Assembly (NCBI RefSeq): GCF_011405515.1
Contig: NZ_AP022671.1
Coordinates: forward strand, 4,331,501 to 4,395,500
Reading direction: 5' to 3'
Source: Nitrospira sp. KM1
GTDB taxonomy: Bacteria; Nitrospirota; Nitrospiria; Nitrospirales; Nitrospiraceae
Length of the DNA: 64,000 nucleotides
Positions within the stretch are counted from its first letter, which is position 1. Each line of letters begins with the position of its first letter. The notes beneath the pieces were generated by a model, which saw only the letters and a program-made list of their open reading frames with translations, did no database searches and had not been told where the DNA came from. A program made the translations under genes and the position numbers. Below, in pieces: positions 1 through 64,000 of this stretch.

Positions 1-2214
1 CACATGACCATTCATTCGCTTCCCGGCGTGCTGGTCGCCACCGGGCACGTCAGATTGCTTGATCCGAAAGGCGATCTCGCATCAGATCGGTTGGAGTTGA
101 ACGTCAATACGGAGGCCGGGGTTCTGACGCATGGGCAGGTCTATTTGAATTCTTCCAATACATTGGTGGAGGGCCGCCTGCTGCAGCGATTTTCCGAAGA
201 CCATTACCGGGTGAAGGACGGACGATTCACGAACTGCGATGCTCCGAAGGGAGAAACTCCGGCGTGGCGTTTCCAGTTCAAGGATCTGGATATCGACGTC
301 GGTGACAGCGTGGCTTTCAAAGATGGGTGGCTGTGCGTGACGGACATCCCTGTGCTGCCGATTCCAACCATGACCTATCCGTTGTCCATCCGGAGCACAG
401 GGTTTCTCATCCCAAACGTCGGGTACGACAACCGATTCGGCATGCACGCGCAAGAAAGCTTTTTTTGGGCGATCAACCCGAGTCAGGATCTCACCATCTC
501 GCCGTCCTACTATACTCGCCTGGGCTATGGCAGCGACTTCGAGTATCGCTACGTCATCGATCGTTTGTCGCGTGGCCAATGGTTCCTCAGTTACCTGCAA
601 CAGACTCAATTGCCCAACGTCAGCGGTGTGACGAATACAGGGCAGGATCCGAATATGGCCAGAGGATTGATCAGCGGAACGCACACGCAGCAATTTACGC
701 CTGATTGGCTTCTGCGCGTACAGGCCAATTTAGTCTCGGATCCGAACTATCTGCAGCAACTGAGCAATTCGGGGACGCAGCGGGCGCTGCCCAGCGCTGA
801 AAACAATCTCTTAACCACCCGGCGTCTTCCTTATGGAAACGTGTATTTACTCGGGCAATATCTACAACCGTTGCAGTCCGGAGGCGACGACACATTCCAG
901 CGATTGCCGGAGATCGGCTACACCATGCCGAATGTCTCGCTGTTCAACTCACCTCTCCTTCTCGGGGCGGATACCAACTACGTTAACTTTTTTCGGGAAG
1001 AGGGATTCACGCAAAACCGCGTCGATGTAGTTCCCGCTCTCGCGACTGACGTGATCGATTTCGGTCACATCGTGGGTTTCACTCCTCAAACGAAATTCCG
1101 TGAGGTGTATTACACACGCGGGGCGGTCGATTCTTCCAGTCAGCATCGAGAAACATTCTGGGCTGCCATGGAAGCCACGTCCAAGTTGAGCCGTCGATAC
1201 ATTGCCGATGACGGCAATGCGCTCCTGCATACCATTGAGCCGAGCGTCATATACGAATACGTGCCGTCAACGAATCAATCCCAGTTGACGCAGATTGATC
1301 AAGTCGACGACCTACCGAAAAAAAATCTGGTCACCTATATGCTCCGCAGCAGAGTCCTGGAACAGGAGGGCGCCCGCGGCTTCAATTGGCTGGACCTCAC
1401 GCTGGCGCAGAGTTATCACGTTGATGGCGTGCAGACGCAAGCCCGTGATTTTACTCCCGGAGTCGTCCCTCCCTTGGGCAGCGTGACGCAACCGCTTCAA
1501 CCCGCCACGACCCCGGTCGCTGGTAAGAAATTCTCCGATCTTTGGATGCGAGCGGTCATTGGAAACAACCTTCCGCAGATATTGCCCTCGCAGCTCGAAG
1601 GTCAAGGGTTCGGCCGCGCCCTCGGTTCCGGGTACAGACCGGTGATCAACAAATATCTGACCGTGGACGCGTTTTTCGATCCGTATCGGTCCACGGTCAG
1701 CCAGTTCAACACTGATCTGCGATTTCAGCAGTCCACGCATTGGTATGTGGACATCGGTCAACGATACACACGTGACGGCAACCGCGTGCGTCGCGGTGAC
1801 ATCTGGAATCCCATTTCATTCAATGAAGTCTACGCGCCGACTGCAGAAATCCAATTTCTTACAGCTGGAGGTGGATTCCGCACCCCATGGGGATGGACCA
1901 TCGGTGGAAAGGGATATTACGATATCAAGAACGGGAAAAGTCCAGAGTATGACATTGTGGCACTGTACCAGAACCCATGCAAATGCTGGTCCCTCGGGCT
2001 GTATTATTTGCAATTCCCCGACCGAGCTCAATACAACTTCATGTTCAGTCTCACGGGAATCGGATGGACGGAGAACTACGGTACGGCCGTGCTGCGGACT
2101 ATTCTTGAGCCCTTGTTATACGGGGAGAGAGGATTGCCATGGGCAGCGCCCGGTGGTCCTTACGGACGTGCGGAAACTCCTATCCCACCTCCCGGCGGAG
2201 CGGGAAGGCGATGA
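1..2214 (+). CDS. lptD: LPS-assembly outer-membrane protein LptD, 5' truncated by window edge
   Basis: The protein inserts lipopolysaccharide into the outer-membrane outer leaflet, together with the LptE lipoprotein. The frame is open at base 1, so the signal peptide and most of the periplasmic OstA-like domain lie upstream. The first 75 codons or so still read as the end of that jellyroll (LLDPKGDLASDRLELNV), with one cysteine in FTNCDAP. The rest (about 660 residues) is rich in alternating aromatic and polar strands, as in the LptD barrel. Near the C-terminus the cysteines read NPCKCW, a CxC instead of the adjacent pair of E. coli LptD; they may form the inter-domain disulfides. The stop is TGA at 2212-2214, 25 bases before the next gene. 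Family call is confident; the true start is not visible. Confidence 0.9.
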   Translation, partial: HMTIHSLPGVLVATGHVRLLDPKGDLASDRLELNVNTEAGVLTHGQVYLNSSNTLVEGRLLQRFSEDHYRVKDGRFTNCDAPKGETPAWRFQFKDLDIDVGDSVAFKDGWLCVTDIPVLPIPTMTYPLSIRSTGFLIPNVGYDNRFGMHAQESFFWAINPSQDLTISPSYYTRLGYGSDFEYRYVIDRLSRGQWFLSYLQQTQLPNVSGVTNTGQDPNMARGLISGTHTQQFTPDWLLRVQANLVSDPNYLQQLSNSGTQRALPSAENNLLTTRRLPYGNVYLLGQYLQPLQSGGDDTFQRLPEIGYTMPNVSLFNSPLLLGADTNYVNFFREEGFTQNRVDVVPALATDVIDFGHIVGFTPQTKFREVYYTRGAVDSSSQHRETFWAAMEATSKLSRRYIADDGNALLHTIEPSVIYEYVPSTNQSQLTQIDQVDDLPKKNLVTYMLRSRVLEQEGARGFNWLDLTLAQSYHVDGVQTQARDFTPGVVPPLGSVTQPLQPATTPVAGKKFSDLWMRAVIGNNLPQILPSQLEGQGFGRALGSGYRPVINKYLTVDAFFDPYRSTVSQFNTDLRFQQSTHWYVDIGQRYTRDGNRVRRGDIWNPISFNEVYAPTAEIQFLTAGGGFRTPWGWTIGGKGYYDIKNGKSPEYDIVALYQNPCKCWSLGLYYLQFPDRAQYNFMFSLTGIGWTENYGTAVLRTILEPLLYGERGLPWAAPGGPYGRAETPIPPPGGAGRR

Positions 2215-2239
2215 AGATCATCTGGTTTCGGTGCATCCG

Positions 2240-2779
2240 ATGCACTCGATAGAGCAGACATGGCGGGGAGTTGTACGGGGATGGATGTTGTTAGCCTGTT
2301 TGCTCTGCGGTCCCGCACCGTGTTGGGCTCAACGCAACGACGTTCCCCTGACCAACCTGCAACGCGCGAAGGTGCATCTTGGCGCCGGAGATTTTAGACG
2401 CGCGATCGATGACTGCCGTCGCGAAGTGGATGTCAATCCATCCGCCCAATCATATCTTTATCTGGCATACCTCTACCAGGCGCTGGATGCCTATGTGGAG
2501 TTCCTGGCGAAGTCGGATCACTGGGTTGTTCTGGAATTGGTGTATGTCAGCTTCGTTACCACGAAAACGGAAGAGTTGGTTGACTCAAGGGATGTGTTGA
2601 CGCGAATCTCGAAAGAGTTGTTACAAACAGGAGCCCGGCAACAGGCGGATATCGCTGCGTCCATGGCATCGAAACTCGATCATGGGATTGTGATGAGTAT
2701 CTGGCCGCAACAAACAGTCTGGAGGTCCGAAAGACCTGACGCGTGGTGGTTCGGCGCGCCCCCTGAATGGAAATGGTGA
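2240..2779 (+). CDS. Small exported TPR-like protein downstream of lptD
   Basis: The 179-residue product has an N-terminal signal sequence (hydrophobic core MLLACLLCG, cleavage likely after PCWAQ). A TPR-like helical segment follows (LQRAKVHLGAGDFRRAI, then a helix ending YLYLAYLYQAL). The frame is open far upstream inside lptD, but a start at ATG 2240 gives a proper signal peptide; GTG 2231 is an alternative. It probably resides in the periplasm and is probably co-transcribed with lptD. I do not recognise a named family, and function is unknown. Confidence 0.6.
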   Translation: MHSIEQTWRGVVRGWMLLACLLCGPAPCWAQRNDVPLTNLQRAKVHLGAGDFRRAIDDCRREVDVNPSAQSYLYLAYLYQALDAYVEFLAKSDHWVVLELVYVSFVTTKTEELVDSRDVLTRISKELLQTGARQQADIAASMASKLDHGIVMSIWPQQTVWRSERPDAWWFGAPPEWKW

Positions 2780-2780
2780 T

Positions 2781-2808
2781 TTGACTCGACTCGGAGGGCT
2801 GGTATACG
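2781..2808 (+). promoter_or_regulatory. Probable sigma-70 type promoter of the thioredoxin gene
   Basis: TTGACT (2781-2786) and TATACG (2803-2808) are separated by 16 bases. Transcription would begin near 2815, after the in-frame ATG at 2809, which argues for the GTG start at 2857 of the thioredoxin gene. Confidence 0.5.
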
Positions 2809-2856
2809 ATGACTCCTGGTCAGTTGGAGAGAAAACTAGGCGAAGGAGGAGCAACC

Positions 2857-3204
2857 GTGGGCGGCGATGCACTCAAGGTCGAGGATGCGACATGGGATTC
2901 CGATGTGATGAAGGCTCAGGAACTGGTGATGGTCGATTTTTGGGCCGTGTGGTGCGGTCCTTGCCAGATGGTGGCTCCGTTGATAGAGGAATTGGCTAAG
3001 GAATATGCGGGAAAGGTCAGGGTCCGTAAGTTAAATACAGACGAAAACCCTGAAGTGGCCGGTAGATACCAAGTCATGAGTATCCCTACCATCTTATTCT
3101 TTAAGAACGGCCAAGTCGTCGAGAAGCTTGTCGGCGCCCGTCCCAAGCGGCAATTCAAGGAAATGATCGATTCATTGCTGGCCCAGCACGCCGGTTCAGC
3201 CTGA
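2857..3204 (+). CDS. trxA: Thioredoxin
   Basis: A 115-residue cytosolic thiol-disulfide oxidoreductase of normal thioredoxin length. The active site is WCGPC, inside VDFWAVWCGPCQMVAP. The cis-proline loop reads SIPTILFF and the C-terminal helix is intact. The chosen GTG start has an ideal ribosome-binding site (AAGGAGG at 2843-2849, 7 bases away). An in-frame ATG at 2809 would add 16 residues but lies upstream of the predicted transcription start. Electrons would come from thioredoxin reductase, which is not in the window; the Bcp peroxidase at 18726 is a likely client. Confidence 0.93.
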   Translation: MGGDALKVEDATWDSDVMKAQELVMVDFWAVWCGPCQMVAPLIEELAKEYAGKVRVRKLNTDENPEVAGRYQVMSIPTILFFKNGQVVEKLVGARPKRQFKEMIDSLLAQHAGSA

Positions 3205-3230
3205 TCCTATGCCGTAATCCCCTCCTTCTC

Positions 3231-4916
3231 ATGCTCGTCGAGTTGCGCATTGTCAACTTCGCGCTCATTGAGCACATACAACTGCAATTTCAAACTGGAT
3301 TCACCGTCTTTACCGGTGAGACAGGTGCTGGGAAATCCCTCTTCATAGACGCTGTCGGTCTCTTGGTCGGCGGAAGAGCATCCGTTGACCAGATTCGTAC
3401 GGGGGCTGACGAAGCCACGATCGAGGCGTTTTTCCATCTTGAAGACGATCACCCTATCATTCACACACTTCGGGCCGAAGGTACGCTTCAGCCGAGCGAC
3501 GCCGATCTCATTCTGAAGCGCGTGATATCCAGGTCGGGACGCCATAGAAACTATCTGAATGGAAGCCTTTGTCCCCTGAGGGTCCTGGAAGCTCTTGGAG
3601 GCAACCTCGTCGATATTCACGGACAGCACGAGCAGCAGTCCCTGCTGTCGGGGACAAAGCAACTGGAGGCCGTGGATGCATTCGGCGATCTTCAAGAGTT
3701 GAGAAGCCAGTATGAAGAATTCCATCGAACCTGGAAGAATAGTGTCGATCGCTTACAATCGCTGAAAAATCAAGGCGCGGAGCGAGGTCGGCGTGATGAG
3801 CTGCTCCGATTCCAACTCCAGGAGATCGAGCAGACGGCCCCTCAGCGCGATGAAGAGGCGTCTCTTCAAACTGAATACCAACGACTGCTGCACGCCAGTC
3901 GTTTGCGTGAATGGACGGAAGACGCCCATGCGTTATTACAATCGGACGATGCCGGGGCATTGACGACCTTGGGAAAGATCGGACGATTGCTCCATGAAAT
4001 CGGTCAGACGGATCCGGATATGAAGGACTGCGGCCAACAGTTGCAGGAAGCCGCTGTGGCGTTGAAGGATCTTGCCGGACGTCTCAGGAATTACGCGGAT
4101 TCTTTAGAGGCGGATCCGCAGCGTCTTGACGTTGTCTCGGCGCGGTTGGATGCGATTCGCCGACTGGGGAAAAAATATGGGGGATCTGTGGAGGCAGTTC
4201 TCTCCGCCGAAGAACGGATCCGAGCCGAATTGGCCATGCTCGAAAATCTGGACGGGCAAATTGGTGAACTCACGGTTTCCTGCGATCAAGCCGCGAAGCG
4301 GATTTCCGCGGTGAGCACGCAACTCTCTAAAAAGCGCCGTGAAGCGGCTGTACGCCTGACCGGTCAGGTCCGAGCCGAACTATCCGCTCTGAAAATGGTG
4401 CAAACCGGGTTTCATATTTCGATGGAACGGGATGACACACTGGACGCCTGCGGTCCGACAGGCTCAGACCGCGTGGAATTTCTGCTCAACAATAATCCTG
4501 GAGAACCGCCCAGACCGCTAGGACGCATCGCCTCCGGCGGAGAACTCTCAAGAATTATGCTGTCGTTGAAGACGGTCTTGTCCAAACGGGATCGGGTACC
4601 GGTCGTCATTTTCGACGAGATTGATACTGGAGTCGGCGGCGCGGTGGCGGCTGCCATGGGAATACGCCTGCGGAAACTGGGCATGTTTCATCAAGTATTT
4701 TGTATCACCCATTTGCCGCAGGTGGCATCCCAGGCTGAACACCATTTCCTGGTGAACAAACGGGAGGTCGGTGGGCGCGTTACGACAGTGATCGAGTCGC
4801 TGAACGATACCGGTCGTGAGGCCGAGGTCGCTCGGATGTTGGGAGGTGTGACGATTACCAGAAAGGTTCGTGAGACGGCCGCGGAGTTGATTAAGAATTC
4901 GAAGCAGAAAGGATAA
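3231..4916 (+). CDS. recN: DNA repair protein RecN
   Basis: An SMC-like ATPase acting in double-strand break repair and recombination, in the cytosol at the nucleoid. The 561 residues match the usual length. Walker A is GETGAGKS at 29-36. A central coiled coil covers roughly 150-370. The ABC signature SGGELSR and Walker B VIFDEIDTG lie in the C-terminal lobe, followed by the switch region CITHLPQVA. ATG 3231 gives the conserved N-terminus MLVELRIVNFALIE, although the preceding 15 bases show no clear ribosome-binding site. The gene ends 9 bases from the convergent HD-GYP gene. Confidence 0.95.
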   Translation: MLVELRIVNFALIEHIQLQFQTGFTVFTGETGAGKSLFIDAVGLLVGGRASVDQIRTGADEATIEAFFHLEDDHPIIHTLRAEGTLQPSDADLILKRVISRSGRHRNYLNGSLCPLRVLEALGGNLVDIHGQHEQQSLLSGTKQLEAVDAFGDLQELRSQYEEFHRTWKNSVDRLQSLKNQGAERGRRDELLRFQLQEIEQTAPQRDEEASLQTEYQRLLHASRLREWTEDAHALLQSDDAGALTTLGKIGRLLHEIGQTDPDMKDCGQQLQEAAVALKDLAGRLRNYADSLEADPQRLDVVSARLDAIRRLGKKYGGSVEAVLSAEERIRAELAMLENLDGQIGELTVSCDQAAKRISAVSTQLSKKRREAAVRLTGQVRAELSALKMVQTGFHISMERDDTLDACGPTGSDRVEFLLNNNPGEPPRPLGRIASGGELSRIMLSLKTVLSKRDRVPVVIFDEIDTGVGGAVAAAMGIRLRKLGMFHQVFCITHLPQVASQAEHHFLVNKREVGGRVTTVIESLNDTGREAEVARMLGGVTITRKVRETAAELIKNSKQKG

Positions 4917-4925
4917 ACGATGTGA

Positions 4926-6077
4926 TCAGTGATCCGAACGCTGCGAGGGGCTGCTCGCGATGGCCATAGCCGGCAGTGAGGCTTTACATTCCTGAACTAC
5001 CTGAGTAAATACCGGGATCAGGGTTGGAGCAAAAGCCCGTCCCGCCTGAGCAGTCATGAACATGCAGGCGTCCTCGATCGCGAGCGAGTCCCGGTCGGGA
5101 AGATCCGCCGTCAGATGGTCGAACGTTTGGGCGAGAGAAACGATTCTGGCCAATAGGGGTATGCCCTCACCCGATAAACCATGAGGATAGCCCGAACCGT
5201 CCCACCGCTCGTGATGGTACGAGATGATTTGACCCACCTCCGCTGGCAATCCCAATGGAGCTACAAGTTTTGCTCCCACCTCTGTGTGCTGCAGAGAAGG
5301 ACCGGATGTCCCAAGCGCGGTCATCGCGTCCTGCGCAAAATGATCGTTGTCCAAGGCAATCTGGCCGATGTCATGGAGAAACGCGCCGAGCGCTAGGGAT
5401 TTTTGCTCGTTGCTCGACAGATTGATTCTATTTCCGAGGAGCGTGGCATAAAAACTTACGCGGCTGCAGTGATTCAGGAGGTGTCTGTCCTTGGCTTCCA
5501 AGAGATCCGAAAAAAGAGGGAGTAATTCCATCCCTTCCTTCATGGACGCCGAGGGCTCGCTTCCGGATTTACCTATTACGCCGTAGCCGGCTTGCAGGCG
5601 GCTCCACGTCTCTCGACATTCGTTTTCCTTATCCCACCATCCAGGTGAGGAGTGAATGAACGTCCGTAGAAAGTCCAGCCGCTGTTTTTTCGCAAGCGTT
5701 TGATTGACCAATGTCACCAACTCGGTGACATTGAATGGTTTCAGAAGGTAACCCGCTGCACCGTGCCTGATCCCATCCATTGCGGATTTCAGACTTCCGT
5801 AGCCCGTAATGATAATGACCTCGACATTCGAATGGTCATGTTTGATTTCCTGTAGAAGGTCAATACCTTGGCGATCAGGGAGTCTCTGGTCCAAGGTGAT
5901 GAGGTCGACTTGCTGATTATTGAGGACGTCGAGGGCGGCGCTGGCGGATTCTGCAGCTTGAATATTGAAGAACGGGCGGAGAATGACCTTGAGTGCGTCA
6001 CGAGGTCCTGCTTCGTCATCAACGACGAGCACCGTGGGCTTATATTTCGTAATATCCTGGGTAATCGCTGTGGTCAT
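4926..6077 (-). CDS. Response regulator with HD-GYP domain, probable cyclic-di-GMP phosphodiesterase
   Basis: The N-terminal receiver (VLVVDDEAG, phospho-acceptor Asp in ITLDQRLPD, Lys in YLLKPFNV) is joined to a C-terminal HD-GYP domain with the metal-binding HDIG (FLHDIGQI) and HHERWDGSGYP motifs. RpfG-type proteins of this build hydrolyse cyclic-di-GMP when phosphorylated. The start at 6077 gives MTTAITQDITK just before the receiver; an in-frame ATG at 6125 adds 16 residues and has AAGGA too close to be a useful binding site. It is the last of four minus-strand signalling genes, 204 bases after the sigma-54 regulator, and likely opposes a cyclic-di-GMP input read by the PilZ fusion upstream. 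Confidence 0.85.
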   Translation of the reverse strand: MTTAITQDITKYKPTVLVVDDEAGPRDALKVILRPFFNIQAAESASAALDVLNNQQVDLITLDQRLPDRQGIDLLQEIKHDHSNVEVIIITGYGSLKSAMDGIRHGAAGYLLKPFNVTELVTLVNQTLAKKQRLDFLRTFIHSSPGWWDKENECRETWSRLQAGYGVIGKSGSEPSASMKEGMELLPLFSDLLEAKDRHLLNHCSRVSFYATLLGNRINLSSNEQKSLALGAFLHDIGQIALDNDHFAQDAMTALGTSGPSLQHTEVGAKLVAPLGLPAEVGQIISYHHERWDGSGYPHGLSGEGIPLLARIVSLAQTFDHLTADLPDRDSLAIEDACMFMTAQAGRAFAPTLIPVFTQVVQECKASLPAMAIASSPSQRSDH

Positions 6078-6281
6078 CCTGTGCTTATCTTCCCTTGTAA
6101 CGTGTGAATTAAAAGCAATTCCCATTCCTTTTCAGCAACTTATGAGCGCTTTCAAGCAGATGTAGTGTGGACGCACCGAGCTTACTACATATAGACGGTC
6201 CTGTGGAAAACGCAGTTGAGAGGGAGTTGCTGCGCTGCTCGGATTGATGCAGAAACGACTCAACGGATTGGAAAACCTGTG

Positions 6282-7718
6282 TTATTCCTGCACTAGTGGT
6301 TCAGGATCGGTAGTGGCTTCTGTATCTGGTCTGCCAATGCCTAATGCATCCATCCGGTATTTCAGCATTCGTCGGCTGATGCCCAATTGCTGGGCGGCGT
6401 GAGTTTGAACGTAATTGTTCTTTTTCAATGCATCCAGAATGATCTCGCGCTCGAATTCCATGACGGCTTTTTCCAAAGAGAGCCGCCCAGCGAGCGTGTC
6501 GTCACGAAGAGAAGTGGAGCGGCTATCGTTTCGAAGAATCGTCGGTAAATGTTCCGGCGTCACCGTATCGCACCCTTTGGACCAGATAAACGCCTGCTCG
6601 ATGATATTTTCCATTTCCCGAACATTGCCCGGCCAAGAGTATCTCGTGAGCAGATCGATCGATTCTTTCGAGAAATCCTGGCTTGAACGATTGTCTTCTT
6701 CGAGACGTTTGGAGAGGAAGTGCTTGGCAAGGAGTGGAATATCCTCGCCTCGTTCGCGCAGTGGGGGAAGGTAGAGCGCAATAACGTTCACACGATAGTA
6801 GAGGTCCTCTCTGAACTGACCTTTCCGCACCAATTCTTCAAGGTTCTTGTTGGTGGCGGCGACGATTCTGACATCAACCTTGATCGCTTGCACTCCGCCG
6901 ATTCTCGTAAACTCCCGCTCCTGGAGCACCCGCAACAGTTTGGCTTGCGTCATGGGGCTCAGATCGCCAATTTCGTCGAGGAACAACGTTCCGCTGTTCG
7001 CAAGTTCGAATTGCCCGACGCGGCGAGCCGTCGCATCGGTAAAGGACCCTTTTTCGTGCCCGAACAGCTCCGACTCGATCAATGTTTCTGGGAGCGCGGC
7101 ACAGTTCAAGGCCACGAAAGGACGGTCTTTTCGTCCACTGTTATAGTGCAGCGCTTTGGCAACGAGTTCTTTCCCCGTTCCGCTTTCTCCCGTGATGAGC
7201 ACGGTCGTTCGACTATCGGCGACCTGTTCGATCTTTCCGTAGATTTCCTGCATTGGGCGGCTTTTCCCAATGAGATTGTGAAACGCGTAGCGTTGAGTTA
7301 CCTGCGCCCGGAGGCTCTTGACCTCGCGTTCGAGATCCTGGGAATTGAGAGCACGACCCACAACGATACGGAGCTCATCGACATCGAAGGGCTTTGGCAG
7401 ATAGTCAGCTGCCCCCAGTTTCATGGCATCGACGGCGGTCTTCACGGATTTTGTGCCGGTCAGCATGATGACGGGAGTGGCGTTTTGCTCGGCACGAAGG
7501 GCTTGCAAGACTGAAAGACCATCAGTCCCCGGAAGGATGACGTCGAGCAGGACTAGATGGGGTGCTTCCTTATGGAAAAGATCGAGACCTTCCTGAGCGT
7601 CGGCAGCCTGAATCGTCTCATAGGTAGGCTCGAGAACCGTTTTTAAGGAAGAGCGGATGCGGGATTCGTCATCAATCAGCAGAATTCGTTTTTTCACGCT
7701 ATCGTTCGCTCCCGTCAA
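6282..7718 (-). CDS. Sigma-54-dependent response regulator (NtrC family)
   Basis: 478 residues: receiver (acidic pair in LLIDDES, phospho-acceptor D59, Lys in LPKPFD), AAA+ activator domain (Walker A GESGTGKE at 177-184, Walker B TLFLDEIGDL, arginine-finger region LYYRVN) and a C-terminal Fis-type helix-turn-helix (HAAQQLGISRRMLKYRM). The sigma-54 contact loop reads GSFTDA (224-229) instead of GAFTGA; the Thr needed for contact is kept and such variants occur in working regulators. It begins 9 bases after the kinase gene, so the two form a cognate pair. Targets are unknown. Confidence 0.92.
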   Translation of the reverse strand: MTGANDSVKKRILLIDDESRIRSSLKTVLEPTYETIQAADAQEGLDLFHKEAPHLVLLDVILPGTDGLSVLQALRAEQNATPVIMLTGTKSVKTAVDAMKLGAADYLPKPFDVDELRIVVGRALNSQDLEREVKSLRAQVTQRYAFHNLIGKSRPMQEIYGKIEQVADSRTTVLITGESGTGKELVAKALHYNSGRKDRPFVALNCAALPETLIESELFGHEKGSFTDATARRVGQFELANSGTLFLDEIGDLSPMTQAKLLRVLQEREFTRIGGVQAIKVDVRIVAATNKNLEELVRKGQFREDLYYRVNVIALYLPPLRERGEDIPLLAKHFLSKRLEEDNRSSQDFSKESIDLLTRYSWPGNVREMENIIEQAFIWSKGCDTVTPEHLPTILRNDSRSTSLRDDTLAGRLSLEKAVMEFEREIILDALKKNNYVQTHAAQQLGISRRMLKYRMDALGIGRPDTEATTDPEPLVQE

Positions 7719-7727
7719 TTGTTGAGG

Positions 7728-8996
7728 TTATTCCGGAATGGCAGGAAGGCTGATCACAAATGTCGTGCCCTTGTCTACGGCACTCGTGACGCGGATTTCA
7801 CCATGGTGCTCTTGGATAATCTGGTGCACAATCGTCAATCCCAATCCCGTTCCTTCGTGTTCGCCGCTTTCATGTTTGGTCGTGAAAAATGGGTCGAAGA
7901 TGTGTTCAAGATTCGTCTCCTGAATTCCGTGTCCGGTATCCGAAGTTTCAATCTGAACCCATGATTTTCCGCCAGGCCTGTCCCGCTTGGTTGTCCGGAC
8001 ACGCAAGGTTCCTCCTCGCGCGCTCATGGCGTCCAGGGCATTGAGAAAAAGATTGAGAAAGACCTGTTTCAGTTGTTGACGGTCCAGCATGACACGGGGC
8101 AGGTCTTGTGCCAATTCTTTTTCGATCTTGACCCCGTGACTATCGGCCTTGACGTCGATGAAATATAGACAGGAGGAGACGATATCGTTGATATCTTCCT
8201 CCGTCAGTTTGGGCTCCATGTAACGGGCATAATCGAGAATCTCTTCGATCAAACGCTCGATGCGATAGACGTCGTCAAGCACGATTTTGCTGAATTCACG
8301 AATGAAGTCGGGATCGTCCTTTCGTTCCGGCGCCAGTTGGATGAATGTCTTGATCGAGGTGAGCGGGTTCCGAATTTCATGGGCAAAACCTCCGGCGATC
8401 GTTTCAAGAGATTTCAACCGGTCAGTTCGTTTCATCAGCAGGTGGGAGCGATGTAGATCATCGTACAGGATCAAGGTGTCGATGGCATTGGTTGCGGCCT
8501 GTGCGAGCGCGTTCAGGAGAGGTTGAACGGAATTGCGATCTTGAGAAGGAAACGACGACTCGCTCAAGAGCGAAAAGGCCATGAGTCGGCTTCGACTCAT
8601 ATGCGGTAATGCATATATGGCGTTAAAAGGCGAGAGCATCTCGGCAAGAGAGCTTCCGAGATCAGTCTGTTCTTGATCACGAAGGTCCTGGCGATGCGCC
8701 GATCTGGCGGCATTGGTCAGATACTGTGGAAGCGCATGGGTGGTAGGGAGAGATGAAGGAAATTCCTGACCCTCATTGAGTCCCACCACGCTGCTTCGAC
8801 GGTAGCATTCATGTTCACGATCCAGGAGATACAGAGCCCCTCTGGTTGAACCGGCTGCGCGACAGAGTGCCTGGATCGCGCATTCGCTCAAGGCGCCCAA
8901 TTCAGTGATAGATCCCATTTCAATGGAAAAACTGGTAATCAATTCCAGCGGATCAACGGGATAAGTCTGATGAGAGAAGTCAGTTTTGGGACGCAT
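7728..8996 (-). CDS. Soluble GAF-domain sensor histidine kinase
   Basis: 422 residues and no membrane segment, so the sensor is cytosolic. The N-terminal 180 residues look like a GAF domain (LCRAAGSTRGALYLLDRE). The HisKA dimerisation helix has phospho-acceptor H206 in GGFAHEIRNPLTSIK. The HATPase domain has the N-box NLFLNALDAM, G1 DTGHGI, F-box FDPFFTTK and G2 GTGLGL, so all catalytic boxes are intact. It starts 69 bases downstream of the giant fusion gene and is followed 9 bases later by its regulator. The signal sensed cannot be told from sequence. Confidence 0.9.
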   Translation of the reverse strand: MRPKTDFSHQTYPVDPLELITSFSIEMGSITELGALSECAIQALCRAAGSTRGALYLLDREHECYRRSSVVGLNEGQEFPSSLPTTHALPQYLTNAARSAHRQDLRDQEQTDLGSSLAEMLSPFNAIYALPHMSRSRLMAFSLLSESSFPSQDRNSVQPLLNALAQAATNAIDTLILYDDLHRSHLLMKRTDRLKSLETIAGGFAHEIRNPLTSIKTFIQLAPERKDDPDFIREFSKIVLDDVYRIERLIEEILDYARYMEPKLTEEDINDIVSSCLYFIDVKADSHGVKIEKELAQDLPRVMLDRQQLKQVFLNLFLNALDAMSARGGTLRVRTTKRDRPGGKSWVQIETSDTGHGIQETNLEHIFDPFFTTKHESGEHEGTGLGLTIVHQIIQEHHGEIRVTSAVDKGTTFVISLPAIPE

Positions 8997-9065
8997 GAGA
9001 CCAGGCCGGGTGTTGTTCAGTTATCGGTGCTGTGTTCAAAGATGTACGGGGGAGTATACACCGGC

Positions 9066-12000
9066 CTATGCTGGGGAGCTAGTGGAAATACCTTTCCCAA
9101 CCACGACCATGAAAGCCTGTCCCCCAAGGACGTGGCTGATTCGAAACGAGTGATGGCCTGATTGACGCAAGAGAGATGAAAGCACGTGTTGTTCGAAGGT
9201 ATTTAGAATCCCATGCTTGATTGCTTCCCTTAACCTTCCCAGAAGGTGTAGCACAGGCTGAGCTTGTGCGCTGAACTCATCCTGATTTCCCAGACGCAGA
9301 TGGTGTCGATAGACATGAGACAGGTCGGTGCGCGGGTGAAAAGTCGTAAACACGAGGCGACCATCAGGACGTAATACTCGTGCCCACTCTGATAATGTTA
9401 CACGCGTCGATGCTGCAAACGGGAGTGACAGATTCGAAATAATGCGATGGACAGAGTGAGATCGGAATGGGAGCGGTTGATCCCATTCTCCTTGCACCCA
9501 TCGAAGGCGTAGCGCAGGGGGAGCACTGCCGCCTTCGCTCAGCCCTGCATTCAATTCCTGTTGCAATGCCAGAACGTTTCTCCGTGCATGGGTGAGCGTT
9601 TCGCTCAGGCGTCGTACTCCGACGAGAGAGGGCAATGGAGGTTGGACAGGACCGCGCTGCCTGACCCGATAGGTATGGTTGATCAGTACGGCACGGGAGA
9701 GATCGCTTTGACCGATTCCTACATCGACGACTACCGTTCCGGAGGCCAGAGAGCCGAGAAAGGCGTACAGGTCGTCGAGCAATTTTCGGTACTCGTGGAC
9801 ATTAGTCAATTGTGCAACATGTTGGCCGAGCCTGATTGCCAGCGCGTGACGGCTTGCCTGGGAGGTGCCATGATGGAGACGCGTTTGCTCCATCGCCACG
9901 CGTTGATGGCGTGCGAGCTCGTGGGCCGTTTCCGCCACGGATGTCGTCTGGATCTTCAATTTCAAGCCGGCGGCAAGGTGTTCCATGATTTGTTTGAACG
10001 CCGCCGGCTCGACTTCCGGAGAAGGTCGGCCATGATCGACCAGCGTGGTCGGCACGGTCGTTATGGACGTATGAGGGCTCAATACGGATAGAAATCCATG
10101 AGGGAGATCAGGGGGAGGCAGTGAGGGGGTGTCCATTGGAGACAGGATCATCTTCAGCGGCGATTGCAGAAGTCGCAGGTCTTCCAATGTAGACGAGAGG
10201 TCGGTGAGGCGACCTGCAATGACGTCCCCGACAAACTGATCGACGTTAATATTGAGTCCGAAAAGGTTGGTGATCCCTCGCCGAAGACCATAGCGATGAT
10301 CAGCCACAAGATCATGACCGTGAACAGCCATCAACAATGCCCCAACATCTACGATGGGATTGTTGAGGATGATCAGCTCGAGGGGCCGTATATGCGCCGC
10401 AAGCTTCAGGGCAACTCGCGCGCCGAGATCGTTCGCCAACAGTGCGATCGGCGCGGTCGGCCACGTATGAGCGGCAAATTCCAACACCTTGCCCAAGTCG
10501 GTTTGCATACTTCGGAGTGTCGTGTTCTGCAGTTCCCCATCGCTTCTCCCTGCATGGTTGGTGTGGTCGTAGCGAAGCACCCGCAATCGGTGGCTGGCCA
10601 GGTAATAGGAGAGAGCGGAATAATCTGAAGATGTTTGACCGAATCCGGGCGCGATCACGATGATCGGCGTCTCCGCGGCGAGTGGCTTTGCCGGGTGATC
10701 ATCGGTCATGGCGATGATCTGACCACGATGATTTCTGCATTCACGGTAAACGCTGATGACGGCATCCCGGTCCGCCGCATAGTGATCAGGAGGCGGAGAT
10801 GCCAGGTGTTGTTTAATCAGCCTTGCCAATTCACGCTCAGCGAACGGCGTCAGCGAGACGAAACGAACTCCGATTCTGGCAGTGTGCGACGGGTCCGGAG
10901 GATACGGTTCCTGGAGTGCCGTCGGATCGACAGTCGTCCGTACAATGTACGCGGGTAGGGCGGAGTCGGGTGCTCCGGGTTCGTGAGAACCAGAGACATT
11001 GCCGGTTTGAGCAGGAGGAAAATGCAGAATAACGCGACCGCTCAGTTGGAGAGGGTCGATCTTCGCGATGACGCCGGCTCCGTCCCGGCTGATATCGCAA
11101 ATGTGCGCGACGAGACGATTGCCTGGCTCCTGATATCCGGATGCTTCGATCCGGACGGGCAGAGCGAGTTGAACGCGAACGGATTCCCGTCGCTCCTCAT
11201 CCTGCGGTGCCTCCGATACGGCAGGCGGGGATTGCGGAGGAATCTCTGTATCCGTGGCGAGCAACATATCGAGCGACAGCGCGACGGATCGATCCTTCGC
11301 TGCTGCTACCAAAGAACTGAGAATCGCGGCTTCGGCGGGACGGAGCGGGTCGAACGCAATAACGAGTGCCGTGTGCTGGAGACCCTGTTGCTTTAGACCC
11401 GATGACGGGCGAATGTTGGCAGAACCGTTCAATTCCAGGATGCCGGCCACAGTTCGTAAAATGACGTATACGTCTTGATTCACGATGGCGGGACAGTCTG
11501 CCGGCAGGGTTAGGCAGGCACCTCCCTGACCGATGTTCACCACGAGGCCGTCCCAACTTGCTGCATCAATGATGGCGTGGGCGGGCAGCGAAGTCGCCGT
11601 GCGCGGCCACCGTCTTTTTTCGATAGGCACGGGCTGCCGCTCGGATGCATGCACAGAGGACGGGAGAGGTACAGGTGGCTGATTAGCGGATTTCGGGGCA
11701 AGTGGGGCCGCCTGAATGACTTGAGGCTGAGCCAGACTTGCACCATGGCCGGTCGGCAGTCGGATGACGAGTCGGAACGGCCCAGTCGAGGATGCGGACA
11801 TCGCAAGTGTGCCGCGGATTTCCTTCACCAGGCCGAAGAGGCGGAGAAGATCCGTCGGGACGTCAATCGCCTGTGGAAATTCCGGAAGCGCATTCTGTTC
11901 TGACTCGGTGACGATGATGTCAATCTCACGCAAAGGGGGTTGCGGTTGTTCATCGACTCGTTGGCCGCTGTCAGGAGACGAGGCATGACTGTCAAACTCG

Positions 12001-13253
12001 ATGGACAGCGCGCGATTCCTCCCCGCCATCTGTACGTACGCCAGCGCATAAAGAAGAGCATCTCGCATGACCCCTACGGTTTTGTCCTTATCTCCGTGGA
12101 ATGCCGGCAACCCTGAGAATTCAGCTACGGAAATCCCCTCCAAGGTCCTCGATGTGTCCGAAGCGATGAGATCTACGATCAGGTCACGGATCGATAAGCC
12201 GGATCCAAGGCCAACGGGCGGTTCAATTGGATGCAGCAGCCGGTTGCTCAGGTCTGAAAGGGCGTCGATATGAGATGCTAATTGCTCGATGCGCTCCTGC
12301 AAGCGCACTTCGTGCAGTGAGGAAAGGAGTTCTTGCAAATGGGTACGGAGAGAGGACAACGAAGTTTCCAGACTCAAAGATATAGGCGCCTGTTCTTGAT
12401 GGCGAATCGAAGGATCCCTTTCTTGAAACATCTGAGGTTGATCCTGGACCTCCATTGTGGGCTGCCGGGGCCGGTCGGACAGATCTCGGATCACACCGAC
12501 CGTGCCGATGAACCGGCGATGAGAATCATACAGCCCTCGAGCGCTGATCTCGACGATGATAGGAAAGACTGCGCCGCTTACGTCAGGCTTGTGCTGTAGT
12601 ATCAATCGAAACTGTCTGGCGCTCCTGGTTCCCGAGCGTCGTTCATTGAAACGGAACTTTGCGTGCGGTTGGCTATTCGGCGGACACAGTCTTGTATAGG
12701 ACATGCCGAGCAATTCGTCGATCCGGTATCCCAGGAGTGAGGTCACACCTGGACCGAGACTGATGAAGAATCCGTCGGCGTCGAGCTCGTACGAGACATC
12801 AGGTAGGGATTCCAGCAACTGGCGGTGCCGAATCGTCGCATGCTCGACGGCAAGATGCAGGTCCCGTTTGTCGAGTGCTTCTCTCGCGCAGAATAACAAC
12901 TCGGTGAGAAAAGCCGGCGACTGTTTGGCCAGATAGAAATCTATGCCGGCCTGTAAGGCATGAATGGCAGATTGCGCGTCGGTCTTGTGGCTTTGGAGAA
13001 TCAGCGCCGCCTGCTGCGCATGCAGTTTCAGATCACTGATCAGTCCTGGATCATGTTCGGAAAGACAACCGCCGTCGAGAAGGATAATACTCCAGTCGAT
13101 TCGAGCGGACATGAGTGTGCGCGCTTCTTCCGCCGAATACGCCGCATCGATTCGACAATCCGGGAAGAATCCTCGAAGACTGATCGTCGCGAGTTTGGTT
13201 TCTTCGGCGTTCTCATTGATGATCAAAATGAATACCGGCGTTCGCGGCGGCAT
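9066..13253 (-). CDS. Giant fusion: receiver, PAS, degenerate kinase, two PilZ, LuxD-like hydrolase, methyltransferase
   Basis: 1395 residues. Order seen: receiver-like domain (5-130; D60 and K110 kept, acidic pair replaced by NENAEE); PAS (142-260); a kinase-like stretch (290-500) without a phospho-His or clear ATP boxes; PilZ 1 (545-650; RRWPR at 547-551, NIGQGG at 573-578); PilZ 2 (685-815; RRESVR, DISRDG at 720-725, both canonical); an alpha/beta hydrolase-like domain (830-1097) resembling LuxD acyltransferases (IVIAPGFGQTSSDY, then NHAGRSDGE); and a class I methyltransferase-like domain (1140-1388; VVDVGIGQS, then RVLRPDGRLVFTTFHP). The hydrolase nucleophile position holds D942 (ANDLGAR). 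No membrane segment. PilZ domains suggest cyclic-di-GMP binding. AGGA lies 9 bases before ATG 13253. First gene of the signalling block; function is not established. Confidence 0.8.
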   Translation of the reverse strand: MPPRTPVFILIINENAEETKLATISLRGFFPDCRIDAAYSAEEARTLMSARIDWSIILLDGGCLSEHDPGLISDLKLHAQQAALILQSHKTDAQSAIHALQAGIDFYLAKQSPAFLTELLFCAREALDKRDLHLAVEHATIRHRQLLESLPDVSYELDADGFFISLGPGVTSLLGYRIDELLGMSYTRLCPPNSQPHAKFRFNERRSGTRSARQFRLILQHKPDVSGAVFPIIVEISARGLYDSHRRFIGTVGVIRDLSDRPRQPTMEVQDQPQMFQERDPSIRHQEQAPISLSLETSLSSLRTHLQELLSSLHEVRLQERIEQLASHIDALSDLSNRLLHPIEPPVGLGSGLSIRDLIVDLIASDTSRTLEGISVAEFSGLPAFHGDKDKTVGVMRDALLYALAYVQMAGRNRALSIEFDSHASSPDSGQRVDEQPQPPLREIDIIVTESEQNALPEFPQAIDVPTDLLRLFGLVKEIRGTLAMSASSTGPFRLVIRLPTGHGASLAQPQVIQAAPLAPKSANQPPVPLPSSVHASERQPVPIEKRRWPRTATSLPAHAIIDAASWDGLVVNIGQGGACLTLPADCPAIVNQDVYVILRTVAGILELNGSANIRPSSGLKQQGLQHTALVIAFDPLRPAEAAILSSLVAAAKDRSVALSLDMLLATDTEIPPQSPPAVSEAPQDEERRESVRVQLALPVRIEASGYQEPGNRLVAHICDISRDGAGVIAKIDPLQLSGRVILHFPPAQTGNVSGSHEPGAPDSALPAYIVRTTVDPTALQEPYPPDPSHTARIGVRFVSLTPFAERELARLIKQHLASPPPDHYAADRDAVISVYRECRNHRGQIIAMTDDHPAKPLAAETPIIVIAPGFGQTSSDYSALSYYLASHRLRVLRYDHTNHAGRSDGELQNTTLRSMQTDLGKVLEFAAHTWPTAPIALLANDLGARVALKLAAHIRPLELIILNNPIVDVGALLMAVHGHDLVADHRYGLRRGITNLFGLNINVDQFVGDVIAGRLTDLSSTLEDLRLLQSPLKMILSPMDTPSLPPPDLPHGFLSVLSPHTSITTVPTTLVDHGRPSPEVEPAAFKQIMEHLAAGLKLKIQTTSVAETAHELARHQRVAMEQTRLHHGTSQASRHALAIRLGQHVAQLTNVHEYRKLLDDLYAFLGSLASGTVVVDVGIGQSDLSRAVLINHTYRVRQRGPVQPPLPSLVGVRRLSETLTHARRNVLALQQELNAGLSEGGSAPPALRLRWVQGEWDQPLPFRSHSVHRIISNLSLPFAASTRVTLSEWARVLRPDGRLVFTTFHPRTDLSHVYRHHLRLGNQDEFSAQAQPVLHLLGRLREAIKHGILNTFEQHVLSSLLRQSGHHSFRISHVLGGQAFMVVVGKGISTSSPA

Positions 13254-13557
13254 CGATAATATCCTGATACGCTGGAAAGCCTATTGAATCGGGTCCCGCC
13301 ACTGCCGTATGACGCACGCCGGCATAACGATCCTGATGAATCACCTGCCAGGCCGAGAATTCAATACACGAGCTGCGCGGGGTCGCTATGTGAATAGCAT
13401 ACGGTCCGGCAGGAAACACAGTCCAGGAGAAGGGAAAAGCGTTCCCGCTTTGGTAGGGGGAAGGGAGGACAGAAATGCGAAACCAGCACAAAAAAGAACG
13501 GGTGGGGGCAGAGGTCGACTCCGATGGTGGTGATGGCCCACCAGAGTCTCCAAGCTC
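13254..13557. other. Intergenic region upstream of the giant fusion gene
   Basis: About 300 bases with no convincing gene. It must hold the promoter of the minus-strand fusion gene, but no clear -35/-10 pair was found. A short inverted repeat TGGTGG/CCACCA near 13526-13545, just past the stop of the next minus-strand gene, could be a weak terminator; it lacks a T-run. Confidence 0.4.
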
Positions 13558-14556
13558 CTATTGCTGGGCCTGAGCAGTGTTGGTAGCCGGGCAGGCGCCA
13601 GGGGTCATATATAGCAGGTAGTTCCCCATTCCGTGCTGAAGCTCCTCTTTCTGAAGAGGATGGTGATGGACCATGACCATTTCATAGTCATCGGCTTTTG
13701 AGACCGGAAATCCCTGCCCGTTCTGATAGACCTGATGAGGTTGAAATTCGAGGAACTTTCCGTCCTGTTCCACGTCCGGAACGGTTCGGAGAAGGGTTTG
13801 TTTTCTCGTTTTGTTTTCCAGCGCGATCATCAACAATTCATCGTGACCATGGGGATACGCGAACTTCACGCAACCGTCCATCAAAAACTTCAATGGGGCT
13901 GCGTGCACTTGGACTCCAGGCTTGATCTCAATCCCTTCATCTGTCTGATCCGGGCCGCGTTGTGCGAATTTGCTATAGCACACCACATTCACGCCCACCT
14001 GGTAGACGTCCATTTCCTTCACCGGCGCCTGCTCCGGCGCCATGTACATGGTAAAGCTGGCCATGACATTCTTGGTGGGAGGAGCCTTATGATAAAAAGC
14101 CACTACTGACATGAGATGCTGCCCTTTGGCCAACTTGACCCCATATCCATCGGGAAATTTGGCTTCTGTCATTTCCAGACCGGCACCGCTGAAGAAAAGG
14201 GGCTCCCCCGGACAGGATACGCTCGGCTTATCGTTGTTGAGCATCAAAATATGGTGCAGATAGTTTCTAGGCAGTGGGACCCCCTCCTGCGTGAACACTG
14301 CCGATTTGAACCCGACCATGTACATATCCTTGGGAAGCTGAAATACATGTTTGGGCATCGAGGCCGCCAGATCTCCTTCATGTCCGGAGGGAAGGTCGAT
14401 CGGGCCGAACGTCAGTGTCACTGTATTGTCCTGAATGCTCACGACGGTCGTCGTTTGGTTCTTAAGAGTGGGAACGGCATGATGATCATGCCCGCCGTCT
14501 GCAAACGCCGATGTAACCAAACCCAGGGTCATGACGACCAACACGATCAGATTCAT
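13558..14556 (-). CDS. Exported histidine-rich protein of unknown function
   Basis: 332 residues with a clear signal peptide (MNLIVLVVMTLGLVTSAFADGG). The start at 14556 is set by GGAGG a few bases upstream; a longer in-frame reading to 14733 has no such site. Histidine motifs GGHDHHA, NYLHHILML, YPHGHDEL and VMVHHHPL are spread through two similar-sized halves. The HH-containing strand and spaced His/Met residues recall the copper-binding fold of type II monooxygenases (PHM/DBH), but this is only a resemblance. It probably resides in the periplasm and may bind a metal. It follows the exported NTF2-like gene by 77 bases on the same strand. Confidence 0.6.
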   Translation of the reverse strand: MNLIVLVVMTLGLVTSAFADGGHDHHAVPTLKNQTTTVVSIQDNTVTLTFGPIDLPSGHEGDLAASMPKHVFQLPKDMYMVGFKSAVFTQEGVPLPRNYLHHILMLNNDKPSVSCPGEPLFFSGAGLEMTEAKFPDGYGVKLAKGQHLMSVVAFYHKAPPTKNVMASFTMYMAPEQAPVKEMDVYQVGVNVVCYSKFAQRGPDQTDEGIEIKPGVQVHAAPLKFLMDGCVKFAYPHGHDELLMIALENKTRKQTLLRTVPDVEQDGKFLEFQPHQVYQNGQGFPVSKADDYEMVMVHHHPLQKEELQHGMGNYLLYMTPGACPATNTAQAQQ

Positions 14557-14633
14557 ATATCCTCCAGCTGAAAAGGGAAGATCCGAGGTGAGTAGATGAA
14601 TGCGGGGTCTGTTTGCTGAAGAGTCGAGAGGCC

Positions 14634-15515
14634 TCATCGCGCAGACGGAACCGGAGTCATTCGTTTCCATTGATATGTGCCGCCGTGTTCGCGAGGTGGA
14701 ATACTCTTCTGACTTCCGACGCGGGTATACCACCAGACTCCCTTGGCTTGGGTCCCGTCTTCAGACAGGAGAACCTCGAAGCCTCCTTCTCTATCGTTTC
14801 CCGGCTGGTGCCAGGTTCCCTGCCAGAGACGGTCTGAAAATTTTGTGGTGACGAACCGGCCGCCATGCTGCGTGTAGGGGCCGTTCCCGGCTTTGTCGAG
14901 GGTCGCTTTATAACGCTTATCGTCTTCCACCTCGAGAATATCCCACTCGCCGCTCAAGTCAAACGAAAGAGCTGAAGAGTTCGATGCCAGCGTACCGGCT
15001 GCCGGTTTCTGTGCTTCATCGGTGAGACGTACGGCCCCACCAGAGTTTCTGAACGATTCATGCCAGGAGAGCAATACCCAGTGACCTTCGCGCCGCTCCA
15101 ACACCCCGGTCTCCCGTAGCGGAAGCAACGATTTCTGTCGCTCACTGCCTTCCTTGACCGTACGGATGTAGTCCAGTTCCATGGTGTACCAGGCCAGATC
15201 GCCTTTGGTCCACACCTTCAGCTCTTTGATCGGTAGATCAAGCGAAACTGCAGATGAAAACTCCTCAAGCATGTCGCGTTCGAGATCCGCCCATCCGACA
15301 TACTTACGTCCCATAATGGTATAACTGGTGATATCGTCATCGTGCGCCATCAGTCGAGACAGCGCCGCCATGTCCTTTTGGGCATTTGCACGGACCATGG
15401 CACGAATGGCAGCTTCCGCGCCGAGATCCTCCGCGGCGAATCCAAGATTTAACCCTGCCTGGAACAAATTCAACGTCAGCAAGCACAAACTGATCCGTAT
15501 GAGTTGACGCAACAT
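14634..15515 (-). CDS. Exported SnoaL/NTF2-like domain protein
   Basis: 293 residues with a signal peptide (MLRQLIRISLCLLTLNLF, cleavage near FAAEDLG). Residues about 30-150 read as an NTF2-like/SnoaL fold (AIRAMVRANAQKDMAAL, then IMGRKYVGWADLERDM and GHWVLLSWHESF), a cone-shaped ligand-binding domain seen in many secreted proteins. The C-terminal 110 residues (LSGEWDILEVEDDKRY, WQGTWHQPG) look like a small beta-barrel, lipocalin-like domain. It probably forms a transcription unit with the His-rich exported protein downstream. The substrate is unknown. Confidence 0.6.
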   Translation of the reverse strand: MLRQLIRISLCLLTLNLFQAGLNLGFAAEDLGAEAAIRAMVRANAQKDMAALSRLMAHDDDITSYTIMGRKYVGWADLERDMLEEFSSAVSLDLPIKELKVWTKGDLAWYTMELDYIRTVKEGSERQKSLLPLRETGVLERREGHWVLLSWHESFRNSGGAVRLTDEAQKPAAGTLASNSSALSFDLSGEWDILEVEDDKRYKATLDKAGNGPYTQHGGRFVTTKFSDRLWQGTWHQPGNDREGGFEVLLSEDGTQAKGVWWYTRVGSQKSIPPREHGGTYQWKRMTPVPSAR

Positions 15516-15570
15516 GACACTCCGCTTGTTAGGAGGGGATGCGTGAGGCTACATGGGCGCTCACGCCTTG

Positions 15571-16347
15571 TCAATGGCCGTCTGCAGGATATGGCGGCCT
15601 GGATGTGCACACGACAACAGTCACATTATCCACCCCTCCTCTTCGCAGGGCTTCGCCGACAAGACCATGGCATGCTTCCTTAGGAGTGTGACGGTACTGG
15701 GATAGGATCTTGGCTATATCATCATCCCCGAGCATCTTGGTGAGTCCGTCGCTGCACAGCAATAGTACATCGCCCGGAATGAGCGGGACCGATACGTAAT
15801 CCGGTCGGGGCGTCGAATCGATGCCGAGCGCACGGGTCAGAATGTGACGCTCTGGATGGGTAGCAGCAGCCGATGCATCCAGCAGTCCGTTGCGGATGTA
15901 TTCTTCAACAACCGTATGGTCGCGGGTAAGTTGATTCATGAGATTTCCGTGCAGAAGATAGGCGCGGCTGTCTCCCACGTGTGAGATATGCGCAATGGGA
16001 GACGGCGTTGCCGTAATTGCGACGAGGACGATCGTCGTTCCCATGCCTCGGTTCCATGGTTGAAGATTCCCCCGATCCCAAATTGCCTGATTGGCACCGA
16101 CCAGCAGGTTGGACAACGCCTGTTCGGGTGCTCGATACAGATGTTGGGTAAACTCAAGAGCATGCAATACTTTCTCGCGGACGATTTCTACTGCTGTGTT
16201 GGCCGCCAGATCCCCGGCAGGATGTCCTCCCATCCCATCGGCTACGACCCAGATCCGATGTTCATTGAGTACAGCGAAGGCATCCTGATTGGCGGTGCGC
16301 ACATATCCCGTGTCGGTGAGGCCGGCTCCGACCCAAACGTCTGTCAT
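15571..16347 (-). CDS. PP2C-family protein serine/threonine phosphatase
   Basis: 258 residues with all PP2C metal-binding motifs of the Stp/PrpC type: RTANQDAF, VVADGMGGHPAGD, HISHVGDSRAYLL, LLLCSDGLTKML and GGVDNVTVVV. Such soluble Mn/Mg-dependent enzymes dephosphorylate Hanks-type kinase substrates; no such kinase is in the window. The start codon overlaps the stop of the upstream YprB-like gene by 4 bases (ATGA), so the two are translationally coupled. Confidence 0.93.
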   Translation of the reverse strand: MTDVWVGAGLTDTGYVRTANQDAFAVLNEHRIWVVADGMGGHPAGDLAANTAVEIVREKVLHALEFTQHLYRAPEQALSNLLVGANQAIWDRGNLQPWNRGMGTTIVLVAITATPSPIAHISHVGDSRAYLLHGNLMNQLTRDHTVVEEYIRNGLLDASAAATHPERHILTRALGIDSTPRPDYVSVPLIPGDVLLLCSDGLTKMLGDDDIAKILSQYRHTPKEACHGLVGEALRRGGVDNVTVVVCTSRPPYPADGH

Positions 16348-17147
16348 GGAGTTCCGGATGGCGGGGCGGTCTTTCCCGCCTGGATGCCCACCGACGGTGG
16401 GCCGTACTGCGTAACCATCCGATCGAACAACAAGTCCGCCAAGGGTTCGAGATTCTTCGTGTCGGCGGTATTGTAGCGCAGTAAGAGCTCGAGGGAAGAC
16501 GTATCACCGCGTCTCCATTGGTGCCATAGACGTACGGCGTCCCATCCATCCAGTCCCTCGAGGGTCGAATCTCTTTCAATCAGCATCTCCCGTTCTATTC
16601 CCTTCAGCCCTCCACGCAACCCCAACCGTCTGGCGGCAAAGCAAAGGTCGAAATGTGGTTTGTCGAATTTCAGACGTGGGTATGTTGCCCGGAGGTACGG
16701 TATATCAAAACCTCGGCCAAAAAACGTGACGAGGATATCGGTCTGCTCGAGCTCGGCCTCCATATATTCCTCCGCCAGGTTTTCCCCGTGAATCAGGCTC
16801 GTCATTCCTCCATTTCGATAGAGGCCTATGACCGTGACTTGGCCCACTCCAGCTGGAAGACCCGTCGTCTCGATATCCAGGTAGAGGGCCCTATGACGGA
16901 AGGTGCCATACAAACGCCAGTGATCACGGCTCTTGAGGCAGGTACCAAAATACGCGGCTCGACCCGCTTCGAGCTGCGAAGTCGCGACGAGAAGGTCCTG
17001 ATCATACCAGGATTTTCTGGCTGCAGACAGTGTGGGAACTGCGGATTGCTGCAGGAAATTTGCCCAATCGGTCACGCCGATTTCCCAAAGACGCCGCTCC
17101 ATGGCAGGCCCCAGTCCGTTGAGCAACACGAAGGTGGAAGTCAGCAT
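16344..17147 (-). CDS. YprB-like RNase H-fold exonuclease
   Basis: 267 residues. An N-terminal helix-hairpin-helix-like stretch (LLNGLGPAMERRLWEIGV) precedes a DEDD-type RNase H-like domain: LYLDIETTGL carries the first Asp and Glu, FFGRGFDIPYL the second Asp, and YNTADTKNLEPL the last. These four acidic residues match the two-metal active site of the YprB/RNase_H_2 family. The substrate, DNA or RNA, is not known for most members. It overlaps the PP2C gene by 4 bases. Its upstream neighbour at 17260 is divergent, so the 112 bases between them carry promoters for both. Confidence 0.8.
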   Translation of the reverse strand: MLTSTFVLLNGLGPAMERRLWEIGVTDWANFLQQSAVPTLSAARKSWYDQDLLVATSQLEAGRAAYFGTCLKSRDHWRLYGTFRHRALYLDIETTGLPAGVGQVTVIGLYRNGGMTSLIHGENLAEEYMEAELEQTDILVTFFGRGFDIPYLRATYPRLKFDKPHFDLCFAARRLGLRGGLKGIEREMLIERDSTLEGLDGWDAVRLWHQWRRGDTSSLELLLRYNTADTKNLEPLADLLFDRMVTQYGPPSVGIQAGKTAPPSGTP

Positions 17148-17233
17148 GATGCGGGGATTGTAGCCTTGATTTCATGTGATAAACAAGCTAAAGTCCGCGA
17201 TAGGAGCGGCGTTTCGAGATTGTGAAAAATTGA

Positions 17234-17264
17234 GTGCATGAGGCGTGCATGAGGCGTGCATGAG
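17234..17264 (+). repeat. Tandem 11-base repeat that triplicates a ribosome-binding site and start codon
   Basis: Units of GTGCATGAGGC at 17234-17244 and 17245-17255 and a partial unit at 17256-17264. Each unit supplies an ATG (17238, 17249, 17260) in a different frame; only 17260 opens the downstream gene. The GAGG of each preceding unit sits 5 bases before the next ATG. Confidence 0.8.
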
Positions 17265-17643
17265 TGAATCAATAAAAAAGATACGAATCACGGTCGGTTC
17301 TGTCCAGGTCGAGGCGGAATTGAAAGGAACAAGGACGGCCGGAGAGGTCTATGCGGCGCTGCCGGTTGAAGTTCCCGTCAACTCTTGGGGAGAAGAGTTT
17401 TATTTCAAACTGGGAGGGGTGAAGGATCATCGGGAAACCGCCACCAATCAAGTAAAAGTCGGCGATGTGGCCTTTTGGGGGGCCGGGCAAGTCGTCGCAA
17501 TCTTCTTTGGTCGAACGCCCATGAGTATGGGCCCCGATCCTGTTCCTGCCGACCGTGTGAACATTATCGGTCGCATCCTCGGTGACGCGACGATTTTCAG
17601 ACGAGTCATGGAATCTCCGACCATCAGAATGGAACGGGCGTGA
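17260..17643 (+). CDS. Cyclophilin-like fold protein (TM1367/DUF369 type)
   Basis: 127 residues. The pattern IRITVGSVQVEAELKGTRTA, then LPVEVPVNSWGEEFYF, VGDVAFWGAGQVVAIFFGRT and NIIGRILGD is that of the small bacterial cyclophilin-like family typified by TM1367; these lack the catalytic residues of true prolyl isomerases. Start ATG 17260 lies in the third unit of an 11-base tandem repeat; an in-frame GTG at 17245 would add 5 residues. The gene leads a plus-strand series with two DUF507 genes and a lipoprotein, with gaps of 3, 28 and 1 bases. Confidence 0.75.
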   Translation: MSESIKKIRITVGSVQVEAELKGTRTAGEVYAALPVEVPVNSWGEEFYFKLGGVKDHRETATNQVKVGDVAFWGAGQVVAIFFGRTPMSMGPDPVPADRVNIIGRILGDATIFRRVMESPTIRMERA

Positions 17644-17646
17644 CGG

Positions 17647-17928
17647 ATGCGGCTCTCCAAGGAACGGGTTCGACATTTGGCAGAGGCGCTTACGGCCAAG
17701 TTGGAAGCAGAAGGACATATCGTCTTATCGGGGCCGCGCCAATCGTTTGTGGACCTTCTGGACCGCACCGTGACCGATGAATTATCAATTGAGGACAAAC
17801 TGAACGCCGAGGTTCGACAGCTGCTGAAGACCTACGAGCATGAAATCGAACGGGGAAATGTCGATTACCAGAAGATGTTCATGATGTTAAAAAGCAAACT
17901 GGTCCGCGAACGAGGTTTGGTTCTTTGA
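17647..17928 (+). CDS. DUF507 family protein (first copy)
   Basis: 93 residues, predicted all-helical and highly charged: MRLSKERVRHLAEAL, then LSIEDKLNAEVRQLLKTYEH and a C-terminal FMMLKSKLVRERGLVL. This matches the DUF507 family, often found as two adjacent genes, as here. Function is unknown; the protein is cytosolic with no catalytic motif visible. It starts 3 bases after the cyclophilin-like gene stop. Confidence 0.8.
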   Translation: MRLSKERVRHLAEALTAKLEAEGHIVLSGPRQSFVDLLDRTVTDELSIEDKLNAEVRQLLKTYEHEIERGNVDYQKMFMMLKSKLVRERGLVL

Positions 17929-17956
17929 CGGAATGCATAGTGCCGGGAGTCCTGGT

Positions 17957-18232
17957 ATGCTGAGCGAAGACAAAACGACCCACCTCTCGCATGTGATTCT
18001 CAAGGCCGTCAAGAGTTCGTCGCATGTGGCGGTCAAAACCGATGATAGCCGGGTCTTGAAAGACATCAAACGTGTGTTGACTGTGGAATTGGCGCAGGAA
18101 GCTGAGATCGACAGGAAGACTCGCGCCAAGCTCGCTTCGTATTCGAGAGGGATCGTGGAAGGCAGTCAGGAATGGGACGTACTCTACCGCAAGACATTCG
18201 AGGAAGAGACGCGAAAGCAGGTAAAGGGATAA
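17957..18232 (+). CDS. DUF507 family protein (second copy)
   Basis: 91 residues, a diverged partner of the preceding gene (MLSEDKTTHLSHVILKAVK, then LKDIKRVLTVELAQEAEID). ATG 17957 is preceded by GGGAG at 17945-17949; a frame extension to 17933 has no such site. The pair probably forms a heteromer. Function unknown. Confidence 0.8.
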   Translation: MLSEDKTTHLSHVILKAVKSSSHVAVKTDDSRVLKDIKRVLTVELAQEAEIDRKTRAKLASYSRGIVEGSQEWDVLYRKTFEEETRKQVKG

Positions 18233-18233
18233 C

Positions 18234-18695
18234 ATGCTTATGAAGCCGATTTGCACAGGTAGAACCGCTGTATCGATCATTCTCGTCGTCATGATGATGG
18301 GAGGATCGCTCGCTTGTGCGAAGAAGGTCAAACCGCTCGTGCCTCTCACCCTCGAGTCCCGTGTTCCGCCTCAGGCGGTAACCCTGACGGAACAAGGGAC
18401 TCAAGCGTTTCAAGGGAAACAGTTTGAAGAAGCCAAAGGGTACTTTTACCAGGCTGTGACGGCGGCACCAGAGTCCGGGCAGGCCCATTATAACTATGCG
18501 CTCGCGCTCAATGCGTTGGGCGACACGGAGCAGGCGAGACAGCAATTCATCGAAGCGGCGAATCTGGCTCCTGGAGACAAAGTCATCTGGGACTCTCCGG
18601 CGTTACGGCAATACGGCAACCCGCAATCGCCGAAGGCCTTCAAGGAACACCCCACGACCAATAGTCGGCCGACATTTGGCGGCGGGCCCCGGTAG
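18234..18695 (+). CDS. TPR-containing lipoprotein
   Basis: 153 residues. The signal peptide ends in a lipobox (GGSLAC at about 23-28), so the mature protein is lipid-anchored at Cys28 or so. Two TPR units follow (LTEQGTQAFQGKQFEEAKGY and AHYNYALALNALGDTEQARQ), with a low-complexity C-terminal tail. ATG 18234 has AAGGG 6 bases upstream and lies one base after the DUF507 stop. Likely a protein-protein scaffold in the envelope. Confidence 0.8.
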   Translation: MLMKPICTGRTAVSIILVVMMMGGSLACAKKVKPLVPLTLESRVPPQAVTLTEQGTQAFQGKQFEEAKGYFYQAVTAAPESGQAHYNYALALNALGDTEQARQQFIEAANLAPGDKVIWDSPALRQYGNPQSPKAFKEHPTTNSRPTFGGGPR

Positions 18696-18725
18696 AAATT
18701 TCGATTAGTCGAGGAGGATGAACGA

Positions 18726-19193
18726 ATGGCAAAATCCTTAGATGTCGGAGACAAGGCGCCCGAATTGTCACTCCCGGATCAACACGGCAAAACGGTCACG
18801 CTGAGCAGTTTCAAAGGCAAGCAGGTGGTGCTCTATTTTTATCCGAAGGACGATACCCCCGGCTGCACGAAAGAATCCTGCGATTTTCGGGATGTCGAGT
18901 CACAGATTATGCGTGCGGGTGGCGTGATTCTCGGGGTCAGTCTCGATAACAAGGAATCGCACCAGAAGTTTGTCAAGAAGTACGGATTGCCGTTTGCACT
19001 CCTCAGCGATGAGGATGCGTCAATCTCCAAGGCCTATGGGGTTTATAAGGAAAAAAACATGTATGGCAAGAAGTATTGGGGGATTGAACGGAGTACGTTT
19101 GTCATCGACTCCGCGGGAAAGCTGAAAGCGGTCTTTCGCAAGGTCAGTGTAGACGGACATGCGGACGCCGTCTTAACCGCCCTGAAATCCTAG
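18726..19193 (+). CDS. bcp: Thioredoxin-dependent peroxiredoxin (Bcp/PrxQ)
   Basis: 155 residues, the usual length. The peroxidatic and resolving Cys lie in DDTPGCTKESCDFRD, five residues apart, as in alpha-helical two-Cys PrxQ enzymes. It reduces hydrogen peroxide and organic hydroperoxides with electrons from thioredoxin. GVSLDNKESHQKF and RSTFVIDSAGKLKAVFRKV are typical of the family. AGGAGG stands 8 bases before ATG 18726. The gene is 30 bases after the TPR lipoprotein. Confidence 0.95.
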   Translation: MAKSLDVGDKAPELSLPDQHGKTVTLSSFKGKQVVLYFYPKDDTPGCTKESCDFRDVESQIMRAGGVILGVSLDNKESHQKFVKKYGLPFALLSDEDASISKAYGVYKEKNMYGKKYWGIERSTFVIDSAGKLKAVFRKVSVDGHADAVLTALKS

Positions 19194-19210
19194 GAAGGCA
19201 TTTAGGGCAG

Positions 19211-20044
19211 ATGCGGTGTTTCCTGTCCTTTTGTGCGTCCACCTCGTTGATCCTCATCACGCTTAACGGCCTGCTTGGAGCCCTGCCTCTGGCCGGCGCC
19301 GAACCGAAAGTTCCCGCGCAGCTTCATGTCCGTGATGCTCTGACATCCCCCGGCCGACCGGTCGTGATCGAAGCAGCCCTGGCCGTTGAGACTTCCGGAA
19401 CGGAACACCCCGCTGCCGGAGAAGTCCTTGAATTGATTCAGGAGGGCAGGCCTCTCGCCAGCGCGCAGACGGATTCCGCTGGCCGGGCGGTGTTCCAATA
19501 CACGCCGAAGGTCCGCGGCTCGGTGTCATTGCTGGTACGGACCTCCGAAACCTCGCGATTATCGGCAGAGGCCGCCACGACCGTTGCCGCTTGGGAGCAC
19601 CGTGCTCCACTGCTTGCAGTGGAGTGGTCGGCGATGATTGCCGATCCTGCAGAACAAACTCCGTTCCCGGTTGCCGCGGACGAACTCGGGAAACTGTCTC
19701 AGTTCTATTTCAACCTCATCTATGTCGTGACCGAGCAGGAGGCCGCTGGAATGCCGTTTACGGCCGATTCGCGTGCTAGACGATGGTTGGCCTCACACAA
19801 GTTTCCGGCTGGGTACGTACTGGTTCTGCCGCCGATAGACACAGCGCTGGGGACCAAGATCGATGAACTCCGGTCGGAAGGATGGACGACTCTGAAGATT
19901 GGGATCGGACGTAGCAGAAAGTTTGCCGAAGCGTTTCTTCAGCGTCGGCTGGAAGCGGTCATGGTGCCGGAACCTCCGCCGGGAGAAGCGCCGAAGAAAG
20001 CGAAGGTGGCAAAGGAGTGGATTGATGTGAGGAAGAAACTCTAG
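19211..20044 (+). CDS. Exported protein with Ig-like region, function unknown
   Basis: 277 residues with a signal peptide (MRCFLSFCASTSLILITLNG, cleavage near LAGAEP). Residues about 35-125 have the beta-strand pattern of an Ig/carboxypeptidase-regulatory-like domain (GEVLELIQEGRPLASAQTDS). The C-terminal half (FPAGYVLVLPPIDTALGTKI, then GWTTLKIGIGRSRKFAEAFL) resembles an alpha/beta domain of the kind seen in haloacid-dehalogenase-like proteins, but no catalytic Asp motif is evident. 17 bases after bcp on the same strand. Confidence 0.6.
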   Translation: MRCFLSFCASTSLILITLNGLLGALPLAGAEPKVPAQLHVRDALTSPGRPVVIEAALAVETSGTEHPAAGEVLELIQEGRPLASAQTDSAGRAVFQYTPKVRGSVSLLVRTSETSRLSAEAATTVAAWEHRAPLLAVEWSAMIADPAEQTPFPVAADELGKLSQFYFNLIYVVTEQEAAGMPFTADSRARRWLASHKFPAGYVLVLPPIDTALGTKIDELRSEGWTTLKIGIGRSRKFAEAFLQRRLEAVMVPEPPPGEAPKKAKVAKEWIDVRKKL

Positions 20045-20062
20045 CGAACGCCGGACCTTCCG

Positions 20063-20608
20063 TTACCATTTTCCCAGCCAATGACGGCATCCGGCATAGT
20101 AGGCGAACACGGCGATTCCCAAAATGACTACAGCGTGTACGATGTGTTGAGTTTGGATATCGGGTGCAATCCACCGACTGATGAACAAGAGCCCTGCGGC
20201 GACGACGGTGACGGCCAAGGTGGTGCGTTTCGGACAGGGGCGGAGACGGCGGCCTTCATATGCCAGAATGATCCATACGACCATCCATCCGAGCGCTCCG
20301 ATGATCAGAGCGCCAATCATATCCGTCATGCTCAATAACAGACTGTCGACGATCAGGTCGAACGGCTTACGCGTGGTCAGTTCGGGTCCGATCCGCATCC
20401 ACTCACCGAAAGTCAGAAGAGCCAATACGACGATGATGCCGACGGCGAAGGCCTCCTTCGACATCCCGTAGTCGCGGTCGGACTCCGCATGGCGGTGGCT
20501 GAAAGAGCTGGGGAGAGACGTCCGCTTGTGCAGCAGATCATACCCGCATTCGCAGACAAGGCAGGTATCCGGATTCGTGGCTAAACAGCGTGGGCATTCC
20601 ATAGTCAT
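20063..20608 (-). CDS. Zinc-ribbon membrane protein
   Basis: 181 residues. The N-terminus carries a four-cysteine zinc ribbon (MECPRCLATNPDTCLVCECG). After a polar linker come about four transmembrane helices (AFAVGIIVVLALLTF, MIGALIIGALGWMVVWIILA, TLAVTVVAAGLLFIS, IVHAVVILGIAVFAYYAG). A similar layout, zinc ribbon followed by helices, occurs at 35012. Function unknown; convergent with the preceding gene (18 bases apart). Confidence 0.65.
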   Translation of the reverse strand: MTMECPRCLATNPDTCLVCECGYDLLHKRTSLPSSFSHRHAESDRDYGMSKEAFAVGIIVVLALLTFGEWMRIGPELTTRKPFDLIVDSLLLSMTDMIGALIIGALGWMVVWIILAYEGRRLRPCPKRTTLAVTVVAAGLLFISRWIAPDIQTQHIVHAVVILGIAVFAYYAGCRHWLGKW

Positions 20609-20700
20609 CGCAACCGTTATCGCCTTCTATACTGTTCCCAAACCAATTATACCGCGGCGCCATCCCTCATGAGCGTCCGCTTTGTCCCAGGAGAATGGTC

Positions 20701-21099
20701 ATGCATGGACGATCGTCAGCATCTCAGTTCCTTTTCCTCGGATGCCTCTTCGCGGCCGGCGCCGTGGGGGCCGGGGCATTCGGCGCGCATTCCCTCAAGC
20801 ATGTGCTCGATGCGTCCATGCTGACCGTCTTTGAAACAGCCGTCCGGTATCAAATGTATCATGCTCTCGCGCTTTGCATTGTGTCTTGGGCGATGGACCG
20901 GTATGCAGACCCCCGACTTTCTTCAGTGGGATGGTTGTTTACCGCCGGGATTATCGGCTTTTCTGGAAGCCTTTACGCGGTTTCGCTGTTGGAAATCCGT
21001 TGGTTGGGGGCGGTCACCCCTCTGGGGGGCGTCGCTTTTATCACAGGCTGGATCCTGCTGGCGTGGCGGGTAAGACAACCCAGAGGCAATATGCAGTAA
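20701..21099 (+). CDS. DUF423 family small membrane protein
   Basis: 132 residues, four transmembrane helices. The family pattern FLFLGCLFAAGAVGAGAFGA followed by ETAVRYQMYHALAL and FSGSLYAVSLL matches the YgdD/TMEM256 (DUF423) family. ATG 20701 is preferred because AGGAGA (20689-20694) is 6 bases upstream; ATG 20695 would directly abut it. No biochemical role is established. Confidence 0.85.
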   Translation: MHGRSSASQFLFLGCLFAAGAVGAGAFGAHSLKHVLDASMLTVFETAVRYQMYHALALCIVSWAMDRYADPRLSSVGWLFTAGIIGFSGSLYAVSLLEIRWLGAVTPLGGVAFITGWILLAWRVRQPRGNMQ

Positions 21100-21120
21100 A
21101 CGTCTGAGAACTGCGCGGTC

Positions 21121-22035
21121 TCACGAGGCGCACTTTCCCGTCCGCTTTCCGCTGACGGAACCCCACCCGCCTTGGGAGTTGACGAACGTCCCTTCAAGCC
21201 GTTGAGCCTCTTTGGTGAACAAGAGGCTATCCTCTTGAGTCCTTCCCCCGGACTCCCAGCGGAGGTAGACGGTATCACCCAGAACGATGGCTTCGGCAAG
21301 ACCGGGTATCTTGTCTGCCTGTCGGCCGGGTGGGGAGAATTCCAAGGAAAGCTTTTGTTCCTGATGATGCTGCTGATGGTTGTGAACCACCCAATGCCAC
21401 GTGCCGCAGAGACGTGCCTGACCCCGCAAGCTACGTATGCGATCTCTCCAGGAATTCAGTCTGAACCATTCGGTCATTGCGAGTTGGCTGGCCTCGGTCA
21501 TGGACCGACCTGCCAGGAGAGCGATGCCGATTGAGTCGGTGGCAGCTGGAACTGAAAGATCAGTTCCTGAAGGGGAAGTGTGGAGAAGCGTGCTGAAGGA
21601 TGGTAGCGAACCCAGCGAATTCAGCCATGTGGAGCGCGATGGAGCAATCTGAGGCAGGGAAAGACGGTGCTCCGCATGGGTCTCGGCGGCCGTCACAACA
21701 GAATCCGAAAGGTCCCATACGACGAGTGCCGCTGCGAGCCGCTGCGCCGACAGGTTGATTTCAGATACCATGAGTTCTTTTGAGAGCTTCGGGGGCAAAC
21801 CTTTGGCGCTGATGGTGCCGGCGGCATCCTTCAAGCCAAGCGACGGGCCCAGAAAATCGATAAAGAGCTTCAATGCGGATTCGTCGGACTCGACATCGCG
21901 AAGGCGGTCTCTGTTTGCCTGGATGACAGCCTGCCAGTCGGGGAGATCGTCGCTTGCACGGACTTCAATGGGCACTTTCGCGACCAGCAGGACAACAAGA
22001 ATCGATAGGCTTATGCGGATGAACATGGCCGGCAT
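21121..22035 (-). CDS. Exported protein of unknown function
   Basis: 304 residues. The chosen start (MPAMFIRISLSILVVLLVAK) gives a standard signal peptide with cleavage near VRAS; an in-frame ATG at 22107 adds 24 polar residues. The middle is helical; the last 90 residues (LCGTWHWVVHNHQQHHQEQK, then GDTVYLRWESGG and RLEGTFVNSQGGWGSVSGKR) form repeated strands like a small beta-barrel. No family recognised. It follows the dienelactone hydrolase-like gene on the same strand by 13-85 bases depending on the start. Confidence 0.55.
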   Translation of the reverse strand: MPAMFIRISLSILVVLLVAKVPIEVRASDDLPDWQAVIQANRDRLRDVESDESALKLFIDFLGPSLGLKDAAGTISAKGLPPKLSKELMVSEINLSAQRLAAALVVWDLSDSVVTAAETHAEHRLSLPQIAPSRSTWLNSLGSLPSFSTLLHTSPSGTDLSVPAATDSIGIALLAGRSMTEASQLAMTEWFRLNSWRDRIRSLRGQARLCGTWHWVVHNHQQHHQEQKLSLEFSPPGRQADKIPGLAEAIVLGDTVYLRWESGGRTQEDSLLFTKEAQRLEGTFVNSQGGWGSVSGKRTGKCAS

Positions 22036-22120
22036 GCGGCTGACCTTGCCAAGATGAAAGGTGGAGGAAGGGATCGAGCGATCCTCGTGAATCGACGGTT
22101 GTTGCACGATAAAAAGCGCG

Positions 22121-22921
22121 CTATGCCACCTGAAGGCATGATTTTAAGAACGCCGCGGTGGCATTCCAGGCCTGGGTGTGAGTATCCTCGCGGTAGCCGT
22201 CGGGACGGAGCTCGTTGCTGAACGCATGCGGGGCATCCGGGTAAGTTAGGATCTCGACACGTTTGTCATAGTCGGCTGCGGCCTTACGGAGTCGGTCAAC
22301 GTCGTCCGGAGCGACCCATGTATCGCGACCAGGCTGGTGGTATAGGACCGGGCAATACAAGTCCTTCAACAGGCTGTCAGGCTGAACCATTCGTCCATAG
22401 TATGAGACAGCCGCCCGTAGACGCTTGCGTTGGCAGGCGAATCGCAGGGCGAAACTACCGCCCATCCCGAACCCCACAACCCCATGGATATTCCGTTTGA
22501 CGTGCTCTTTCGTGTTGAAATATTCACAACAGGAATTGATGTCTTGAATAACCAGCGATTCGGTGAGTTTATTCATCAGGGCTTCCGCCACTTCGCCGTT
22601 GGCCGTCACCATTCCCCCGAGTCGCGCATAAAGATTGGGAATGATCACATTGTAGCCCTCACAGGCCAGTCTGGATCCGAGATCCTTGATCTGTGAATTC
22701 AGCCCCCACCATTCGTGCAACAGGACGATTCCCGGGAAGACGCCCGGAACCTGCGGCCAGAATTGAATACATTCAACCTGCACATGTTTGGTCACCCTAG
22801 TCCGGATGTATGGATCAACGGCCGCGTCGGTCGCCGTTGGAATAGCCGCCCCGCTTGGAAAGCGGCACGTTCCAGTTCCGATCTGTTCTGGGGTGAAGGG
22901 GGCGGTAGTGGAAGTTGCCAC
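22121..22921 (-). CDS. Dienelactone hydrolase-like protein lacking the usual nucleophile
   Basis: 266 residues of the DLH alpha/beta-hydrolase family. The oxyanion-side motif LLHEWWGLN, the acid in HQPGRDTWV and the base in YPDAPHAFSN are present. The nucleophile elbow reads VVGFGMGGSFAL, where family members have GxCxGG or GxSxGG, so the catalytic Cys/Ser is replaced by Gly (codon GGG). There is no signal peptide, so it is probably cytosolic. It may be a non-catalytic binding protein. Divergent from the oxidoreductase gene at 23077. Confidence 0.8.
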   Translation of the reverse strand: MATSTTAPFTPEQIGTGTCRFPSGAAIPTATDAAVDPYIRTRVTKHVQVECIQFWPQVPGVFPGIVLLHEWWGLNSQIKDLGSRLACEGYNVIIPNLYARLGGMVTANGEVAEALMNKLTESLVIQDINSCCEYFNTKEHVKRNIHGVVGFGMGGSFALRFACQRKRLRAAVSYYGRMVQPDSLLKDLYCPVLYHQPGRDTWVAPDDVDRLRKAAADYDKRVEILTYPDAPHAFSNELRPDGYREDTHTQAWNATAAFLKSCLQVA

Positions 22922-23076
22922 GGCGTCAAAGCTCCTTATCGAACATGCAGGAAAAATATTATGTTAATTGTCTCAAGATACTATAGGGAGCGGTTCGACG
23001 GATTGTCAATCGCAGCGCACTCGGATTACAGATAGGAGATTTGGATGCTCACAAGAAGAGCAAGTGGGAGGAAATC

Positions 23077-24063
23077 ATGATCGTGTTGCCGAAAGGACCG
23101 ATCGGTGTCGGTCTCGTCGGGGTCGGGAGACACGGAAGCCGGTATGCACGATATTTGGCCAAGGATGTGCCGGGCGCCGTTCTTGCTGCGATTTGTCGTA
23201 AGCGAGTGGAAGAACAACTTCCCTTCGATAACGTTTCCGTATACGGGGATTTCCGTGATCTGATCGCTGATCCGCGTGTTCACGCCGTCGTCGTGGTGAC
23301 CTCACCGCTATTGTGTCATGACATTTGCCTCGAGGCAGTGCGAGCGGGAAAGCCGGTTTTGGTTGAAAAACCGTTGGCGTTCAACGGTGCCCAGGCCAGA
23401 TCGATGGTCGCTGAAGCGGACCGGGCCTCGGTTCCTCTCATGACCGCGCAGACCATGCGGTTCGATCCGACCATTCTCAAACTGAAAGAACAGCTCGGGC
23501 TAATCGGTCGCCTTCAGACTGTAACATTACGAAGCCACATCGAAACCAAGGCCAATGTGCTGAGCGATCATGGAACTCCTGTAAGCCTGGGAGCCCTGTT
23601 GGAACTCGGGATCCATATGTTGGATCTTGTACGCTTCGCCACCGGCGAAGAAGTCGCTCGGGTGCAAGCGGTGCTTGTTCCGCCTGCTGATGAGGGGCCG
23701 GAACAGGCAGTTCAGGCGCGAATGCTGACGGCTGAGGGTATCGAATGTCTCTTGGACGTGGCGCGGGTAGAGGGACGACGACAGGGGTGGAGTGAGTGGG
23801 TAGGCAGCGAGGGGATGCTACGGGCTGACTGGTGCTGCCGAACCGTTAGGTATACCGATCGTCACGGTGAATCAACTGAATGGATCGTCGAGCCTGAACC
23901 TACGGTGCTTGCCGTTCTCATGGCATTCATCCGCGCCATTCGAGACGGAGTTCCACCGCCGATTACCGGCGCAGATGGATGCCGTGCGGTCGAATTGGCG
24001 GATGCCTGTTATCGATCATCCGAAACGGGCGGAGCCTGGATGGACGTGGCTTCCCTCGATTAA
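23077..24063 (+). CDS. Gfo/Idh/MocA family NAD(P)-dependent oxidoreductase
   Basis: 328 residues. An N-terminal Rossmann fold (IGVGLVGVGRHGSRYARYL with GxGxxG) is followed by the family hallmark EKPLAF and a C-terminal substrate domain (LELGIHMLDLVRF contains the conserved His). The family oxidises or reduces sugars, inositols and related compounds; the substrate is not evident. ATG 23077 has GGAGG 6 bases upstream; a TTG at 23041 would add 12 residues. Its end overlaps the convergent RAM-domain gene by 4 bases. Confidence 0.88.
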   Translation: MIVLPKGPIGVGLVGVGRHGSRYARYLAKDVPGAVLAAICRKRVEEQLPFDNVSVYGDFRDLIADPRVHAVVVVTSPLLCHDICLEAVRAGKPVLVEKPLAFNGAQARSMVAEADRASVPLMTAQTMRFDPTILKLKEQLGLIGRLQTVTLRSHIETKANVLSDHGTPVSLGALLELGIHMLDLVRFATGEEVARVQAVLVPPADEGPEQAVQARMLTAEGIECLLDVARVEGRRQGWSEWVGSEGMLRADWCCRTVRYTDRHGESTEWIVEPEPTVLAVLMAFIRAIRDGVPPPITGADGCRAVELADACYRSSETGGAWMDVASLD

Positions 24064-24296
24064 CTGTCCGCCACGATGTGGGTATCGGTTTCCTCGACGC
24101 CTTCGATCTGATGAATTTTAGTGATGACGACGTCCGACAGCGCACGTTCATCATTGACACTGATGAACAGAAAGATATCCGGTTGACCGAAACAGGAGTG
24201 GGCTTGTTCAACTCCCGTGAGCTTCCGAAGAGATTGCAAGACGTCTTTTGTCCGTCCCGCCTTGACCTTGATCAGAATATAGGCCTTGGTCGCCAT
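24060..24296 (-). CDS. Stand-alone Lrp/AsnC ligand-binding (RAM) domain protein
   Basis: 78 residues, equal to one RAM domain (beta-alpha-beta-beta-alpha-beta: AYILIKVKAGRTKDVLQSL, DIFLFISVNDERAL, VEETDTHIVADS), with no DNA-binding helix-turn-helix. Stand-alone versions form oligomers that bind amino acids and may modulate other regulators. AAGGAG lies 8 bases before ATG 24296. Its first 89 bases overlap, in another frame, the end of the upstream exported-protein gene. Confidence 0.85.
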   Translation of the reverse strand: MATKAYILIKVKAGRTKDVLQSLRKLTGVEQAHSCFGQPDIFLFISVNDERALSDVVITKIHQIEGVEETDTHIVADS

Positions 24297-24855
24297 GAGG
24301 TCGCTCCTTTCTATGGGGTCCTCCGCTGCCCGGCATTTCCCGTCGCCGCTGGGTAAACACCCGGTGAATGTCCTGCCCGCGTTGATGAAAGCTGGCTTGC
24401 GCGCTATCGAACAGCTTCAGTAAATACTCGAAGTCACGAATGTGCATGTTGAACGATGAAAAGGCCTCATCCAGACGAAATCGTTCATTTCCCGGGAGAG
24501 TCCCATAATACGAACTCATGGCCTCCAGCGTTTGTGATGACCAGCCATACCGCCTCAGATCGTCGATCTGTTGTTGATCGATCCCTTCCTTGGTGAGGGC
24601 GTGATCGAGAAACTCGGATACCGCTCGGTCGGAGCTCTTCATAAAGACGGACTGAAATTGAATGACCACCTGGATGACGCGATTCGCCTCTGGAGTGCCT
24701 TCAGGCGGAAGGACATCGGCATCTTGAAGTGTGGCGAGCAGGGCCATGGAAGCACCAACCGCAGTGCTCGGGGTGCGACCGGGCATTTGACCCTGGGCAG
24801 GACCCGTGAGAAACCCTGCGCAGATGGCGATCGTCAGAATAGAAAGAACCTGCAT
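24208..24855 (-). CDS. Exported protein of unknown function, overlapping the RAM gene
   Basis: 215 residues. Start ATG 24855 gives a signal peptide (MQVLSILTIAICAGFLTGPA); a longer frame to 24930 adds 25 residues without support. The mature part is mostly helical (ANRVIQVVIQFQSVFMKS, then DDLRRYGWSSQTLEAMSSYY). The last 45 residues are basic and low in complexity (HRKERPHGDQGLYSDQGQ) and come from the stretch also read as the RAM gene, so this tail may be run-on translation after loss of an older stop. Function unknown. Confidence 0.55.
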   Translation of the reverse strand: MQVLSILTIAICAGFLTGPAQGQMPGRTPSTAVGASMALLATLQDADVLPPEGTPEANRVIQVVIQFQSVFMKSSDRAVSEFLDHALTKEGIDQQQIDDLRRYGWSSQTLEAMSSYYGTLPGNERFRLDEAFSSFNMHIRDFEYLLKLFDSAQASFHQRGQDIHRVFTQRRREMPGSGGPHRKERPHGDQGLYSDQGQGGTDKRRLAISSEAHGS

Positions 24856-25019
24856 GGACGAATTATACAGAAGGTCGAAAACAGGAGCCACCCAGGAGTC
24901 TGTGCACGCAATCTGTATGAATGGAACCATTGAATTGATGCGCCGCCAAGGAAATTCTTGAAGCAGTTAGGAAGCCTTCTTATAATTCGATACCTCAACA
25001 TTACTCATAGGAGCCTTTC

Positions 25020-26478
25020 ATGCTTGCCAAGGTCGTGAGCGTGGCGTTGGCCGGACTCGATGCGAATCTGATCGAGGTCGAGGTGGACATTGCTGGCGGA
25101 CTTCCTCAATTTTCCGTCGTCGGGCTTCCTGACGCGACGGTGCGAGAGAGCCGTGACCGAGTCCGATCGGCTCTCAAAAACACAGGCTTTCATTTTCCAG
25201 CCAAACGAATCACGGTCAATCTCGCCCCTGCGGACGTAAAGAAGGAAGGAGCGGGACTCGATCTGGCAATAGCCATAGGCATCCTCATAGCCGAAGATGT
25301 CGTCCCCCAGGAAGGTTTGTCCGGACGTGCCTTGGTAGGAGAATTATCACTTGACGGTCATATCAAATCGATTCCCGGAGCGCTGTCGATTGGGATGGCG
25401 TGCAGGAACGGCTACGGAGTTATTATGCCGGCCTGTAATGCGAAGGAGGCGGCGATCGTCGGTGACGTTGCCGTGTATCCGGTGCATACGCTGCCGGAGG
25501 TTGTAGCGTTTCTCAGAGGAACGAAGGGGATCAGCCCCATGGAATGCGACCGCAGCCAGTTCTTTTCGATGCGTCCGGTGGAGGAAGACGATTATGGCGA
25601 TGTTCGGGGGCAGGATCAGGCCAAACGGGCGTTGGAAGTTGCCGCAGCGGGCGGTCACAATGTTCTGATGGTAGGGCCTCCCGGCTCCGGGAAAACGATG
25701 CTGGCCAAGCGGCTTCCGACTATCTTGCCACTGTCCGCTTCTCACCGTCCGGCCGTTTCGCGCGCCTCACCATAGCATTTCCGATGCTGGGCTCATCGGC
25801 GGCGGAGCGGTTCCGCGGCCCGGCGAAGTCTCTCTCGCCCACAACGGGATTTTGTTTCTGGATGAATCTCCTGAATTCCGCCGTCCTGTTCTGGACGGTC
25901 TCAGACAGCCGTTGGAAGATGGATATGTCGTGTTGACCAGGGTCAGCGCCTCACTGCGTTATCCCGCCCGGTTCATGTTGATTGCTGCCATGAATCCCTG
26001 CCCATGCGGATTTTATGGCAGCCGTTCGCACGAATGCACGTGTACGCCTCACCAGGTCAGACGGTATCGAGCTCGGCTGTCCGGGCCGTTACAGGATCGT
26101 CTGGACATCCATGTCGAGGTTCCTGCCGTGTCGGTCCAAGAACTCCAAGGGCAGGAGGCGGCAGCCGAAACGTCCGCCGTGATCCTCTCTCGTGTCGTGG
26201 AGGCCAGACGGCGTCAGGTGGATCGATATGCGAAAGACGGCATCCATACGAATGCCCAGTTGAAGCCGCGGCTGCTGAAGCGGTATTGTGGCCTGGACAA
26301 GCCTGCGCTGGACCTCCTGCAACAGGCAATGGTCAAACTCGGTCTCTCAGCCCGCGCTCACGGACGCATATTGCGGGTGGCACGGACGATCGCCGATCTT
26401 GCGGGTGCGGAGCGCATTCATGCGATTCACGTTGCAGAAGCGATTCAGTATCGCAGTTTGGACCGGCGCCTGGAGTGA
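25020..26478 (+). pseudogene. comM: comM/yifB-like Mg-chelatase-family ATPase gene, broken by an internal deletion
   Basis: The frame starting at 25020 encodes the ComM N-terminal domain (MLAKVVSVALAGLDANLIEV) and Walker A (GPPGSGKTMLAKRLPTILP), then terminates at 25775. The rest of ComM, from RPFRAPHHSISDAGLIGGG near 25750 through LFLDESPEFRRPVLDGLRQP to the end at 26478, is in the next frame. Intact relatives have about 25-30 residues between TILP and RPFR (the VHSVAGL-like region); here about 20 bases remain. An internal deletion of roughly 70-80 bases that is not a multiple of three fits. ComM is a hexameric helicase for branch migration in natural transformation. A sequencing or assembly error is less likely, since bases are missing as well as shifted, but cannot be excluded. 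Confidence 0.85.
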
Positions 26479-26490
26479 GAAGAAGGCGAC

Positions 26491-26706
26491 ATGATGCCGA
26501 CCGTCAAGGTGTTCATCTGGTGGTTTATCGTTGGTGCGACGATGGCCTTGGCGGTGATCATGCTCCAAGGCGGTATTCGTGAAGTGATGCAGGCGCAAGG
26601 GTCTGTCTGGGAATTGAAGCTGGTGGAATTGCTGACGACGATTATGGGCGGAGGGTTGTTGGGCGGCTGCATTGCGCTCATTCTCGACCGCATCAAGAAA
26701 TCCTGA
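26491..26706 (+). CDS. Small two-helix membrane protein
   Basis: 71 residues with two hydrophobic helices (VFIWWFIVGATMALAVIML and MGGGLLGGCIALILDRIKKS). GAAGG is 4 bases before the start. The helix pair resembles many small inner-membrane proteins; no family recognised. It starts 12 bases after the broken comM gene. Confidence 0.6.
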   Translation: MMPTVKVFIWWFIVGATMALAVIMLQGGIREVMQAQGSVWELKLVELLTTIMGGGLLGGCIALILDRIKKS

Positions 26707-26741
26707 CAGGTATTCGTCATTATCGAGAACGAGGAGCAATC

Positions 26742-27167
26742 ATGGACCTGGAGATTGGTTCGAACCTGTATCGAAACACCGACGGCACGGTAGAAATTCA
26801 GGGGATCCCGCAGATTCAGATTTCGCTGAGAGAGCCGGCCAAAACCGTCCTTGTGAATTTCGCCCTCTTTGACGGAACGGGCAAGGTGATGGCGAAACTC
26901 GTTGACAGCACGCTCATGTTCAACGAGCGGCGCGCCTATGAAGTATCCAAAACCTCAAGCCGCGTGACGCTGACTCATACGGATTCGAAGAAAGTCGTGC
27001 TGGAAATTGCGCTCAAGACTCCGAACGTGATTGCGTTGACAAAAGGCAGCTTTCACTCGGTCAAGGGTAATCTGGTCGAGGTATCCGACAAAGAATGGAA
27101 GATCGACCGTCAGCAAGCCAGCGGCACCACCGAGGACGCGGCGGGTGGTGCCGTCAGAATCGGATGA
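26742..27167 (+). CDS. Conserved-looking soluble protein of unknown function
   Basis: 141 residues without signal peptide, predicted mostly beta (TVEIQGIPQIQISLREPAKT, then VLVNFALFDGTGKVMAKLVD and TDSKKVVLEIALKTPNVIAL). GAGGAG lies 6 bases before ATG 26742. The strand pattern suggests a single-sheet sandwich; no catalytic motif. It is convergent with clpB (12 bases apart). Confidence 0.6.
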   Translation: MDLEIGSNLYRNTDGTVEIQGIPQIQISLREPAKTVLVNFALFDGTGKVMAKLVDSTLMFNERRAYEVSKTSSRVTLTHTDSKKVVLEIALKTPNVIALTKGSFHSVKGNLVEVSDKEWKIDRQQASGTTEDAAGGAVRIG

Positions 27168-27179
27168 CCCGATGATTCA

Positions 27180-29774
27180 TCACGATGCGACCGGAGTGAT
27201 GGAGATCTGATTGTTCTTCACATCGACTGCGGCCGTTTGCCCGTCCCGCAGTTCTCCTTTGATCAGTTGGCGGGCGATAGGCGTTTCCAATTCCTGCTGA
27301 ATCAGCCTCTTGAGAGGTCTGGCCCCGTAGACGGGATCGTAACCGCGCTCTCCGAGGTACCGAAGTGCCGCCTGCGTCGCCGTCAGCGTGATACGACGCT
27401 CCGCCAACCTGCTTTTTAGCCGCTCGAGTTGTATCTCGACAATCGTCGTCAGTTGATCCGTTTCCAATGGATGAAATACCACCGTCTCGTCGACGCGGTT
27501 GAGGAATTCAGGACGGAAATGACGGCGAAGCTCGTCCATGACGACGGCGCGGACATCCTCGTATGTCGATCGGCGCGAGCGCTGGGCTTCGAGGATTTGA
27601 GGACTGCCGATGTTCGATGTCATGATCAGGACGGTGTTCTTGAAGTCGACCGTCCGGCCCTGTGAATCCGTCAGACGCCCGTCGTCAAGCACCTGAAGCA
27701 GCACATTGAAGACGTCATGATGCGCCTTCTCGATTTCATCAAAGAGGATTACTGAAAAGGGTTTTCGACGCACGGCCTCGGTCAGTTGTCCTCCCTCTTC
27801 GTACCCCACATATCCCGGCGGCGCTCCGATCAATCTGGCGACGGTATGTTTTTCCATGTATTCGGACATGTCGATTCTGATCAGATTGCCTTCGTCATCG
27901 AACAGGGTCGCAGCCAGGGCTCTGGCTAATTCCGTCTTACCGACGCCAGTGGGACCGAGAAACAAAAATGAGCCGATCGGTCGGTTCGGGTCTTTAATTC
28001 CTGAACGCGCGCGCAGGACCGCATCGGCTACGGCCCGGACCGCTTGATCCTGCCCCACGACGCGCTGATGAAGCAGCTCTTCCAGCTTGAGAAGTTTCTC
28101 CATCTCGCCTTCCATCAACCTGGAAACCGGTATGCCGGTCCATCGGCTGACTACGGCCGCGATGTCATCCTCGTCGACCTCCTCCTTGAGCAGTCGACTC
28201 TCGCCTTGTTTCTTCCCCAGCTGTTGCTGTTCGATGGACAGTTCGCGCTCGAGACGAGGCAACTCTCCATACCGCAATTCCGCGACCCGGTTCAGGTCGT
28301 AGGCGCGCTCCGCCTTTTCGATCGCGAGTTTCACTTCTTCGATGGCCTCGCGATGCTTGCGCAGTCGTGCCACGGAAGCCTTCTCGGAGTCCCACCGGGT
28401 CTTCAACGCCTGGAGATCCCGCTGCTTTTCATTCAATTCCTGCTCGAGGGCGGTCAGCCGCGCGTGACTGGCCTGATCTTTTTCCTTCCGTAGAGCTTCT
28501 CGTTCGATTTCGAGCTGCAAGACCTTTCGAGAAACCTCGTCCAATTCGGCGGGAAGACTATCGATCTCCGTGCGCAGGCGGGCCGCCGCTTCATCAACCA
28601 AGTCGATGGCCTTGTCCGGTAAAAAGCGGTCGGCGATATACCGGTGCGAAAGTTTCGCTGCCGCCACGAGAGCGGCATCCTTGATCCGGACGCCGTGATG
28701 GACCTCATAACGTTCCTTCAGGCCGCGCAGAATGGAAATCGTATCCTCCACGGTCGGTTGATCCACCAGCACCGTTTGAAATCGACGTTCGAGAGCCGCA
28801 TCCTTCTCGATATGCTTTCGGTATTCGTCCAGGGTCGTGGCCCCGATGAGATGCAGTTCGCCACGGGCCAACATGGGCTTGAGGAGATTGGCAGCGTCCA
28901 TCGCGCCCTCTGCAGCGCCGGCTCCGACAACCGTATGGAGTTCGTCGATGAACAACAGGATCTGCCCCTGGGAAGACTGAATCTCCTTCAACACCGCCTT
29001 GAGACGCTCCTCGAATTCACCGCGGAACTTCGCACCTGCGACCAGCGCACCCATGTCCAGCGCGATCACCCGTTTTTGTTTGAGTCCTTCGGGGACGTCA
29101 CCCTTGACGATGCGGATGGCCAGGCCTTCGACAATGGCCGTTTTCCCGACGCCCGGTTCGCCAATCAACACAGGATTGTTTTTGGTTCGACGCGAAAGAA
29201 TTTGAACGACCCGGCGGATTTCTTCGTCGCGACCGATCACGGGGTCCAGCTTGCCCTGGCCGGCCAGCTGAGTCAGGTCGCGTCCATACTTTTCGAGTGA
29301 TTGATAGGTGCCTTCAGGGTCCTGTGTCGTGACGCGTTGATTCCCTCTTACCTGTTGAAGCGCCGGGAGGAGCCGATCCCGGGTCAGGCCGAGCTTCTTG
29401 AACACGCCGCCCTCCTGGACCATAGCGAGAAGGACATGTTCCACGCTGAGAAAATCATCTTTCAATGCCCGCTGTTCATCTTCGGCCTTGGTCAGCACGT
29501 GATTCAGACGGGGAGTAATGTGCAACTGACCCGGGGCGCCAGTCGCGCCTTGAACTTGAGGGAGCTTGGCGAGCGCCTGCTCGGTGGCCTGCTTGACCGC
29601 CTGTATCGACACGCCGGCCTGTTCGCATAAGGATGGGACGATGCCTCGCTCTTGCTCGAGTAAGGCCAGCAGCACATGTTCGACGTCAATGCCCTGATGG
29701 CTTCGTCTCATGGCATGAGACGAGGCGGTCTGAAGCGCTTCCTGAAGTTTAATCGTCGCCCGATTCATATCCAT
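27180..29774 (-). CDS. clpB: ATP-dependent protein disaggregase ClpB
   Basis: 864 residues, the normal size for this Hsp100 hexamer, which rescues aggregated proteins with DnaK. Order: N-domain repeats ([18 protein letters not shown]), NBD1 (Walker [10 protein letters not shown], Walker [10 protein letters not shown]), the long coiled-coil middle domain (about 400-520) that separates ClpB from ClpA/ClpC, and NBD2 (Walker [10 protein letters not shown], Walker [12 protein letters not shown]). No ClpP-binding loop is apparent. ATG 29774 ([14 protein letters not shown]) has GGAGG 8 bases upstream; a frame extension to 29810 exists. No clear heat-shock promoter was found in the 125-base divergent gap. 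Confidence 0.96.
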
Positions 29775-29899
29775 GTGGCCTTCCTCCCGTATCGCCATAT
29801 CTATGAGCAATCCATAAGCATAAGTTCAGTCAAGTCAACGCCATGAAGAACTCCGCTTGACCCTGGACCAGTGGCCCGCTATTGTCCATCCCAGTCATT

Positions 29900-30721
29900 A
29901 TGATCTCTCCGACGCTCGCCCTGTACCACAAGGCCCTTCAAAAGACCTGGCAATCTCTTCAACGGGGGTGGGTCACCATCCTCGCGGTCGTCGGGTTTGG
30001 CTTCCTCCTTGTGCTCGCGACACAACTCGCGGGCGGCCTAGGTATCGCCGGAGGATTTCTGCTCGGAGCTGTGAACGCGCTGTTGGTTGGAGCGACGTTG
30101 AGCTTGATCGAACAGTCGGTCGCCTTTGCCCGGCGGTTGACGATGCAGGATGTCTTCGACAGCTTTGGCCGGTATTTTTGGGATGTCATCGGGGTCGGGT
30201 TCGTGTTGTGGATTCCATTGATGGTGCTCGACATGGGGATGGAGGCGAATCCGTATGGACAATTCCTTTCGTATGCCGTCCTGCTTCTCGTCTTTCTTTT
30301 GCTCAACCCGGCGCCGGAAGTCATCTATCAGGTCCGGCACGACTCTCCGTTGGATGTCTTCAAGAGCTCGTATGACTTTGTCATGGAAAATTGGATTGAA
30401 TGGTTCATCCCCATCGCCATTCTCCTCATTCCTTTGGTGCTCTCTCCGATGGGCCTCAGGTCGGTCTTCTCAATATCCAGCCGCGCAGGACGCGGAGCGG
30501 GACTCGACTTTTTCCAGATCCTGATACTCCCGTTCACGATCCTGGGCGGCTGGCTGGACTATCTGGGCGTCCCCCCCGCCATCAGTTCTTACGTCGTGTT
30601 GGTGCTGACACCGCCCTTAGCCGTGGCCATGATGTTATTTCGTGGCCATCTCTTTGCATCACTTGTGAACTCCTCCCGTCGTCAGCGGCAATTTGCCTCG
30701 CGGATCGCCGGAGACGAGTAA
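29900..30721 (+). CDS. Integral membrane protein of unknown function
   Basis: 273 residues with about six transmembrane helices (for example VTILAVVGFGFLLVLATQLA, YAVLLLVFLLLNPAPEVIYQ and WFIPIAILLIPLVLSPMGL). The ATG at 29900 is used; a TTG at 29882 would add six residues. The layout recalls bacterial membrane proteins with YciC-like glycerophosphoryl/multihelix topology, but no conserved motif fixes a family. Divergent from clpB. Confidence 0.6.
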   Translation: MISPTLALYHKALQKTWQSLQRGWVTILAVVGFGFLLVLATQLAGGLGIAGGFLLGAVNALLVGATLSLIEQSVAFARRLTMQDVFDSFGRYFWDVIGVGFVLWIPLMVLDMGMEANPYGQFLSYAVLLLVFLLLNPAPEVIYQVRHDSPLDVFKSSYDFVMENWIEWFIPIAILLIPLVLSPMGLRSVFSISSRAGRGAGLDFFQILILPFTILGGWLDYLGVPPAISSYVVLVLTPPLAVAMMLFRGHLFASLVNSSRRQRQFASRIAGDE

Positions 30722-30857
30722 AGTCTCCAAGAGACGGGGTACGGCCGCTTAAAGCCCCGCGGCAGCCGCAAAAACCGAATTTGACCCTTATAGAAAATTG
30801 AGGCTCCCCCGCGTGATTTCTTTATGGAAACCCTTGAGAACTGCTGCGAATTAGTGT

Positions 30858-32393
30858 ATGGATTTACCTACACCAAAGACAGTTATTAAAACCAGTCAGC
30901 CCGGTGAAGGGACATCCCTCGTGCGGCTATCGATTTTCTGGCGGATCGTACTGACGTCTCTTCTTATTATCGTTGTGATGGCCGGCGTCAACCTGTACGC
31001 CCTGATTCAGCTCAGGCAACTATCGGCCCTCAGCACGAAGATGGCGGTTCAGCACTATCCGGCCATCGAAGCGGCAAAACGATTGTTGACGCTCGCGTAT
31101 GTCCAGCTCAACAGCGAAAAGAAGTATCTGGCCGTGCGGGATGCCACGTTTCTCGAACATTTCGATGAAGAGGTCGAAGAATTTCGGAAAGGCATCGACA
31201 CGCTGCTGTTGCAGGAAGTTTCCCCGGAGGGAATCCAGCTACTGGAGCATGCCAAACGACTTCAACAAGAACGGTTGGGTATGTTCCACGCCGATTTGGA
31301 TCAGCCTCAACGTGCTGTCGTCGCCCTGTCAACGGCCTACGAAAGCCGGCGCAATTTGGTGATGGATCAACTGACGACGACGATGCAGCACTATATCGAT
31401 TTTCATGAATCAGGGATCATCACCGGCGTCAGGCGATCGCGTGAGAGTTCCGCGCAAGCCGAGGCAGTGACGGAGCAGCTCGTCTTGTTGGCTCTGTTAT
31501 TTGGAATCGGATTGGCGGGGATCGCGAGTTATACGATCTTACGTCCGCTCCGGCAATTACAAGGACATATCAAGCAGATCGGGCAGGGTAACTTTCGGGC
31601 ATCCCTGAACATTCGAGCCCCGAGTGAACTCAGAAACCTCGTCGATACGGTCAATTGGATGGGAGGCAAACTTCAGGAACTCGATGACATGAAGGGGGAG
31701 TTCCTGGCCCATGTGTCCCATGAATTGAGAACGCCCATGGCCTCGATTCAGGAGGGCACCCACTTGCTGCTGGATGAAATCCCCGGCCCGTTGGTGCCGG
31801 AGCAGCGCACGACGCTGAGAATCATGGCAGACAGCAGCAGACGCCTCATTCATCTGATTTCGACCATTCTTGATCTTTCCAAAATGGACGCGGGGATGAT
31901 GGAGTACCGAATCGTCGCGACCGATCTCAAGCGCATTGCCGACATCTCGGTCAACAAGATCCGGTTGCTCGCGGATGCGAAGCATGTGCAGCTCGTAGTG
32001 GAAGCGCCGGCACAACGTGTGTGGGTCAAAGCCGATTCAGTGCGCATTGAGCAGGTGTTGGACAATCTGTTATCAAATGCCTTGAAGTTCAGCCCTGAGG
32101 GAGGCATTGTGAAGGTCTTGATGCGGCCCGACTTGAAGGTGGGTGTGCTCGAGGTCTCTGTGTCCGATGTCGGGCCGGGCATTCCAGCCGACGATCTGCC
32201 GCATATATTCGAGCGGTTTTACCAAGGACGAACGTCATCCAAACAGTCGCTGCCCGGCAGCGGACTTGGCCTGGCCCTGGCCAAGAAAGTCGTGGAAGCG
32301 CACGGAGGTCGGATTTGGATCGAAAGCGAAGTGAAGAAGGGAACGACTGTACGGTTTGTCCTACGCATGACGAGGCGGGTGGAAGCAGCATGA
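30858..32393 (+). CDS. Membrane sensor histidine kinase (QseE/GlrK-like)
   Basis: 511 residues: a transmembrane helix (about 28-50), a helical periplasmic sensor region (50-205), a second transmembrane helix (208-230), HAMP, HisKA with phospho-acceptor H288 in AHVSHELRTPMASIQEGTH, and an intact HATPase (NLLSNALKFSPEGG, DVGPGIP, GSGLGLALAKK). The wording HELRTPxxSIxEGTxLLxD after the His resembles E. coli QseE/GlrK. Its stop overlaps the start of the lipoprotein gene (ATGA). The downstream sigma-54 regulator is the likely partner. Confidence 0.88.
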   Translation: MDLPTPKTVIKTSQPGEGTSLVRLSIFWRIVLTSLLIIVVMAGVNLYALIQLRQLSALSTKMAVQHYPAIEAAKRLLTLAYVQLNSEKKYLAVRDATFLEHFDEEVEEFRKGIDTLLLQEVSPEGIQLLEHAKRLQQERLGMFHADLDQPQRAVVALSTAYESRRNLVMDQLTTTMQHYIDFHESGIITGVRRSRESSAQAEAVTEQLVLLALLFGIGLAGIASYTILRPLRQLQGHIKQIGQGNFRASLNIRAPSELRNLVDTVNWMGGKLQELDDMKGEFLAHVSHELRTPMASIQEGTHLLLDEIPGPLVPEQRTTLRIMADSSRRLIHLISTILDLSKMDAGMMEYRIVATDLKRIADISVNKIRLLADAKHVQLVVEAPAQRVWVKADSVRIEQVLDNLLSNALKFSPEGGIVKVLMRPDLKVGVLEVSVSDVGPGIPADDLPHIFERFYQGRTSSKQSLPGSGLGLALAKKVVEAHGGRIWIESEVKKGTTVRFVLRMTRRVEAA

Positions 32394-33184
32394 AGTCATT
32401 GCTCCGGTTGGGCGGCTCTGTGGGGTATGCGATGTTCGCAGCTTTGGCCATAAGCGGTTGTGCATCATGGGCACCCACGCCTTCGGGGACATCCCCATTT
32501 TTCACTGTGGAACCTGCCGAAACCAAGGCCATGCAGACGATGGCAAAAAAACAGGATGCACTCGTCGCAAAATGCGCCGAACGCAATTCATGTGACCAGG
32601 CCTATTTCACACGCGCACTTATCGCCCTGTACGAAAGTCATGACAGCGCAGTGAAGTACTTCGAAAAGGTGATCGCGACATCGCCGCGCAGCCAATTGGC
32701 GGCTACGAGCAAGATGTGGCTGCAATTGCTCCAACAGTATCCGAATCCTACAGAGCGGTCATGGACGACTTCCGTGATGGCTGCTCCTGCCGTATCCGAT
32801 GGACAGATTGTCCTTGCACAAGCTTCGGATCGGCTGGTGCGGGATTTGCTTGATAGGGAATTGATCATTCAACAGTTGCGGGCGATGAAGGATTCCGATT
32901 CTCAGGCCATCGAAGTGTTGCAGCGGGATTTGGCTGAGCGGGAACGGAAGGCCGATGCCTTGATCGGTAAAAAAGATCCTCCTCCAAAGGTTCCGGGAGA
33001 AAGCGGCACCATCCAGTCGCTTCAAAAGCAACTGGTGGAGCGCGAAAAAAAGATCGACGAATTGTACAACCAGTTGGAAGCGCTCAAGCGTATCGATCAG
33101 GAGACCAGGGAAAAGATCCGTCCTATTCGCCCGCCGTCAACGGTTGCTCCGCTGACGGCGCCGGAACTGGCGCCAACACAATAA
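32390..33184 (+). CDS. Lipoprotein between kinase and regulator (QseG-like position)
   Basis: 264 residues; lipobox LAISGC follows a hydrophobic segment, so it is a probable envelope lipoprotein. The body is helical with TPR-like spacing (YFTRALIALYESHDSAVKYF) and a coiled-coil C-terminal part (IQQLRAMKDSDSQAIEVLQ, then LQKQLVEREKKIDELYNQ). It overlaps the kinase gene by 4 bases (ATGA) and ends 17 bases before the regulator. In enterobacteria the equivalent slot holds qseG/yfhG, a lipoprotein that affects kinase activity; that role here is inferred from position only. Confidence 0.75.
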   Translation: MKSLLRLGGSVGYAMFAALAISGCASWAPTPSGTSPFFTVEPAETKAMQTMAKKQDALVAKCAERNSCDQAYFTRALIALYESHDSAVKYFEKVIATSPRSQLAATSKMWLQLLQQYPNPTERSWTTSVMAAPAVSDGQIVLAQASDRLVRDLLDRELIIQQLRAMKDSDSQAIEVLQRDLAERERKADALIGKKDPPPKVPGESGTIQSLQKQLVEREKKIDELYNQLEALKRIDQETREKIRPIRPPSTVAPLTAPELAPTQ

Positions 33185-33201
33185 AGGAAGTCGAGCACAC
33201 C

Positions 33202-34620
33202 ATGGAACAAGAGCACATTCTCGTTATCGATGATGAAGAAGGTCTGTTGCAGCTCGTAAAGATGCGGCTCAACGCAATGGGGTTTGCCGTCACCGCGTGC
33301 ACGAACGGCCATGATGCCGTCAGCGCGGCCAAAGTGAATCGGTTCGATCTGGCGATCACCGACCTCCGTCTGCGGGGGGAGGACGGGCTGGATGTGACCG
33401 AAGAACTGCTGCGGATCCATCCGGGATTGCCCGTGATTATCCTGACGGCCCACGGAAGCATTCCGAACGCCGTCGAAGCCGTGCAGCGCGGGGCGTTCGG
33501 GTACCTGACCAAACCGTTCGATGACAAAGAGCTGAAATTGAAGATCGAGGAGGGATTGTCTCCCCAGCGGATGACGCGCGAGATTCAGCGGCTGAAATCG
33601 CTGGTCAACGAGCTGTATGGAATGGAGAACGTCGTGGCGCGCAGCCCGGCGATGCAGCGGTTGCTGCAACAGGTGGTGCAAGTCGCCGATTCCGATGCCA
33701 CGATGCTGCTCTTCGGTGAAACCGGGACTGGAAAGGAAGTGTTTGCCCGGGTGACCCACGCCAACAGCCGGCGAAGCAAGGGGCCGTTTGTCGCGCTCAA
33801 TTGCGCGGCTATTCCTGAAACCCTGTTTGAATCGGAGCTGTTCGGGCACGTCCGAGGTGCCTTCACCAGCGCACTCGGTCCAAAGAAAGGGCTATTTCAA
33901 AGCGCGCACGGAGGAACGTTGTTCCTCGATGAAATCGGCGAAATGCCGCTATCGATGCAGGTCAAGCTCTTGCGCGCGGTGCAGGAACGCGAAGTGCGGG
34001 AGGTCGGAGCGGAGCAGGCGACCAAGGTGGATGTCCGGATCATCGCGGCCACCAATAAGGATCTTGGCGAAGCTGTCAAGAATGGGACGTTTAGAAACGA
34101 TCTCTATTACCGTATTTCGGTCGTCCCTCTGTTCATTCCTCCTCTCCGTGACCGGCGAGACGACATACCGATCCTGGCGCAGCATTTTCTCGTCGCAAGC
34201 GCCAAGCGCGCGAACAAGGAGGCCCGCGGGTTCACGCCCGCAGCGCTGCACCGGCTGGTGACGAACCTGTGGCCTGGAAATGTGCGTGAACTCGAGAATG
34301 CGATTGAAAAGGCCGTCGTCATGTCCCGGCAGGATATGATCACTCCGGATCTGCTTCCTTCGATCGGGACGACGCCGGATTCGCAGCTCAAGCCTCTGAC
34401 AGAGGCAAAAGAAGAATTTGAAAAGACGTATTTGAAGAACGTGTTGCAATTGACCGGCGGCAACATCTCGAGAGCAGCCCAGCATGCCGGACGGTATCGC
34501 GCCGACTTTTACAAAATGCTCAAGAAGTACGGACTCCATCCCTCTTCGACGAAAGTGAAGGCGGGGCCGGAGGTCGAAGAAATGGAGGAGGAAGCCGATC
34601 TGACCGAGGCGGAGCGGTAG
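33202..34620 (+). CDS. Sigma-54-dependent response regulator (GlrR/QseF-like)
   Basis: 472 residues. Receiver with D54 (AITDLRLRG) and Lys in YLTKPFDD; AAA+ domain with Walker A GETGTGKE (172-179), sigma-54 loop GAFTSA (219-224, Gly to Ser relative to the common GAFTGA) and Walker B TLFLDEIGEM; and a C-terminal helix-turn-helix (NISRAAQHAGRYRADFYKML), whose wording is close to GlrR-type regulators. A charged acidic tail (EVEEMEEEADLTEAE) follows. Third gene of the kinase-lipoprotein-regulator operon. Confidence 0.9.
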   Translation: MEQEHILVIDDEEGLLQLVKMRLNAMGFAVTACTNGHDAVSAAKVNRFDLAITDLRLRGEDGLDVTEELLRIHPGLPVIILTAHGSIPNAVEAVQRGAFGYLTKPFDDKELKLKIEEGLSPQRMTREIQRLKSLVNELYGMENVVARSPAMQRLLQQVVQVADSDATMLLFGETGTGKEVFARVTHANSRRSKGPFVALNCAAIPETLFESELFGHVRGAFTSALGPKKGLFQSAHGGTLFLDEIGEMPLSMQVKLLRAVQEREVREVGAEQATKVDVRIIAATNKDLGEAVKNGTFRNDLYYRISVVPLFIPPLRDRRDDIPILAQHFLVASAKRANKEARGFTPAALHRLVTNLWPGNVRELENAIEKAVVMSRQDMITPDLLPSIGTTPDSQLKPLTEAKEEFEKTYLKNVLQLTGGNISRAAQHAGRYRADFYKMLKKYGLHPSSTKVKAGPEVEEMEEEADLTEAER

Positions 34621-35011
34621 CGGTCGGGTTCCTCAGTGCGTGAGGCAAGAACTCAATGTCGATCTTTGCCGCCTGTGACTTTTGGTTCGTTGATCGGATC
34701 CATCGTGTTGAGAATGGCATTTCCGCAGGTGCGTCTTCTCACGCCTGACCGAATAGCCTGCCCACCTGCGTTTACGAATATCGGCCATCGTCCCGTTCGG
34801 CCGCGGATCGCATCTCGTTACTGAGATGATCGGCGCGGCATGGCGCCCTCCGGTTCCTATCACCCGGCAGGAGGCTCGAACAAGAGCATGACCGATGGTA
34901 TGCTCGTAATATCGTCATCGGAATTCCGCCGCACAGAGCGCATGACGATCTCCACCTGCTCAGCGGGACGATCAATTCCCTTGGAAGCGGATCTCTTCAT
35001 TGCAAAGGTGA
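34621..35011. other. Intergenic stretch after the GlrR-like regulator
   Basis: About 390 bases without a convincing gene. A short hairpin (CCTCA at 34631-34635, TGAGG at 34641-34645) follows the regulator stop and may be a weak terminator; it has no T-run. No promoter was recognised for the gene at 35012. Confidence 0.4.
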
Positions 35012-35431
35012 ATGATGAAATGTCCCAATTGTTTGACCGAAAATCCTGATGAGGGAGACCAGTGCAAATCATGCGGCATGAGATTCAAGGTGAAACGCCG
35101 GCCGTCTGCTCCGCGCCATGATTCCATCGCCGAATACTTCACATTCAGACACATGGTCGCGCCGTTTTGGATCAGAAGTGCCTATGTGCTCGGGCTGATC
35201 ACCATCACCGGCGCCAGTATGGCGGCCATGCTGTTGCCGTACATGGTGACCTATTCCGAACATGATCACATGCTGGTTCGTATAGGCAGCATGGTCGTGC
35301 TCGTAGTCGGCAACATCTTGTGGCGGATACTCTGCGAGATGGTGATCGTCCTGTTCAGGATGCACATGCTGTTGGAGCGGCTGGACGACAGGGCTCGATG
35401 GCTTGCGGGGGTCGATACATTCGACAACTGA
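35012..35431 (+). CDS. Zinc-ribbon membrane protein with DUF4282-like region
   Basis: 139 residues. N-terminal zinc ribbon with two CxxC pairs (MMKCPNCLTENP, QCKSCGMRF), then two or three transmembrane segments (AYVLGLITITGASMAAMLL, MVVLVVGNILWRILCEMVI). The final WRILCEMVIVLFRMHMLLE resembles the DUF4282 signature. AAGGTG precedes ATG 35012; ATG 35015 is equally possible. Function unknown. Confidence 0.65.
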   Translation: MMKCPNCLTENPDEGDQCKSCGMRFKVKRRPSAPRHDSIAEYFTFRHMVAPFWIRSAYVLGLITITGASMAAMLLPYMVTYSEHDHMLVRIGSMVVLVVGNILWRILCEMVIVLFRMHMLLERLDDRARWLAGVDTFDN

Positions 35432-35440
35432 GCAGCCCTG

Positions 35441-35734
35441 TTATCCACATCGATTTGTATCACCGATATCTGCTCCGTTAGAGGCATATCCCGGCAAGAG
35501 TTTCCGTGTTCGATAATCCTTCTCTTCACATGTGAGTTTTCCTTCTTCACGCAGCGGCGCTGCAATCCCGATCATGAAGTCGGTGACCTGTTCCGGTTTA
35601 TAATCACGTGGAAGGCCGGACAAGAGATCGGATTCAGTCCTCTTATTAGGAACGGCGGCGAGAAATCCTTGCATGCGATGGGTTTGTGTTATGCCGAGCG
35701 ATTGAGAACGCTTGGTTGTACGCCGAATGCGCAT
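35441..35734 (-). CDS. Possible small hypothetical protein, divergent from the XRE regulator
   Basis: 97 residues, charged (PRDYKPEQVTDFMIGIAAPL, then REEGKLTCEEKDYRTRKLLP). No family recognised and no ribosome-binding site. The best -10-like element, TATAGT on this strand, is so close to the ATG that the mRNA would be nearly leaderless. It may be spurious; it is kept because it would share the operator region with the divergent regulator gene. Confidence 0.3.
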   Translation of the reverse strand: MRIRRTTKRSQSLGITQTHRMQGFLAAVPNKRTESDLLSGLPRDYKPEQVTDFMIGIAAPLREEGKLTCEEKDYRTRKLLPGYASNGADIGDTNRCG

Positions 35735-35742
35735 GATTTACT

Positions 35743-35765
35743 ATACTTGACATTAGGTAATGTAT
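35743..35765. promoter_or_regulatory. Operator-like imperfect palindrome at the XRE-PBP regulator promoter
   Basis: ATACTTGACAT (35743-35753) faces AGGTAATGTAT (35755-35765); 8 of 11 positions are symmetric. The TTGACA (35747-35752) can act as a -35 with TATTTC (35771-35776) 18 bases on. The core ATACTTGACA recurs exactly, inverted, at 41620-41629 in front of the porin operon, suggesting a common regulator. Confidence 0.5.
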
Positions 35766-35783
35766 AACTGTATTTCATCATGT

Positions 35784-36977
35784 ATGGGAGAGCGTCATCG
35801 AGCTGAGCCGATCAGCAACATTGACAATAACCTCAAATCTCTGAGGGCGGCCAAGGGCATGTCCCAAAGCGACTTGGCCGATTCAGCCCAAATCACTCGG
35901 CAAGCGGTCTGCGCAATTGAGGGCAATCACTATCTTCCGACTACCGCGGTCGCGCTTCGTCTGGCTGGGGTATTGGGATGCCGCGTCGAGGACCTTTTCA
36001 GCCTGCGTGCCACCGGCGAAGTGATCGAAGGAGAACTCATCGGGGAACTCGGCCAGGTGGACGTCAATCACACCTCGGTGCGGGTGAAAGTCGCCCGTGT
36101 CGAGGATCATTACGTCGTTCGTCCCGTACGTGCCTTGGGAGAACTTCTCGCGTATATGGTGCCGGCCGACGGATTGCTACTCGGCGGAGCAGTGAACGGA
36201 CGTGGAGCCGGCAAGATCGGCAAGCGGGTGCGTGTACAACTGCTCCGGGACCGCCGTGTGATCGAACAGGAAATTGCGATTGCCGGGTGCGATCCCGCGA
36301 TCTTCCTGGCAGGGGAATACCTCCGGCGCTATAAAGAGACCGCGACGGTGACCGGATGGACCATGGGAAGCAGCGCGGCGCTTGAGGCGCTCAAGCGGCA
36401 TGAGGTTCATATGGCAGGGCTCCATATCGTCGACGAAAAGACCGGAGAGTCGAACATTCCCTATCTTCGAAAGCATCTGCGTGGCGATGATTACCTGATC
36501 GTGACGTTCGCAGCCTGGGAGGAAGGGTTGATCGTGCGGCAGGGCAATCCCAAAGACATCCGCAAGATTGATGATCTGAGCCGCAGGGATATTACCCTCA
36601 TCAATCGCGAAAAGGGTGCCGGTGCCAGGCATTTGCTCGATCAACGACTCGAAAAAGAAGGCCTGCAATCGCAAGACGTCAGGGGCTACGACCTGGTCGC
36701 AGATTCACATTTCCAGGTGGCACGCCGGATTTCAGAAGGATCTGCCGACGTGGGAATGGGCGTTCGTTCTGCGGCAAATCTATTTGGATTGGACTTTATT
36801 CCACTGCAGCAATCCCGCTATGACCTTGTAGTGCCAAAGTCCTACCTCACGGCATTACCAAGCATCGGAAACTTATTGGAAGCCATAGTGAGCCGCCAGT
36901 TCCGCACGGAAATCGAGGCACTGGGAGGATACGACACAAGGGAAACCGGAAAGATCCGCCAGTTGCGCGTGCAATAG
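35784..36977 (+). CDS. One-component regulator: XRE helix-turn-helix plus PBP-like ligand domain (PF12727 type)
   Basis: 397 residues. An N-terminal XRE/Cro-type helix-turn-helix (LRAAKGMSQSDLADSAQITR, then AVCAIEGNHYLPTTAVALRL) is joined to a C-terminal periplasmic-binding-protein-like domain (VTGWTMGSSAALEALKRH, then VHMAGLHIVDEKTG, LINREKGAGARHLLDQRLEK, SADVGMGVRSAANLFGLDF). That domain also occurs with molybdate/molybdopterin functions, so an oxyanion or cofactor ligand is plausible but not shown. No signal peptide, so it senses inside the cell. Start 35784 is chosen because the promoter would place transcription there; ATG 35760 adds 8 residues. Convergent with the porin operon. Confidence 0.8.
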   Translation: MGERHRAEPISNIDNNLKSLRAAKGMSQSDLADSAQITRQAVCAIEGNHYLPTTAVALRLAGVLGCRVEDLFSLRATGEVIEGELIGELGQVDVNHTSVRVKVARVEDHYVVRPVRALGELLAYMVPADGLLLGGAVNGRGAGKIGKRVRVQLLRDRRVIEQEIAIAGCDPAIFLAGEYLRRYKETATVTGWTMGSSAALEALKRHEVHMAGLHIVDEKTGESNIPYLRKHLRGDDYLIVTFAAWEEGLIVRQGNPKDIRKIDDLSRRDITLINREKGAGARHLLDQRLEKEGLQSQDVRGYDLVADSHFQVARRISEGSADVGMGVRSAANLFGLDFIPLQQSRYDLVVPKSYLTALPSIGNLLEAIVSRQFRTEIEALGGYDTRETGKIRQLRVQ

Positions 36978-37122
36978 ATAGGCTCTGTGAGAGCCCGCCA
37001 TCGGACCTCAGATTCTCTCAGGATTCTGTCAGCCGGCAGATTGAAGCGGTTGCCGCAAGGGCGCCGCATGCGCTGAAATCCGGGAGGCCTTCCCCGATCA
37101 TTCTTCTTATAGACCGTAGCGA

Positions 37123-38016
37123 TTAGAGTCCTTGCCCGGCGGCCGCTGTCTTAGGCTGGTGGCGAGCCGTGCCGGACTCCGCAGTCTGATGTTGCCAGCG
37201 CGAATCGGAGGAGGACAGGAGCGTTGCGGATCGTCCGGCCTTCGATGTGGCAGCTAGTGGAAGCCTGCGCCCAGGTACGGATGGCAGAGGGTAATAGTGC
37301 AGCGACGCCGGATCTTGCGCGGGCATGGTAGACCTGAGTTTGAACCCTAGGCCCTTGACGGTCATGATGAATTCCTGGTTAGTCCGGGCGGGGTTGAGTT
37401 TGCGTCTGAGCGAAGAAATATGCACGTCCAACGTATGAGGGAAAATGGCGAATCCTTCACCCCACGCCTGATCCAACAGGGCTTTTCTGGAAAGATAGTG
37501 GCCAGGCGCCGCCACAAGGCTTTGCAGAATACGAAATTCGGTCCTGCTGACTGAGACGGCTTGCGAGCCGACCGTGACTTCACATTTGTCCAGATTGACG
37601 GTCACACCGTTTGATACGAATTGGGTAGGAGCAGGGCGTTCCCATCGCTGGCGACGAAGAACAGCCCCGACCAATGCGACGATGACGGAAGGGCCGGCAT
37701 TGCAGACCGCGTTGGTGGCGCCGTCCTCAAGGTCCATCGTGCAGTGCTGCTCGTCGCAACTGTCCGGATGATAGGTGATAGTCACCAAAGGTGGAAGTTT
37801 AGGCGATTCGAGACGAAGACGGGAAAATCCGGACTCACGACGGTCTACGACGAGAATTGCGGGAGTGGTCGCCTGCAATTCCTGAAGGGCTTCCTCCTGA
37901 TTTCGCGCGCCACGAATTCCATAGCCGCCCTGCAGTAGCGCCCGTTGCAGGCTTGTTTGAAGGTGCGTGTCGCCCGATATCAGCAATACCGTACCGCGAA
38001 AAATCTTGGCTCGCAT
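37123..38016 (-). CDS. OmpR-family winged-helix regulator with degenerate receiver
   Basis: 297 residues. The receiver-like part (VLLISGDTHLQTSLQRALLQ, then AILVVDRRES) keeps one Asp but lacks the acidic pair and the conserved Lys, so phosphorylation is doubtful. The effector is a normal winged helix (FRILQSLVAAPGHYLSRKA, then LDVHISSLRRKLNP and TVKGLGFKLR). A 60-residue disordered tail follows. The start at 38016 (MRAKIFRG) is preferred to 38061. Last gene of the minus-strand lipoprotein-porin-TOBE operon, 51 bases after the TOBE gene. A hairpin GGCTCTgtgAGAGCC (36981-36995) lies between it and the convergent regulator. Confidence 0.8.
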   Translation of the reverse strand: MRAKIFRGTVLLISGDTHLQTSLQRALLQGGYGIRGARNQEEALQELQATTPAILVVDRRESGFSRLRLESPKLPPLVTITYHPDSCDEQHCTMDLEDGATNAVCNAGPSVIVALVGAVLRRQRWERPAPTQFVSNGVTVNLDKCEVTVGSQAVSVSRTEFRILQSLVAAPGHYLSRKALLDQAWGEGFAIFPHTLDVHISSLRRKLNPARTNQEFIMTVKGLGFKLRSTMPAQDPASLHYYPLPSVPGRRLPLAATSKAGRSATLLSSSDSRWQHQTAESGTARHQPKTAAAGQGL

Positions 38017-38067
38017 GGTGTGGATCCCTTCCGTGGTGTTACAAACGTGAACCACTCTCACGAATCT

Positions 38068-38862
38068 CTAGTGACCGGCGAACTCGCTCGAAAGGATGAT
38101 GCAGCAACGAAATATCGGACTGTTCAGGTCTCGTCTGATGAATCCGTCGGTACGGTGGATCGAGATACGAACAGTCGTTCCTGCGCTCCATCCGGGATTC
38201 CGCCCTTCATCCATCTCCACCAGTGCTGCCATGGTCGCGTTGCCAAGAGTCAGGGCGATATGCTGTCCAATGGGCGTCAGGCGTATCACCGTGATCGTTG
38301 CGTGCAGCCAAACATGAGTCGGCGACTCATCAATGACGAGAGGGAGCGGAGGGGTCGGTTTCTGACGAGTGGGTAGGAGCCGAATATCGTGAGGATCGAT
38401 GACAACATTGACTCTGTCCCCCGTCGACAGAGCCGGTTGCCCCTCGGAGATGGGACTTCGGCTCTTCAGGACAATATTGTCCTGATCAAGCCTGACGGTG
38501 GTCACGTTGTCGTAGTTGCAGTGGTAGTTCATCACCACGGTTCCGATCCAACGGTTCCAGCGTTGTTTGCCCCTTCTGAACGTCCCTGCCTCGAGATTGA
38601 CCACGTTCTCCGCGATGCATACGCGGGCTTCGTCCCCGATTTGGACGGTCTCATGAGCCGGCGAATATCCCGTCCAGCGTACGCGCAGATGTGTGTGGTC
38701 GCCCACCCGCATGAGCAGAGCAGTGCGCGTCAGACCCTTGGTCCTCATCACGACCACGCCGGTGATGATGTTGGAGTCGGTTGGCGACAACACATTTCTG
38801 CCTGCGTCCGGCAGGAGATACATGCTCTGTTCCAGACGAAGCTCATGCTTCGGTGATGACAT
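38068..38862 (-). CDS. Triple TOBE-like (oligo-binding OB fold) domain protein
   Basis: 264 residues, soluble. Three modules each with the strand pattern of TOBE_2 domains, as found at the C-terminus of ABC importer ATPases such as ModC: about 35-95 (ITGVVVMRTKGLTRTALLM, ending VCIAENVVNL), 107-165 (RWIGTVVMNY, ending VNVVIDPHDIRLL) and 190-255 (LHATITVIRLTPIGQHIALT, ending VRISIHRTDGFI). No ATPase or membrane segment is present. TOBE domains bind molybdate, tungstate, sulfate or sugars' regulators, which suggests an oxyanion-binding or storage role. GGAGG is 6 bases before ATG 38862. Second-last gene of the four-gene operon. Confidence 0.7.
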   Translation of the reverse strand: MSSPKHELRLEQSMYLLPDAGRNVLSPTDSNIITGVVVMRTKGLTRTALLMRVGDHTHLRVRWTGYSPAHETVQIGDEARVCIAENVVNLEAGTFRRGKQRWNRWIGTVVMNYHCNYDNVTTVRLDQDNIVLKSRSPISEGQPALSTGDRVNVVIDPHDIRLLPTRQKPTPPLPLVIDESPTHVWLHATITVIRLTPIGQHIALTLGNATMAALVEMDEGRNPGWSAGTTVRISIHRTDGFIRRDLNSPIFRCCIILSSEFAGH

Positions 38863-38916
38863 GAAACCCTCCTTACGCTCCGAACGATCCATGTGCTGCC
38901 TGCAAATCCGTAGTAG

Positions 38917-40779
38917 TTAGAAAAATAGTTGGTACTGAATCCTGATGGCGTTTTCGACCAGCGTGCCGCCGACGGCGTCGACGGGAATAGAGCCGTTAGG
39001 GTAATAGTTTTGCCCTCCTGAAGCCGTGCTAGAGCCATTGATGAGAGGCATGGGATTACTTCTGCCTATAGCAAACCCTCCGGTGCCCATTGCAATGTTT
39101 GTATAGGTAATTTGGATTGAGTGGTCGTAAGTGCCTCTCAAAAACCAATTGAGTGACACGTCAACTTGTTTGATCAGGTCACCTGCAGAACGCGTGTCTG
39201 GATCCCAGTAGGCATAACGTCCAGCCAATTCAAGGTACTTGGGGATGATGTAGTAACCGCTCTGGACATACCAACCCATTGCATTCCCTAGTGGACCGGG
39301 AGCTAACCCTGAGCATGAAAATGGAGAACCCGCGAGAAAGCCAGTTCCACTGCCTGTATTTACCAATTGAGACGAGTATTGAACGCAATCAGCACTTTCG
39401 TCCTTCCGAATAACATTCTTAAAATATAATTCTCCTTGAAGAGAAAAGCCGCGATACTTGAATACGCTGTCTACTGCCCAAGTTGAATAATCGACTACCC
39501 CCCAACCCAACTGCCGTCCGTTTCCTGTTGCAGCTAGCATCCGTCGAATATTCAAGTTCGCCAGATCGACGCCGATGAATGCATTGTTCGAACTGGTATT
39601 TACGCGAGGGTTATATGAGTAGCCACCGCCGACTGCTAGTTGAGGGGTTTTTGAATACGAAATGTCGCCTTCGCCATATCCCGGCCGACCCATGATGTTC
39701 CAGTTCAATCTGGCCGAGAACATGAGACGGTTTAGATCACGTCGAGTGTCCGCATTGAGATTGCGTTGCAACGGATTTGCTGGGAGGCCGGTATTGCTAA
39801 TGTCTGTGCAATTCACATCTCCAGGAGGTAGAGGAGTGGTGCCCGTCTGCTGTCCTCCCGGACAGTTCTGTGTTACCTGTTCGCTCTCAAAGTTCCCCAG
39901 TCTTGTGAAGTTGGGTCCGGCTCCGCCGAAGACACCAAGATAATAGTTGAGCGGAAACCGCTCCTCGTCGTTCATGAGCGTCAGACCGATGTCTCGCCGA
40001 TCCAGTCCGCTTGCTGTAAAGGCGTCCATGACGAGCGCACGCTCGGTGAACTGCATCGATGCGGTTGAATTGATCTGCGCGCGGTTGAAGTAGACGCGGT
40101 ATTGCCCAATTTGGGCATTGGCCCAATCCAGCTTGGTATTGAGGATATAGAAATCATAGAGTTGCACCGAACCCTGTGTCTGAGCGCTTTCGTTCGTCGA
40201 GTCCATGCGAAGCTGGATGTAGTACTTCATGTCCGGATCGAAGACGTGCCCCATCAGATAGAGGCGCGCGCGTCTGAGTGCGATGGTTGACGCTTCTGCT
40301 TCTGAGCGATTCACCCGATAGTCCCCGAACACGCCGACGATGTCCGGGAAGTTCTTCCCGTCTCCCGGGTTTCTCCACGCCGCATTTCGATGCCGGTTGA
40401 TGTACTGGGTGGCGACCCGTCCTCGGATGCGAAGGAGGAATGCATTGTCGTTGGTGCTGAGATTGAATCCTCGGTCGTACCAGAACTTGTACGAAGGCTG
40501 ACGCGCATAGGATTGTTCTTCATAGTCGCGCACGAGAGCCCCGTATCGCTGCTGAGAGATGCGGCCCTGTGCCAGCGCATCATCGAGAAGAAATTTTGTG
40601 ACCGGATCGATTCCATCGATTGGGACCGCAGGCTGCCGTGAGGGCCCCTGGTCCGAGTCTGCGCCGGCTGCAGGAGCTGTGTCAGCGAATGTCATTCCCA
40701 TCACGGCGCAATACAGCATGATCCGGCATGCCGCCTTCCAGGAGAATTCCGCTGCCCATCTTCGAAACCGTTCCCGCAA
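38917..40779 (-). CDS. Outer-membrane porin, phosphate-selective porin O/P (Porin_O_P) type
   Basis: 620 residues. Signal peptide (CRIMLYCAVMGMTFADTAPA), then a short helical segment (DPVTKFLLDDALAQGRISQQ) and a beta-barrel of alternating strands with the family features FLLRIRGRVATQYIN, LRRARLYLMGHVFDPDMKYY and the terminal aromatic IRIQYQLFF. This matches OprO/OprP-like anion porins, although specificity is unknown. The start is TTG at 40779 with AAGGA upstream; ATG 40719 is possible. It lies 99 bases after the lipoprotein gene and 54 before the TOBE gene. Confidence 0.85.
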   Translation of the reverse strand: MRERFRRWAAEFSWKAACRIMLYCAVMGMTFADTAPAAGADSDQGPSRQPAVPIDGIDPVTKFLLDDALAQGRISQQRYGALVRDYEEQSYARQPSYKFWYDRGFNLSTNDNAFLLRIRGRVATQYINRHRNAAWRNPGDGKNFPDIVGVFGDYRVNRSEAEASTIALRRARLYLMGHVFDPDMKYYIQLRMDSTNESAQTQGSVQLYDFYILNTKLDWANAQIGQYRVYFNRAQINSTASMQFTERALVMDAFTASGLDRRDIGLTLMNDEERFPLNYYLGVFGGAGPNFTRLGNFESEQVTQNCPGGQQTGTTPLPPGDVNCTDISNTGLPANPLQRNLNADTRRDLNRLMFSARLNWNIMGRPGYGEGDISYSKTPQLAVGGGYSYNPRVNTSSNNAFIGVDLANLNIRRMLAATGNGRQLGWGVVDYSTWAVDSVFKYRGFSLQGELYFKNVIRKDESADCVQYSSQLVNTGSGTGFLAGSPFSCSGLAPGPLGNAMGWYVQSGYYIIPKYLELAGRYAYWDPDTRSAGDLIKQVDVSLNWFLRGTYDHSIQITYTNIAMGTGGFAIGRSNPMPLINGSSTASGGQNYYPNGSIPVDAVGGTLVENAIRIQYQLFF

Positions 40780-40878
40780 CGTTCCTTCGCTCCACTGGCG
40801 CTGACTTGTGACGGCGTCGCGTTCATAGGGACCTTTCAGCCGGTCCGATACGCGGCCAATAGATGAAGTCGTTCTCCG

Positions 40879-41535
40879 CTAAGGAGACGCACCGACCAAA
40901 AACTTGTTCAAATCAACCGCGGATGAGTTGAGCATCGGATCCATGACGTATTGGGCATGCGGTTCGAAATACACCGCATAGGCCTGCTCAGGCGTCCAAG
41001 GACTCGGATAGTTGGGATCGTAGGCATCGATACGACGGACCGGCTGTTCGACGTGGTAGTAATCCACCTTGAGATGAAAATAACGGTCGCGGACCTTGAT
41101 CCATCCTCCGGTGACGTCCCGCCAGTATCTTGGGTTGCGACCAGGTGAGAGAACCTGGAAGCGAATGCGCTCTTGTGATTCGACCTTTTGAAGCGCCTTT
41201 TGGAGGACGGGGACAAGCGCTTCGAGCTCTCTTTCCCGAAGAAACTTCTTCGGTGGCTGGTCGTCGTTCAAGAAACGGATTGGAACTCCGGAAACCTGGC
41301 GAACCGAAAAGCCGCGGAGCAGTCGATTGAGTTGATCCAACGGAATGTCCGTTGCGGTGGATCGGACGCCCGCGTCCTCCGCATCGGGGTCGGTCTCCAT
41401 CCGAACCACGACTCGGTCGTCTTCCTGGATGACCCGGGTGGTTTCTGGCAGCCTTGCGCAGCCGCCCGTCAGGGTGGTCAGCAAGAGCAGCAGGGCGAGA
41501 ATGCGAATCGAGCAAACCGGAAAGCACGTCAGCAT
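40879..41535 (-). CDS. Lipoprotein, first gene of the porin operon
   Basis: 218 residues. The hydrophobic segment ILALLLLLTTLTGGC ends in a lipobox, so the protein is a probable envelope lipoprotein. The mature part has charged helices and a C-terminal WTPEQAYAVYFEPHAQYVM. ATG 41535 is used; in-frame GTG 41556 adds seven residues. A good promoter (TTGACA/TGTAAT) embedded in a palindrome lies upstream at 41598-41632. I do not recognise the family. Confidence 0.65.
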   Translation of the reverse strand: MLTCFPVCSIRILALLLLLTTLTGGCARLPETTRVIQEDDRVVVRMETDPDAEDAGVRSTATDIPLDQLNRLLRGFSVRQVSGVPIRFLNDDQPPKKFLRERELEALVPVLQKALQKVESQERIRFQVLSPGRNPRYWRDVTGGWIKVRDRYFHLKVDYYHVEQPVRRIDAYDPNYPSPWTPEQAYAVYFEPHAQYVMDPMLNSSAVDLNKFLVGASP

Positions 41536-41597
41536 TCGGCGTCTCACGGCACACACAATCAGACAGAATCAAATGACACTGTGTACGCAGAAATTGA

Positions 41598-41632
41598 ATT
41601 ACACAATACATGACAATGATGTCAAGTATTGT
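41598..41632 (-). promoter_or_regulatory. Promoter of the lipoprotein-porin operon overlapped by a palindromic operator
   Basis: On the minus strand TTGACA (41620-41625) and TGTAAT (41598-41603) are 16 bases apart. The -35 lies inside a palindrome, ACAATACATGACA (41603-41615) and TGTCAAGTATTGT (41620-41632), with 12 of 13 matching pairs around a 4-base centre. The right arm repeats the ATACTTGACA core of the XRE-PBP regulator promoter at 35743. Confidence 0.6.
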
Positions 41633-41840
41633 AATGTATGTGTGCGTAAGTAAGCTATTATGGAATTTGTAATGAATTTGCGACATGTCATGGAGTCGGC
41701 ATCTGGAGATATAAGACTTCTCTGAACGTGTTACGTCTCTCTCAAATGTGAGCAACAGTTATTGACGTAAACGACTGGTATGAAATATAGCTCACAAGCT
41801 ATGAGGAGCGAAGACTGCCCTAGTCAAAGATCCGTATCGC

Positions 41841-44800
41841 GTGAAGACGGTTTTCTCGCGCAATTCCCCCTTACTGGTTCAGGGCCATACACCGCAGATG
41901 CATAAGACATTTGCACCTATCTGTAGTGCTCTGTGGATCATGGTGTTGCTGTGCGTCGATGCGTTGATACCGTGTTCAACGCGGGCAAACGCCACGACTG
42001 CCGGCAATCCAGTCACGCAGTTCGGTGGTGCAAATGTCACAGGGCTCGGCACGCCGAACGTGACGGTCAATCAGACCACTCCACTGGCAGGCATCAATTG
42101 GACGAGCCTCGGCAATAATCCCGGAGACGTGCTCCGCTTTGTCCAGCCTTCTGCAAGCGCAATCGCGTTGAACAGAGTGGTCGGTGCGGACCCTAGCCAT
42201 TTTCTGGGCTCCCTGCTCGCGAATGGGTCCGTGATCGTCATCAATCCGAATGGCGTGTACTTCGGCGGCGGTGCCCAGGTGAATGTGAACGGATTGATTG
42301 CCTCTTCGTTGAATATGACCGATGCGGCCTTCCTGAGCGGAAAGTATTCGTTCGACGGCTCAGCGGCAAACGGCATGGTGCGCAATGAAGGCCAAATCAA
42401 CGCAGGCCCGTATGGTGTCTATCTCATCGCTCCCAACGTCACCAACAACGGCGTGATTACGAGCGCCGGAGGCCATCTCGCGTTGGCCGCAGGGACGTCT
42501 GCGTATCTGTCCGAGCGTGCCGATGGGCGCGGACTGTTGGTAGAGGTCAAGGCACCGGCCGGCGAGGCATTGAATCTCAAGAGTCTGGTGTCCGACGGCG
42601 GCCAGGTGAGCATGATCGGGCGGTTGGTGACGCAAAGCGGGGTCGTCCAGGCGAACAGCGCGCATATGCGGAACGGAAAGATCGAATTGATATCGACCGA
42701 CCGGACCACGTTGACGGCAGGCAGCGTCACGGCGGCAAACGGCGGTCAGGATGGTATTGCTGACGGCGGAAACATTCTCGTCAAGTCCGACCTTGCCAGT
42801 GGCCAAACGACATTCGAATCGGGTGCCAAAATCGACGTGTCAGGAGGGGTGAAGGGCGGGAACGGAGGCTTTGCAGAAGTGAGCGCAGGCAGTGTGTCGC
42901 TGGGAGGCCAATTTCTCGGTCGTGCAACATCAAGCTATAAAGGCGGGCGGTTCCTGATTGACCCCCTTGTTGTCGGCTCGACGGTCACGTGGGACGATTT
43001 GCAGGGATTCGTCGGAAGCGGCGCCTCCGACGTTGAATTCCGCTCGCCTGTAGGAACCGATCTTACTGTCAATATCGGGAGACTCTTCAATCTCATTCCG
43101 GTGGTTGACCCCAATACGGGAACCGTCATATCCGGATGGGCTCTCCCGCCGGGACAGGAAGGATTCCTTAGGTTCACGGCAGGAAAAGATTTAATTTTCA
43201 TGCCCAACAGCTTTATCCAGAATGGATCAAACTCTACAGGTGTGTCTCCAGCCAAATGGAGCTATGTCCTGACGGCGGTCAATGACATTCAGTTCAATGG
43301 TGCAAGATTGATCACAGGCGGAGGGGGCAGCATGTCTCTTACCGCCGGCCGGGACATTACGTTGATTCCGACTAGCGGGGTTGGACAGACGACGCTGCAA
43401 ACGTTCTCCGCAAATATGTTCATCGCTGCGGGAAGAGACTTAATCGCCCCGAGCGCTTTGGGAATCGGCGTCCAGCCTGGCCCGGGTGTCACGTATTCTG
43501 GCATTCGCGTGGATGGCCCCGGGAACCTCACGATCAATGCCGATCGAGATTTCCTCGGCGGGGCAGTCGGGAACGTACCAGGTGGTCCAGGATTTGTGTT
43601 GTCCGATGGAATCGCGAGGGTGAATGTGGGTGGCAATCTGGGAAGCCCGGCTAACTATGCGAATTTCACCCTGGGGTCTTATCGCGTAGATCCGGTGACG
43701 CAAGCCGTCACCTTCGGGAAGACCAGGGTCGAAGTTACCGTGGGAAATAACATCTACATGGGGTTGATGCAGGACCGCGGTCTATCGGATCGCGTTCTTG
43801 GTCAGCCGCTCCGTCCGGACATCATGAATACCTTCAATCCTCTCAGCTCGGCAAGCCTGCTCTCGGATCAGGGGAGCATTTTTTTAAAATCGAACACGCC
43901 GGATTTCGTCTCAGGAGGATCTCCGGATCGGAACATCTATCCTTCGTCGTTTTCCGCACTGGCGCCGAACGGAAATATCTCCATAGCCAGTCAGTTGCGA
44001 TTCTGGCCCTCCGAGGTCGGAAGGCTGACGTTCCGGGCCGGTCAATCCATCGAAGGTCATGGGGGGCTTGGTTCCGGCGATACGCCCGCGATATCTCTAA
44101 TATGCGACTCATGCAACCCAATTACGGATCCAAAGTCGATGACGATCTCACCGATTACCGTGACCGCTGGAAAGGATATCACCGATCTCAATCTGGAACT
44201 GGTCGATCCTTATCTAAAAACCATTAATGTTTCGGCTGGCAACGACATCAGGAATGTGTTTGGACTCTTTGCAGTTCCAGACCTCGGTAAAGATGTGATC
44301 GGCAATCCGATTTCTGCAGTGACCATTACTGCGAACGGGAATATTGATTTTGCAGGACGTTCGCAAGGCAATAATCCAAATCCCAGCTCAGGATTTCTCT
44401 TTGGCGGCACTGGGCTCGCTCGTGTCACAGCCGGTAAAACCTTGGATCTGGCCGTCAGCAATGGACTTACGTTCCAATTCCAACCGGCTGTACTTTCATC
44501 GGACAGCAACTCGAATGCGGCTGATAAGGGTGGCCTCCTGGATGTTGCCGTCGGGGGCGATATCAAGATGACGCAGTCCCGGATTCAATCCTTCAATGGA
44601 GGCAATTTGTTCGTCCATGGTTTGACGACGACACAAGCGCCGGTTATTGCAACGACGGGGCTCGTTTCTAGCGCAGTGGTCGGCACGATCATCGTGAACG
44701 GTCAACAAGTGCTGGCCATCGCCGGCGTTGCAATTCCAGGGCAGGACGGTATCGGCCCGATCCCAGTCAATTCCAGCAACCAGTCGCTTATCGGAAACCC

Positions 44801-46133
44801 TGTCTATTTAGTCGACGGGCGTGCGGCGCTGGATATTTCCGGATCGCCGGTCTTGCTCGCAGCGAAAGATACGATCGTCGGGCAGAACGCCATGATCATA
44901 GCGGGCAATGCCATGATAGGTGTGAACGGCAAACCGGTCGTGGTGGATTTGTCATCTACGAATGCCGTGTTGCCGAGTGATCTTGTGCACGGCACGGCAG
45001 TGCTTGACCGACCGCTGGTTCACTTGGCCGACGGAACCGTCCTCCTGGTTATCAACGGTAAAACGGTTACCTCGGTTCCCGCCGGGTCCGGTCCGATAGA
45101 CGGACGACCGACTGTCAGCAATGGAGTTGTGACACTGCCGGTTGGTGGGAAACAAGTGGCCATGGTTGAACCAGTGGGTGGCGCGGTGAATGTCGGAACC
45201 AACGTGAACCGGGTGGATGACCGAACGGGTATTCTGACCGTGCGGGGCGGGGCGATCGATGTGAAATCCACCGGCAATATCGATGTCAACCTTTCGAGAA
45301 TTGCCACGTTGGGCGGCGGCAACATCACATTGACTTCCACGACGGGAAATATCAACGCCGGGTCCGGCTCCAGAAATGACGTGACCAGTTTCGTCATCGA
45401 GCAACCAGGACCGAACAATCAGCCGATCCGGTCGTTTTTTTCGGTTCCCGGGAGCGGTATCTTTACCTTCCACCCGGCCGACGGCGATCTGCCGAATATT
45501 CCCCCGTTCAATCCGTTGTCGCCGTTCGAAGCCACGGTCGCGCTCCATCAGTTCCTCGGGCACGACGTGTCGTCGCTCGAACCGCTGATCCCGGCGGCGC
45601 ATGAAGCCTGGGTTGAGCAATACAAGACGACGACCGAACAACTATTCGCCGGCTTCAAGCTCGGCGATATCACGTTGAAAGCTTCGCACGATGTGATCGT
45701 GCCGCCGGCCGGCATTCGCGGCCGCAACGTCAACATCGACGCCGGTCACAATCTCGATTTGCAAGGCGGAGAAATCAGAGGGATCACGAACGTCAACGTC
45801 GGAAACGCGCTCGTCGGAAGCCTTTCGAGCTTTATCGGGGTCTTTGCCGTCAATCTTGGCGGGATTACCGCAGGAACCGCCGGCAGTACGTTGACCTTGA
45901 ATTCGATCAACGGAAGCGTGGGAACACTGACGACGACCCCGGCTGTCACGGCCAGCGTGTCCACGACGTCGATCACCGGCGCCAAGGCGGCTGATGACGT
46001 GAAACTGTTCGAACCTGTTGCCGAGTCCAAGAAGGTCGGCGGCGGATCTGGAGGAGGAAAGTCTCTGAGTGCGCCGTTGCGTATCAAGGACAAGGTCAGA
46101 ATCAGAGTGGAGACGAAACCGCAGCCTGAATAA
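41841..46133 (+). CDS. TpsA-type filamentous haemagglutinin exoprotein
   Basis: About 1430 residues. A long N-terminal signal region (ALWIMVLLCVDALIPC) is followed by the haemagglutinin N-terminal TPS domain (VTQFGGANVTGLGTPNVTVN, then VIVINPNGVYFGGGAQVNV with the NPNG motif), which is recognised by a TpsB transporter. The remainder is repetitive beta-helix (GGNITLTSTTGNINAGSGS, RGRNVNIDAGHNLDLQGGE), as expected of a secreted adhesin. The start is uncertain: GTG 41841 or ATG 41898; neither has a clear binding site. The likely TpsB is 2.9 kb downstream at 49037. Confidence 0.88.
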   Translation: MKTVFSRNSPLLVQGHTPQMHKTFAPICSALWIMVLLCVDALIPCSTRANATTAGNPVTQFGGANVTGLGTPNVTVNQTTPLAGINWTSLGNNPGDVLRFVQPSASAIALNRVVGADPSHFLGSLLANGSVIVINPNGVYFGGGAQVNVNGLIASSLNMTDAAFLSGKYSFDGSAANGMVRNEGQINAGPYGVYLIAPNVTNNGVITSAGGHLALAAGTSAYLSERADGRGLLVEVKAPAGEALNLKSLVSDGGQVSMIGRLVTQSGVVQANSAHMRNGKIELISTDRTTLTAGSVTAANGGQDGIADGGNILVKSDLASGQTTFESGAKIDVSGGVKGGNGGFAEVSAGSVSLGGQFLGRATSSYKGGRFLIDPLVVGSTVTWDDLQGFVGSGASDVEFRSPVGTDLTVNIGRLFNLIPVVDPNTGTVISGWALPPGQEGFLRFTAGKDLIFMPNSFIQNGSNSTGVSPAKWSYVLTAVNDIQFNGARLITGGGGSMSLTAGRDITLIPTSGVGQTTLQTFSANMFIAAGRDLIAPSALGIGVQPGPGVTYSGIRVDGPGNLTINADRDFLGGAVGNVPGGPGFVLSDGIARVNVGGNLGSPANYANFTLGSYRVDPVTQAVTFGKTRVEVTVGNNIYMGLMQDRGLSDRVLGQPLRPDIMNTFNPLSSASLLSDQGSIFLKSNTPDFVSGGSPDRNIYPSSFSALAPNGNISIASQLRFWPSEVGRLTFRAGQSIEGHGGLGSGDTPAISLICDSCNPITDPKSMTISPITVTAGKDITDLNLELVDPYLKTINVSAGNDIRNVFGLFAVPDLGKDVIGNPISAVTITANGNIDFAGRSQGNNPNPSSGFLFGGTGLARVTAGKTLDLAVSNGLTFQFQPAVLSSDSNSNAADKGGLLDVAVGGDIKMTQSRIQSFNGGNLFVHGLTTTQAPVIATTGLVSSAVVGTIIVNGQQVLAIAGVAIPGQDGIGPIPVNSSNQSLIGNPVYLVDGRAALDISGSPVLLAAKDTIVGQNAMIIAGNAMIGVNGKPVVVDLSSTNAVLPSDLVHGTAVLDRPLVHLADGTVLLVINGKTVTSVPAGSGPIDGRPTVSNGVVTLPVGGKQVAMVEPVGGAVNVGTNVNRVDDRTGILTVRGGAIDVKSTGNIDVNLSRIATLGGGNITLTSTTGNINAGSGSRNDVTSFVIEQPGPNNQPIRSFFSVPGSGIFTFHPADGDLPNIPPFNPLSPFEATVALHQFLGHDVSSLEPLIPAAHEAWVEQYKTTTEQLFAGFKLGDITLKASHDVIVPPAGIRGRNVNIDAGHNLDLQGGEIRGITNVNVGNALVGSLSSFIGVFAVNLGGITAGTAGSTLTLNSINGSVGTLTTTPAVTASVSTTSITGAKAADDVKLFEPVAESKKVGGGSGGGKSLSAPLRIKDKVRIRVETKPQPE

Positions 46134-46356
46134 CGAGTGGATTGAGACTGCAAGTGCGTCACGCGTAGGCGCATGCGCAGATGTGTGAGAGGGACAGTCG
46201 AATTTCTACATGGGCGAGAAGGGAGGGCCTGGCATACACAAAGAATCGCAGGACGTGTCATTGGATAAGTGTGTGGAATGGGGTTAATCGAAGTACGTCC
46301 GTCGTAATGGGCGGTCAGAGAGTCGCTTACGCGGACATGAGCAAGGAGGGTTGTGT

Positions 46357-47100
46357 ATGGAACGCAATGGGTGGAAGCGCGGCGCCAAAATGCTTGTCGG
46401 AATCGCGGCAGGCGTGACGGCGCTCAGTGCCGTCGATGCCAGGGCGCTTCAATTTAACACAGGTGATCTGATGTTGGCTCTGTATGCCAACGGTCAGGAG
46501 TACTACCGGAACCTCGGGCCTGCTTCGACCGTCTTGGCTGGTCCGTTTTCCGTCGATATCAGCACCAGTTCATTGAATCCGTTGAGTGTGACCGCGGGTG
46601 CCGAACCGGTCCGCTGGTCATTGCTCAGCACTCAGGGGACCACGCAGCTCAACACGTTCATCAACACGGCCTCCCAGTTTACATCCGCCGAAATTAACGC
46701 CGCGGGCACCAATCAGGGGACCGTGGCGGTGAACTCGAATATGGCGGGATGGAGAAATGCGTTGGGTCTTGCCACAGGTCCGGGAACCGAAGCGGTGCTG
46801 GCTGCATCCAATCCTGCCTCATTCACGAGCAATTTCGGGGTGGGCGGGACATTGGGAGGCAACTTCACCGGAGCCGGCCAGCAGGGATTGTTCGATGAGA
46901 CCCTGACTATCGTGATGGCACAGGCGCGCGTGGGGACGGAATTCAACGTCCTCAGTGATGTCGGCCGTGCGGTTCTTGCCTCGAACGGTCTGCTCACCAT
47001 TACGCCTGTTCCTATTCCGGCGGCCGTGATTCTCTTCGGCACCGGCCTGATCGGGCTGGCAGGCATTGCCAGACGCGGCAGGGCGAAAGTGTCTGTGTAA
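46357..47100 (+). CDS. VPxPA-CTERM (PEP-CTERM-like) exported protein inside the TPS locus
   Basis: 247 residues. Signal peptide, a mature domain with few charges (LQFNTGDLMLALYANGQEYY), and a C-terminal sorting signal VPIPAAVILFGTGLIGLAG followed by ARRGR. Such VPLPA/PEP-CTERM tails are cleaved by exosortases; none is in the window. AAGGAGG is 7 bases before ATG 46357, whereas the frame extends to 46351. It sits between the TpsA and TpsB genes. Confidence 0.85.
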   Translation: MERNGWKRGAKMLVGIAAGVTALSAVDARALQFNTGDLMLALYANGQEYYRNLGPASTVLAGPFSVDISTSSLNPLSVTAGAEPVRWSLLSTQGTTQLNTFINTASQFTSAEINAAGTNQGTVAVNSNMAGWRNALGLATGPGTEAVLAASNPASFTSNFGVGGTLGGNFTGAGQQGLFDETLTIVMAQARVGTEFNVLSDVGRAVLASNGLLTITPVPIPAAVILFGTGLIGLAGIARRGRAKVSV

Positions 47101-47143
47101 AACAGTGTGTCGTCAACGAAGCGATTAAACAAGGAGTGTCGTG

Positions 47144-48676
47144 ATGCAATGTCTATCCACAGTTCAAGTGGGACGGTATCTCGCTGCCGCCGCTCTCACG
47201 GTTGGAGTCATCGCGCCGTCTGCGGCGCAGGCAGATATCAACATCGTCGGGTCAACTCACGGGCAGGCCTATCAAGGCGTCGCCAATCCGGTTGCGGGAC
47301 AGGCGGCGGCGTCGATTCCGCTAAGCTTGTGTGATGCGGGAGGTCCGACTCCAGAGCGATATCAGAATCTCGCGAATATTACCGATTTAACGGACCCCAC
47401 CATTCTCATCCCGGCCGGGAACATCGTGGTTTGGCGATGTACCAGAGGTGGTGTGCCGAATTTCCTGTTCCGTTACACAGGTGGATTTTCAGCCATGGCC
47501 TATAACAACGTGAAGGCTGCATTGGGCTCTCCTCAATCAAACTTCACCTCTATCGTACCGGGAGGGACGGGCTGTGTGGCCGTTGCCGGCAATCCTAAGA
47601 CGGATCCAGGAACTGGAAAACAGTACAACAGTTTCCAGAATTGTTCACAGAAGGAACTGGTCCCGGCGAATTTCGCGACTTCGGATACAAAGGGTACTGC
47701 CTTTCAGCCGACCATGTGTGACCAGAGCGGCACCTGCGCTCAGACCATTCTTGACACCGGCGTCACGTCGTTTCCGATTACGGCCACGGCCTTTTCTGTT
47801 ATCGTTGGAAACGGCGTGCAGAAGTGCGATCCGAATACAAAAGCCGCTGCAGGGAAAATTTCGCTGACCCGCATTCAGGCGGAAGCGATCTATACGGGAA
47901 CGGTTTCGTCTTGGAATCAGCTGGGTTACTGCGTATATCCCGTACAGCCGTTGAATCCGCCCGATGCGTCGTTGGGCGCCGGAGCCGGCGACATGTCGCC
48001 GATCGGCACACCGTTCAACCCGGGCATCGATCAAAGCATCGTGACCTGCTCGCGGCCGGTCGATGCGGGAACCCGCATCAACTATGACGCGATATTCCAA
48101 AAGGATGTCCGACAGATCTCCACCGGGACCATCGGTCCGCCGTTTACCGGGGATATCAATTATCTCGCGCCAACCGTTTCTGACGGATTGGCCTGTGTGC
48201 AGGGACGCTCAGCGGCTCCTGCCAGCAACGCAAATATGAACGCCATTACGTACAATCGGGCGGACGAGGCGGCAAGCCCTGTGGCGTTCGGCCTCGGTAA
48301 CGTCGGGCGTATGCGCGGCGGATACCCGGTGGCAATGGATGGTGTCCAGCCGAGCAACTTCACTGCACCGGCCGTGTTGTCCAATCCGAGCGATGCGGAG
48401 AGAGCCGCATCTCAGAAGGAATTCCGTTGCGGTCGATACATTTTCTGGGCCGACTGGGTCGGGATTCAACGCAACACGCCTGATGCCAACCAGGCTCTCT
48501 GGAACCAATACGTGGCAGGAATCGCGACTCTTCTGCCGAAAACCCAGATCGGATATTTCCACGCGAGAAACCTGCGCCAACCAGGTCAACCAGTGAATAC
48601 GGAGATGTTCGTGCAAAAAGCAGACACGAAAGGGCCGATCACCGTTAATCCTGGTGATCATCCGGCCTGCTACTGA
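47144..48676 (+). CDS. PstS-like periplasmic substrate-binding protein inside the TPS locus
   Basis: 510 residues with a signal peptide (YLAAAALTVGVIAPSAAQAD). The stretch ISLTRIQAEAIYTGTVSSWN is the typical segment of PstS-type (PBP_like_2) solute-binding proteins, though the rest is larger and cysteine-rich, with many possible disulfides. It may bind phosphate or another ligand, or be a surface protein that adopted the fold. AGGAG lies 7 bases before ATG 47144. No transporter permease genes are nearby. Confidence 0.7.
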   Translation: MQCLSTVQVGRYLAAAALTVGVIAPSAAQADINIVGSTHGQAYQGVANPVAGQAAASIPLSLCDAGGPTPERYQNLANITDLTDPTILIPAGNIVVWRCTRGGVPNFLFRYTGGFSAMAYNNVKAALGSPQSNFTSIVPGGTGCVAVAGNPKTDPGTGKQYNSFQNCSQKELVPANFATSDTKGTAFQPTMCDQSGTCAQTILDTGVTSFPITATAFSVIVGNGVQKCDPNTKAAAGKISLTRIQAEAIYTGTVSSWNQLGYCVYPVQPLNPPDASLGAGAGDMSPIGTPFNPGIDQSIVTCSRPVDAGTRINYDAIFQKDVRQISTGTIGPPFTGDINYLAPTVSDGLACVQGRSAAPASNANMNAITYNRADEAASPVAFGLGNVGRMRGGYPVAMDGVQPSNFTAPAVLSNPSDAERAASQKEFRCGRYIFWADWVGIQRNTPDANQALWNQYVAGIATLLPKTQIGYFHARNLRQPGQPVNTEMFVQKADTKGPITVNPGDHPACY

Positions 48677-48731
48677 TCGACGATCACTTCCTGGTATTAC
48701 CGGGTAAGACCACGGAGAGAGATGATTACGG

Positions 48732-48767
48732 GGTTCCGTTGCGGCGCCCATGCGTCGCAACGGAACC
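48732..48767. terminator. Strong 12-bp inverted repeat after the PstS-like gene
   Basis: GGTTCCGTTGCG (48732-48743) and CGCAACGGAACC (48756-48767) pair perfectly around 12 bases. It is 56 bases past the stop at 48676. No T-run follows, so it may be a terminator or an mRNA-end stabiliser. The rest of the 48677-49036 gap shows no gene. Confidence 0.5.
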
Positions 48768-49036
48768 GTGGTCGCAGCAGCAAGAGTGAACCTCTGGAAA
48801 CAGTCCTGACAGAGAACAGCACCTCATCAATCGTGATCCGGTCGCAAGATCCCTGTGATTGGTGAAACGCGTACGCGATTGGTGGCGGTCATTGTTAAGG
48901 GAGCGGAGCCTCATCGACAGTCGAGGCACCTCTGTTCTGATCAGAACGAACAGTCCGCTGCTTGTACCATGGAGGTTGAGCAAGTCGGTAAGAGGAACCG
49001 GTTCCTCCAGATGTGGAGGGAGCGTGAATAGGGCAG

Positions 49037-50914
49037 TTGAAACACCTTCGACAAGTCTTGGCACCAATGGGCGTTGGCGACAAGCGATGCGGTTGGAAGG
49101 AGCCGCTTGCGGTCATAATCGTGTCACTCGCCATTGCGTCTGGAATCGCTCCAGCATATGGCGAAGGTCCTGCCCCGACCGGTAAGGCATCATCCACAAC
49201 CGCAGTCCGAGCGGCGGATATTCCAAAAGCCAGCCCGTCTCGAAATGGCGATGTCAAAACAGTCGCCGCTGCCGACCGCAATACCAGCTCTTCGCGACCT
49301 TCCAAGGCTGCACCGGCGGTCAGACAGCCGGACCAGCCCGAAAGCGATGACCACGTTACGTTTACCATCAAAGATTTCTTTGTACAGGGAAACAATCTCC
49401 TGCCCCCCGAGCGCATCGATTCGTTGCTGGAACCATTTATCGGAAAGTCTCGCCGTTTCAACGACATCGAGAAGGCTCGCGCGACACTGGAGCAGGCGTA
49501 CCGCGAGCTGGGGTATCCGACGATTGCCGTCACGGTTCCGGAGCAGACCGTGGAGTTCGGGATCATCACATTGACAGTGACAGAGGGTCGACTGAAGACG
49601 ATCGACGTGACTGACAACTGGTGGTTTTCGTCCGCCTACATAAAGAACAAGCTTCCCGCGGTCAAGCCGGGAGCGCTCCTGCATGAGCCGACCGTTCTCA
49701 AACAACTGGATACTCTGAATGCCAACCCCGATCTCAAGGTCGTGCCGGTCTTGAAGACGTCCGACAATCCTGAGCAACTGAATCTTGAGCTGAAAGCGAA
49801 GGATCGGCCGCCTCTTCACGGAAAGGTCGAGTTGAACAATCGGGGTGTGCCGACGACCCCCAGGCTCAGACTGAACGCCGCGGTGCAGTATACGAACTTG
49901 TTCGACGCTGACCATGCCATCACGCTGCAGACGAGTCAAACTCCCCAGGATTGGGGCGCGGTCGAAGTCTACAGCGGCAATTACTACATACCGTTCGGCG
50001 CGTCCGAACACCAACTCGTGTTCTATGGTGCCACTGCACGCAGCCGCGCTCAGTTGGATTCCTCACCCATTCCCACGGGCGGCGGGTTGGATATTATCGG
50101 CAACTCCACCATTGCCGGGTTCCGCTACCAATTCCCGTTAGGCATGACGGGATCTTTGAGACACCAACTTTCGGTCGGGGTGGATTATAAACATCTCGGA
50201 CGCAGCAATGCAGAGCTTCCGGGTACGGGCATCAGTGTGACGGCAACCAATCCGCTCACGTATACACCGGCGTCTCTGGGTTACACCGGTCTGGCTCGGG
50301 ATGAACAGGGGTATACGAAGCTGACGGCGACAACTCGCGGCTACATTGCCGGCATCATGCCGGAAGGTGATAAAGATCATTTTGCAGGCGATCCCAACGA
50401 TCCGTTGGAAACTCCCGGATTTCGAAAGGGCTCGTCCGGATCCTTCATTGTCGTGCAGGGCGGAATTGAGCGGTATCAGGTCTTACCAGGGGATTTCGGG
50501 CTTACGGCAAAAGCCGACGGTCAATGGGTGAACGAACCGGTTGTTCCAACCGAGCAATATTTCGCGGGAGGAATGGAGTCCGTGCGTGGATACCGGGAAT
50601 TCGAAGCCGTCGGAGACAATGCCGCCCACGCGACTATCGAAGCGGTAAGCCCGGCTCTCAATAAGCTGCCGCTCGAGCATGTCAGCCGTTCGCTTCGCTT
50701 CGTGGCGTTCTATGACACGGCCTACTTGTGGATCAGACAACCTGTGCCGGGCCAAGTCGGCCATTGGTATCTCCAGGGCACCGGTGTCGGGTTCAGGTTA
50801 ACAGTGAGCGATTACCTCCGGTTCCGCTATGACGCGGCCTGGACCCTCAACAGCGGACCGTTTACCCCTGCCGGGTCCTATTACGGACATTTTTCGCTGG
50901 AGGCTGTATTCTGA
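49037..50914 (+). CDS. TpsB-family outer-membrane transporter (FhaC/ShlB/HecB-like)
   Basis: About 625 residues. A signal sequence (LAVIIVSLAIASGIAPAYG) is followed by a disordered linker and two POTRA domains (FTIKDFFVQGNNLLPPERI, then QAYRELGYPTIAVTVPEQTV). A 16-strand-type barrel follows, with its end at YYGHFSLEAVF (terminal Phe). The conserved YFAGGMESVRGYRE segment is the VRGY/F motif of the plug loop. It probably secretes the exoprotein at 41841. The start is TTG 49037 or ATG 49067; both are in frame, and ATG gives a shorter, more normal signal peptide. Confidence 0.9.
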   Translation: MKHLRQVLAPMGVGDKRCGWKEPLAVIIVSLAIASGIAPAYGEGPAPTGKASSTTAVRAADIPKASPSRNGDVKTVAAADRNTSSSRPSKAAPAVRQPDQPESDDHVTFTIKDFFVQGNNLLPPERIDSLLEPFIGKSRRFNDIEKARATLEQAYRELGYPTIAVTVPEQTVEFGIITLTVTEGRLKTIDVTDNWWFSSAYIKNKLPAVKPGALLHEPTVLKQLDTLNANPDLKVVPVLKTSDNPEQLNLELKAKDRPPLHGKVELNNRGVPTTPRLRLNAAVQYTNLFDADHAITLQTSQTPQDWGAVEVYSGNYYIPFGASEHQLVFYGATARSRAQLDSSPIPTGGGLDIIGNSTIAGFRYQFPLGMTGSLRHQLSVGVDYKHLGRSNAELPGTGISVTATNPLTYTPASLGYTGLARDEQGYTKLTATTRGYIAGIMPEGDKDHFAGDPNDPLETPGFRKGSSGSFIVVQGGIERYQVLPGDFGLTAKADGQWVNEPVVPTEQYFAGGMESVRGYREFEAVGDNAAHATIEAVSPALNKLPLEHVSRSLRFVAFYDTAYLWIRQPVPGQVGHWYLQGTGVGFRLTVSDYLRFRYDAAWTLNSGPFTPAGSYYGHFSLEAVF

Positions 50915-51597
50915 ACAGAAGCAGCAAACACCGCGGGCATTGAGGCAGGGCACAAGATGCAGAATCTTTCGTCGATCCGGATACAAGATATTTAATCGCG
51001 GGTGCAGTGAAAAACGGAGATGAGAAGTGTGTAAACTATTTGTCAAAGGTGCCACGATAGGGTTGACGGAAAAGCACGTATTGGATAAACATACGTAGTA
51101 TCGCTTCCAGACGTAGGGCGCGCTGCATCAATTGGGCGATTGTTGTAGCGGGGCGAGTCCGACGTTGAAGGAGAGCCGACGGCCGGTGCGCTCGACATCG
51201 GAGTGCCTGACCGTTGTGTCAAACCTGGTACGGACGTACCGGTCTTCTTTCAGCCAAGGACCTGTGTCATGAACCGCAGTCGCTCGCAGATTGATTCACC
51301 TATCCTCTTTCTACGAACCGGTTCCCGCCGCCGACGCGATGAACTCTCCGCAGAAGTTCCTACCCTGATATCAGGGCTCATCCATTCGATTCCACGGTTC
51401 GCGAGCACACTTGGCGCAAGGCAGCGTGCAGGCATTGGTCGGCAACTTCGCCGTCACGATGGGGTGTGCTTGACAGATGTTTCTGCTAAGAGGTTCAAGG
51501 GCCTACGGCAGAATGTCAGCAGTGCCAAGATGGTATTGCGACATGCTGATTTCCGCGCTCACGATGGAGCGCGTTTTACCATGATGGAGGTGTAACA
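50915..51597. other. Gene-free region with conserved upstream motif and structured repeat copy A
   Basis: About 680 bases. It holds TGTAAACT (51030-51037), TGTCAAA (51041-51047) and GTTGAC (51062-51067), spaced as in the region before the gene at 58092. Next come an inverted repeat ACGTAT/ATACGT (51076-51096) and structured repeat copy A (51112-51173). A perfect palindrome CCCTGATATCAGGG (51363-51376) and a shorter one around 51229-51242 lie further on. An open frame at 51203-51595 has no family or binding-site support. The region may be a long leader for the VPxPA gene at 51598. Confidence 0.55.
51112..51173 (+). repeat. Structured repeat, copy A
   Basis: A hairpin of CGCTGCATCAAT (51121-51132) with ATTGTTGTAGCG (51139-51150) and a TGGGCG loop follows GTAGGGCG. 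The segment 51148-51169 is identical to 57831-57852 in copy C. The first stem seen in copies B and C has no partner strand here. Confidence 0.65.
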
Positions 51598-52503
51598 ATG
51601 TCCAAGCAGATCATGTTGAAGAGCGTCGCGCTCGTCGCGTTGGCGCTGGGCGCACCGGTCATTGCTCAAGCGGACACGGTGACGCTCCAAGCGTGGCACG
51701 ACGCCACGATCTTTGAAAATGCCTTCCAATCTGGCGGCAACGGCGCCACGAACAGTAACGGGGCAGGCCCTGGCATCTTTGCCGGCTCCAATAGCAATCA
51801 ATCTCCGCGACGTGGCCTGCTCTCCTTTGATGTCTCCAGCATTCCAACTGGTGCCACGATCACTGGTGCTCAGGTGCAGCTAACGGTAGGTCAGATCGCC
51901 GGCTCCGGAGGTTCCGGAAGCGGCGGTGATCAACTCACGAGAACTATTGAGCTCTATAAGCTGAACACGGATTGGGGAGAGGGAACGACTGGGAACACAG
52001 CGACCATGATTGGAGGCACCGGTCAAGGGTTTCCGGGAAACCCGGGCGATGCGACATGGACGGACAACAAGCTGACCCAGAGTCAATGGACTACCCCGGG
52101 CGCATTGGGCAACACGAATGGGGTAGCGAGTGCCAGCACTCAGATTCAAGGAGGTCTTGCGGTCGGAGGCGCCCAAAACCAAACATTTACGTGGAGCTCA
52201 GCCCAGCTGGTGGCAGACGTGCAGTCATGGTTGGCTAATCCAACAAGCAATTTCGGCTGGCTCTTGAAGAATGTCGATGAAGTCGATAATCCAGCGACGC
52301 CTGCCGTCAACGAAGGGTTCCAGACGTTCCGAAGCTTCTACACCAAGGAAGGTGAGACTTTGGGCTTGGGACAGGGGCCGCGGTTGGTACTGGACTATAG
52401 TTTGGCGCCCGTACCGGTACCGGCGGCAATTTGGCTGTTCGGCAGCGGCTTGGCGGCCATGGTCGGGTTTGCGCGCAGAAGCATGAATCGCATTGCGTCA
52501 TAA
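51598..52503 (+). CDS. VPxPA-CTERM DNRLRE-domain exported protein (first copy)
   Basis: 301 residues. A signal peptide (LVALALGAPVIAQAD) leads to a DNRLRE-type beta-sandwich domain (RRGLLSFDVSSIPTGATIT, then ELYKLNTDWGEGTT and WSSAQLVADVQSWLANPTS). The C-terminal sorting signal is VPVPAAIWLFGSGLAAMVG with FARR. The domain is seen in secreted polysaccharide-related proteins. A paralogue lies at 59035. Probably surface-attached or exopolysaccharide-associated. Confidence 0.88.
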   Translation: MSKQIMLKSVALVALALGAPVIAQADTVTLQAWHDATIFENAFQSGGNGATNSNGAGPGIFAGSNSNQSPRRGLLSFDVSSIPTGATITGAQVQLTVGQIAGSGGSGSGGDQLTRTIELYKLNTDWGEGTTGNTATMIGGTGQGFPGNPGDATWTDNKLTQSQWTTPGALGNTNGVASASTQIQGGLAVGGAQNQTFTWSSAQLVADVQSWLANPTSNFGWLLKNVDEVDNPATPAVNEGFQTFRSFYTKEGETLGLGQGPRLVLDYSLAPVPVPAAIWLFGSGLAAMVGFARRSMNRIAS

Positions 52504-52518
52504 ATCATGACAGAGCAA

Positions 52519-52547
52519 GACCGGCGTTCGTAATGCGAACGCCGGTC
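52519..52547. terminator. 12-bp hairpin between two VPxPA-CTERM genes
   Basis: GACCGGCGTTCG (52519-52530) pairs perfectly with CGAACGCCGGTC (52536-52547) around TAATG. There is no T-run. It lies 16 bases after one stop and 17 before the next start, so it could act as a partial terminator or RNA stabiliser within one transcript. Confidence 0.5.
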
Positions 52548-52564
52548 GCCTCGAGGAGTCCACC

Positions 52565-53116
52565 ATGATCAAATCGATGATAGTCGCGCTTCTGTCGAGT
52601 GGCTTGCTCGGATTCATGGCGCCAATGCACTTCGCAGAGGCGGCGCTGGTGCAGTTTCAGTTCAACGGCTCACAGACGGGCAATCCTGCGGTGACCGTGC
52701 AGGCGCTGCTGGGGATCGATTCATCCCTCGTGGCGCCCAACGGCTCATTCAATCAAGCGGACCTGTCCTCTTTTTTCGTGCAATATAACGGCACGGCGTT
52801 TACGGCGTCGTCCAGCGCGCTCCCGCCGAGTCTTTCGGGACAATTCAACAATGTGGCAAGCGGATTCTCCTCGCTCTTTGCCAACGACCCGCTGACTGTT
52901 CCCGGCCATTCCGGAACCAACAATTTTCAGTTCTTCGGAGGCAATGGCCAATCGTGGGCATTCGGCGTGACCGGTCCTGCGCCTGGCCCGTTGAACGTCC
53001 AAGGAACCGGTGTCTGGATGTTGGCGCCGGTACCCATACCGGCAGCTGTGTGGCTGTTCGGCAGTGGGTTGGCCTCGATAGTCGGCTTTGCACGCCGGAC
53101 CGTGCAACAGCGATGA
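52565..53116 (+). CDS. Short VPxPA-CTERM exported protein
   Basis: 183 residues: signal peptide (MIKSMIVALLSSGLLGFMA), a small low-charge beta-rich domain (LVQFQFNGSQTGNPAVTVQA) and the sorting tail VPIPAAVWLFGSGLASIVG with FARR. GAGGAG lies before ATG 52565. No enzyme motif. Downstream of the DNRLRE gene and a 12-bp hairpin. Confidence 0.82.
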   Translation: MIKSMIVALLSSGLLGFMAPMHFAEAALVQFQFNGSQTGNPAVTVQALLGIDSSLVAPNGSFNQADLSSFFVQYNGTAFTASSSALPPSLSGQFNNVASGFSSLFANDPLTVPGHSGTNNFQFFGGNGQSWAFGVTGPAPGPLNVQGTGVWMLAPVPIPAAVWLFGSGLASIVGFARRTVQQR

Positions 53117-53701
53117 TCGAATGGGCCGACATGTTGGCTGCAGTGTAGCGCATAGACAAATCGTCAAAGCAATGAGACAAGACGGCTAGTGATCGCCGGC
53201 CGTGTCATGTGTCTGCGGAGATGGCGCGAAGAACCCGGATGTTGTAACTATCGGGGACGATGACGCTTGGATTCCGGCTGACCGTGCTCACGAGTGTTGC
53301 GGAACAGATCTTTCGTAACGGCGGCAAGGCATCAGCCGACAATGTCACCCTTACGGCAATGTCAGCGGCCGAAACTGTGATTCAGGATAGTTCATCAGTC
53401 AAAGGCATGACGCAAGTGATTATGAGGACATGTCATCGGAGTTTATCTGACGGAGACAAATGAAAAGGCGACTAACGGGCCCATCTCTTCCGATTCAAGC
53501 CAACTGCTCGAACCGTCGGGTCGATAACATTTGCAAATCGTAATAATATGGTATCACGAGCAAAGTGAAGTCTTGATTTGCCATAATGGCCGTCGCTCGC
53601 CGGCGACGGCCATTTATGTTGGGACGCATGATGATTGGTTACTGTCCTGGCCCGAACAGGATGGTGTTCGTCCAAGTGTGAATGTGCGATACATTCACTT
53701 G
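53117..53701. other. Gene-poor stretch before the remnant cluster
   Basis: About 585 bases without a supported gene. Short open frames have no binding sites or family resemblance. The only clear structure is the hairpin at 53586-53613. Confidence 0.4.
53586..53617. terminator. Intrinsic-terminator-like hairpin
   Basis: ATGGCCGTCGC (53586-53596) and GCGACGGCCAT (53603-53613) pair perfectly around TCGCCG, followed by TTAT. The T-run is short. It has no adjacent gene that it clearly ends and may be a leftover from a lost gene. Confidence 0.5.
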
Positions 53702-53784
53702 TCACTGTTGAGCGGTGTGCAGCAAATTCCGGCGAGCAAATCCAGCGATCCTCACGAGTCCACTGCTGAAGAGCCAGAGGCGGC
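53702..53784 (-). pseudogene. Remnant C-terminal tail of a VPxPA-CTERM gene
   Basis: On the minus strand the frame reads LWLFSSGLVRIAGFARR to a stop at 53702, very like the WLFGSGLxxxVGFARR tails of the intact genes. Upstream the frame is wrong (LSRR in place of VPVPAA), and a neighbouring frame reads VSASLAA, consistent with a frameshift. The rest of the gene is absent; structured repeat copy B begins 39 bases away. It is a fragment with no promoter or start. Confidence 0.55.
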
Positions 53785-53822
53785 GAGAGAGGCGCTGACG
53801 AAGCGGTCTCTCTTCATCTACC

Positions 53823-53888
53823 GTGCGCCGCATTGTTCGGCGTAGGGCGGCGCACTGCTTCGATTGGGCGATCAAGCAGCGGGGCGAG
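53823..53888 (+). repeat. Structured repeat, copy B
   Basis: Two stems: GTGCGCCGC (53823-53831) with GCGGCGCAC (53847-53855), perfect; and CTGCTTcGAT (53855-53864) with ATCAAGCAG (53871-53879) around TGGGCG, one bulged base. It ends in GGGGCGAG. It lies between two gene remnants on opposite strands. Confidence 0.65.
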
Positions 53889-53893
53889 GTCAT

Positions 53894-54015
53894 ATGAAGC
53901 TGCGCTCGGTCTTGAAGATCGTCGATGACAATACCCATATGTTTGAAATGTACGGCACCGACGATAAAAGCGGTCAGAAGCGAAGATGATGGAGATTACC
54001 TATATGCGGAAGTGA
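53894..54015 (+). pseudogene. Frameshifted C-terminal remnant of a DUF1579 protein
   Basis: From 53894 the frame reads MKLRSVLKIVDDNTHMFEMY and onwards to a stop at 53987. The continuation KMMEITYMRK with stop at 54013-54015 is in another frame, so a frameshift lies near 53980. The pattern IVDDxTHxFEMYGxD...MMEITYxRK is the C-terminus of DUF1579 proteins. The first 100 or so residues are missing and replaced by structured repeat copy B directly upstream. Confidence 0.6.
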
Positions 54016-54405
54016 TAACGCCGCCATGACGCGAACGCTATGCCTCGAGTCAGCGCATACAGGTCCTCCTCTCTTTCACTTGCGCGACTAATTGGAGATT
54101 TGACAGTATTGTGGCCGTCGTGGAGACAGCCATTGTGTTCCTGCTTGCCATACGACAAACCCACTCAAAAAATGGCGGAGGCGATAGCGGAGCGAACCCA
54201 TCGCCAGTAGTCGCAAGACTGAAGCGCATAGTGTATTCGTCGAAGAGGAAACCAGGGCGAGCATACTGGATGGATGACGGTTTCGCTGTCCCTCTTAAGA
54301 GGCATCGATCGGCAATCCTGAACATACGACTGTAGGGCCGGTTGTTGGTAGTAACACGGAAGAGACGGCCCCCAAGGAAGTTCAGTGCTTCGATTGGCGT
54401 CGAGT
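54016..54405. other. Stretch without a supported gene
   Basis: About 390 bases between the DUF1579 remnant and the small gene pair. A 125-codon minus-strand open frame (54050-54427) follows the small pair, but its composition is not protein-like and it has no family resemblance, so it is not called. No other structure was seen. Confidence 0.35.
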
Positions 54406-54546
54406 TCATCCACCGGCAGAATCCCATGTCGAGCCGTTCCAGATCTCGACTCGGCCGGATCCATCGCCGAGCTCCACCACGCGCAGCTCGAGGTCTCCGA
54501 TCTTCACCGGACCGACAATGACTCGAACTACTTGGTTATCAGTCAT
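54406..54546 (-). CDS. Possible 46-residue small protein
   Basis: The frame reads MTDNQVVRVIVGPVKIGDLE, then a Gly/Ser/Trp-rich end (GRVEIWNGSTWDSAGG). Its start overlaps the stop of the zinc-ribbon-like gene at 54539 (ATGACTGA), suggesting translational coupling. The strand-like alternation of residues is protein-like. No family recognised. Confidence 0.4.
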   Translation of the reverse strand: MTDNQVVRVIVGPVKIGDLELRVVELGDGSGRVEIWNGSTWDSAGG

Positions 54547-54787
54547 GGGGAGAGGTCGGTGCTTTGAGAATCTTAGATGAGATGGAAACTACGTCGTCCC
54601 ACAGACGTTTCAACATCAGCCGAATTATGCGTCGTTTTCTCCCAACAATCCGCTCGCCTGTTTGTCGACGAGCGAGCATCTGTTCGGCACGGCTCTTCCA
54701 CAAGCACTCTTCACAAACCTCATACCTATAGAGTGTACAGTTCAAGTGGCCACAGGTCGTACATCTGTCATGCCGGCCATTTCCCAT
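54539..54787 (-). CDS. Possible small four-cysteine (zinc-ribbon-like) protein
   Basis: 82 residues: CTTCGHLNCTLYRYEVCEEC presents two CxxC pairs, followed by a basic helical tail (RIVGRKRRIIRLMLKRLW). Start ATG 54787 has AAGGA 7 bases upstream; longer in-frame starts at 54805 and 54841 lack such a site. It could be a nucleic-acid-binding orphan. The next gene overlaps its stop. Confidence 0.45.
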   Translation of the reverse strand: MGNGRHDRCTTCGHLNCTLYRYEVCEECLWKSRAEQMLARRQTGERIVGRKRRIIRLMLKRLWDDVVSISSKILKAPTSPHD

Positions 54788-55203
54788 GTATGTTCCTTTT
54801 GACATATGTCCAGGCAATAGCTCACGGCACTCATCCGCCATCAAGAAGATGGAGAGTAAGGAAGATATGTTTCGCAACTCCATACCACGCAAGAGGGGAT
54901 GAGCGGTGAGTGCGAATTCGCGCATATAGTCCGGCACATGCGTCGTGCTGACACGTCTTCGATCATGCTTAGCACACCGAGTCGCAACCCCGGCTCGTCG
55001 ACAGTGCGACGCCATCACCCTCACCAAAGATCGCTGGCAGGAATGACCTCGGAGTGGCGCTCGGCCCCTTCTTCCTTCGGGGCATCGAAATATATGCGAA
55101 AGGGACTCGCCGATACGAGATGCTGTACAATCGCCCTCACGAGCGCGCGCCGGCCAGGTTGCCGCAGAGTCAAATGAAGGCATCTTTGAGAACGCTAAGA
55201 GTG
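54788..55203. other. Stretch upstream of the lipoprotein gene
   Basis: About 415 bases with only long open frames that look non-coding. It holds the divergent promoters of the zinc-ribbon-like gene and the lipoprotein; no convincing -35/-10 pair was seen. Confidence 0.3.
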
Positions 55204-55839
55204 ATGAAGCAACTTTTGTCCGGTTTGGTTGTGGCAGTCCCAATAATCACCGGGTGTGCCCTCGGAGATGAGAAGAAACCGGCCTCTACAGCGGAACCAG
55301 TTATGGCGTACTTCTGGGTCGGAGATCCGTTGCGGATCCCCTTGAACCGACAGTTTGACCAAGATAAGTATGCCTGTTTGGATGATTACCGGAGTCTGCA
55401 ACCAGTTGTACCGCCAACACGCGACATCGTCACAGAGCTGCGCATGATGGATGTGCACCAGCACGAATGTCTGGCCAGTAAGGGGTGGGAACTCAGGCCG
55501 ACCAATGCGTCACAGAAGACGGAACCGCAGCATGTGCCGCCTGCCCGACGACCGATTGCCTCCATTGCCAAAAAAGACGCTCAGACAACACGGCGCGATG
55601 AATCGCTGCAGACATACCTCCCAAATTTTATCTGGGCGGGAAATCCCGCGGATGAACCTTCAAGCGAGAGGTTTCACAGCTACGCCAATACATGTACTCA
55701 GTATGCGTTAGACAGGCAACAATATCCGGAGGTCAATCCAGAGGCTCGATATTACTTAACTGGGTACATGGACGATCTCTCGATCTGTTTGAACGGGTAT
55801 GGCTACAGGGCGGAGCCGGTAAAGTCAGCGGTTCGATAA
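55204..55839 (+). CDS. Lipoprotein with repeated Cys-containing segments
   Basis: 211 residues. The signal MKQLLSGLVVAVPIITGC ends in a lipobox. The mature part has two similar blocks (YFWVGDPLRIPLNRQFDQDK with KYACLDDYRSL, and NFIWAGNPADEPSSERFHS with ANTCTQYALDR). Each has a later cysteine (HQHECLASKGWEL and LSICLNGYGYRAEP), a likely internal duplication. ATG 55204 fits the lipobox best; ATG 55174 is possible. Function unknown. Confidence 0.65.
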   Translation: MKQLLSGLVVAVPIITGCALGDEKKPASTAEPVMAYFWVGDPLRIPLNRQFDQDKYACLDDYRSLQPVVPPTRDIVTELRMMDVHQHECLASKGWELRPTNASQKTEPQHVPPARRPIASIAKKDAQTTRRDESLQTYLPNFIWAGNPADEPSSERFHSYANTCTQYALDRQQYPEVNPEARYYLTGYMDDLSICLNGYGYRAEPVKSAVR

Positions 55840-55868
55840 TAGCATGGTGAACAAAACAGGTTGACAAG

Positions 55869-55924
55869 GGCCCTTCGCGATCTCCTCAGGAAGTCCAAGG
55901 AGAAGGGCCATGCCAAGTAAATGA
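55869..55924 (+). promoter_or_regulatory. Leader hairpin and four-codon mini-frame before the MarR gene
   Basis: GGCCCTT (55869-55875) and CTCC (55882-55885) can pair with AAGGGCC (55903-55909) and GGAG (55899-55902), occluding the binding site AAGGAG (55897-55902). That site serves a mini-frame encoding MPSK (55910-55924), whose stop overlaps the MarR start as ATGA. The layout looks like an attenuation or coupling device. Confidence 0.45.
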
Positions 55925-56286
55925 CCGTTACCATTTCGTCTCATTCCCGGCTGACATCGCTAGAACTCGTCTTGAAGCTCAACGGAGAGTACCGCTCGCG
56001 GTTGCGGGCATTGGGCCTGACCCAACTCCAAGCTGGCGTGCTTTTGTATGTACAACGGAATAATGGTACTCCGATAGTCAAGACGGCTATGGCATTGGCC
56101 ATAGCACCCGCAACGCTATCAGAGGTACTCAGCCTCCTTGAGAAGAAACGACTCCTCAAGCGGCAAGCAACTGGTACAAATAGGCGCTTCTGCCGACTCA
56201 TCCTCACGACCCAAGGCCAAGCTGCCGCCCTGCGCGTCCATAAAAGAATTCAGAATATCGAAGTTCAAGTGAATCTAGCAGGTTGA
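55921..56286 (+). CDS. MarR-family transcriptional regulator
   Basis: 121 residues with a winged helix (LGLTQLQAGVLLYVQRNNG, then TAMALAIAPATLSEVLSLLE and KRLLKRQATGTNRRFCRLIL, the wing). Shorter than typical MarR proteins (140-160), with reduced dimerisation helices. It probably binds DNA as a dimer; ligand unknown. Start ATG 55921 overlaps the mini-frame stop. The neighbouring genes are orphans, so the target is not evident. Confidence 0.8.
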   Translation: MTVTISSHSRLTSLELVLKLNGEYRSRLRALGLTQLQAGVLLYVQRNNGTPIVKTAMALAIAPATLSEVLSLLEKKRLLKRQATGTNRRFCRLILTTQGQAAALRVHKRIQNIEVQVNLAG

Positions 56287-56505
56287 TGAGCTAACAACCC
56301 TTTTTGAGAATTAGGCCGGTCCTGCAGACACCAGATGCGCCGGCCCATCCAGGGATGGAGCAACTATTCGCCGCAATAAGAGTGAGCCGTGGATGCACCG
56401 CCATGGCTGCCGAACGACACAGTGGGCGCTGGTTTTTACGAAAATGTAACGTACAAGCTGCACTAGGGGTTTCTTTTAACGCCTGGCCGCCTCTACAGTC
56501 TTTCC
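56287..56505. other. Stretch after the MarR gene
   Basis: About 220 bases with no convincing gene; one open frame here (56304-56603) has no family support and overlaps the small protein at 56506. Confidence 0.3.
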
Positions 56506-56685
56506 ATGGAGACCGACGACAGGAAGCAGTTAGTCAGCAACTTCATCAAGGCCACGGAATCGCTGCAACGGTATATCCATACGTGCGGGGATCTTCCGGG
56601 TAGTGAAGAAGATGCCATCCGGTACATGAGTCTCACCATGTTAATTACGATGAGGGCGTTGCGCTCGAGGAATGTGGCAAGTTAG
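56506..56685 (+). CDS. Possible 59-residue helical protein
   Basis: The frame from ATG 56506 to TAG 56683-56685 reads METDDRKQLVSNFIKATESL, then QRYIHTCGDLPGSEEDAIRY and a C-terminal helix (LTMLITMRALRSRNVAS). Charge and hydrophobic spacing look helical and protein-like. No strong ribosome-binding site and no family recognised. Confidence 0.4.
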   Translation: METDDRKQLVSNFIKATESLQRYIHTCGDLPGSEEDAIRYMSLTMLITMRALRSRNVAS

Positions 56686-56696
56686 CTCTTCTTCGC

Positions 56697-57176
56697 ATGC
56701 CCCATCACGACACTATGGTGGAGTCCGTGTCCCCCAAGATTTACAACGACGAATGGCTATCCCCAACAACCACTTCATTATGCCCGGCACTTTTCCCACT
56801 TACCGTCGCGCTGCTGCTTATCCATACCAGCGTCTATGGAGAATGGACTGAACTCGTGAGCAGCAGCAACGAGATCCTGACCATCTATGCGGACAAGGAC
56901 ACGATCGATCGTAACGAGAATCTTGTGAAGGTCTGGCAATTGTTTGACTTTAAAACCACTCAGACGTCGGGAGGCAAACCGTATTTGTCGGTGAAGATGC
57001 ACAATGAATTTGATTGTGGAGGACTTCGGAGCTGGATACTCTCACTCGCTCAGTTCTCCGGCAATATGGGCAGCGGGAAGGAACTGTCTCAGGACTCACG
57101 CGAACAGCAATGGGTAAGTGGTCAACCGGCTTCTCTCGCCCGCATATTGTTGACAATCTTCTGCGACAAGAAATGA
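56697..57176 (+). CDS. Exported surface-adhesin E-like protein
   Basis: 159 residues with a hydrophobic export segment (LFPLTVALLLIHTSVYG). The mature part has the pattern EWTELVSSSNEILTIYADKD, then LVKVWQLFDFKTTQ, HNEFDCGGLRSWILSLAQF and a final cysteine (LLTIFCDKK), as in the small surface-adhesin protein E family (two Cys forming a disulfide). It begins 11 bases after the 59-residue frame. Confidence 0.6.
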   Translation: MPHHDTMVESVSPKIYNDEWLSPTTTSLCPALFPLTVALLLIHTSVYGEWTELVSSSNEILTIYADKDTIDRNENLVKVWQLFDFKTTQTSGGKPYLSVKMHNEFDCGGLRSWILSLAQFSGNMGSGKELSQDSREQQWVSGQPASLARILLTIFCDKK

Positions 57177-57348
57177 AGCGCAGCGAAAGCATCCGTCGTT
57201 GTTTCTACCGCCGAACACCTTCTTGGCGTCGTTCCTTGAATATGGGCATAGGTCGAATCTTCAAAAAGCAACCCCTCAAGTGTTGAGGCTGCAGAAGCGA
57301 TCGGTTCGCCTCCTCGGGTCATCCACCTAAATTAAAGGGTGAATGCGC

Positions 57349-57555
57349 TTATCGCTGCCCAGACTTGCCTGTACTAGGCCTGCGGTTGCCTAGAAGCGAT
57401 CTGAGGTGATCGCTGGAGACTCGTACGAACGATCGGTGTCGTTTCGCGGGTGCTCGATCAAATCCATATTCAAGATAGAGGAGCCCGATCAAAATAAGCA
57501 TGCCCACCGATGCGCCGAGAACTGCCACCACCGCAAAGAAGTCATCCAAGGTCAT
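57349..57555 (-). CDS. Possible small single-helix membrane protein
   Basis: 68 residues: MTLDDFFAVVAVLGASVGML begins the transmembrane segment, followed by a basic cytoplasmic tail (APAKRHRSFVRVSSDHLRSL). Start 57555 is chosen over a longer frame to 57636. No family recognised. Confidence 0.4.
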   Translation of the reverse strand: MTLDDFFAVVAVLGASVGMLILIGLLYLEYGFDRAPAKRHRSFVRVSSDHLRSLLGNRRPSTGKSGQR

Positions 57556-58091
57556 ACGCGTAGCCACGATGGAAGGGTGAAGCACGTTCCCGGATCTTGA
57601 GGCAATAGAGTAGGTCAATCCTGAGGCGGCATTCAAGTCGAGAATTACGTATTGGCCTGATCACTCTCCACCCCCGGTACATGAATGATATGAAGGGAGC
57701 GTATAGGACCGCATTAGAAAATTGTAAACTCTTCGTCAAATGGCTGTTTAGAGTTGACTGAGACCTGCATTTCCCTCTACGGTGCGCCGCATTGTTTCGG
57801 CGTAGGGCGCGCTGCTTCAAATACGGAGCAGCGGGGCGAGTCCGACGTTGAAAGAGACGATGACGTGTTCCTGGGCGGGAAGGTCATCGGTGTAACAACC
57901 TGACCTCTTTCACGACGGTCCGTCATGTTAAGCATCGGCATCCGTCCCTTCACACACTTCCGTTCATCCTCACAACTGATCCTCTCGCCTCGACTAGCGC
58001 CTCTGCGAACAGTTTTATTCTGCGTATCATGCAATCGGGAAGTTTCGAATTCAGATCACAGTCTGCTCGCCATTATCACAAGGAGTACGTT
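57556..58091. other. Region upstream of the propeller-like VPxPA gene: conserved motif and structured repeat copy C
   Basis: About 535 bases. TGTAAACT (57723-57730), CGTCAAA (57734-57740) and GTTGAC (57753-57758) match, in order and spacing, the motif before the 51598 gene. Structured repeat copy C (57782-57852) follows, then about 240 bases of leader that contain only short frames. Together they look like a promoter and long structured leader for the gene at 58092. Confidence 0.5.
57782..57852 (+). repeat. Structured repeat, copy C
   Basis: Stem 1: GTGCGCC (57782-57788) with GGCGCGC (57806-57812), one G-U pair. Stem 2: CGCTGCTTC (57810-57818) with GGAGCAGCG (57825-57833), one G-U pair, around AAATAC. 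The two stems share three bases (57810-57812), so they may be alternatives. 57831-57852 is identical to copy A. Confidence 0.65.
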
Positions 58092-58934
58092 ATGAATAAA
58101 TCTTTTGCTTTACTTGCAGCTCTCGTGATTGGAACCACAATGCTGCCTGAGCCCGCATCGGCCGCGACCATGTATGCGGTGGGATTTAGTGACACCAACA
58201 GCCCGGTCTATACCATCGATACGGTGACCGGGACGCAAACATTGTTGGGAAATTCCGGCATTGCGCAGTTGAACTCTTTGGCTATGTCGCCTTCCGGAGT
58301 CCTGTATTCCGCAAACATGAATCAGCTCGTCACCATCGATCTAACGACGGGAGTGGCCACACCCGTGGCCACGATGACTACTGGAACGGCGCAGACCAAT
58401 ATCCGGTCGATAGCCTTTAACGATGCGGGGACGTTGTATGCCGTGAATCAGCCGGCTGCAGGAATGTCACAATCCGGTACGGGGCGGCTGTTTACCGTGA
58501 ATACGACGACAGGAGCGACAACCCTGATTGGTGGCACTGCACAGATGGTCCAAGGCCTGGACTTTGCCCCAGATGGGACATTGTATGGCGTATCGCCGAC
58601 GGTAGCTGGTGGTACTTCAGCGTCTAGTCTGATGACCATTAACCCAGCCAGTGGCGCTTTTACGAATGTAGGAGCGACCTTCACCAACACATTTGAAAGC
58701 ATCGCCTTCGATCCTAGCGGGATTCTGTGGGGCGTGGAAACCGGTGGCGCAAGCGGCCAACTCTCCATCTTCAATCCCACGACCGGCGCCCGCCCGCTGA
58801 TGTTTAGCACTGGCTTGGATCCCAATCTTCGCGGCATCGAATTCGCTGCGGTTCCCGTACCAGCGGCCGTGTGGCTGTTCGGCAGCGGCATGGCAGCTAT
58901 GGTGGGATTCGCTCGGCGACGAGCGAACCACTAA
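58092..58934 (+). CDS. VPxPA-CTERM exported protein with propeller-like repeats
   Basis: 280 residues. Signal peptide (MNKSFALLAALVIGTTMLPE), then repeats of the form LYAVNxxxxxLFTVNTTTGATTLIG and FDPSGILWGVET, a beta-propeller-like layout similar to DUF4394-type domains, and the tail VPVPAAVWLFGSGMAAMVG with FARRR. AAGGAG precedes ATG 58092. A related gene starts at 63497. Confidence 0.85.
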   Translation: MNKSFALLAALVIGTTMLPEPASAATMYAVGFSDTNSPVYTIDTVTGTQTLLGNSGIAQLNSLAMSPSGVLYSANMNQLVTIDLTTGVATPVATMTTGTAQTNIRSIAFNDAGTLYAVNQPAAGMSQSGTGRLFTVNTTTGATTLIGGTAQMVQGLDFAPDGTLYGVSPTVAGGTSASSLMTINPASGAFTNVGATFTNTFESIAFDPSGILWGVETGGASGQLSIFNPTTGARPLMFSTGLDPNLRGIEFAAVPVPAAVWLFGSGMAAMVGFARRRANH

Positions 58935-59034
58935 ATCAAGTGACAGAACGCTTACTAATGAAGTTGCGGGAATGAAGATAATAAACGCCGCCCCGTCAGA
59001 AGATTTGGCATTCAATCGCAAAGGAGAGAAAACC

Positions 59035-59868
59035 ATGCGGCACCACCTGTTGAGTCTCTTCGGCATGCTGGCCATCACGGTCATCGTCGCTGCCCCAGTG
59101 GCGGCGGATGTCGTCACCATCGGCTCCTCCCATGACGCGACGATTTTTCAAAATAACGTGAATAACAGCAACGGCGGCGGTCCGGGAATCTTCTCAGGCG
59201 GCAACGGGGCCAATTCGGCTCGACGCGGCCTCATCAGCTTCGATGTCGCGAGCGCCGTTCCGGTGGGTGCCACAATCACCGATGTGACGATGACGCTCGT
59301 GTTGGGCCAATCGGCCGGTTCAGGCGGACAAGGCGGCGGTGGAGATTCCGTACCCCGTTTGATTTCGTTGTATGCCCTGACCAGCAATTGGGGCGAAGGG
59401 ACGACACCGGTGAGTGCCACGATTGGCGGGACGGGGCAAGGCGTGTTGGCAGGGCTAGGCGATGCGACCTGGAATCAAAACCAGTTTGGCATCACGAATT
59501 GGACCACACCCGGCGGCGATCGCGCCGCAACTGCGAGTGCGAGTCTGCTCGCCGATAATCGGTTTCAAGGCCAATACATTTGGGGTTCGACGGCGCAGAT
59601 GGTAGCCGATGTTCAAAACTGGCTTAACAATCCGTCCAGCAACAACGGCTGGGAGATGATCAACACCGACGAGAACGTGCAGTCGTTCCGTGCCTTCTAT
59701 ACGAAGGAATGGAGCGATCCCAGCATGCGGCCACAACTGAGCATTACCTATCTGGCGCCGGTGCCGGTCCCGGCGGCGCTGTGGCTGTTCGGAACCGGGC
59801 TCGCGACGGTCGTCGGGCTTGCCCGCAGGAGGATTCATTCGGCGGGTAGCGGAGAAATGAACGCCTGA
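59035..59868 (+). CDS. VPxPA-CTERM DNRLRE-domain exported protein (second copy)
   Basis: 277 residues, a paralogue of the 51598 gene (RRGLISFDVASAVPVGATIT, then LYALTSNWGEGTTPVSATIG, TAQMVADVQNWLNNPSSNN). Sorting tail VPVPAALWLFGTGLATVVG with LARRR, plus a longer C-terminal extension than usual (HSAGSGEMNA). AAGGAG lies 9 bases before ATG 59035. Probably surface-exposed. Confidence 0.87.
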   Translation: MRHHLLSLFGMLAITVIVAAPVAADVVTIGSSHDATIFQNNVNNSNGGGPGIFSGGNGANSARRGLISFDVASAVPVGATITDVTMTLVLGQSAGSGGQGGGGDSVPRLISLYALTSNWGEGTTPVSATIGGTGQGVLAGLGDATWNQNQFGITNWTTPGGDRAATASASLLADNRFQGQYIWGSTAQMVADVQNWLNNPSSNNGWEMINTDENVQSFRAFYTKEWSDPSMRPQLSITYLAPVPVPAALWLFGTGLATVVGLARRRIHSAGSGEMNA

Positions 59869-59947
59869 CGAACTAGATCGGGTTTGCATTGACACGTGGC
59901 CATTACCGGCACCCAACACAGGCCCCCTTCACAGAGGAGAATCACTT

Positions 59948-61615
59948 ATGATGCCAGCCGTTCGTCTCAGTATCATCGTCAGTCTTGCAGTTATCGGAAC
60001 ATCCATGCCGATCGCCCATGCCGCGATTGTCGGCACCGGAGATGTCACCCCGATTGATCCGTCAACCTGGACGAGTACCACGTTTGCTGTCGTTGGCAAT
60101 ACGGCGAATGGCAGCGTGTTGGTCGATGGAGGATCTGACATTGTTTCCGGGCACACGCAACTCGGCCAAAGTGTCGGCGTCACAGGAACGATCACGATTG
60201 ACGGTGCCGGGTCAACGTGGACCCGCACCGGCGGCCAGACCAACGTGGGCGTCGCCTCAGGCGCGACCGGCATCCTTAACATTCGCAACGGGGCCATCGT
60301 GACCGACACTTCTCTCATCTTCGTCGGTCAGGCCAGTGGGTCAGCTGGCATGCTCAACATCACCAACGGGGGATCGCTGACTGGCCGGGGGGTGATCGCC
60401 AGTAATGCTGGCGCGACCGGCACCGTGACGGTGGATGGGGCAGGGTCGCAGTGGGTTACCAGTGGCGCACTCATCGTTGGGTCACAAGGCCGGGGCCTTC
60501 TCTCGGTGACCAATGGGGGCGCCCTGACGTTTACCAGTGCGAATGGGCTTATTATCGCCGGCAGCGGAGGTGGAACAACCGCCGGAAGTCGCGTCATGGT
60601 TGACGGGCCAGGGTCAGTCATTACGGGGGGTAGGTTGACGATTGCGTCAGGAACCACCACCGGCATCATGACCGTCACGAACGGCGGCAAGGTCAGCACG
60701 GTAGGGGACGCAGTCTTAGGGAACGCCAATCCCGCTGCCGTCGCCACAATGTTCGTCAACGGTGCGGGCTCTGAGTGGACCAACACCGGCAACTTGAGCA
60801 ACGGCAACCCCGGGAGTGGCCGGTTGAGCGTCACCGATGGCGCGAAGGTGAGCGTGAGTCAGTTGACCATGAATGCCCCGTCCATTCTCACCACGGACCT
60901 CGGGACCGGCAGTTCCGTGACCGTCGGCAGTGGCACAGGGACCCTCATCAATATCGGTACGATCCGCATGGCCGCCCGGGCCGATGTGGCCAACGGCACC
61001 TATGCGCCGATCGCGGCCGGCGCGTGGGCGGTAGGCGTGGGGGCCGTGCAAGCCTTAGGCGGTGTCTACAATCCCACGACCCATGCAGTCACGGTCTCCA
61101 CGGCCGCGACCGGGCAGGCAGGTGTCGCCGCCACTATCGACCTATCGCACACGCAGCGCATCTTGATCACGGATGGCGCGACTGGCAAGCAAGTCGGCGC
61201 GAGCTTTCAAGCGGCGATTGCCCCGGCGAATCTCAGCTTGACGGCCTCGCTGATGAACAATGGGCAGTTGAGTCTGCTGCAGGGATTACTCGATCCTGGT
61301 AAAGCCATCTTGAGCGGATGGGATTTTTCGGCGACCGGCTACACGGCAGGAGATCCGGTCTATCTCTCGCTCCAGATCGGTGCCGACCAGAAGTTCTATG
61401 ACCTCGATGTGTGGCACTACGATGGGACAAGCTGGGCGAAATATCTCAACACCGATTTTGCCTACGACAATAATTTTGCGAGCTTTGTCGCGACTGGATT
61501 CAGTGGCTACGCGATTAGCGGATTAGCGCCGGTGCCAATTCCCGCTGCGATATGGCTGTTCGGGAGTGGGCTGGTCAGTGTCGTAGCGTTTGCCCGTCGG
61601 CGTGCAGCGATCTGA
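59948..61615 (+). CDS. VPxPA-CTERM protein with T5SS/PEP-CTERM repeats (first copy)
   Basis: 555 residues. Signal peptide, then repeats of the type VTVDGAGSQWVTSGALIVGS / GLLSVTNGGALTFTSANGL (TIGR04393-like), forming a beta-helix; a C-terminal domain (KAILSGWDFSATGYTAGDPV, YLSLQIGADQKFYDLDVWHY) and the tail VPIPAAIWLFGSGLVSVVA with FARRR. GAGGAG precedes ATG 59948. Bases 61184-61456 are nearly identical to the next gene. Confidence 0.87.
   Translation: MMPAVRLSIIVSLAVIGTSMPIAHAAIVGTGDVTPIDPSTWTSTTFAVVGNTANGSVLVDGGSDIVSGHTQLGQSVGVTGTITIDGAGSTWTRTGGQTNVGVASGATGILNIRNGAIVTDTSLIFVGQASGSAGMLNITNGGSLTGRGVIASNAGATGTVTVDGAGSQWVTSGALIVGSQGRGLLSVTNGGALTFTSANGLIIAGSGGGTTAGSRVMVDGPGSVITGGRLTIASGTTTGIMTVTNGGKVSTVGDAVLGNANPAAVATMFVNGAGSEWTNTGNLSNGNPGSGRLSVTDGAKVSVSQLTMNAPSILTTDLGTGSSVTVGSGTGTLINIGTIRMAARADVANGTYAPIAAGAWAVGVGAVQALGGVYNPTTHAVTVSTAATGQAGVAATIDLSHTQRILITDGATGKQVGASFQAAIAPANLSLTASLMNNGQLSLLQGLLDPGKAILSGWDFSATGYTAGDPVYLSLQIGADQKFYDLDVWHYDGTSWAKYLNTDFAYDNNFASFVATGFSGYAISGLAPVPIPAAIWLFGSGLVSVVAFARRRAAI
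61184..61456 (+). repeat. 273-base near-identical block, copy 1
   Basis: Matches 62981-63253 with about five differences (98% identity) although the flanking parts of the two genes differ clearly. It encodes the C-terminal domain before the sorting tail. Confidence 0.85.
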
Positions 61616-61693
61616 ACTCGCAGCGACCGAGATGACAATAGATAGGCGAAAGAATTCTCTCTGTTCGATTAGGCGAGTCATGAGGAGGATAAC

Positions 61694-63421
61694 TTGAGAA
61701 ATGCGTCACATGGTAACTCGCGCAGGCTGACCCCGTTCCTGCTCGCTATGTTCCTCATGGTGTTGATCACCATGACGGAACGTTCGGTGGACGCGGCCAT
61801 CGTGACCACGGGTGAGGTCAATCCAGCAGATCCCTCCGCATGGGCTGGTGGAACCACCGTCACAATCGCCAATACCGCTAACGGCTCCGTCACGGTCAAT
61901 GGCGGCAGTTCCATCTCGACCGGGACTGTCGAGGTGGCGAAGACATTTGGGGTGACCGGTGCGCTCACCGTGGACGGGCTCGGCTCGACCTGGAACACCG
62001 GCAGCAGCATCAGCGTCGGTACCAGCAGTCTTCCCGCGAACTTTGCCGGCGGGACGGGCATCGTCAATATCTCCAATGGTGGCACCATCAATGGGACGGT
62101 CTTTATCGGACAAGCCTTCAATACCACGGGATATCTCAACATCACCACCGGGGGACGCCTAACGCGTGGCGGGAGTCTGGGTGATCTGTTGAATTCCAAC
62201 GGCATCGTGACCGTCGATGGAGTGGGCTCGCAGTGGGCGTCCACAAGTGGCAGTATCACTGTTGCCCAAAGAGGAAACGGCCTCTTGAAAATCCTTAATG
62301 GCGCGACGGTCTCTAGTTCGGGCGCGGGCGTCGGCCGGTACACGACTGGCACAGGCCGCGTCATTCTGGATGGGCCGGGCTCGTCGTGGACCATGGGCAT
62401 CGGCGGCTTGCAGGTGGGCACCGGAATGGCCGGCGGTCCAGGCCCCGGAGGGGTGGGGCTGGTGACGGTCACAAATGGCGCAACCATGACGAATCAGGGC
62501 GAGGCGATTTTGGGGTACACCCTCCCCGCGACCGGCACGGTGATGGTCAACGGCACCGGCTCGACATTTACCAGTGCGTTCGACCTCTACATTGGTCGGG
62601 ATGGGGCCGGTCGCGTCAGCATCACTGATGGTGCGAAGTTCCAGGGCGGGCCGGTCAACATCAATAGCCAATCTCTTCTGACGGTGGATGTCGGGACGGG
62701 CAGTTCCGTCGTCAGCACCGCTCCCTTCGTGCTGCCACAGCTCAATAATAACGGGACGATCCGCACGGTCGCGAAGGCGACGGCAGCTAACGGGACCTAC
62801 ACGCCGATTGTCACCTCCGGTGCCTGGGACGGCACTGGAAAAGTGCAGGCAGTCGGTGGCGTGTGGAACAATGCAACCCATACCATGACCGTTTCCACTG
62901 CCGCGACCGGACAAGCCGGCATCGCCACGACGATTGACCGCTCGGTGACACAGCGCATTCTCATCACCGATGGCGCCACCGGCAAGCAAGTCGGCGCGAG
63001 CTTTCAAGCGGCGATTGCCCCGGCGAATCTCAGCTTGACGGCCTCGCTGATGAACAATGGGCAGTTGAGTCTGCTGCAGGGATTACTCGATCCTGGTAAA
63101 GCCATCTTAAGCGGATGGGATTTTTCAGCGACCGGCTACACGGCAGGAGATCCGGTCTATCTCTCGCTCCAGATCGGTGCGGACCAGAAGTTCTATGACC
63201 TCGATGTGTGGCACTACGATGGGACGAGTTGGGCGAAATATCTCAACACCGATCTGGCTTATGACAACACCTTCGCGAGCTTCGTCGCGACCGGCTTTAG
63301 CGGGTACGCGATCAGCGGTCTTGCCCCGGTGCCCGTGCCGGCAGCCATGTGGCTGTTCGGCAGCGGCATGGTGACTGTCATCGGATTGGCTCGACGGAGA
63401 ATGTCGTTCGCAAAGGCATGA
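61694..63421 (+). CDS. VPxPA-CTERM protein with T5SS/PEP-CTERM repeats (second copy)
   Basis: 575 residues, a tandem paralogue of the previous gene with the same order: signal peptide (LTPFLLAMFLMVLITM), repeats (VTVDGVGSQWASTSGSITVA), the near-identical C-terminal domain and the tail VPVPAAMWLFGSGMVTVIG with LARRR. The start is TTG 61694, supported by AGGAGG (61683-61688), 5 bases upstream; no ATG fits as well. Confidence 0.86.
   Translation: MRNASHGNSRRLTPFLLAMFLMVLITMTERSVDAAIVTTGEVNPADPSAWAGGTTVTIANTANGSVTVNGGSSISTGTVEVAKTFGVTGALTVDGLGSTWNTGSSISVGTSSLPANFAGGTGIVNISNGGTINGTVFIGQAFNTTGYLNITTGGRLTRGGSLGDLLNSNGIVTVDGVGSQWASTSGSITVAQRGNGLLKILNGATVSSSGAGVGRYTTGTGRVILDGPGSSWTMGIGGLQVGTGMAGGPGPGGVGLVTVTNGATMTNQGEAILGYTLPATGTVMVNGTGSTFTSAFDLYIGRDGAGRVSITDGAKFQGGPVNINSQSLLTVDVGTGSSVVSTAPFVLPQLNNNGTIRTVAKATAANGTYTPIVTSGAWDGTGKVQAVGGVWNNATHTMTVSTAATGQAGIATTIDRSVTQRILITDGATGKQVGASFQAAIAPANLSLTASLMNNGQLSLLQGLLDPGKAILSGWDFSATGYTAGDPVYLSLQIGADQKFYDLDVWHYDGTSWAKYLNTDLAYDNTFASFVATGFSGYAISGLAPVPVPAAMWLFGSGMVTVIGLARRRMSFAKA
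62981..63253 (+). repeat. 273-base near-identical block, copy 2
   Basis: Partner of 61184-61456, offset by 1797 bases. Confidence 0.85.
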
Positions 63422-63496
63422 CGAGGATAGGTAGCATTTCATTGATCAGAGTATACGAAGTATAGGCAATCTGTGTTCGACAGAAAGAGGTTTGGT

Positions 63497-64000
63497 ATGT
63501 CGCTCAAACATGTCTGGCTTGTTCTCGTGGGTGTGTTGGCCACCATTCCAGTTACCGATGTGAAGTCCGTCCTGGCAGCAACCATGTACGCCGTCACCGA
63601 CGGCTGTGGACGGAACGCATGCGTCCCTGCAGCCAACGGTGTCGGCCGGCTCTTGGCCATCGACACGGTCACAGGAGTCCAAACGGTCATCAGTAACGAC
63701 CTTGGGACCGGCCCCTTGCAATCTTTGGCTGCCATGCCGTCCGGGCTCATGTATTCCGTCTCGCTCACGGGCCTGCTGATTGCGATCGATCCATTCACCG
63801 GCACCGCCACGAATACGGGGACCCGCCTTATCACGCCGGCGCCCCTCTATGCCCTGGCCGCGAATGCCAATGGGGAGTTGTATGGATTGGCCGGAGATGG
63901 ACTGGCGGGGACGCCTCAGCTCTACAAGATCAATCCCGCCACCGGGGCGACCTTAATCGGCGATTTGGGAGCCGGTAGGGGCGGCGCGGCTATGGATTTT
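63497..64000 (+). CDS. Exported propeller-like protein, truncated by window end
   Basis: 168 residues to the edge, no stop. Signal peptide (MSLKHVWLVLVGVLATIPVT), then the same kind of repeats as the gene at 58092 (LLAIDTVTGVQTVISNDLG, then LYALAANANGELYGLAGDG, LYKINPATGATLIGDLG). AGAGG precedes ATG 63497. A VPxPA tail is expected beyond the window. Confidence 0.8.
   Translation, partial: MSLKHVWLVLVGVLATIPVTDVKSVLAATMYAVTDGCGRNACVPAANGVGRLLAIDTVTGVQTVISNDLGTGPLQSLAAMPSGLMYSVSLTGLLIAIDPFTGTATNTGTRLITPAPLYALAANANGELYGLAGDGLAGTPQLYKINPATGATLIGDLGAGRGGAAMDF

Follow-up and report, generated by a model that had tools for sequence, protein, structure and literature searches.

One gene in a stretch of 64,000 nucleotides of Nitrospira sp. 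KM1 (GCF_011405515.1, NZ_AP022671.1:4331501-4395500; hereafter, the window) raises the question of what a single polypeptide can do when it joins signalling domains to domains of two enzyme families. The preliminary description of this DNA suggested that the product, at the head of a regulatory block, may couple cyclic-di-GMP (c-di-GMP) and a phospho-signal to acyl or methyl chemistry. Here, the focal protein is examined domain by domain, together with its genomic neighbours and its relatives in other bacteria.

Domain layout and operon context

The focal gene (9066..13253) is a single open frame on the minus strand, which runs from an ATG start at 13253 to 9066 and encodes 1395 aa. Its domains, of which PAS, both PilZ, LuxD and the methyltransferase were placed by means of Pfam and NCBIfam profile searches, occur in the following order: (i) a receiver; (ii) a PAS domain; (iii) a degenerate histidine kinase; (iv) a PilZ domain; (v) another PilZ domain; (vi) a LuxD-like α/β hydrolase; and (vii) a class I methyltransferase (REC-PAS-pseudo-HK-PilZ-PilZ-pseudo-LuxD-pseudo-MTase). 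All the motifs quoted in the preliminary description are found in the translation. The domain order and identities that it gave agree with profiles and fold models, except that it missed the degenerate HisKA-HATPase segment. Its statement that no described protein carries this set agrees with the searchable literature, within which nothing alike was found.

The receiver (residues 5-125; 12879..13241, minus strand) matches its profile weakly (PF00072, E 0.013, under the Pfam cut-off), and its fold is clear in the predicted structure. It keeps the phospho-acceptor D60, S88 and K110, while the first residue of the acidic pocket is replaced (N13) and the second, E14, is kept. Among the members compared, the phospho-acceptor Asp is present in 58/60 (the remaining two have Glu), Lys110 in 54/60 and Ser/Thr88 in 53/60; 59/60 members have another residue at the first acidic position, as do many at the second. 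With its Asp and Lys kept, the receiver may be an ordinary phosphorylated input.

The PAS domain (residues 140-262; 12468..12836, minus strand) is recognized both by Pfam (E 5e-6, above the cut-off) and in the model; outside these two domains, the structure model of the N-terminal half is of low confidence. The degenerate HisKA-HATPase (residues 265-512; 11718..12461, minus strand) was identified by profile-profile comparison: hhalign aligns residues 265-520 with the adjacent histidine kinase (prob 98.7, E 1.9e-16). This pseudokinase lacks an N-box and ATP-binding glycines and, in place of the phospho-His, the profile alignment shows Leu293; none of these elements has a conserved equivalent among 14 aligned members. 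In one relative (L041), the segment still matches HisKA and HATPase, albeit weakly.

As the preliminary description had it, the focal gene heads a co-directional block, whose other genes, all on the minus strand and assigned by profiles, encode (i) a soluble histidine kinase of 422 aa (7728..8996) with a GAF-like N-terminus and intact HisKA-HATPase key residues, which has shed the 7TM part borne by its ancestral relatives; (ii) an NtrC-type sigma-54 response regulator (6282..7718); and (iii) a REC-HD-GYP response regulator (4926..6125), a predicted c-di-GMP phosphodiesterase. The order of these four genes, which face recN, is conserved. A pattern search for a sigma-54 promoter upstream of the operon gave fewer matches than shuffled sequence.

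The domain order is widely conserved: the full-length open frame recurs, at 30-50% identity and in the same syntenic place, across many genera of the family. Homologues spanning essentially the whole query amount to 14 rows in 61 genomes, nearly all without internal stops, and in a wider set of 175 genomes most of the best rows are full-length. The possibility that a sequencing or assembly error, or a frameshift, had fused two genes is excluded, since the same uninterrupted frame is found across many genera. One related genus includes at least five genomes (G151, G142, G092, G119 and G152) in which the focal gene is cleanly missing at the same site and the kinase, NtrC and HD-GYP genes are retained; hence, the focal protein is an accessory component of the system. 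At locus L196 of the complete genome G091, the kinase gene has been deleted, which leaves the focal gene continuing in frame into the AAA+ region of the NtrC gene.

PilZ, hydrolase and methyltransferase domains

PilZ (PF07238) is matched in two stretches of the focal protein (E 2e-15, 57.3 bits versus a cut-off of 22.5). The first domain (residues 543-660; 11274..11627, minus strand) carries an RxxxR motif (R547, R551) and NxGxxG; the second (residues 685-835; 10749..11201, minus strand) carries RxxxR (R689, R693) and DxSxxG. The arginines R547/R551 are kept in 68/69 members and R689/R693 in 71/71, as is N/D720 (71/71). In the first domain, Gly stands in place of the Ser of the (D/N)xSxxG motif. 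From these motifs we infer that both domains would bind c-di-GMP. The RxxxR and (D/N)xSxxG motifs are shared with PilZ receptors of the YcgR/MapZ type, which also carry effector domains, and a c-di-GMP read-out is presumed; the focal protein differs from them in that its two PilZ domains lie among the seven domains of one polypeptide, flanked on either side by pseudoenzymes.

The hydrolase domain (residues 845-1100; 9954..10721, minus strand) belongs to the LuxD family, as indicated by its Pfam match (Acyl_transf_2/LuxD, PF02273, residues 847-1034; E 5e-13, 49.5 bits versus a cut-off of 20.3) and by structure comparison, in which LuxD (1THT) is the best match of the focal-protein model (Z 28.1, rmsd 3.0 over 282). 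It is also the PDB entry that the sequences of intact-triad relatives match best (E 1e-33). The fold, the profile and the RYDxxxHxGxSxG loop are thus common to the focal protein and the LuxD myristoyl-ACP thioesterase. But the focal protein has no Ser-Asp-His triad, carries PilZ domains and a methyltransferase on the same chain, and lies outside a lux operon.

The loss of the triad and of the SAM motifs was mapped onto 1THT, using 36 and then 136 homologues and taking the LuxD catalytic triad to be S114, D211 and H241. The triad columns hold Ser, Asp and His in one set of relatives; in the focal clade they hold Asp942 and neither the acid nor the His. Asp942 (codon 10428..10430, minus strand), at the position of the nucleophile Ser114 in LuxD, is invariant in 53/53 clade members. 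A tree of 98 rows, built with the catalytic columns left out, places two triad changes, including one at the root of a clade of 56 rows.

In spite of its missing triad, the hydrolase ranks with those segments of the protein that are under the strongest constraint. In three close pairs within the clade, its dN/dS (NG86) is 0.085, 0.158 and 0.147, versus 0.15-0.39 for the PilZ domains and 0.13-0.41 for the pseudokinase; the PAS domain or the receiver is lower in single pairs, partly with saturated dS. The low dN/dS of the hydrolase, the invariant Asp942 and the kept PilZ arginines and receiver Asp argue for a maintained protein, most simply a c-di-GMP-responsive pseudoenzyme.

The class I methyltransferase (residues 1151-1390; 9084..9803, minus strand), assigned by Pfam and alignment, matches Methyltransf_11 (PF08241) in its C-terminal part only (residues 1247-1302; E 7e-6, 27.1 bits versus a cut-off of 21.2). 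Its SAM motifs are eroded: VDVGIGQSD replaces DAGCGNG in motif I, and Arg1214 occupies the place of the acidic SAM-ribose residue. Motif I is eroded in 18/18 rows of the focal subclade. D-x-G-C-G is kept in sister genera, several members of which also keep Glu at the acidic position, and the case for lost methyl transfer is accordingly strongest in the focal protein's own genus. On the 98-row tree, the methyltransferase motifs undergo nine changes. The hydrolase domain dominated the structural re-alignment of the C-terminal-half model, and Foldseek listed Coq5 as well.

A probable c-di-GMP receptor and the competing explanations

Sequence comparison sets the focal clade apart by (i) the fusion of the C-terminal half (PilZ-PilZ-LuxD-methyltransferase) to the REC-PAS-pseudokinase N-terminal half; (ii) the fixed change of the catalytic Ser to Asp; and (iii) an adjacent kinase that is soluble. 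In other lineages, the C-terminal half stands as an apparently catalytic protein. The focal protein is, on balance, probably a cytoplasmic c-di-GMP receptor that derives from a retired c-di-GMP-gated lipid enzyme and modulates the adjacent two-component system. On binding c-di-GMP, the PilZ domains would reposition the pseudo-hydrolase/pseudo-methyltransferase module; instead of catalysing a reaction, this module would offer a surface for docking or for binding a ligand, perhaps an acyl one. Acting jointly with the receiver, the PAS domain and the pseudokinase, it might then modulate the neighbouring soluble kinase, a step suggested by gene order. The kinase, for its part, would phosphorylate both the HD-GYP phosphodiesterase and the NtrC-type activator. 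This would complete a feedback loop for c-di-GMP, with the focal protein as an accessory input.

That the protein is still an enzyme by changed chemistry, with Asp942 as a nucleophile under c-di-GMP control, is unlikely. Asp does serve as the nucleophile in haloalkane dehalogenases and epoxide hydrolases, and both the invariance of this residue and the strong constraint on the fold are compatible with such a role; an active intermediate is also conceivable, for in the relative L064 the nucleophile position reads Asp, and the acid and His of the triad are still present. However, acid and His are lost throughout the clade; His897 and His900, neither of them at a triad position, are the sole histidines that reach at least 92% conservation over clade residues 845-1390. 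Since no replacement His is conserved, an active Asp-nucleophile hydrolase is disfavoured. Furthermore, lineages elsewhere have Asn or Gly at the nucleophile position, a pattern resembling relaxation.

It is more doubtful still that the protein is mainly a phosphate sink or output regulator that accepts phosphate from the adjacent kinase at its N-terminal receiver, the C-terminal half being just a dimer or scaffold element. The conservation of the receiver Asp, Lys and Ser/Thr agrees with this, as do the intact catalytic motifs of the kinase, but the replacement of the acidic residues and the strong selection on the C-terminal half speak against it. The model of the preliminary description, i.e., an active acyl/methyl enzyme controlled by c-di-GMP and phosphorylation, is very improbable for the focal protein. 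Profiles and models show both folds to be intact, and the motifs kept in sister genera imply that methyl transfer may survive outside the focal subclade; nevertheless, with the canonical triad absent and both motif I and the acidic residue of the methyltransferase lost, the proposed coupling to acyl or methyl chemistry is unsupported. The ancestral relatives, unlike the focal protein, could plausibly carry out such chemistry.

Intact relatives and their 7TM-GAF kinases

The derivation of the proposed c-di-GMP receptor from a lipid enzyme is best considered in the light of its relatives. The C-terminal half is found alone or with other N-termini in Nitrospirales, and also in three genomes of Omnitrophota and in single genomes of Nitrospinota and Margulisbacteria. 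Wherever the region downstream of an intact-triad locus could be resolved, a kinase of the focal type with an additional N-terminal 7TM region was found (48/48, Omnitrophota loci among them: 46 adjacent kinases, one fused and one at a contig end). An example of an intact relative is the copy of Ca. N. defluvii (FP929003, about 0.94 Mb). The fused case, L075, is a 1641-aa protein and possibly reflects an indel, since these genes normally overlap. Among triad-less loci with a visible kinase, 73/74 have a soluble kinase of 420-490 aa; other triad-less loci have no kinase. When triad and kinase were tallied against each other, 43 intact loci had a 7TM kinase and 73 loci without the triad had a soluble one, with 1 exception. 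This near-perfect correlation is suggestive of a joint loss of the enzyme residues and the membrane part of the kinase, although, with about two changes on the tree, it cannot reach significance by independent pairs.

In the PhcB/PhcS/PhcR quorum-sensing system of Ralstonia, the signal is a 3-hydroxy fatty acid methyl ester, formed by a methyltransferase and read by a sensor kinase (PMC11960443, PMC8578825). Likened by layout, the intact relatives also pair an acyl-ACP-type enzyme and a SAM methyltransferase with a sensor kinase and response regulators. In the focal protein itself, in contrast, neither enzyme is intact, and the adjacent kinase lacks a membrane part, so that the two do not form a synthase-sensor pair. 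To our knowledge, the PhcB/PhcS system has no counterpart of gating by PilZ (c-di-GMP) or of the LuxD domain. A 7TM-GAF-HisKA kinase with an NtrC-like partner is common to the relatives and to PrsK/PrsR of the exosortase/PEP-CTERM system (TIGR02916/TIGR02915); nonetheless, the relatives score under the curated cut-offs, and the conserved partner here is the PilZ-enzyme.

The slot upstream of other 7TM kinases holds further enzymes, which mostly act on acyl-ACP/CoA or lipids: (i) PilZ-KASIII at L052, L056 and L252, and at L306, which is cut by a contig end; (ii) PilZ-HMG-CoA reductase at L254; (iii) a PilZ-derived acyl-ACP reductase at L253; (iv) HDO-type enzymes, either PilZ-fused (L296, L299, L300) or free (L292, L301, L302); and (v) HAD phosphatase-like proteins. 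The PilZ parts are degenerate in L253, L296 and L300. By analogy with PhcB/PhcS, these PilZ-enzyme/7TM-kinase pairs look like an undescribed class of signal-synthase/sensor pairs with c-di-GMP as the gate; sensing of lipid homeostasis is an alternative reading. No description of the PilZ-LuxD-methyltransferase or PilZ-KASIII architectures, or of their pairing with 7TM kinases, was found in the open-access literature searched.

A broader scenario is possible and is put forward tentatively: that Nitrospirales and some Omnitrophota pair a 7TM-GAF kinase with an exchangeable lipid or small-molecule enzyme; that in the focal family this enzyme is PilZ-fused, with c-di-GMP gating a diffusible lipid signal read by the kinase; and that the focal protein is a natural endpoint, reached by the joint decay of enzyme and membrane sensor, at which the former synthase serves purely as a c-di-GMP receptor. 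If true, the focal protein would show how a presumptive signal synthase can turn into a second-messenger receptor with its fold kept, in a major nitrifying group. The intact relatives, in turn, would point to an unnamed family of c-di-GMP-gated enzyme/sensor-kinase pairs and, perhaps, to lipid-based communication in Nitrospira, where the signalling reported so far is of the AHL (LuxI/LuxR) type (PMC8553950). In Omnitrophota, LuxD-methyltransferase and the 7TM kinase are accompanied by an acyl-ACP reductase, FabF-type synthases, FabG and a receiver.

Conserved upstream neighbour and actual or possible gene fusions

The gene located almost without exception upstream of the focal gene, or of the site from which the focal gene has been deleted, encodes a 391-aa protein (13558-14733, minus strand in the window) that has no Pfam or NCBIfam match and is 65-85% conserved.

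Two single reading frames were observed at the loci of relatives: (i) at locus L196 (6716-11827), in the complete genome G091 (4,589,485 bases), the focal protein continues in frame into the AAA+ region of NtrC, a natural fusion in which the kinase and the receiver of this regulator have been deleted; and (ii) at locus L075 (6942-11867), a 1641-aa frame comprises PilZ-LuxD-methyltransferase and its own 7TM kinase, and may be either a true fusion or an indel of the metagenome assembly.

Enzymes associated with 7TM kinases

In relatives from the family and order of the window organism (L052, L056, L252, L253, L254, L296, L299, L300, L306), PilZ-fused lipid-type enzymes are encoded immediately 5' of 7TM-GAF histidine kinases. 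The enzymes vary in kind (KASIII, HMG-CoA reductase, acyl-ACP reductase, HDO-type oxidase), and these loci possibly constitute a new class of enzyme/sensor pairs gated by c-di-GMP.

In Omnitrophota (L118 and L117), an operon contains genes for an acyl-ACP reductase, a LuxD-methyltransferase lacking PilZ, a 7TM kinase, a receiver and FabF/FabG-type proteins; it looks like a small gene cluster for a lipid signal.

Second copies of the 7TM kinase are present in another family of the order (L288, L290, L291, L295, L298, L304), with a HAD hydrolase upstream and, in most cases, a further kinase-like hybrid protein of ~770 aa downstream.

LuxD-type domains with an altered nucleophile

The nucleophilic Ser is replaced by Asn or Asp in the LuxD-type domains of L027, L052, L064, L065 and L066, most of which retain the acid and the His of the triad. 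These domains possibly represent intermediate steps or a changed chemistry.

Follow-up and report, generated by a model that had tools for sequence, protein, structure and literature searches.

A probable dead leader of VPxPA-CTERM genes joined to two gene relics in Nitrospira sp. KM1

In the genome of Nitrospira sp. KM1, a short structured repeat, here called copy B, is fused on either side to the remains of a gene. Copy B is probably a dead, doubly truncated cis-regulatory leader of VPxPA-CTERM (exosortase-target) genes that was left by illegitimate recombination, a reading that we hold with considerable confidence. Since the repeat is a damaged copy of a leader, the best explanation of the junction is ordinary genome decay between two surface-protein operons. 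The window that we analyzed is the whole stretch of 64,000 nucleotides at positions 4331501-4395500 of a single-contig genome of 4.51 Mb, and within it the copy B locus is flanked by two groups of VPxPA-CTERM genes. The features of this locus are as follows (window coordinates).

53702-53784, minus strand: 3' end of a decayed VPxPA-CTERM gene, from the WLF part to the stop, identified by its frame and by profiles of the genome's own tails.
53779-53795, no strand: junction between the VPxPA relic and the leader relic, bounded by the end of the profile alignment at 53778 (envelope to 53795) and the start of the leader model at 53796.
53796-53889, plus strand: copy B, a truncated leader with part of the -35 region, the 5' half of the outer stem and the inner hairpin, matched by covariance model R1.
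53884-53889, no strand: junction between the leader relic and the DUF1579 relic, from a comparison of the leader copies, the G001 gene and the window.
53885-54015, plus strand: DUF1579 gene, 3' end only, frameshifted by one base, from 86% DNA identity to an intact gene of genome G001 and a sub-threshold Pfam match.

The first-pass annotation had placed a VPxPA-CTERM tail on the minus strand and a frameshifted DUF1579 C-terminus on the plus strand, and both are genuine relics without their N-terminal parts. The minus frame has its stop at 53702 and looks like the end of a VPxPA tail. We built DNA and protein profiles from 14 VPxPA tails of the same genome; the DNA profile matches positions 53778-53721 on the minus strand (E 7.2e-8) and the protein profile matches the frame (E 6.7e-7). 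With both profiles the relic ranks directly after the seven intact tails of the window, and the next matches have E values of 0.044 (DNA) and 0.22 (protein). Homology begins at the WLF part, and the VPxPA motif itself is lost. Profile searches had been proposed as the check on both assignments, and for this relic their outcome was divided: the own-tail profiles match, but the frame has no match in Pfam or NCBIfam and stays below the cut-off of TIGR03370 (VPLPA-CTERM). The fragment corresponds to the 3' end of such a gene but is truncated and under the curated cut-off, so its homology is taken from the own-tail profiles.

On the plus strand, PF07617 (DUF1579) matches the relic at E 0.0018 with 18.6 bits, short of the gathering score of 25.2; this fragment is again the 3' end of such a gene, but truncated and frameshifted. 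Because the Pfam score is below gathering, the homology is taken from an intact 195-codon homologue in G001, a genome of the same genus, which is 86% identical in DNA across window positions 53885-54017. The window has one base fewer than the G001 gene, hence the frameshift, and about the last 43 of the 195 residues are retained. Mapping where homology to an intact gene ends, as the first-pass annotation had suggested, located the junction: identity starts at 53885, and at the switch the leader copies read GCGAG followed by TCCGACG, the G001 gene reads CGCG followed by GTCATATG, and the window reads GCGAG followed by GTCATATG, with one or two shared bases at most. A region near the intact G001 gene matches our genome at 2.87 Mb, about 1.5 Mb from copy B. 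Of the missing part of the DUF1579 gene nothing was found apart from a 65% paralogue (at 4286444); the relic is therefore displaced and its present setting is not ancestral. Copy B does lie at a recombination junction, as had been proposed. Both junctions are tight; most of the 38 bases reported between the VPxPA tail and the repeat are leader sequence, since the R1 match begins at 53796.

Model R1 was built from three intact leaders of the same genome (A, C and D). These leaders, and the genes behind the two that lie in the window, are listed here.

51026-51182, plus strand: leader A, intact (box with TTGAC at 51031-51067, folded RNA), built into R1.
51598-52503, plus strand: VPxPA-CTERM gene behind leader A (TIGR03370 27.4 bits, cut-off 25.35).
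52565-53116, plus strand: second VPxPA-CTERM gene behind leader A (TIGR03370 21.6 bits, below the cut-off; assigned by text pattern).
57719-57863, plus strand: leader C, intact, without the GGGCG loop (box at 57724-57758), built into R1.
58029-58934, plus strand: first VPxPA-CTERM gene behind leader C (TIGR03370 25.7 bits).
Genome positions 4396394-4396560, about 1 kb past the window, same strand as the VPxPA-CTERM genes: leader D, intact, built into R1.

In leaders A, C and D, a GTWAA-N6-GTCAA box and a TTGAC element precede a folded RNA; the order is box TGTAAAYTMTTYGTCAA, TTGAC, core and GGGCGAGTCCGACGTTGAA. The flanks of the core can pair as an outer stem (ACGU-A-GGG with UCC-G-ACGU), and the core is a variable stem with a GGGCG loop that is found in A, B and D and is absent in C. 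Copy B matches R1 in part, with 26.0 bits (E 0.001 over 84 kb), starting at model position 38 and without a real match to the 3' end of the model. On the scale of the whole genome this is a weak match (E 0.056 with R1, and 0.28), and the intact copies of the genome score 107-174 bits. The nearest relative of copy B is C (71%). It has lost the promoter box and everything from the 3' half of the outer stem onward, including the third hairpin, and no VPxPA gene lies on the plus strand between copy B and leader C. With the box, the complete outer stem and the target gene all missing, copy B is a relic. It keeps a nearly intact inner hairpin and the TGAC of the -35 region, as a copy that still functions might, for instance as a small RNA or as the leader of a new downstream gene; given the parts that are lost, the missing VPxPA gene and a reading direction that leads into a frameshifted gene scrap, we consider continued function very improbable. 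A 9-base inverted repeat inside copy B (53823-53855) was rejected as a feature, as it occurs once in the window and lies outside the conserved fold. Just ahead of the locus, a strong hairpin at 53585-53625 (GGCCGTCGCTCGCCGGCGACGGCC), with an 85% match at genome position 3970742, is possibly a terminator remaining from the decayed region.

We searched for the leader with R1 in 175 genomes of the family Nitrospiraceae (our genome and 174 others, including six others of its genus). Five further copies were found in 4 of the 174 other genomes, so that the leader occurs in three genera when our own is counted: one each in G053 (E 2.2e-17), G084 (4.5e-9) and G013 (0.0075), and two in G085 (9.1e-15 and 1.4e-13). 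The remaining 170 of the 175 genomes, including all six others of the genus, gave no match. A second model, R2, was built from the eight intact copies (A, C and D plus the five in four other genomes) and recovered the same set of copies; its low E-values for these eight arise by construction. Extending the search to 395 genomes of the phylum added two matches in two genomes, with E values of 0.06 and 0.07, and a scan of a contig collection for the exact 22-base leader pattern returned one locus, on a Nitrospira contig equal in length to the G085 contig recovered above. The repeat also had sequence matches in G001, G002 and G003, which were dismissed as chance, all being short and inside coding sequence. 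Our genome has only the four copies A-D, all inside a stretch of about 14 kb. Exosortase genes are common, being present in 115 of the 175 family genomes (with two in our own), which makes the system much more widespread than the leader. One carrier, G013 (99% complete), has a leader and a VPxPA-like gene and yet no match to the exosortase model TIGR02602.

All eight intact leaders lie in intergenic DNA and are followed on the same strand by genes with VPxPA-like tails. The first gene passes the NCBIfam VPLPA-CTERM cut-off in three cases (A, C and the first of G085) and falls under it in two (G053 and the second of G085); in the other three (D, G084 and G013) the tail is recognized by text pattern only. 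The likely start codon follows the end of the model after about 70-90 bases for four of the leaders; for the others the distance is about 165 (C), 390 (D), 415 (A) and 735 (second of G085).

Several observations concern the neighborhoods of these genes. A two-partner secretion pair (a protein with a filamentous-haemagglutinin-type N-terminus and a ShlB/POTRA transporter) occupies window positions 41841-50914, directly ahead of the VPxPA cluster. Within the cluster, the genes at 59948-61615 and 61694-63421 carry T5SS/PEP-CTERM-associated repeats, and a 300-base direct repeat (61046-61345 and 62843-63142, 85% identical) links these two neighboring VPxPA genes, which suggests duplication or gene conversion. 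In G085, G084 and G013 the leader has a GspC-type gene on one side (a family call made for the G085 gene only) and, on the other, a VPxPA gene whose product has a molybdopterin oxidoreductase-like domain. A similar GspC-type/VPxPA pair is found in our genome at 4404774-4408136, with a box-like sequence between the genes and weak model matches only.

The position of copy B had been taken to support mobility of the repeat or a role as a breakpoint hot-spot. A small mobile element of the REP or MITE type inserted at copy B, or a hot-spot of recombination, would have broken both genes, and several stem-loop copies are indeed present in one genome, with copy B at a double junction. The other copies contradict this: across three genera all eight intact ones are intergenic and head VPxPA-type genes in the orientation of the gene, and those of our genome are confined to about 14 kb. 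When we checked whether other copies also lie at breakpoints, as had been advised, 0 of the 8 intact leaders abutted a broken gene in the ORF lists; copy B alone lies at a gene break because it is the broken copy. No convincing target-site duplication was found, the flanks sharing only words of 5-6 bases within 30 bases, and no trace of a transposase turned up when the 4.6 kb around copy B (53117-57720) were compared with Pfam in six frames. In these 4.6 kb, which separate the two gene groups, Pfam matched only an Adhesin_E gene and, weakly, a frame of the MarR type. The marks of a REP or MITE, namely dispersed copies, target-site duplication and a transposase trace, were not found. Homology across the family also includes the promoter box, which copy B, taken as an insertion, does not carry. 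We therefore regard insertion or a hot-spot as very improbable, and extending the inference from copy B to the leader family is not supported.

The intact leader appears to be a control element of a type not yet described. Its first part is most likely a promoter region with a site for an activator, as position and conservation indicate, and its second a 5' RNA fold that, on the basis of covariation, most likely tunes expression. In leaders A, C and D alone, 96.9% of the cells pair and 6 of 22 pairs have changed on both sides; shuffles reached these pairing and covariation values in 2 and 4 of 500 cases, and slid versions were only 32-64% paired. Among the eight intact copies, in an alignment fitted to the structure, 92.4% of the cells pair, 9 of 22 pairs have changed on both sides and 0 of 500 shuffles equal this. 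On an independent alignment, RNAalifold recovered the inner hairpin and not the outer stem, and paired the GTTG segment differently. The third hairpin has a mean z of -2.07 over the eight copies, versus -1.02 to +0.59 at eight later offsets, and that of C is no better than shuffles. Folding energies of single sequences are unremarkable (z -0.5 to -1.5). Six T come after the third hairpin in G053, as in an intrinsic terminator, a run that is absent from the other copies.

The conserved feature might act as double-stranded DNA, that is, as operator palindromes rather than RNA, for the box and the TTGAC form an inverted GTCAA...TTGAC and the RNA stems are also palindromes in DNA. On the gene strand, however, the paired cells include 21 G-U and 5 A-C combinations, an excess which an operator does not require and which indicates that the strand of the gene is the folded strand under selection. 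The stem sequences also vary freely while the pairing is retained. We find an operator without an RNA role improbable.

The box with TTGAC occurs five times in our genome, always within 36 kb of the cluster, and has an exact match in 2 of the 174 other genomes. Boxes at 4400789, ahead of a VPxPA gene, and at 4418744 score 18.6-19.5 bits with R2 and were for that reason not counted as leaders. We also rejected a hairpin with a GGGCG loop ahead of another VPxPA gene at 4406909, since four such hairpins were found and about five are expected from shuffles. A sigma-70 promoter scan gave no plus-strand match at A or C. None of the 4227 Rfam models matched at gathering, and none at E values up to 10 over positions 50800-64000.

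As we picture the intact leader, transcription would start in a promoter region with the GTWAA-N6-GTCAA box and the TTGAC, and would yield a structured 5' untranslated RNA with an outer stem, an inner hairpin (usually with the GGGCG loop) and a third hairpin. A regulator may bind the box and switch on the surface-protein operons, and the RNA fold may then tune the message after initiation, by acting on translation, on stability or on read-through. At copy B, the leader core would have been joined to the displaced 3' end of the DUF1579 gene by illegitimate recombination that involved little microhomology or none, while the other side was presumably joined to the inverted VPxPA tail and the operon formerly headed by copy B disappeared; we infer the order of these events.

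The closest known case is the proteobacterial PEP-CTERM system. Haft et al. 2006 (PMC1569441) describe PEP-CTERM genes of Proteobacteria with long upstream intergenic regions that contain a conserved 17-base motif (motif 1) ending in TTTACA, a sigma-54 motif (GG-N10-GC) about 63 bases past it and the response regulator PrsR, with the upstream motifs common to Proteobacteria only. Long intergenic regions ahead of exosortase-target genes are shared with our leaders. The resemblance of the boxes is partial: the reverse complement of the box in A, C and D is a 17-base word that ends in TTTACA, as the text description of motif 1 does. The differences from that system are that the leader box is reversed relative to the gene, that the boxes of the other genomes carry GTTAA and not GTAAA, that a folded RNA follows the box and that the host is not proteobacterial. 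A common sigma-54 site was rejected, as GG-N10-GC is at no shared position among the copies and is missing from two. Among the window proteins scanned for PrsR, that of 33202-34617 scores 396 bits on TIGR02915, below the cut-off of 502.6. The literature that we searched on PEP-CTERM regulation, RNA motifs and Nitrospira holds no description of the leader.

Structured 5' leader RNAs also include riboswitches and attenuators. Our leader resembles them in its 5' position, its conserved loop, its stems with compensatory changes and its placement at the head of operons, but it lacks an Rfam match, and a terminator-like hairpin with a T run is found in the G053 copy alone. The intact leaders could belong to a class of sensing RNA that has yet to be described, either riboswitch-like or protein-bound, and could control the exosortase-target surface proteins of Nitrospiraceae, with copy B as a fossil of that class. 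As the switch, the conserved GTTGAA would leave the outer stem and pair with the first part of the third hairpin, a pairing that RNAalifold favors. We put this forward tentatively, as a rather unlikely but conceivable extension.

For copy B itself, the dead leader remains our preferred reading, and its junction is diagnostic: it does away with the idea of a mobile repeat and indicates the identity of the repeat. With the intact leader, a regulatory element of exosortase-target proteins becomes open to testing outside the Proteobacteria.
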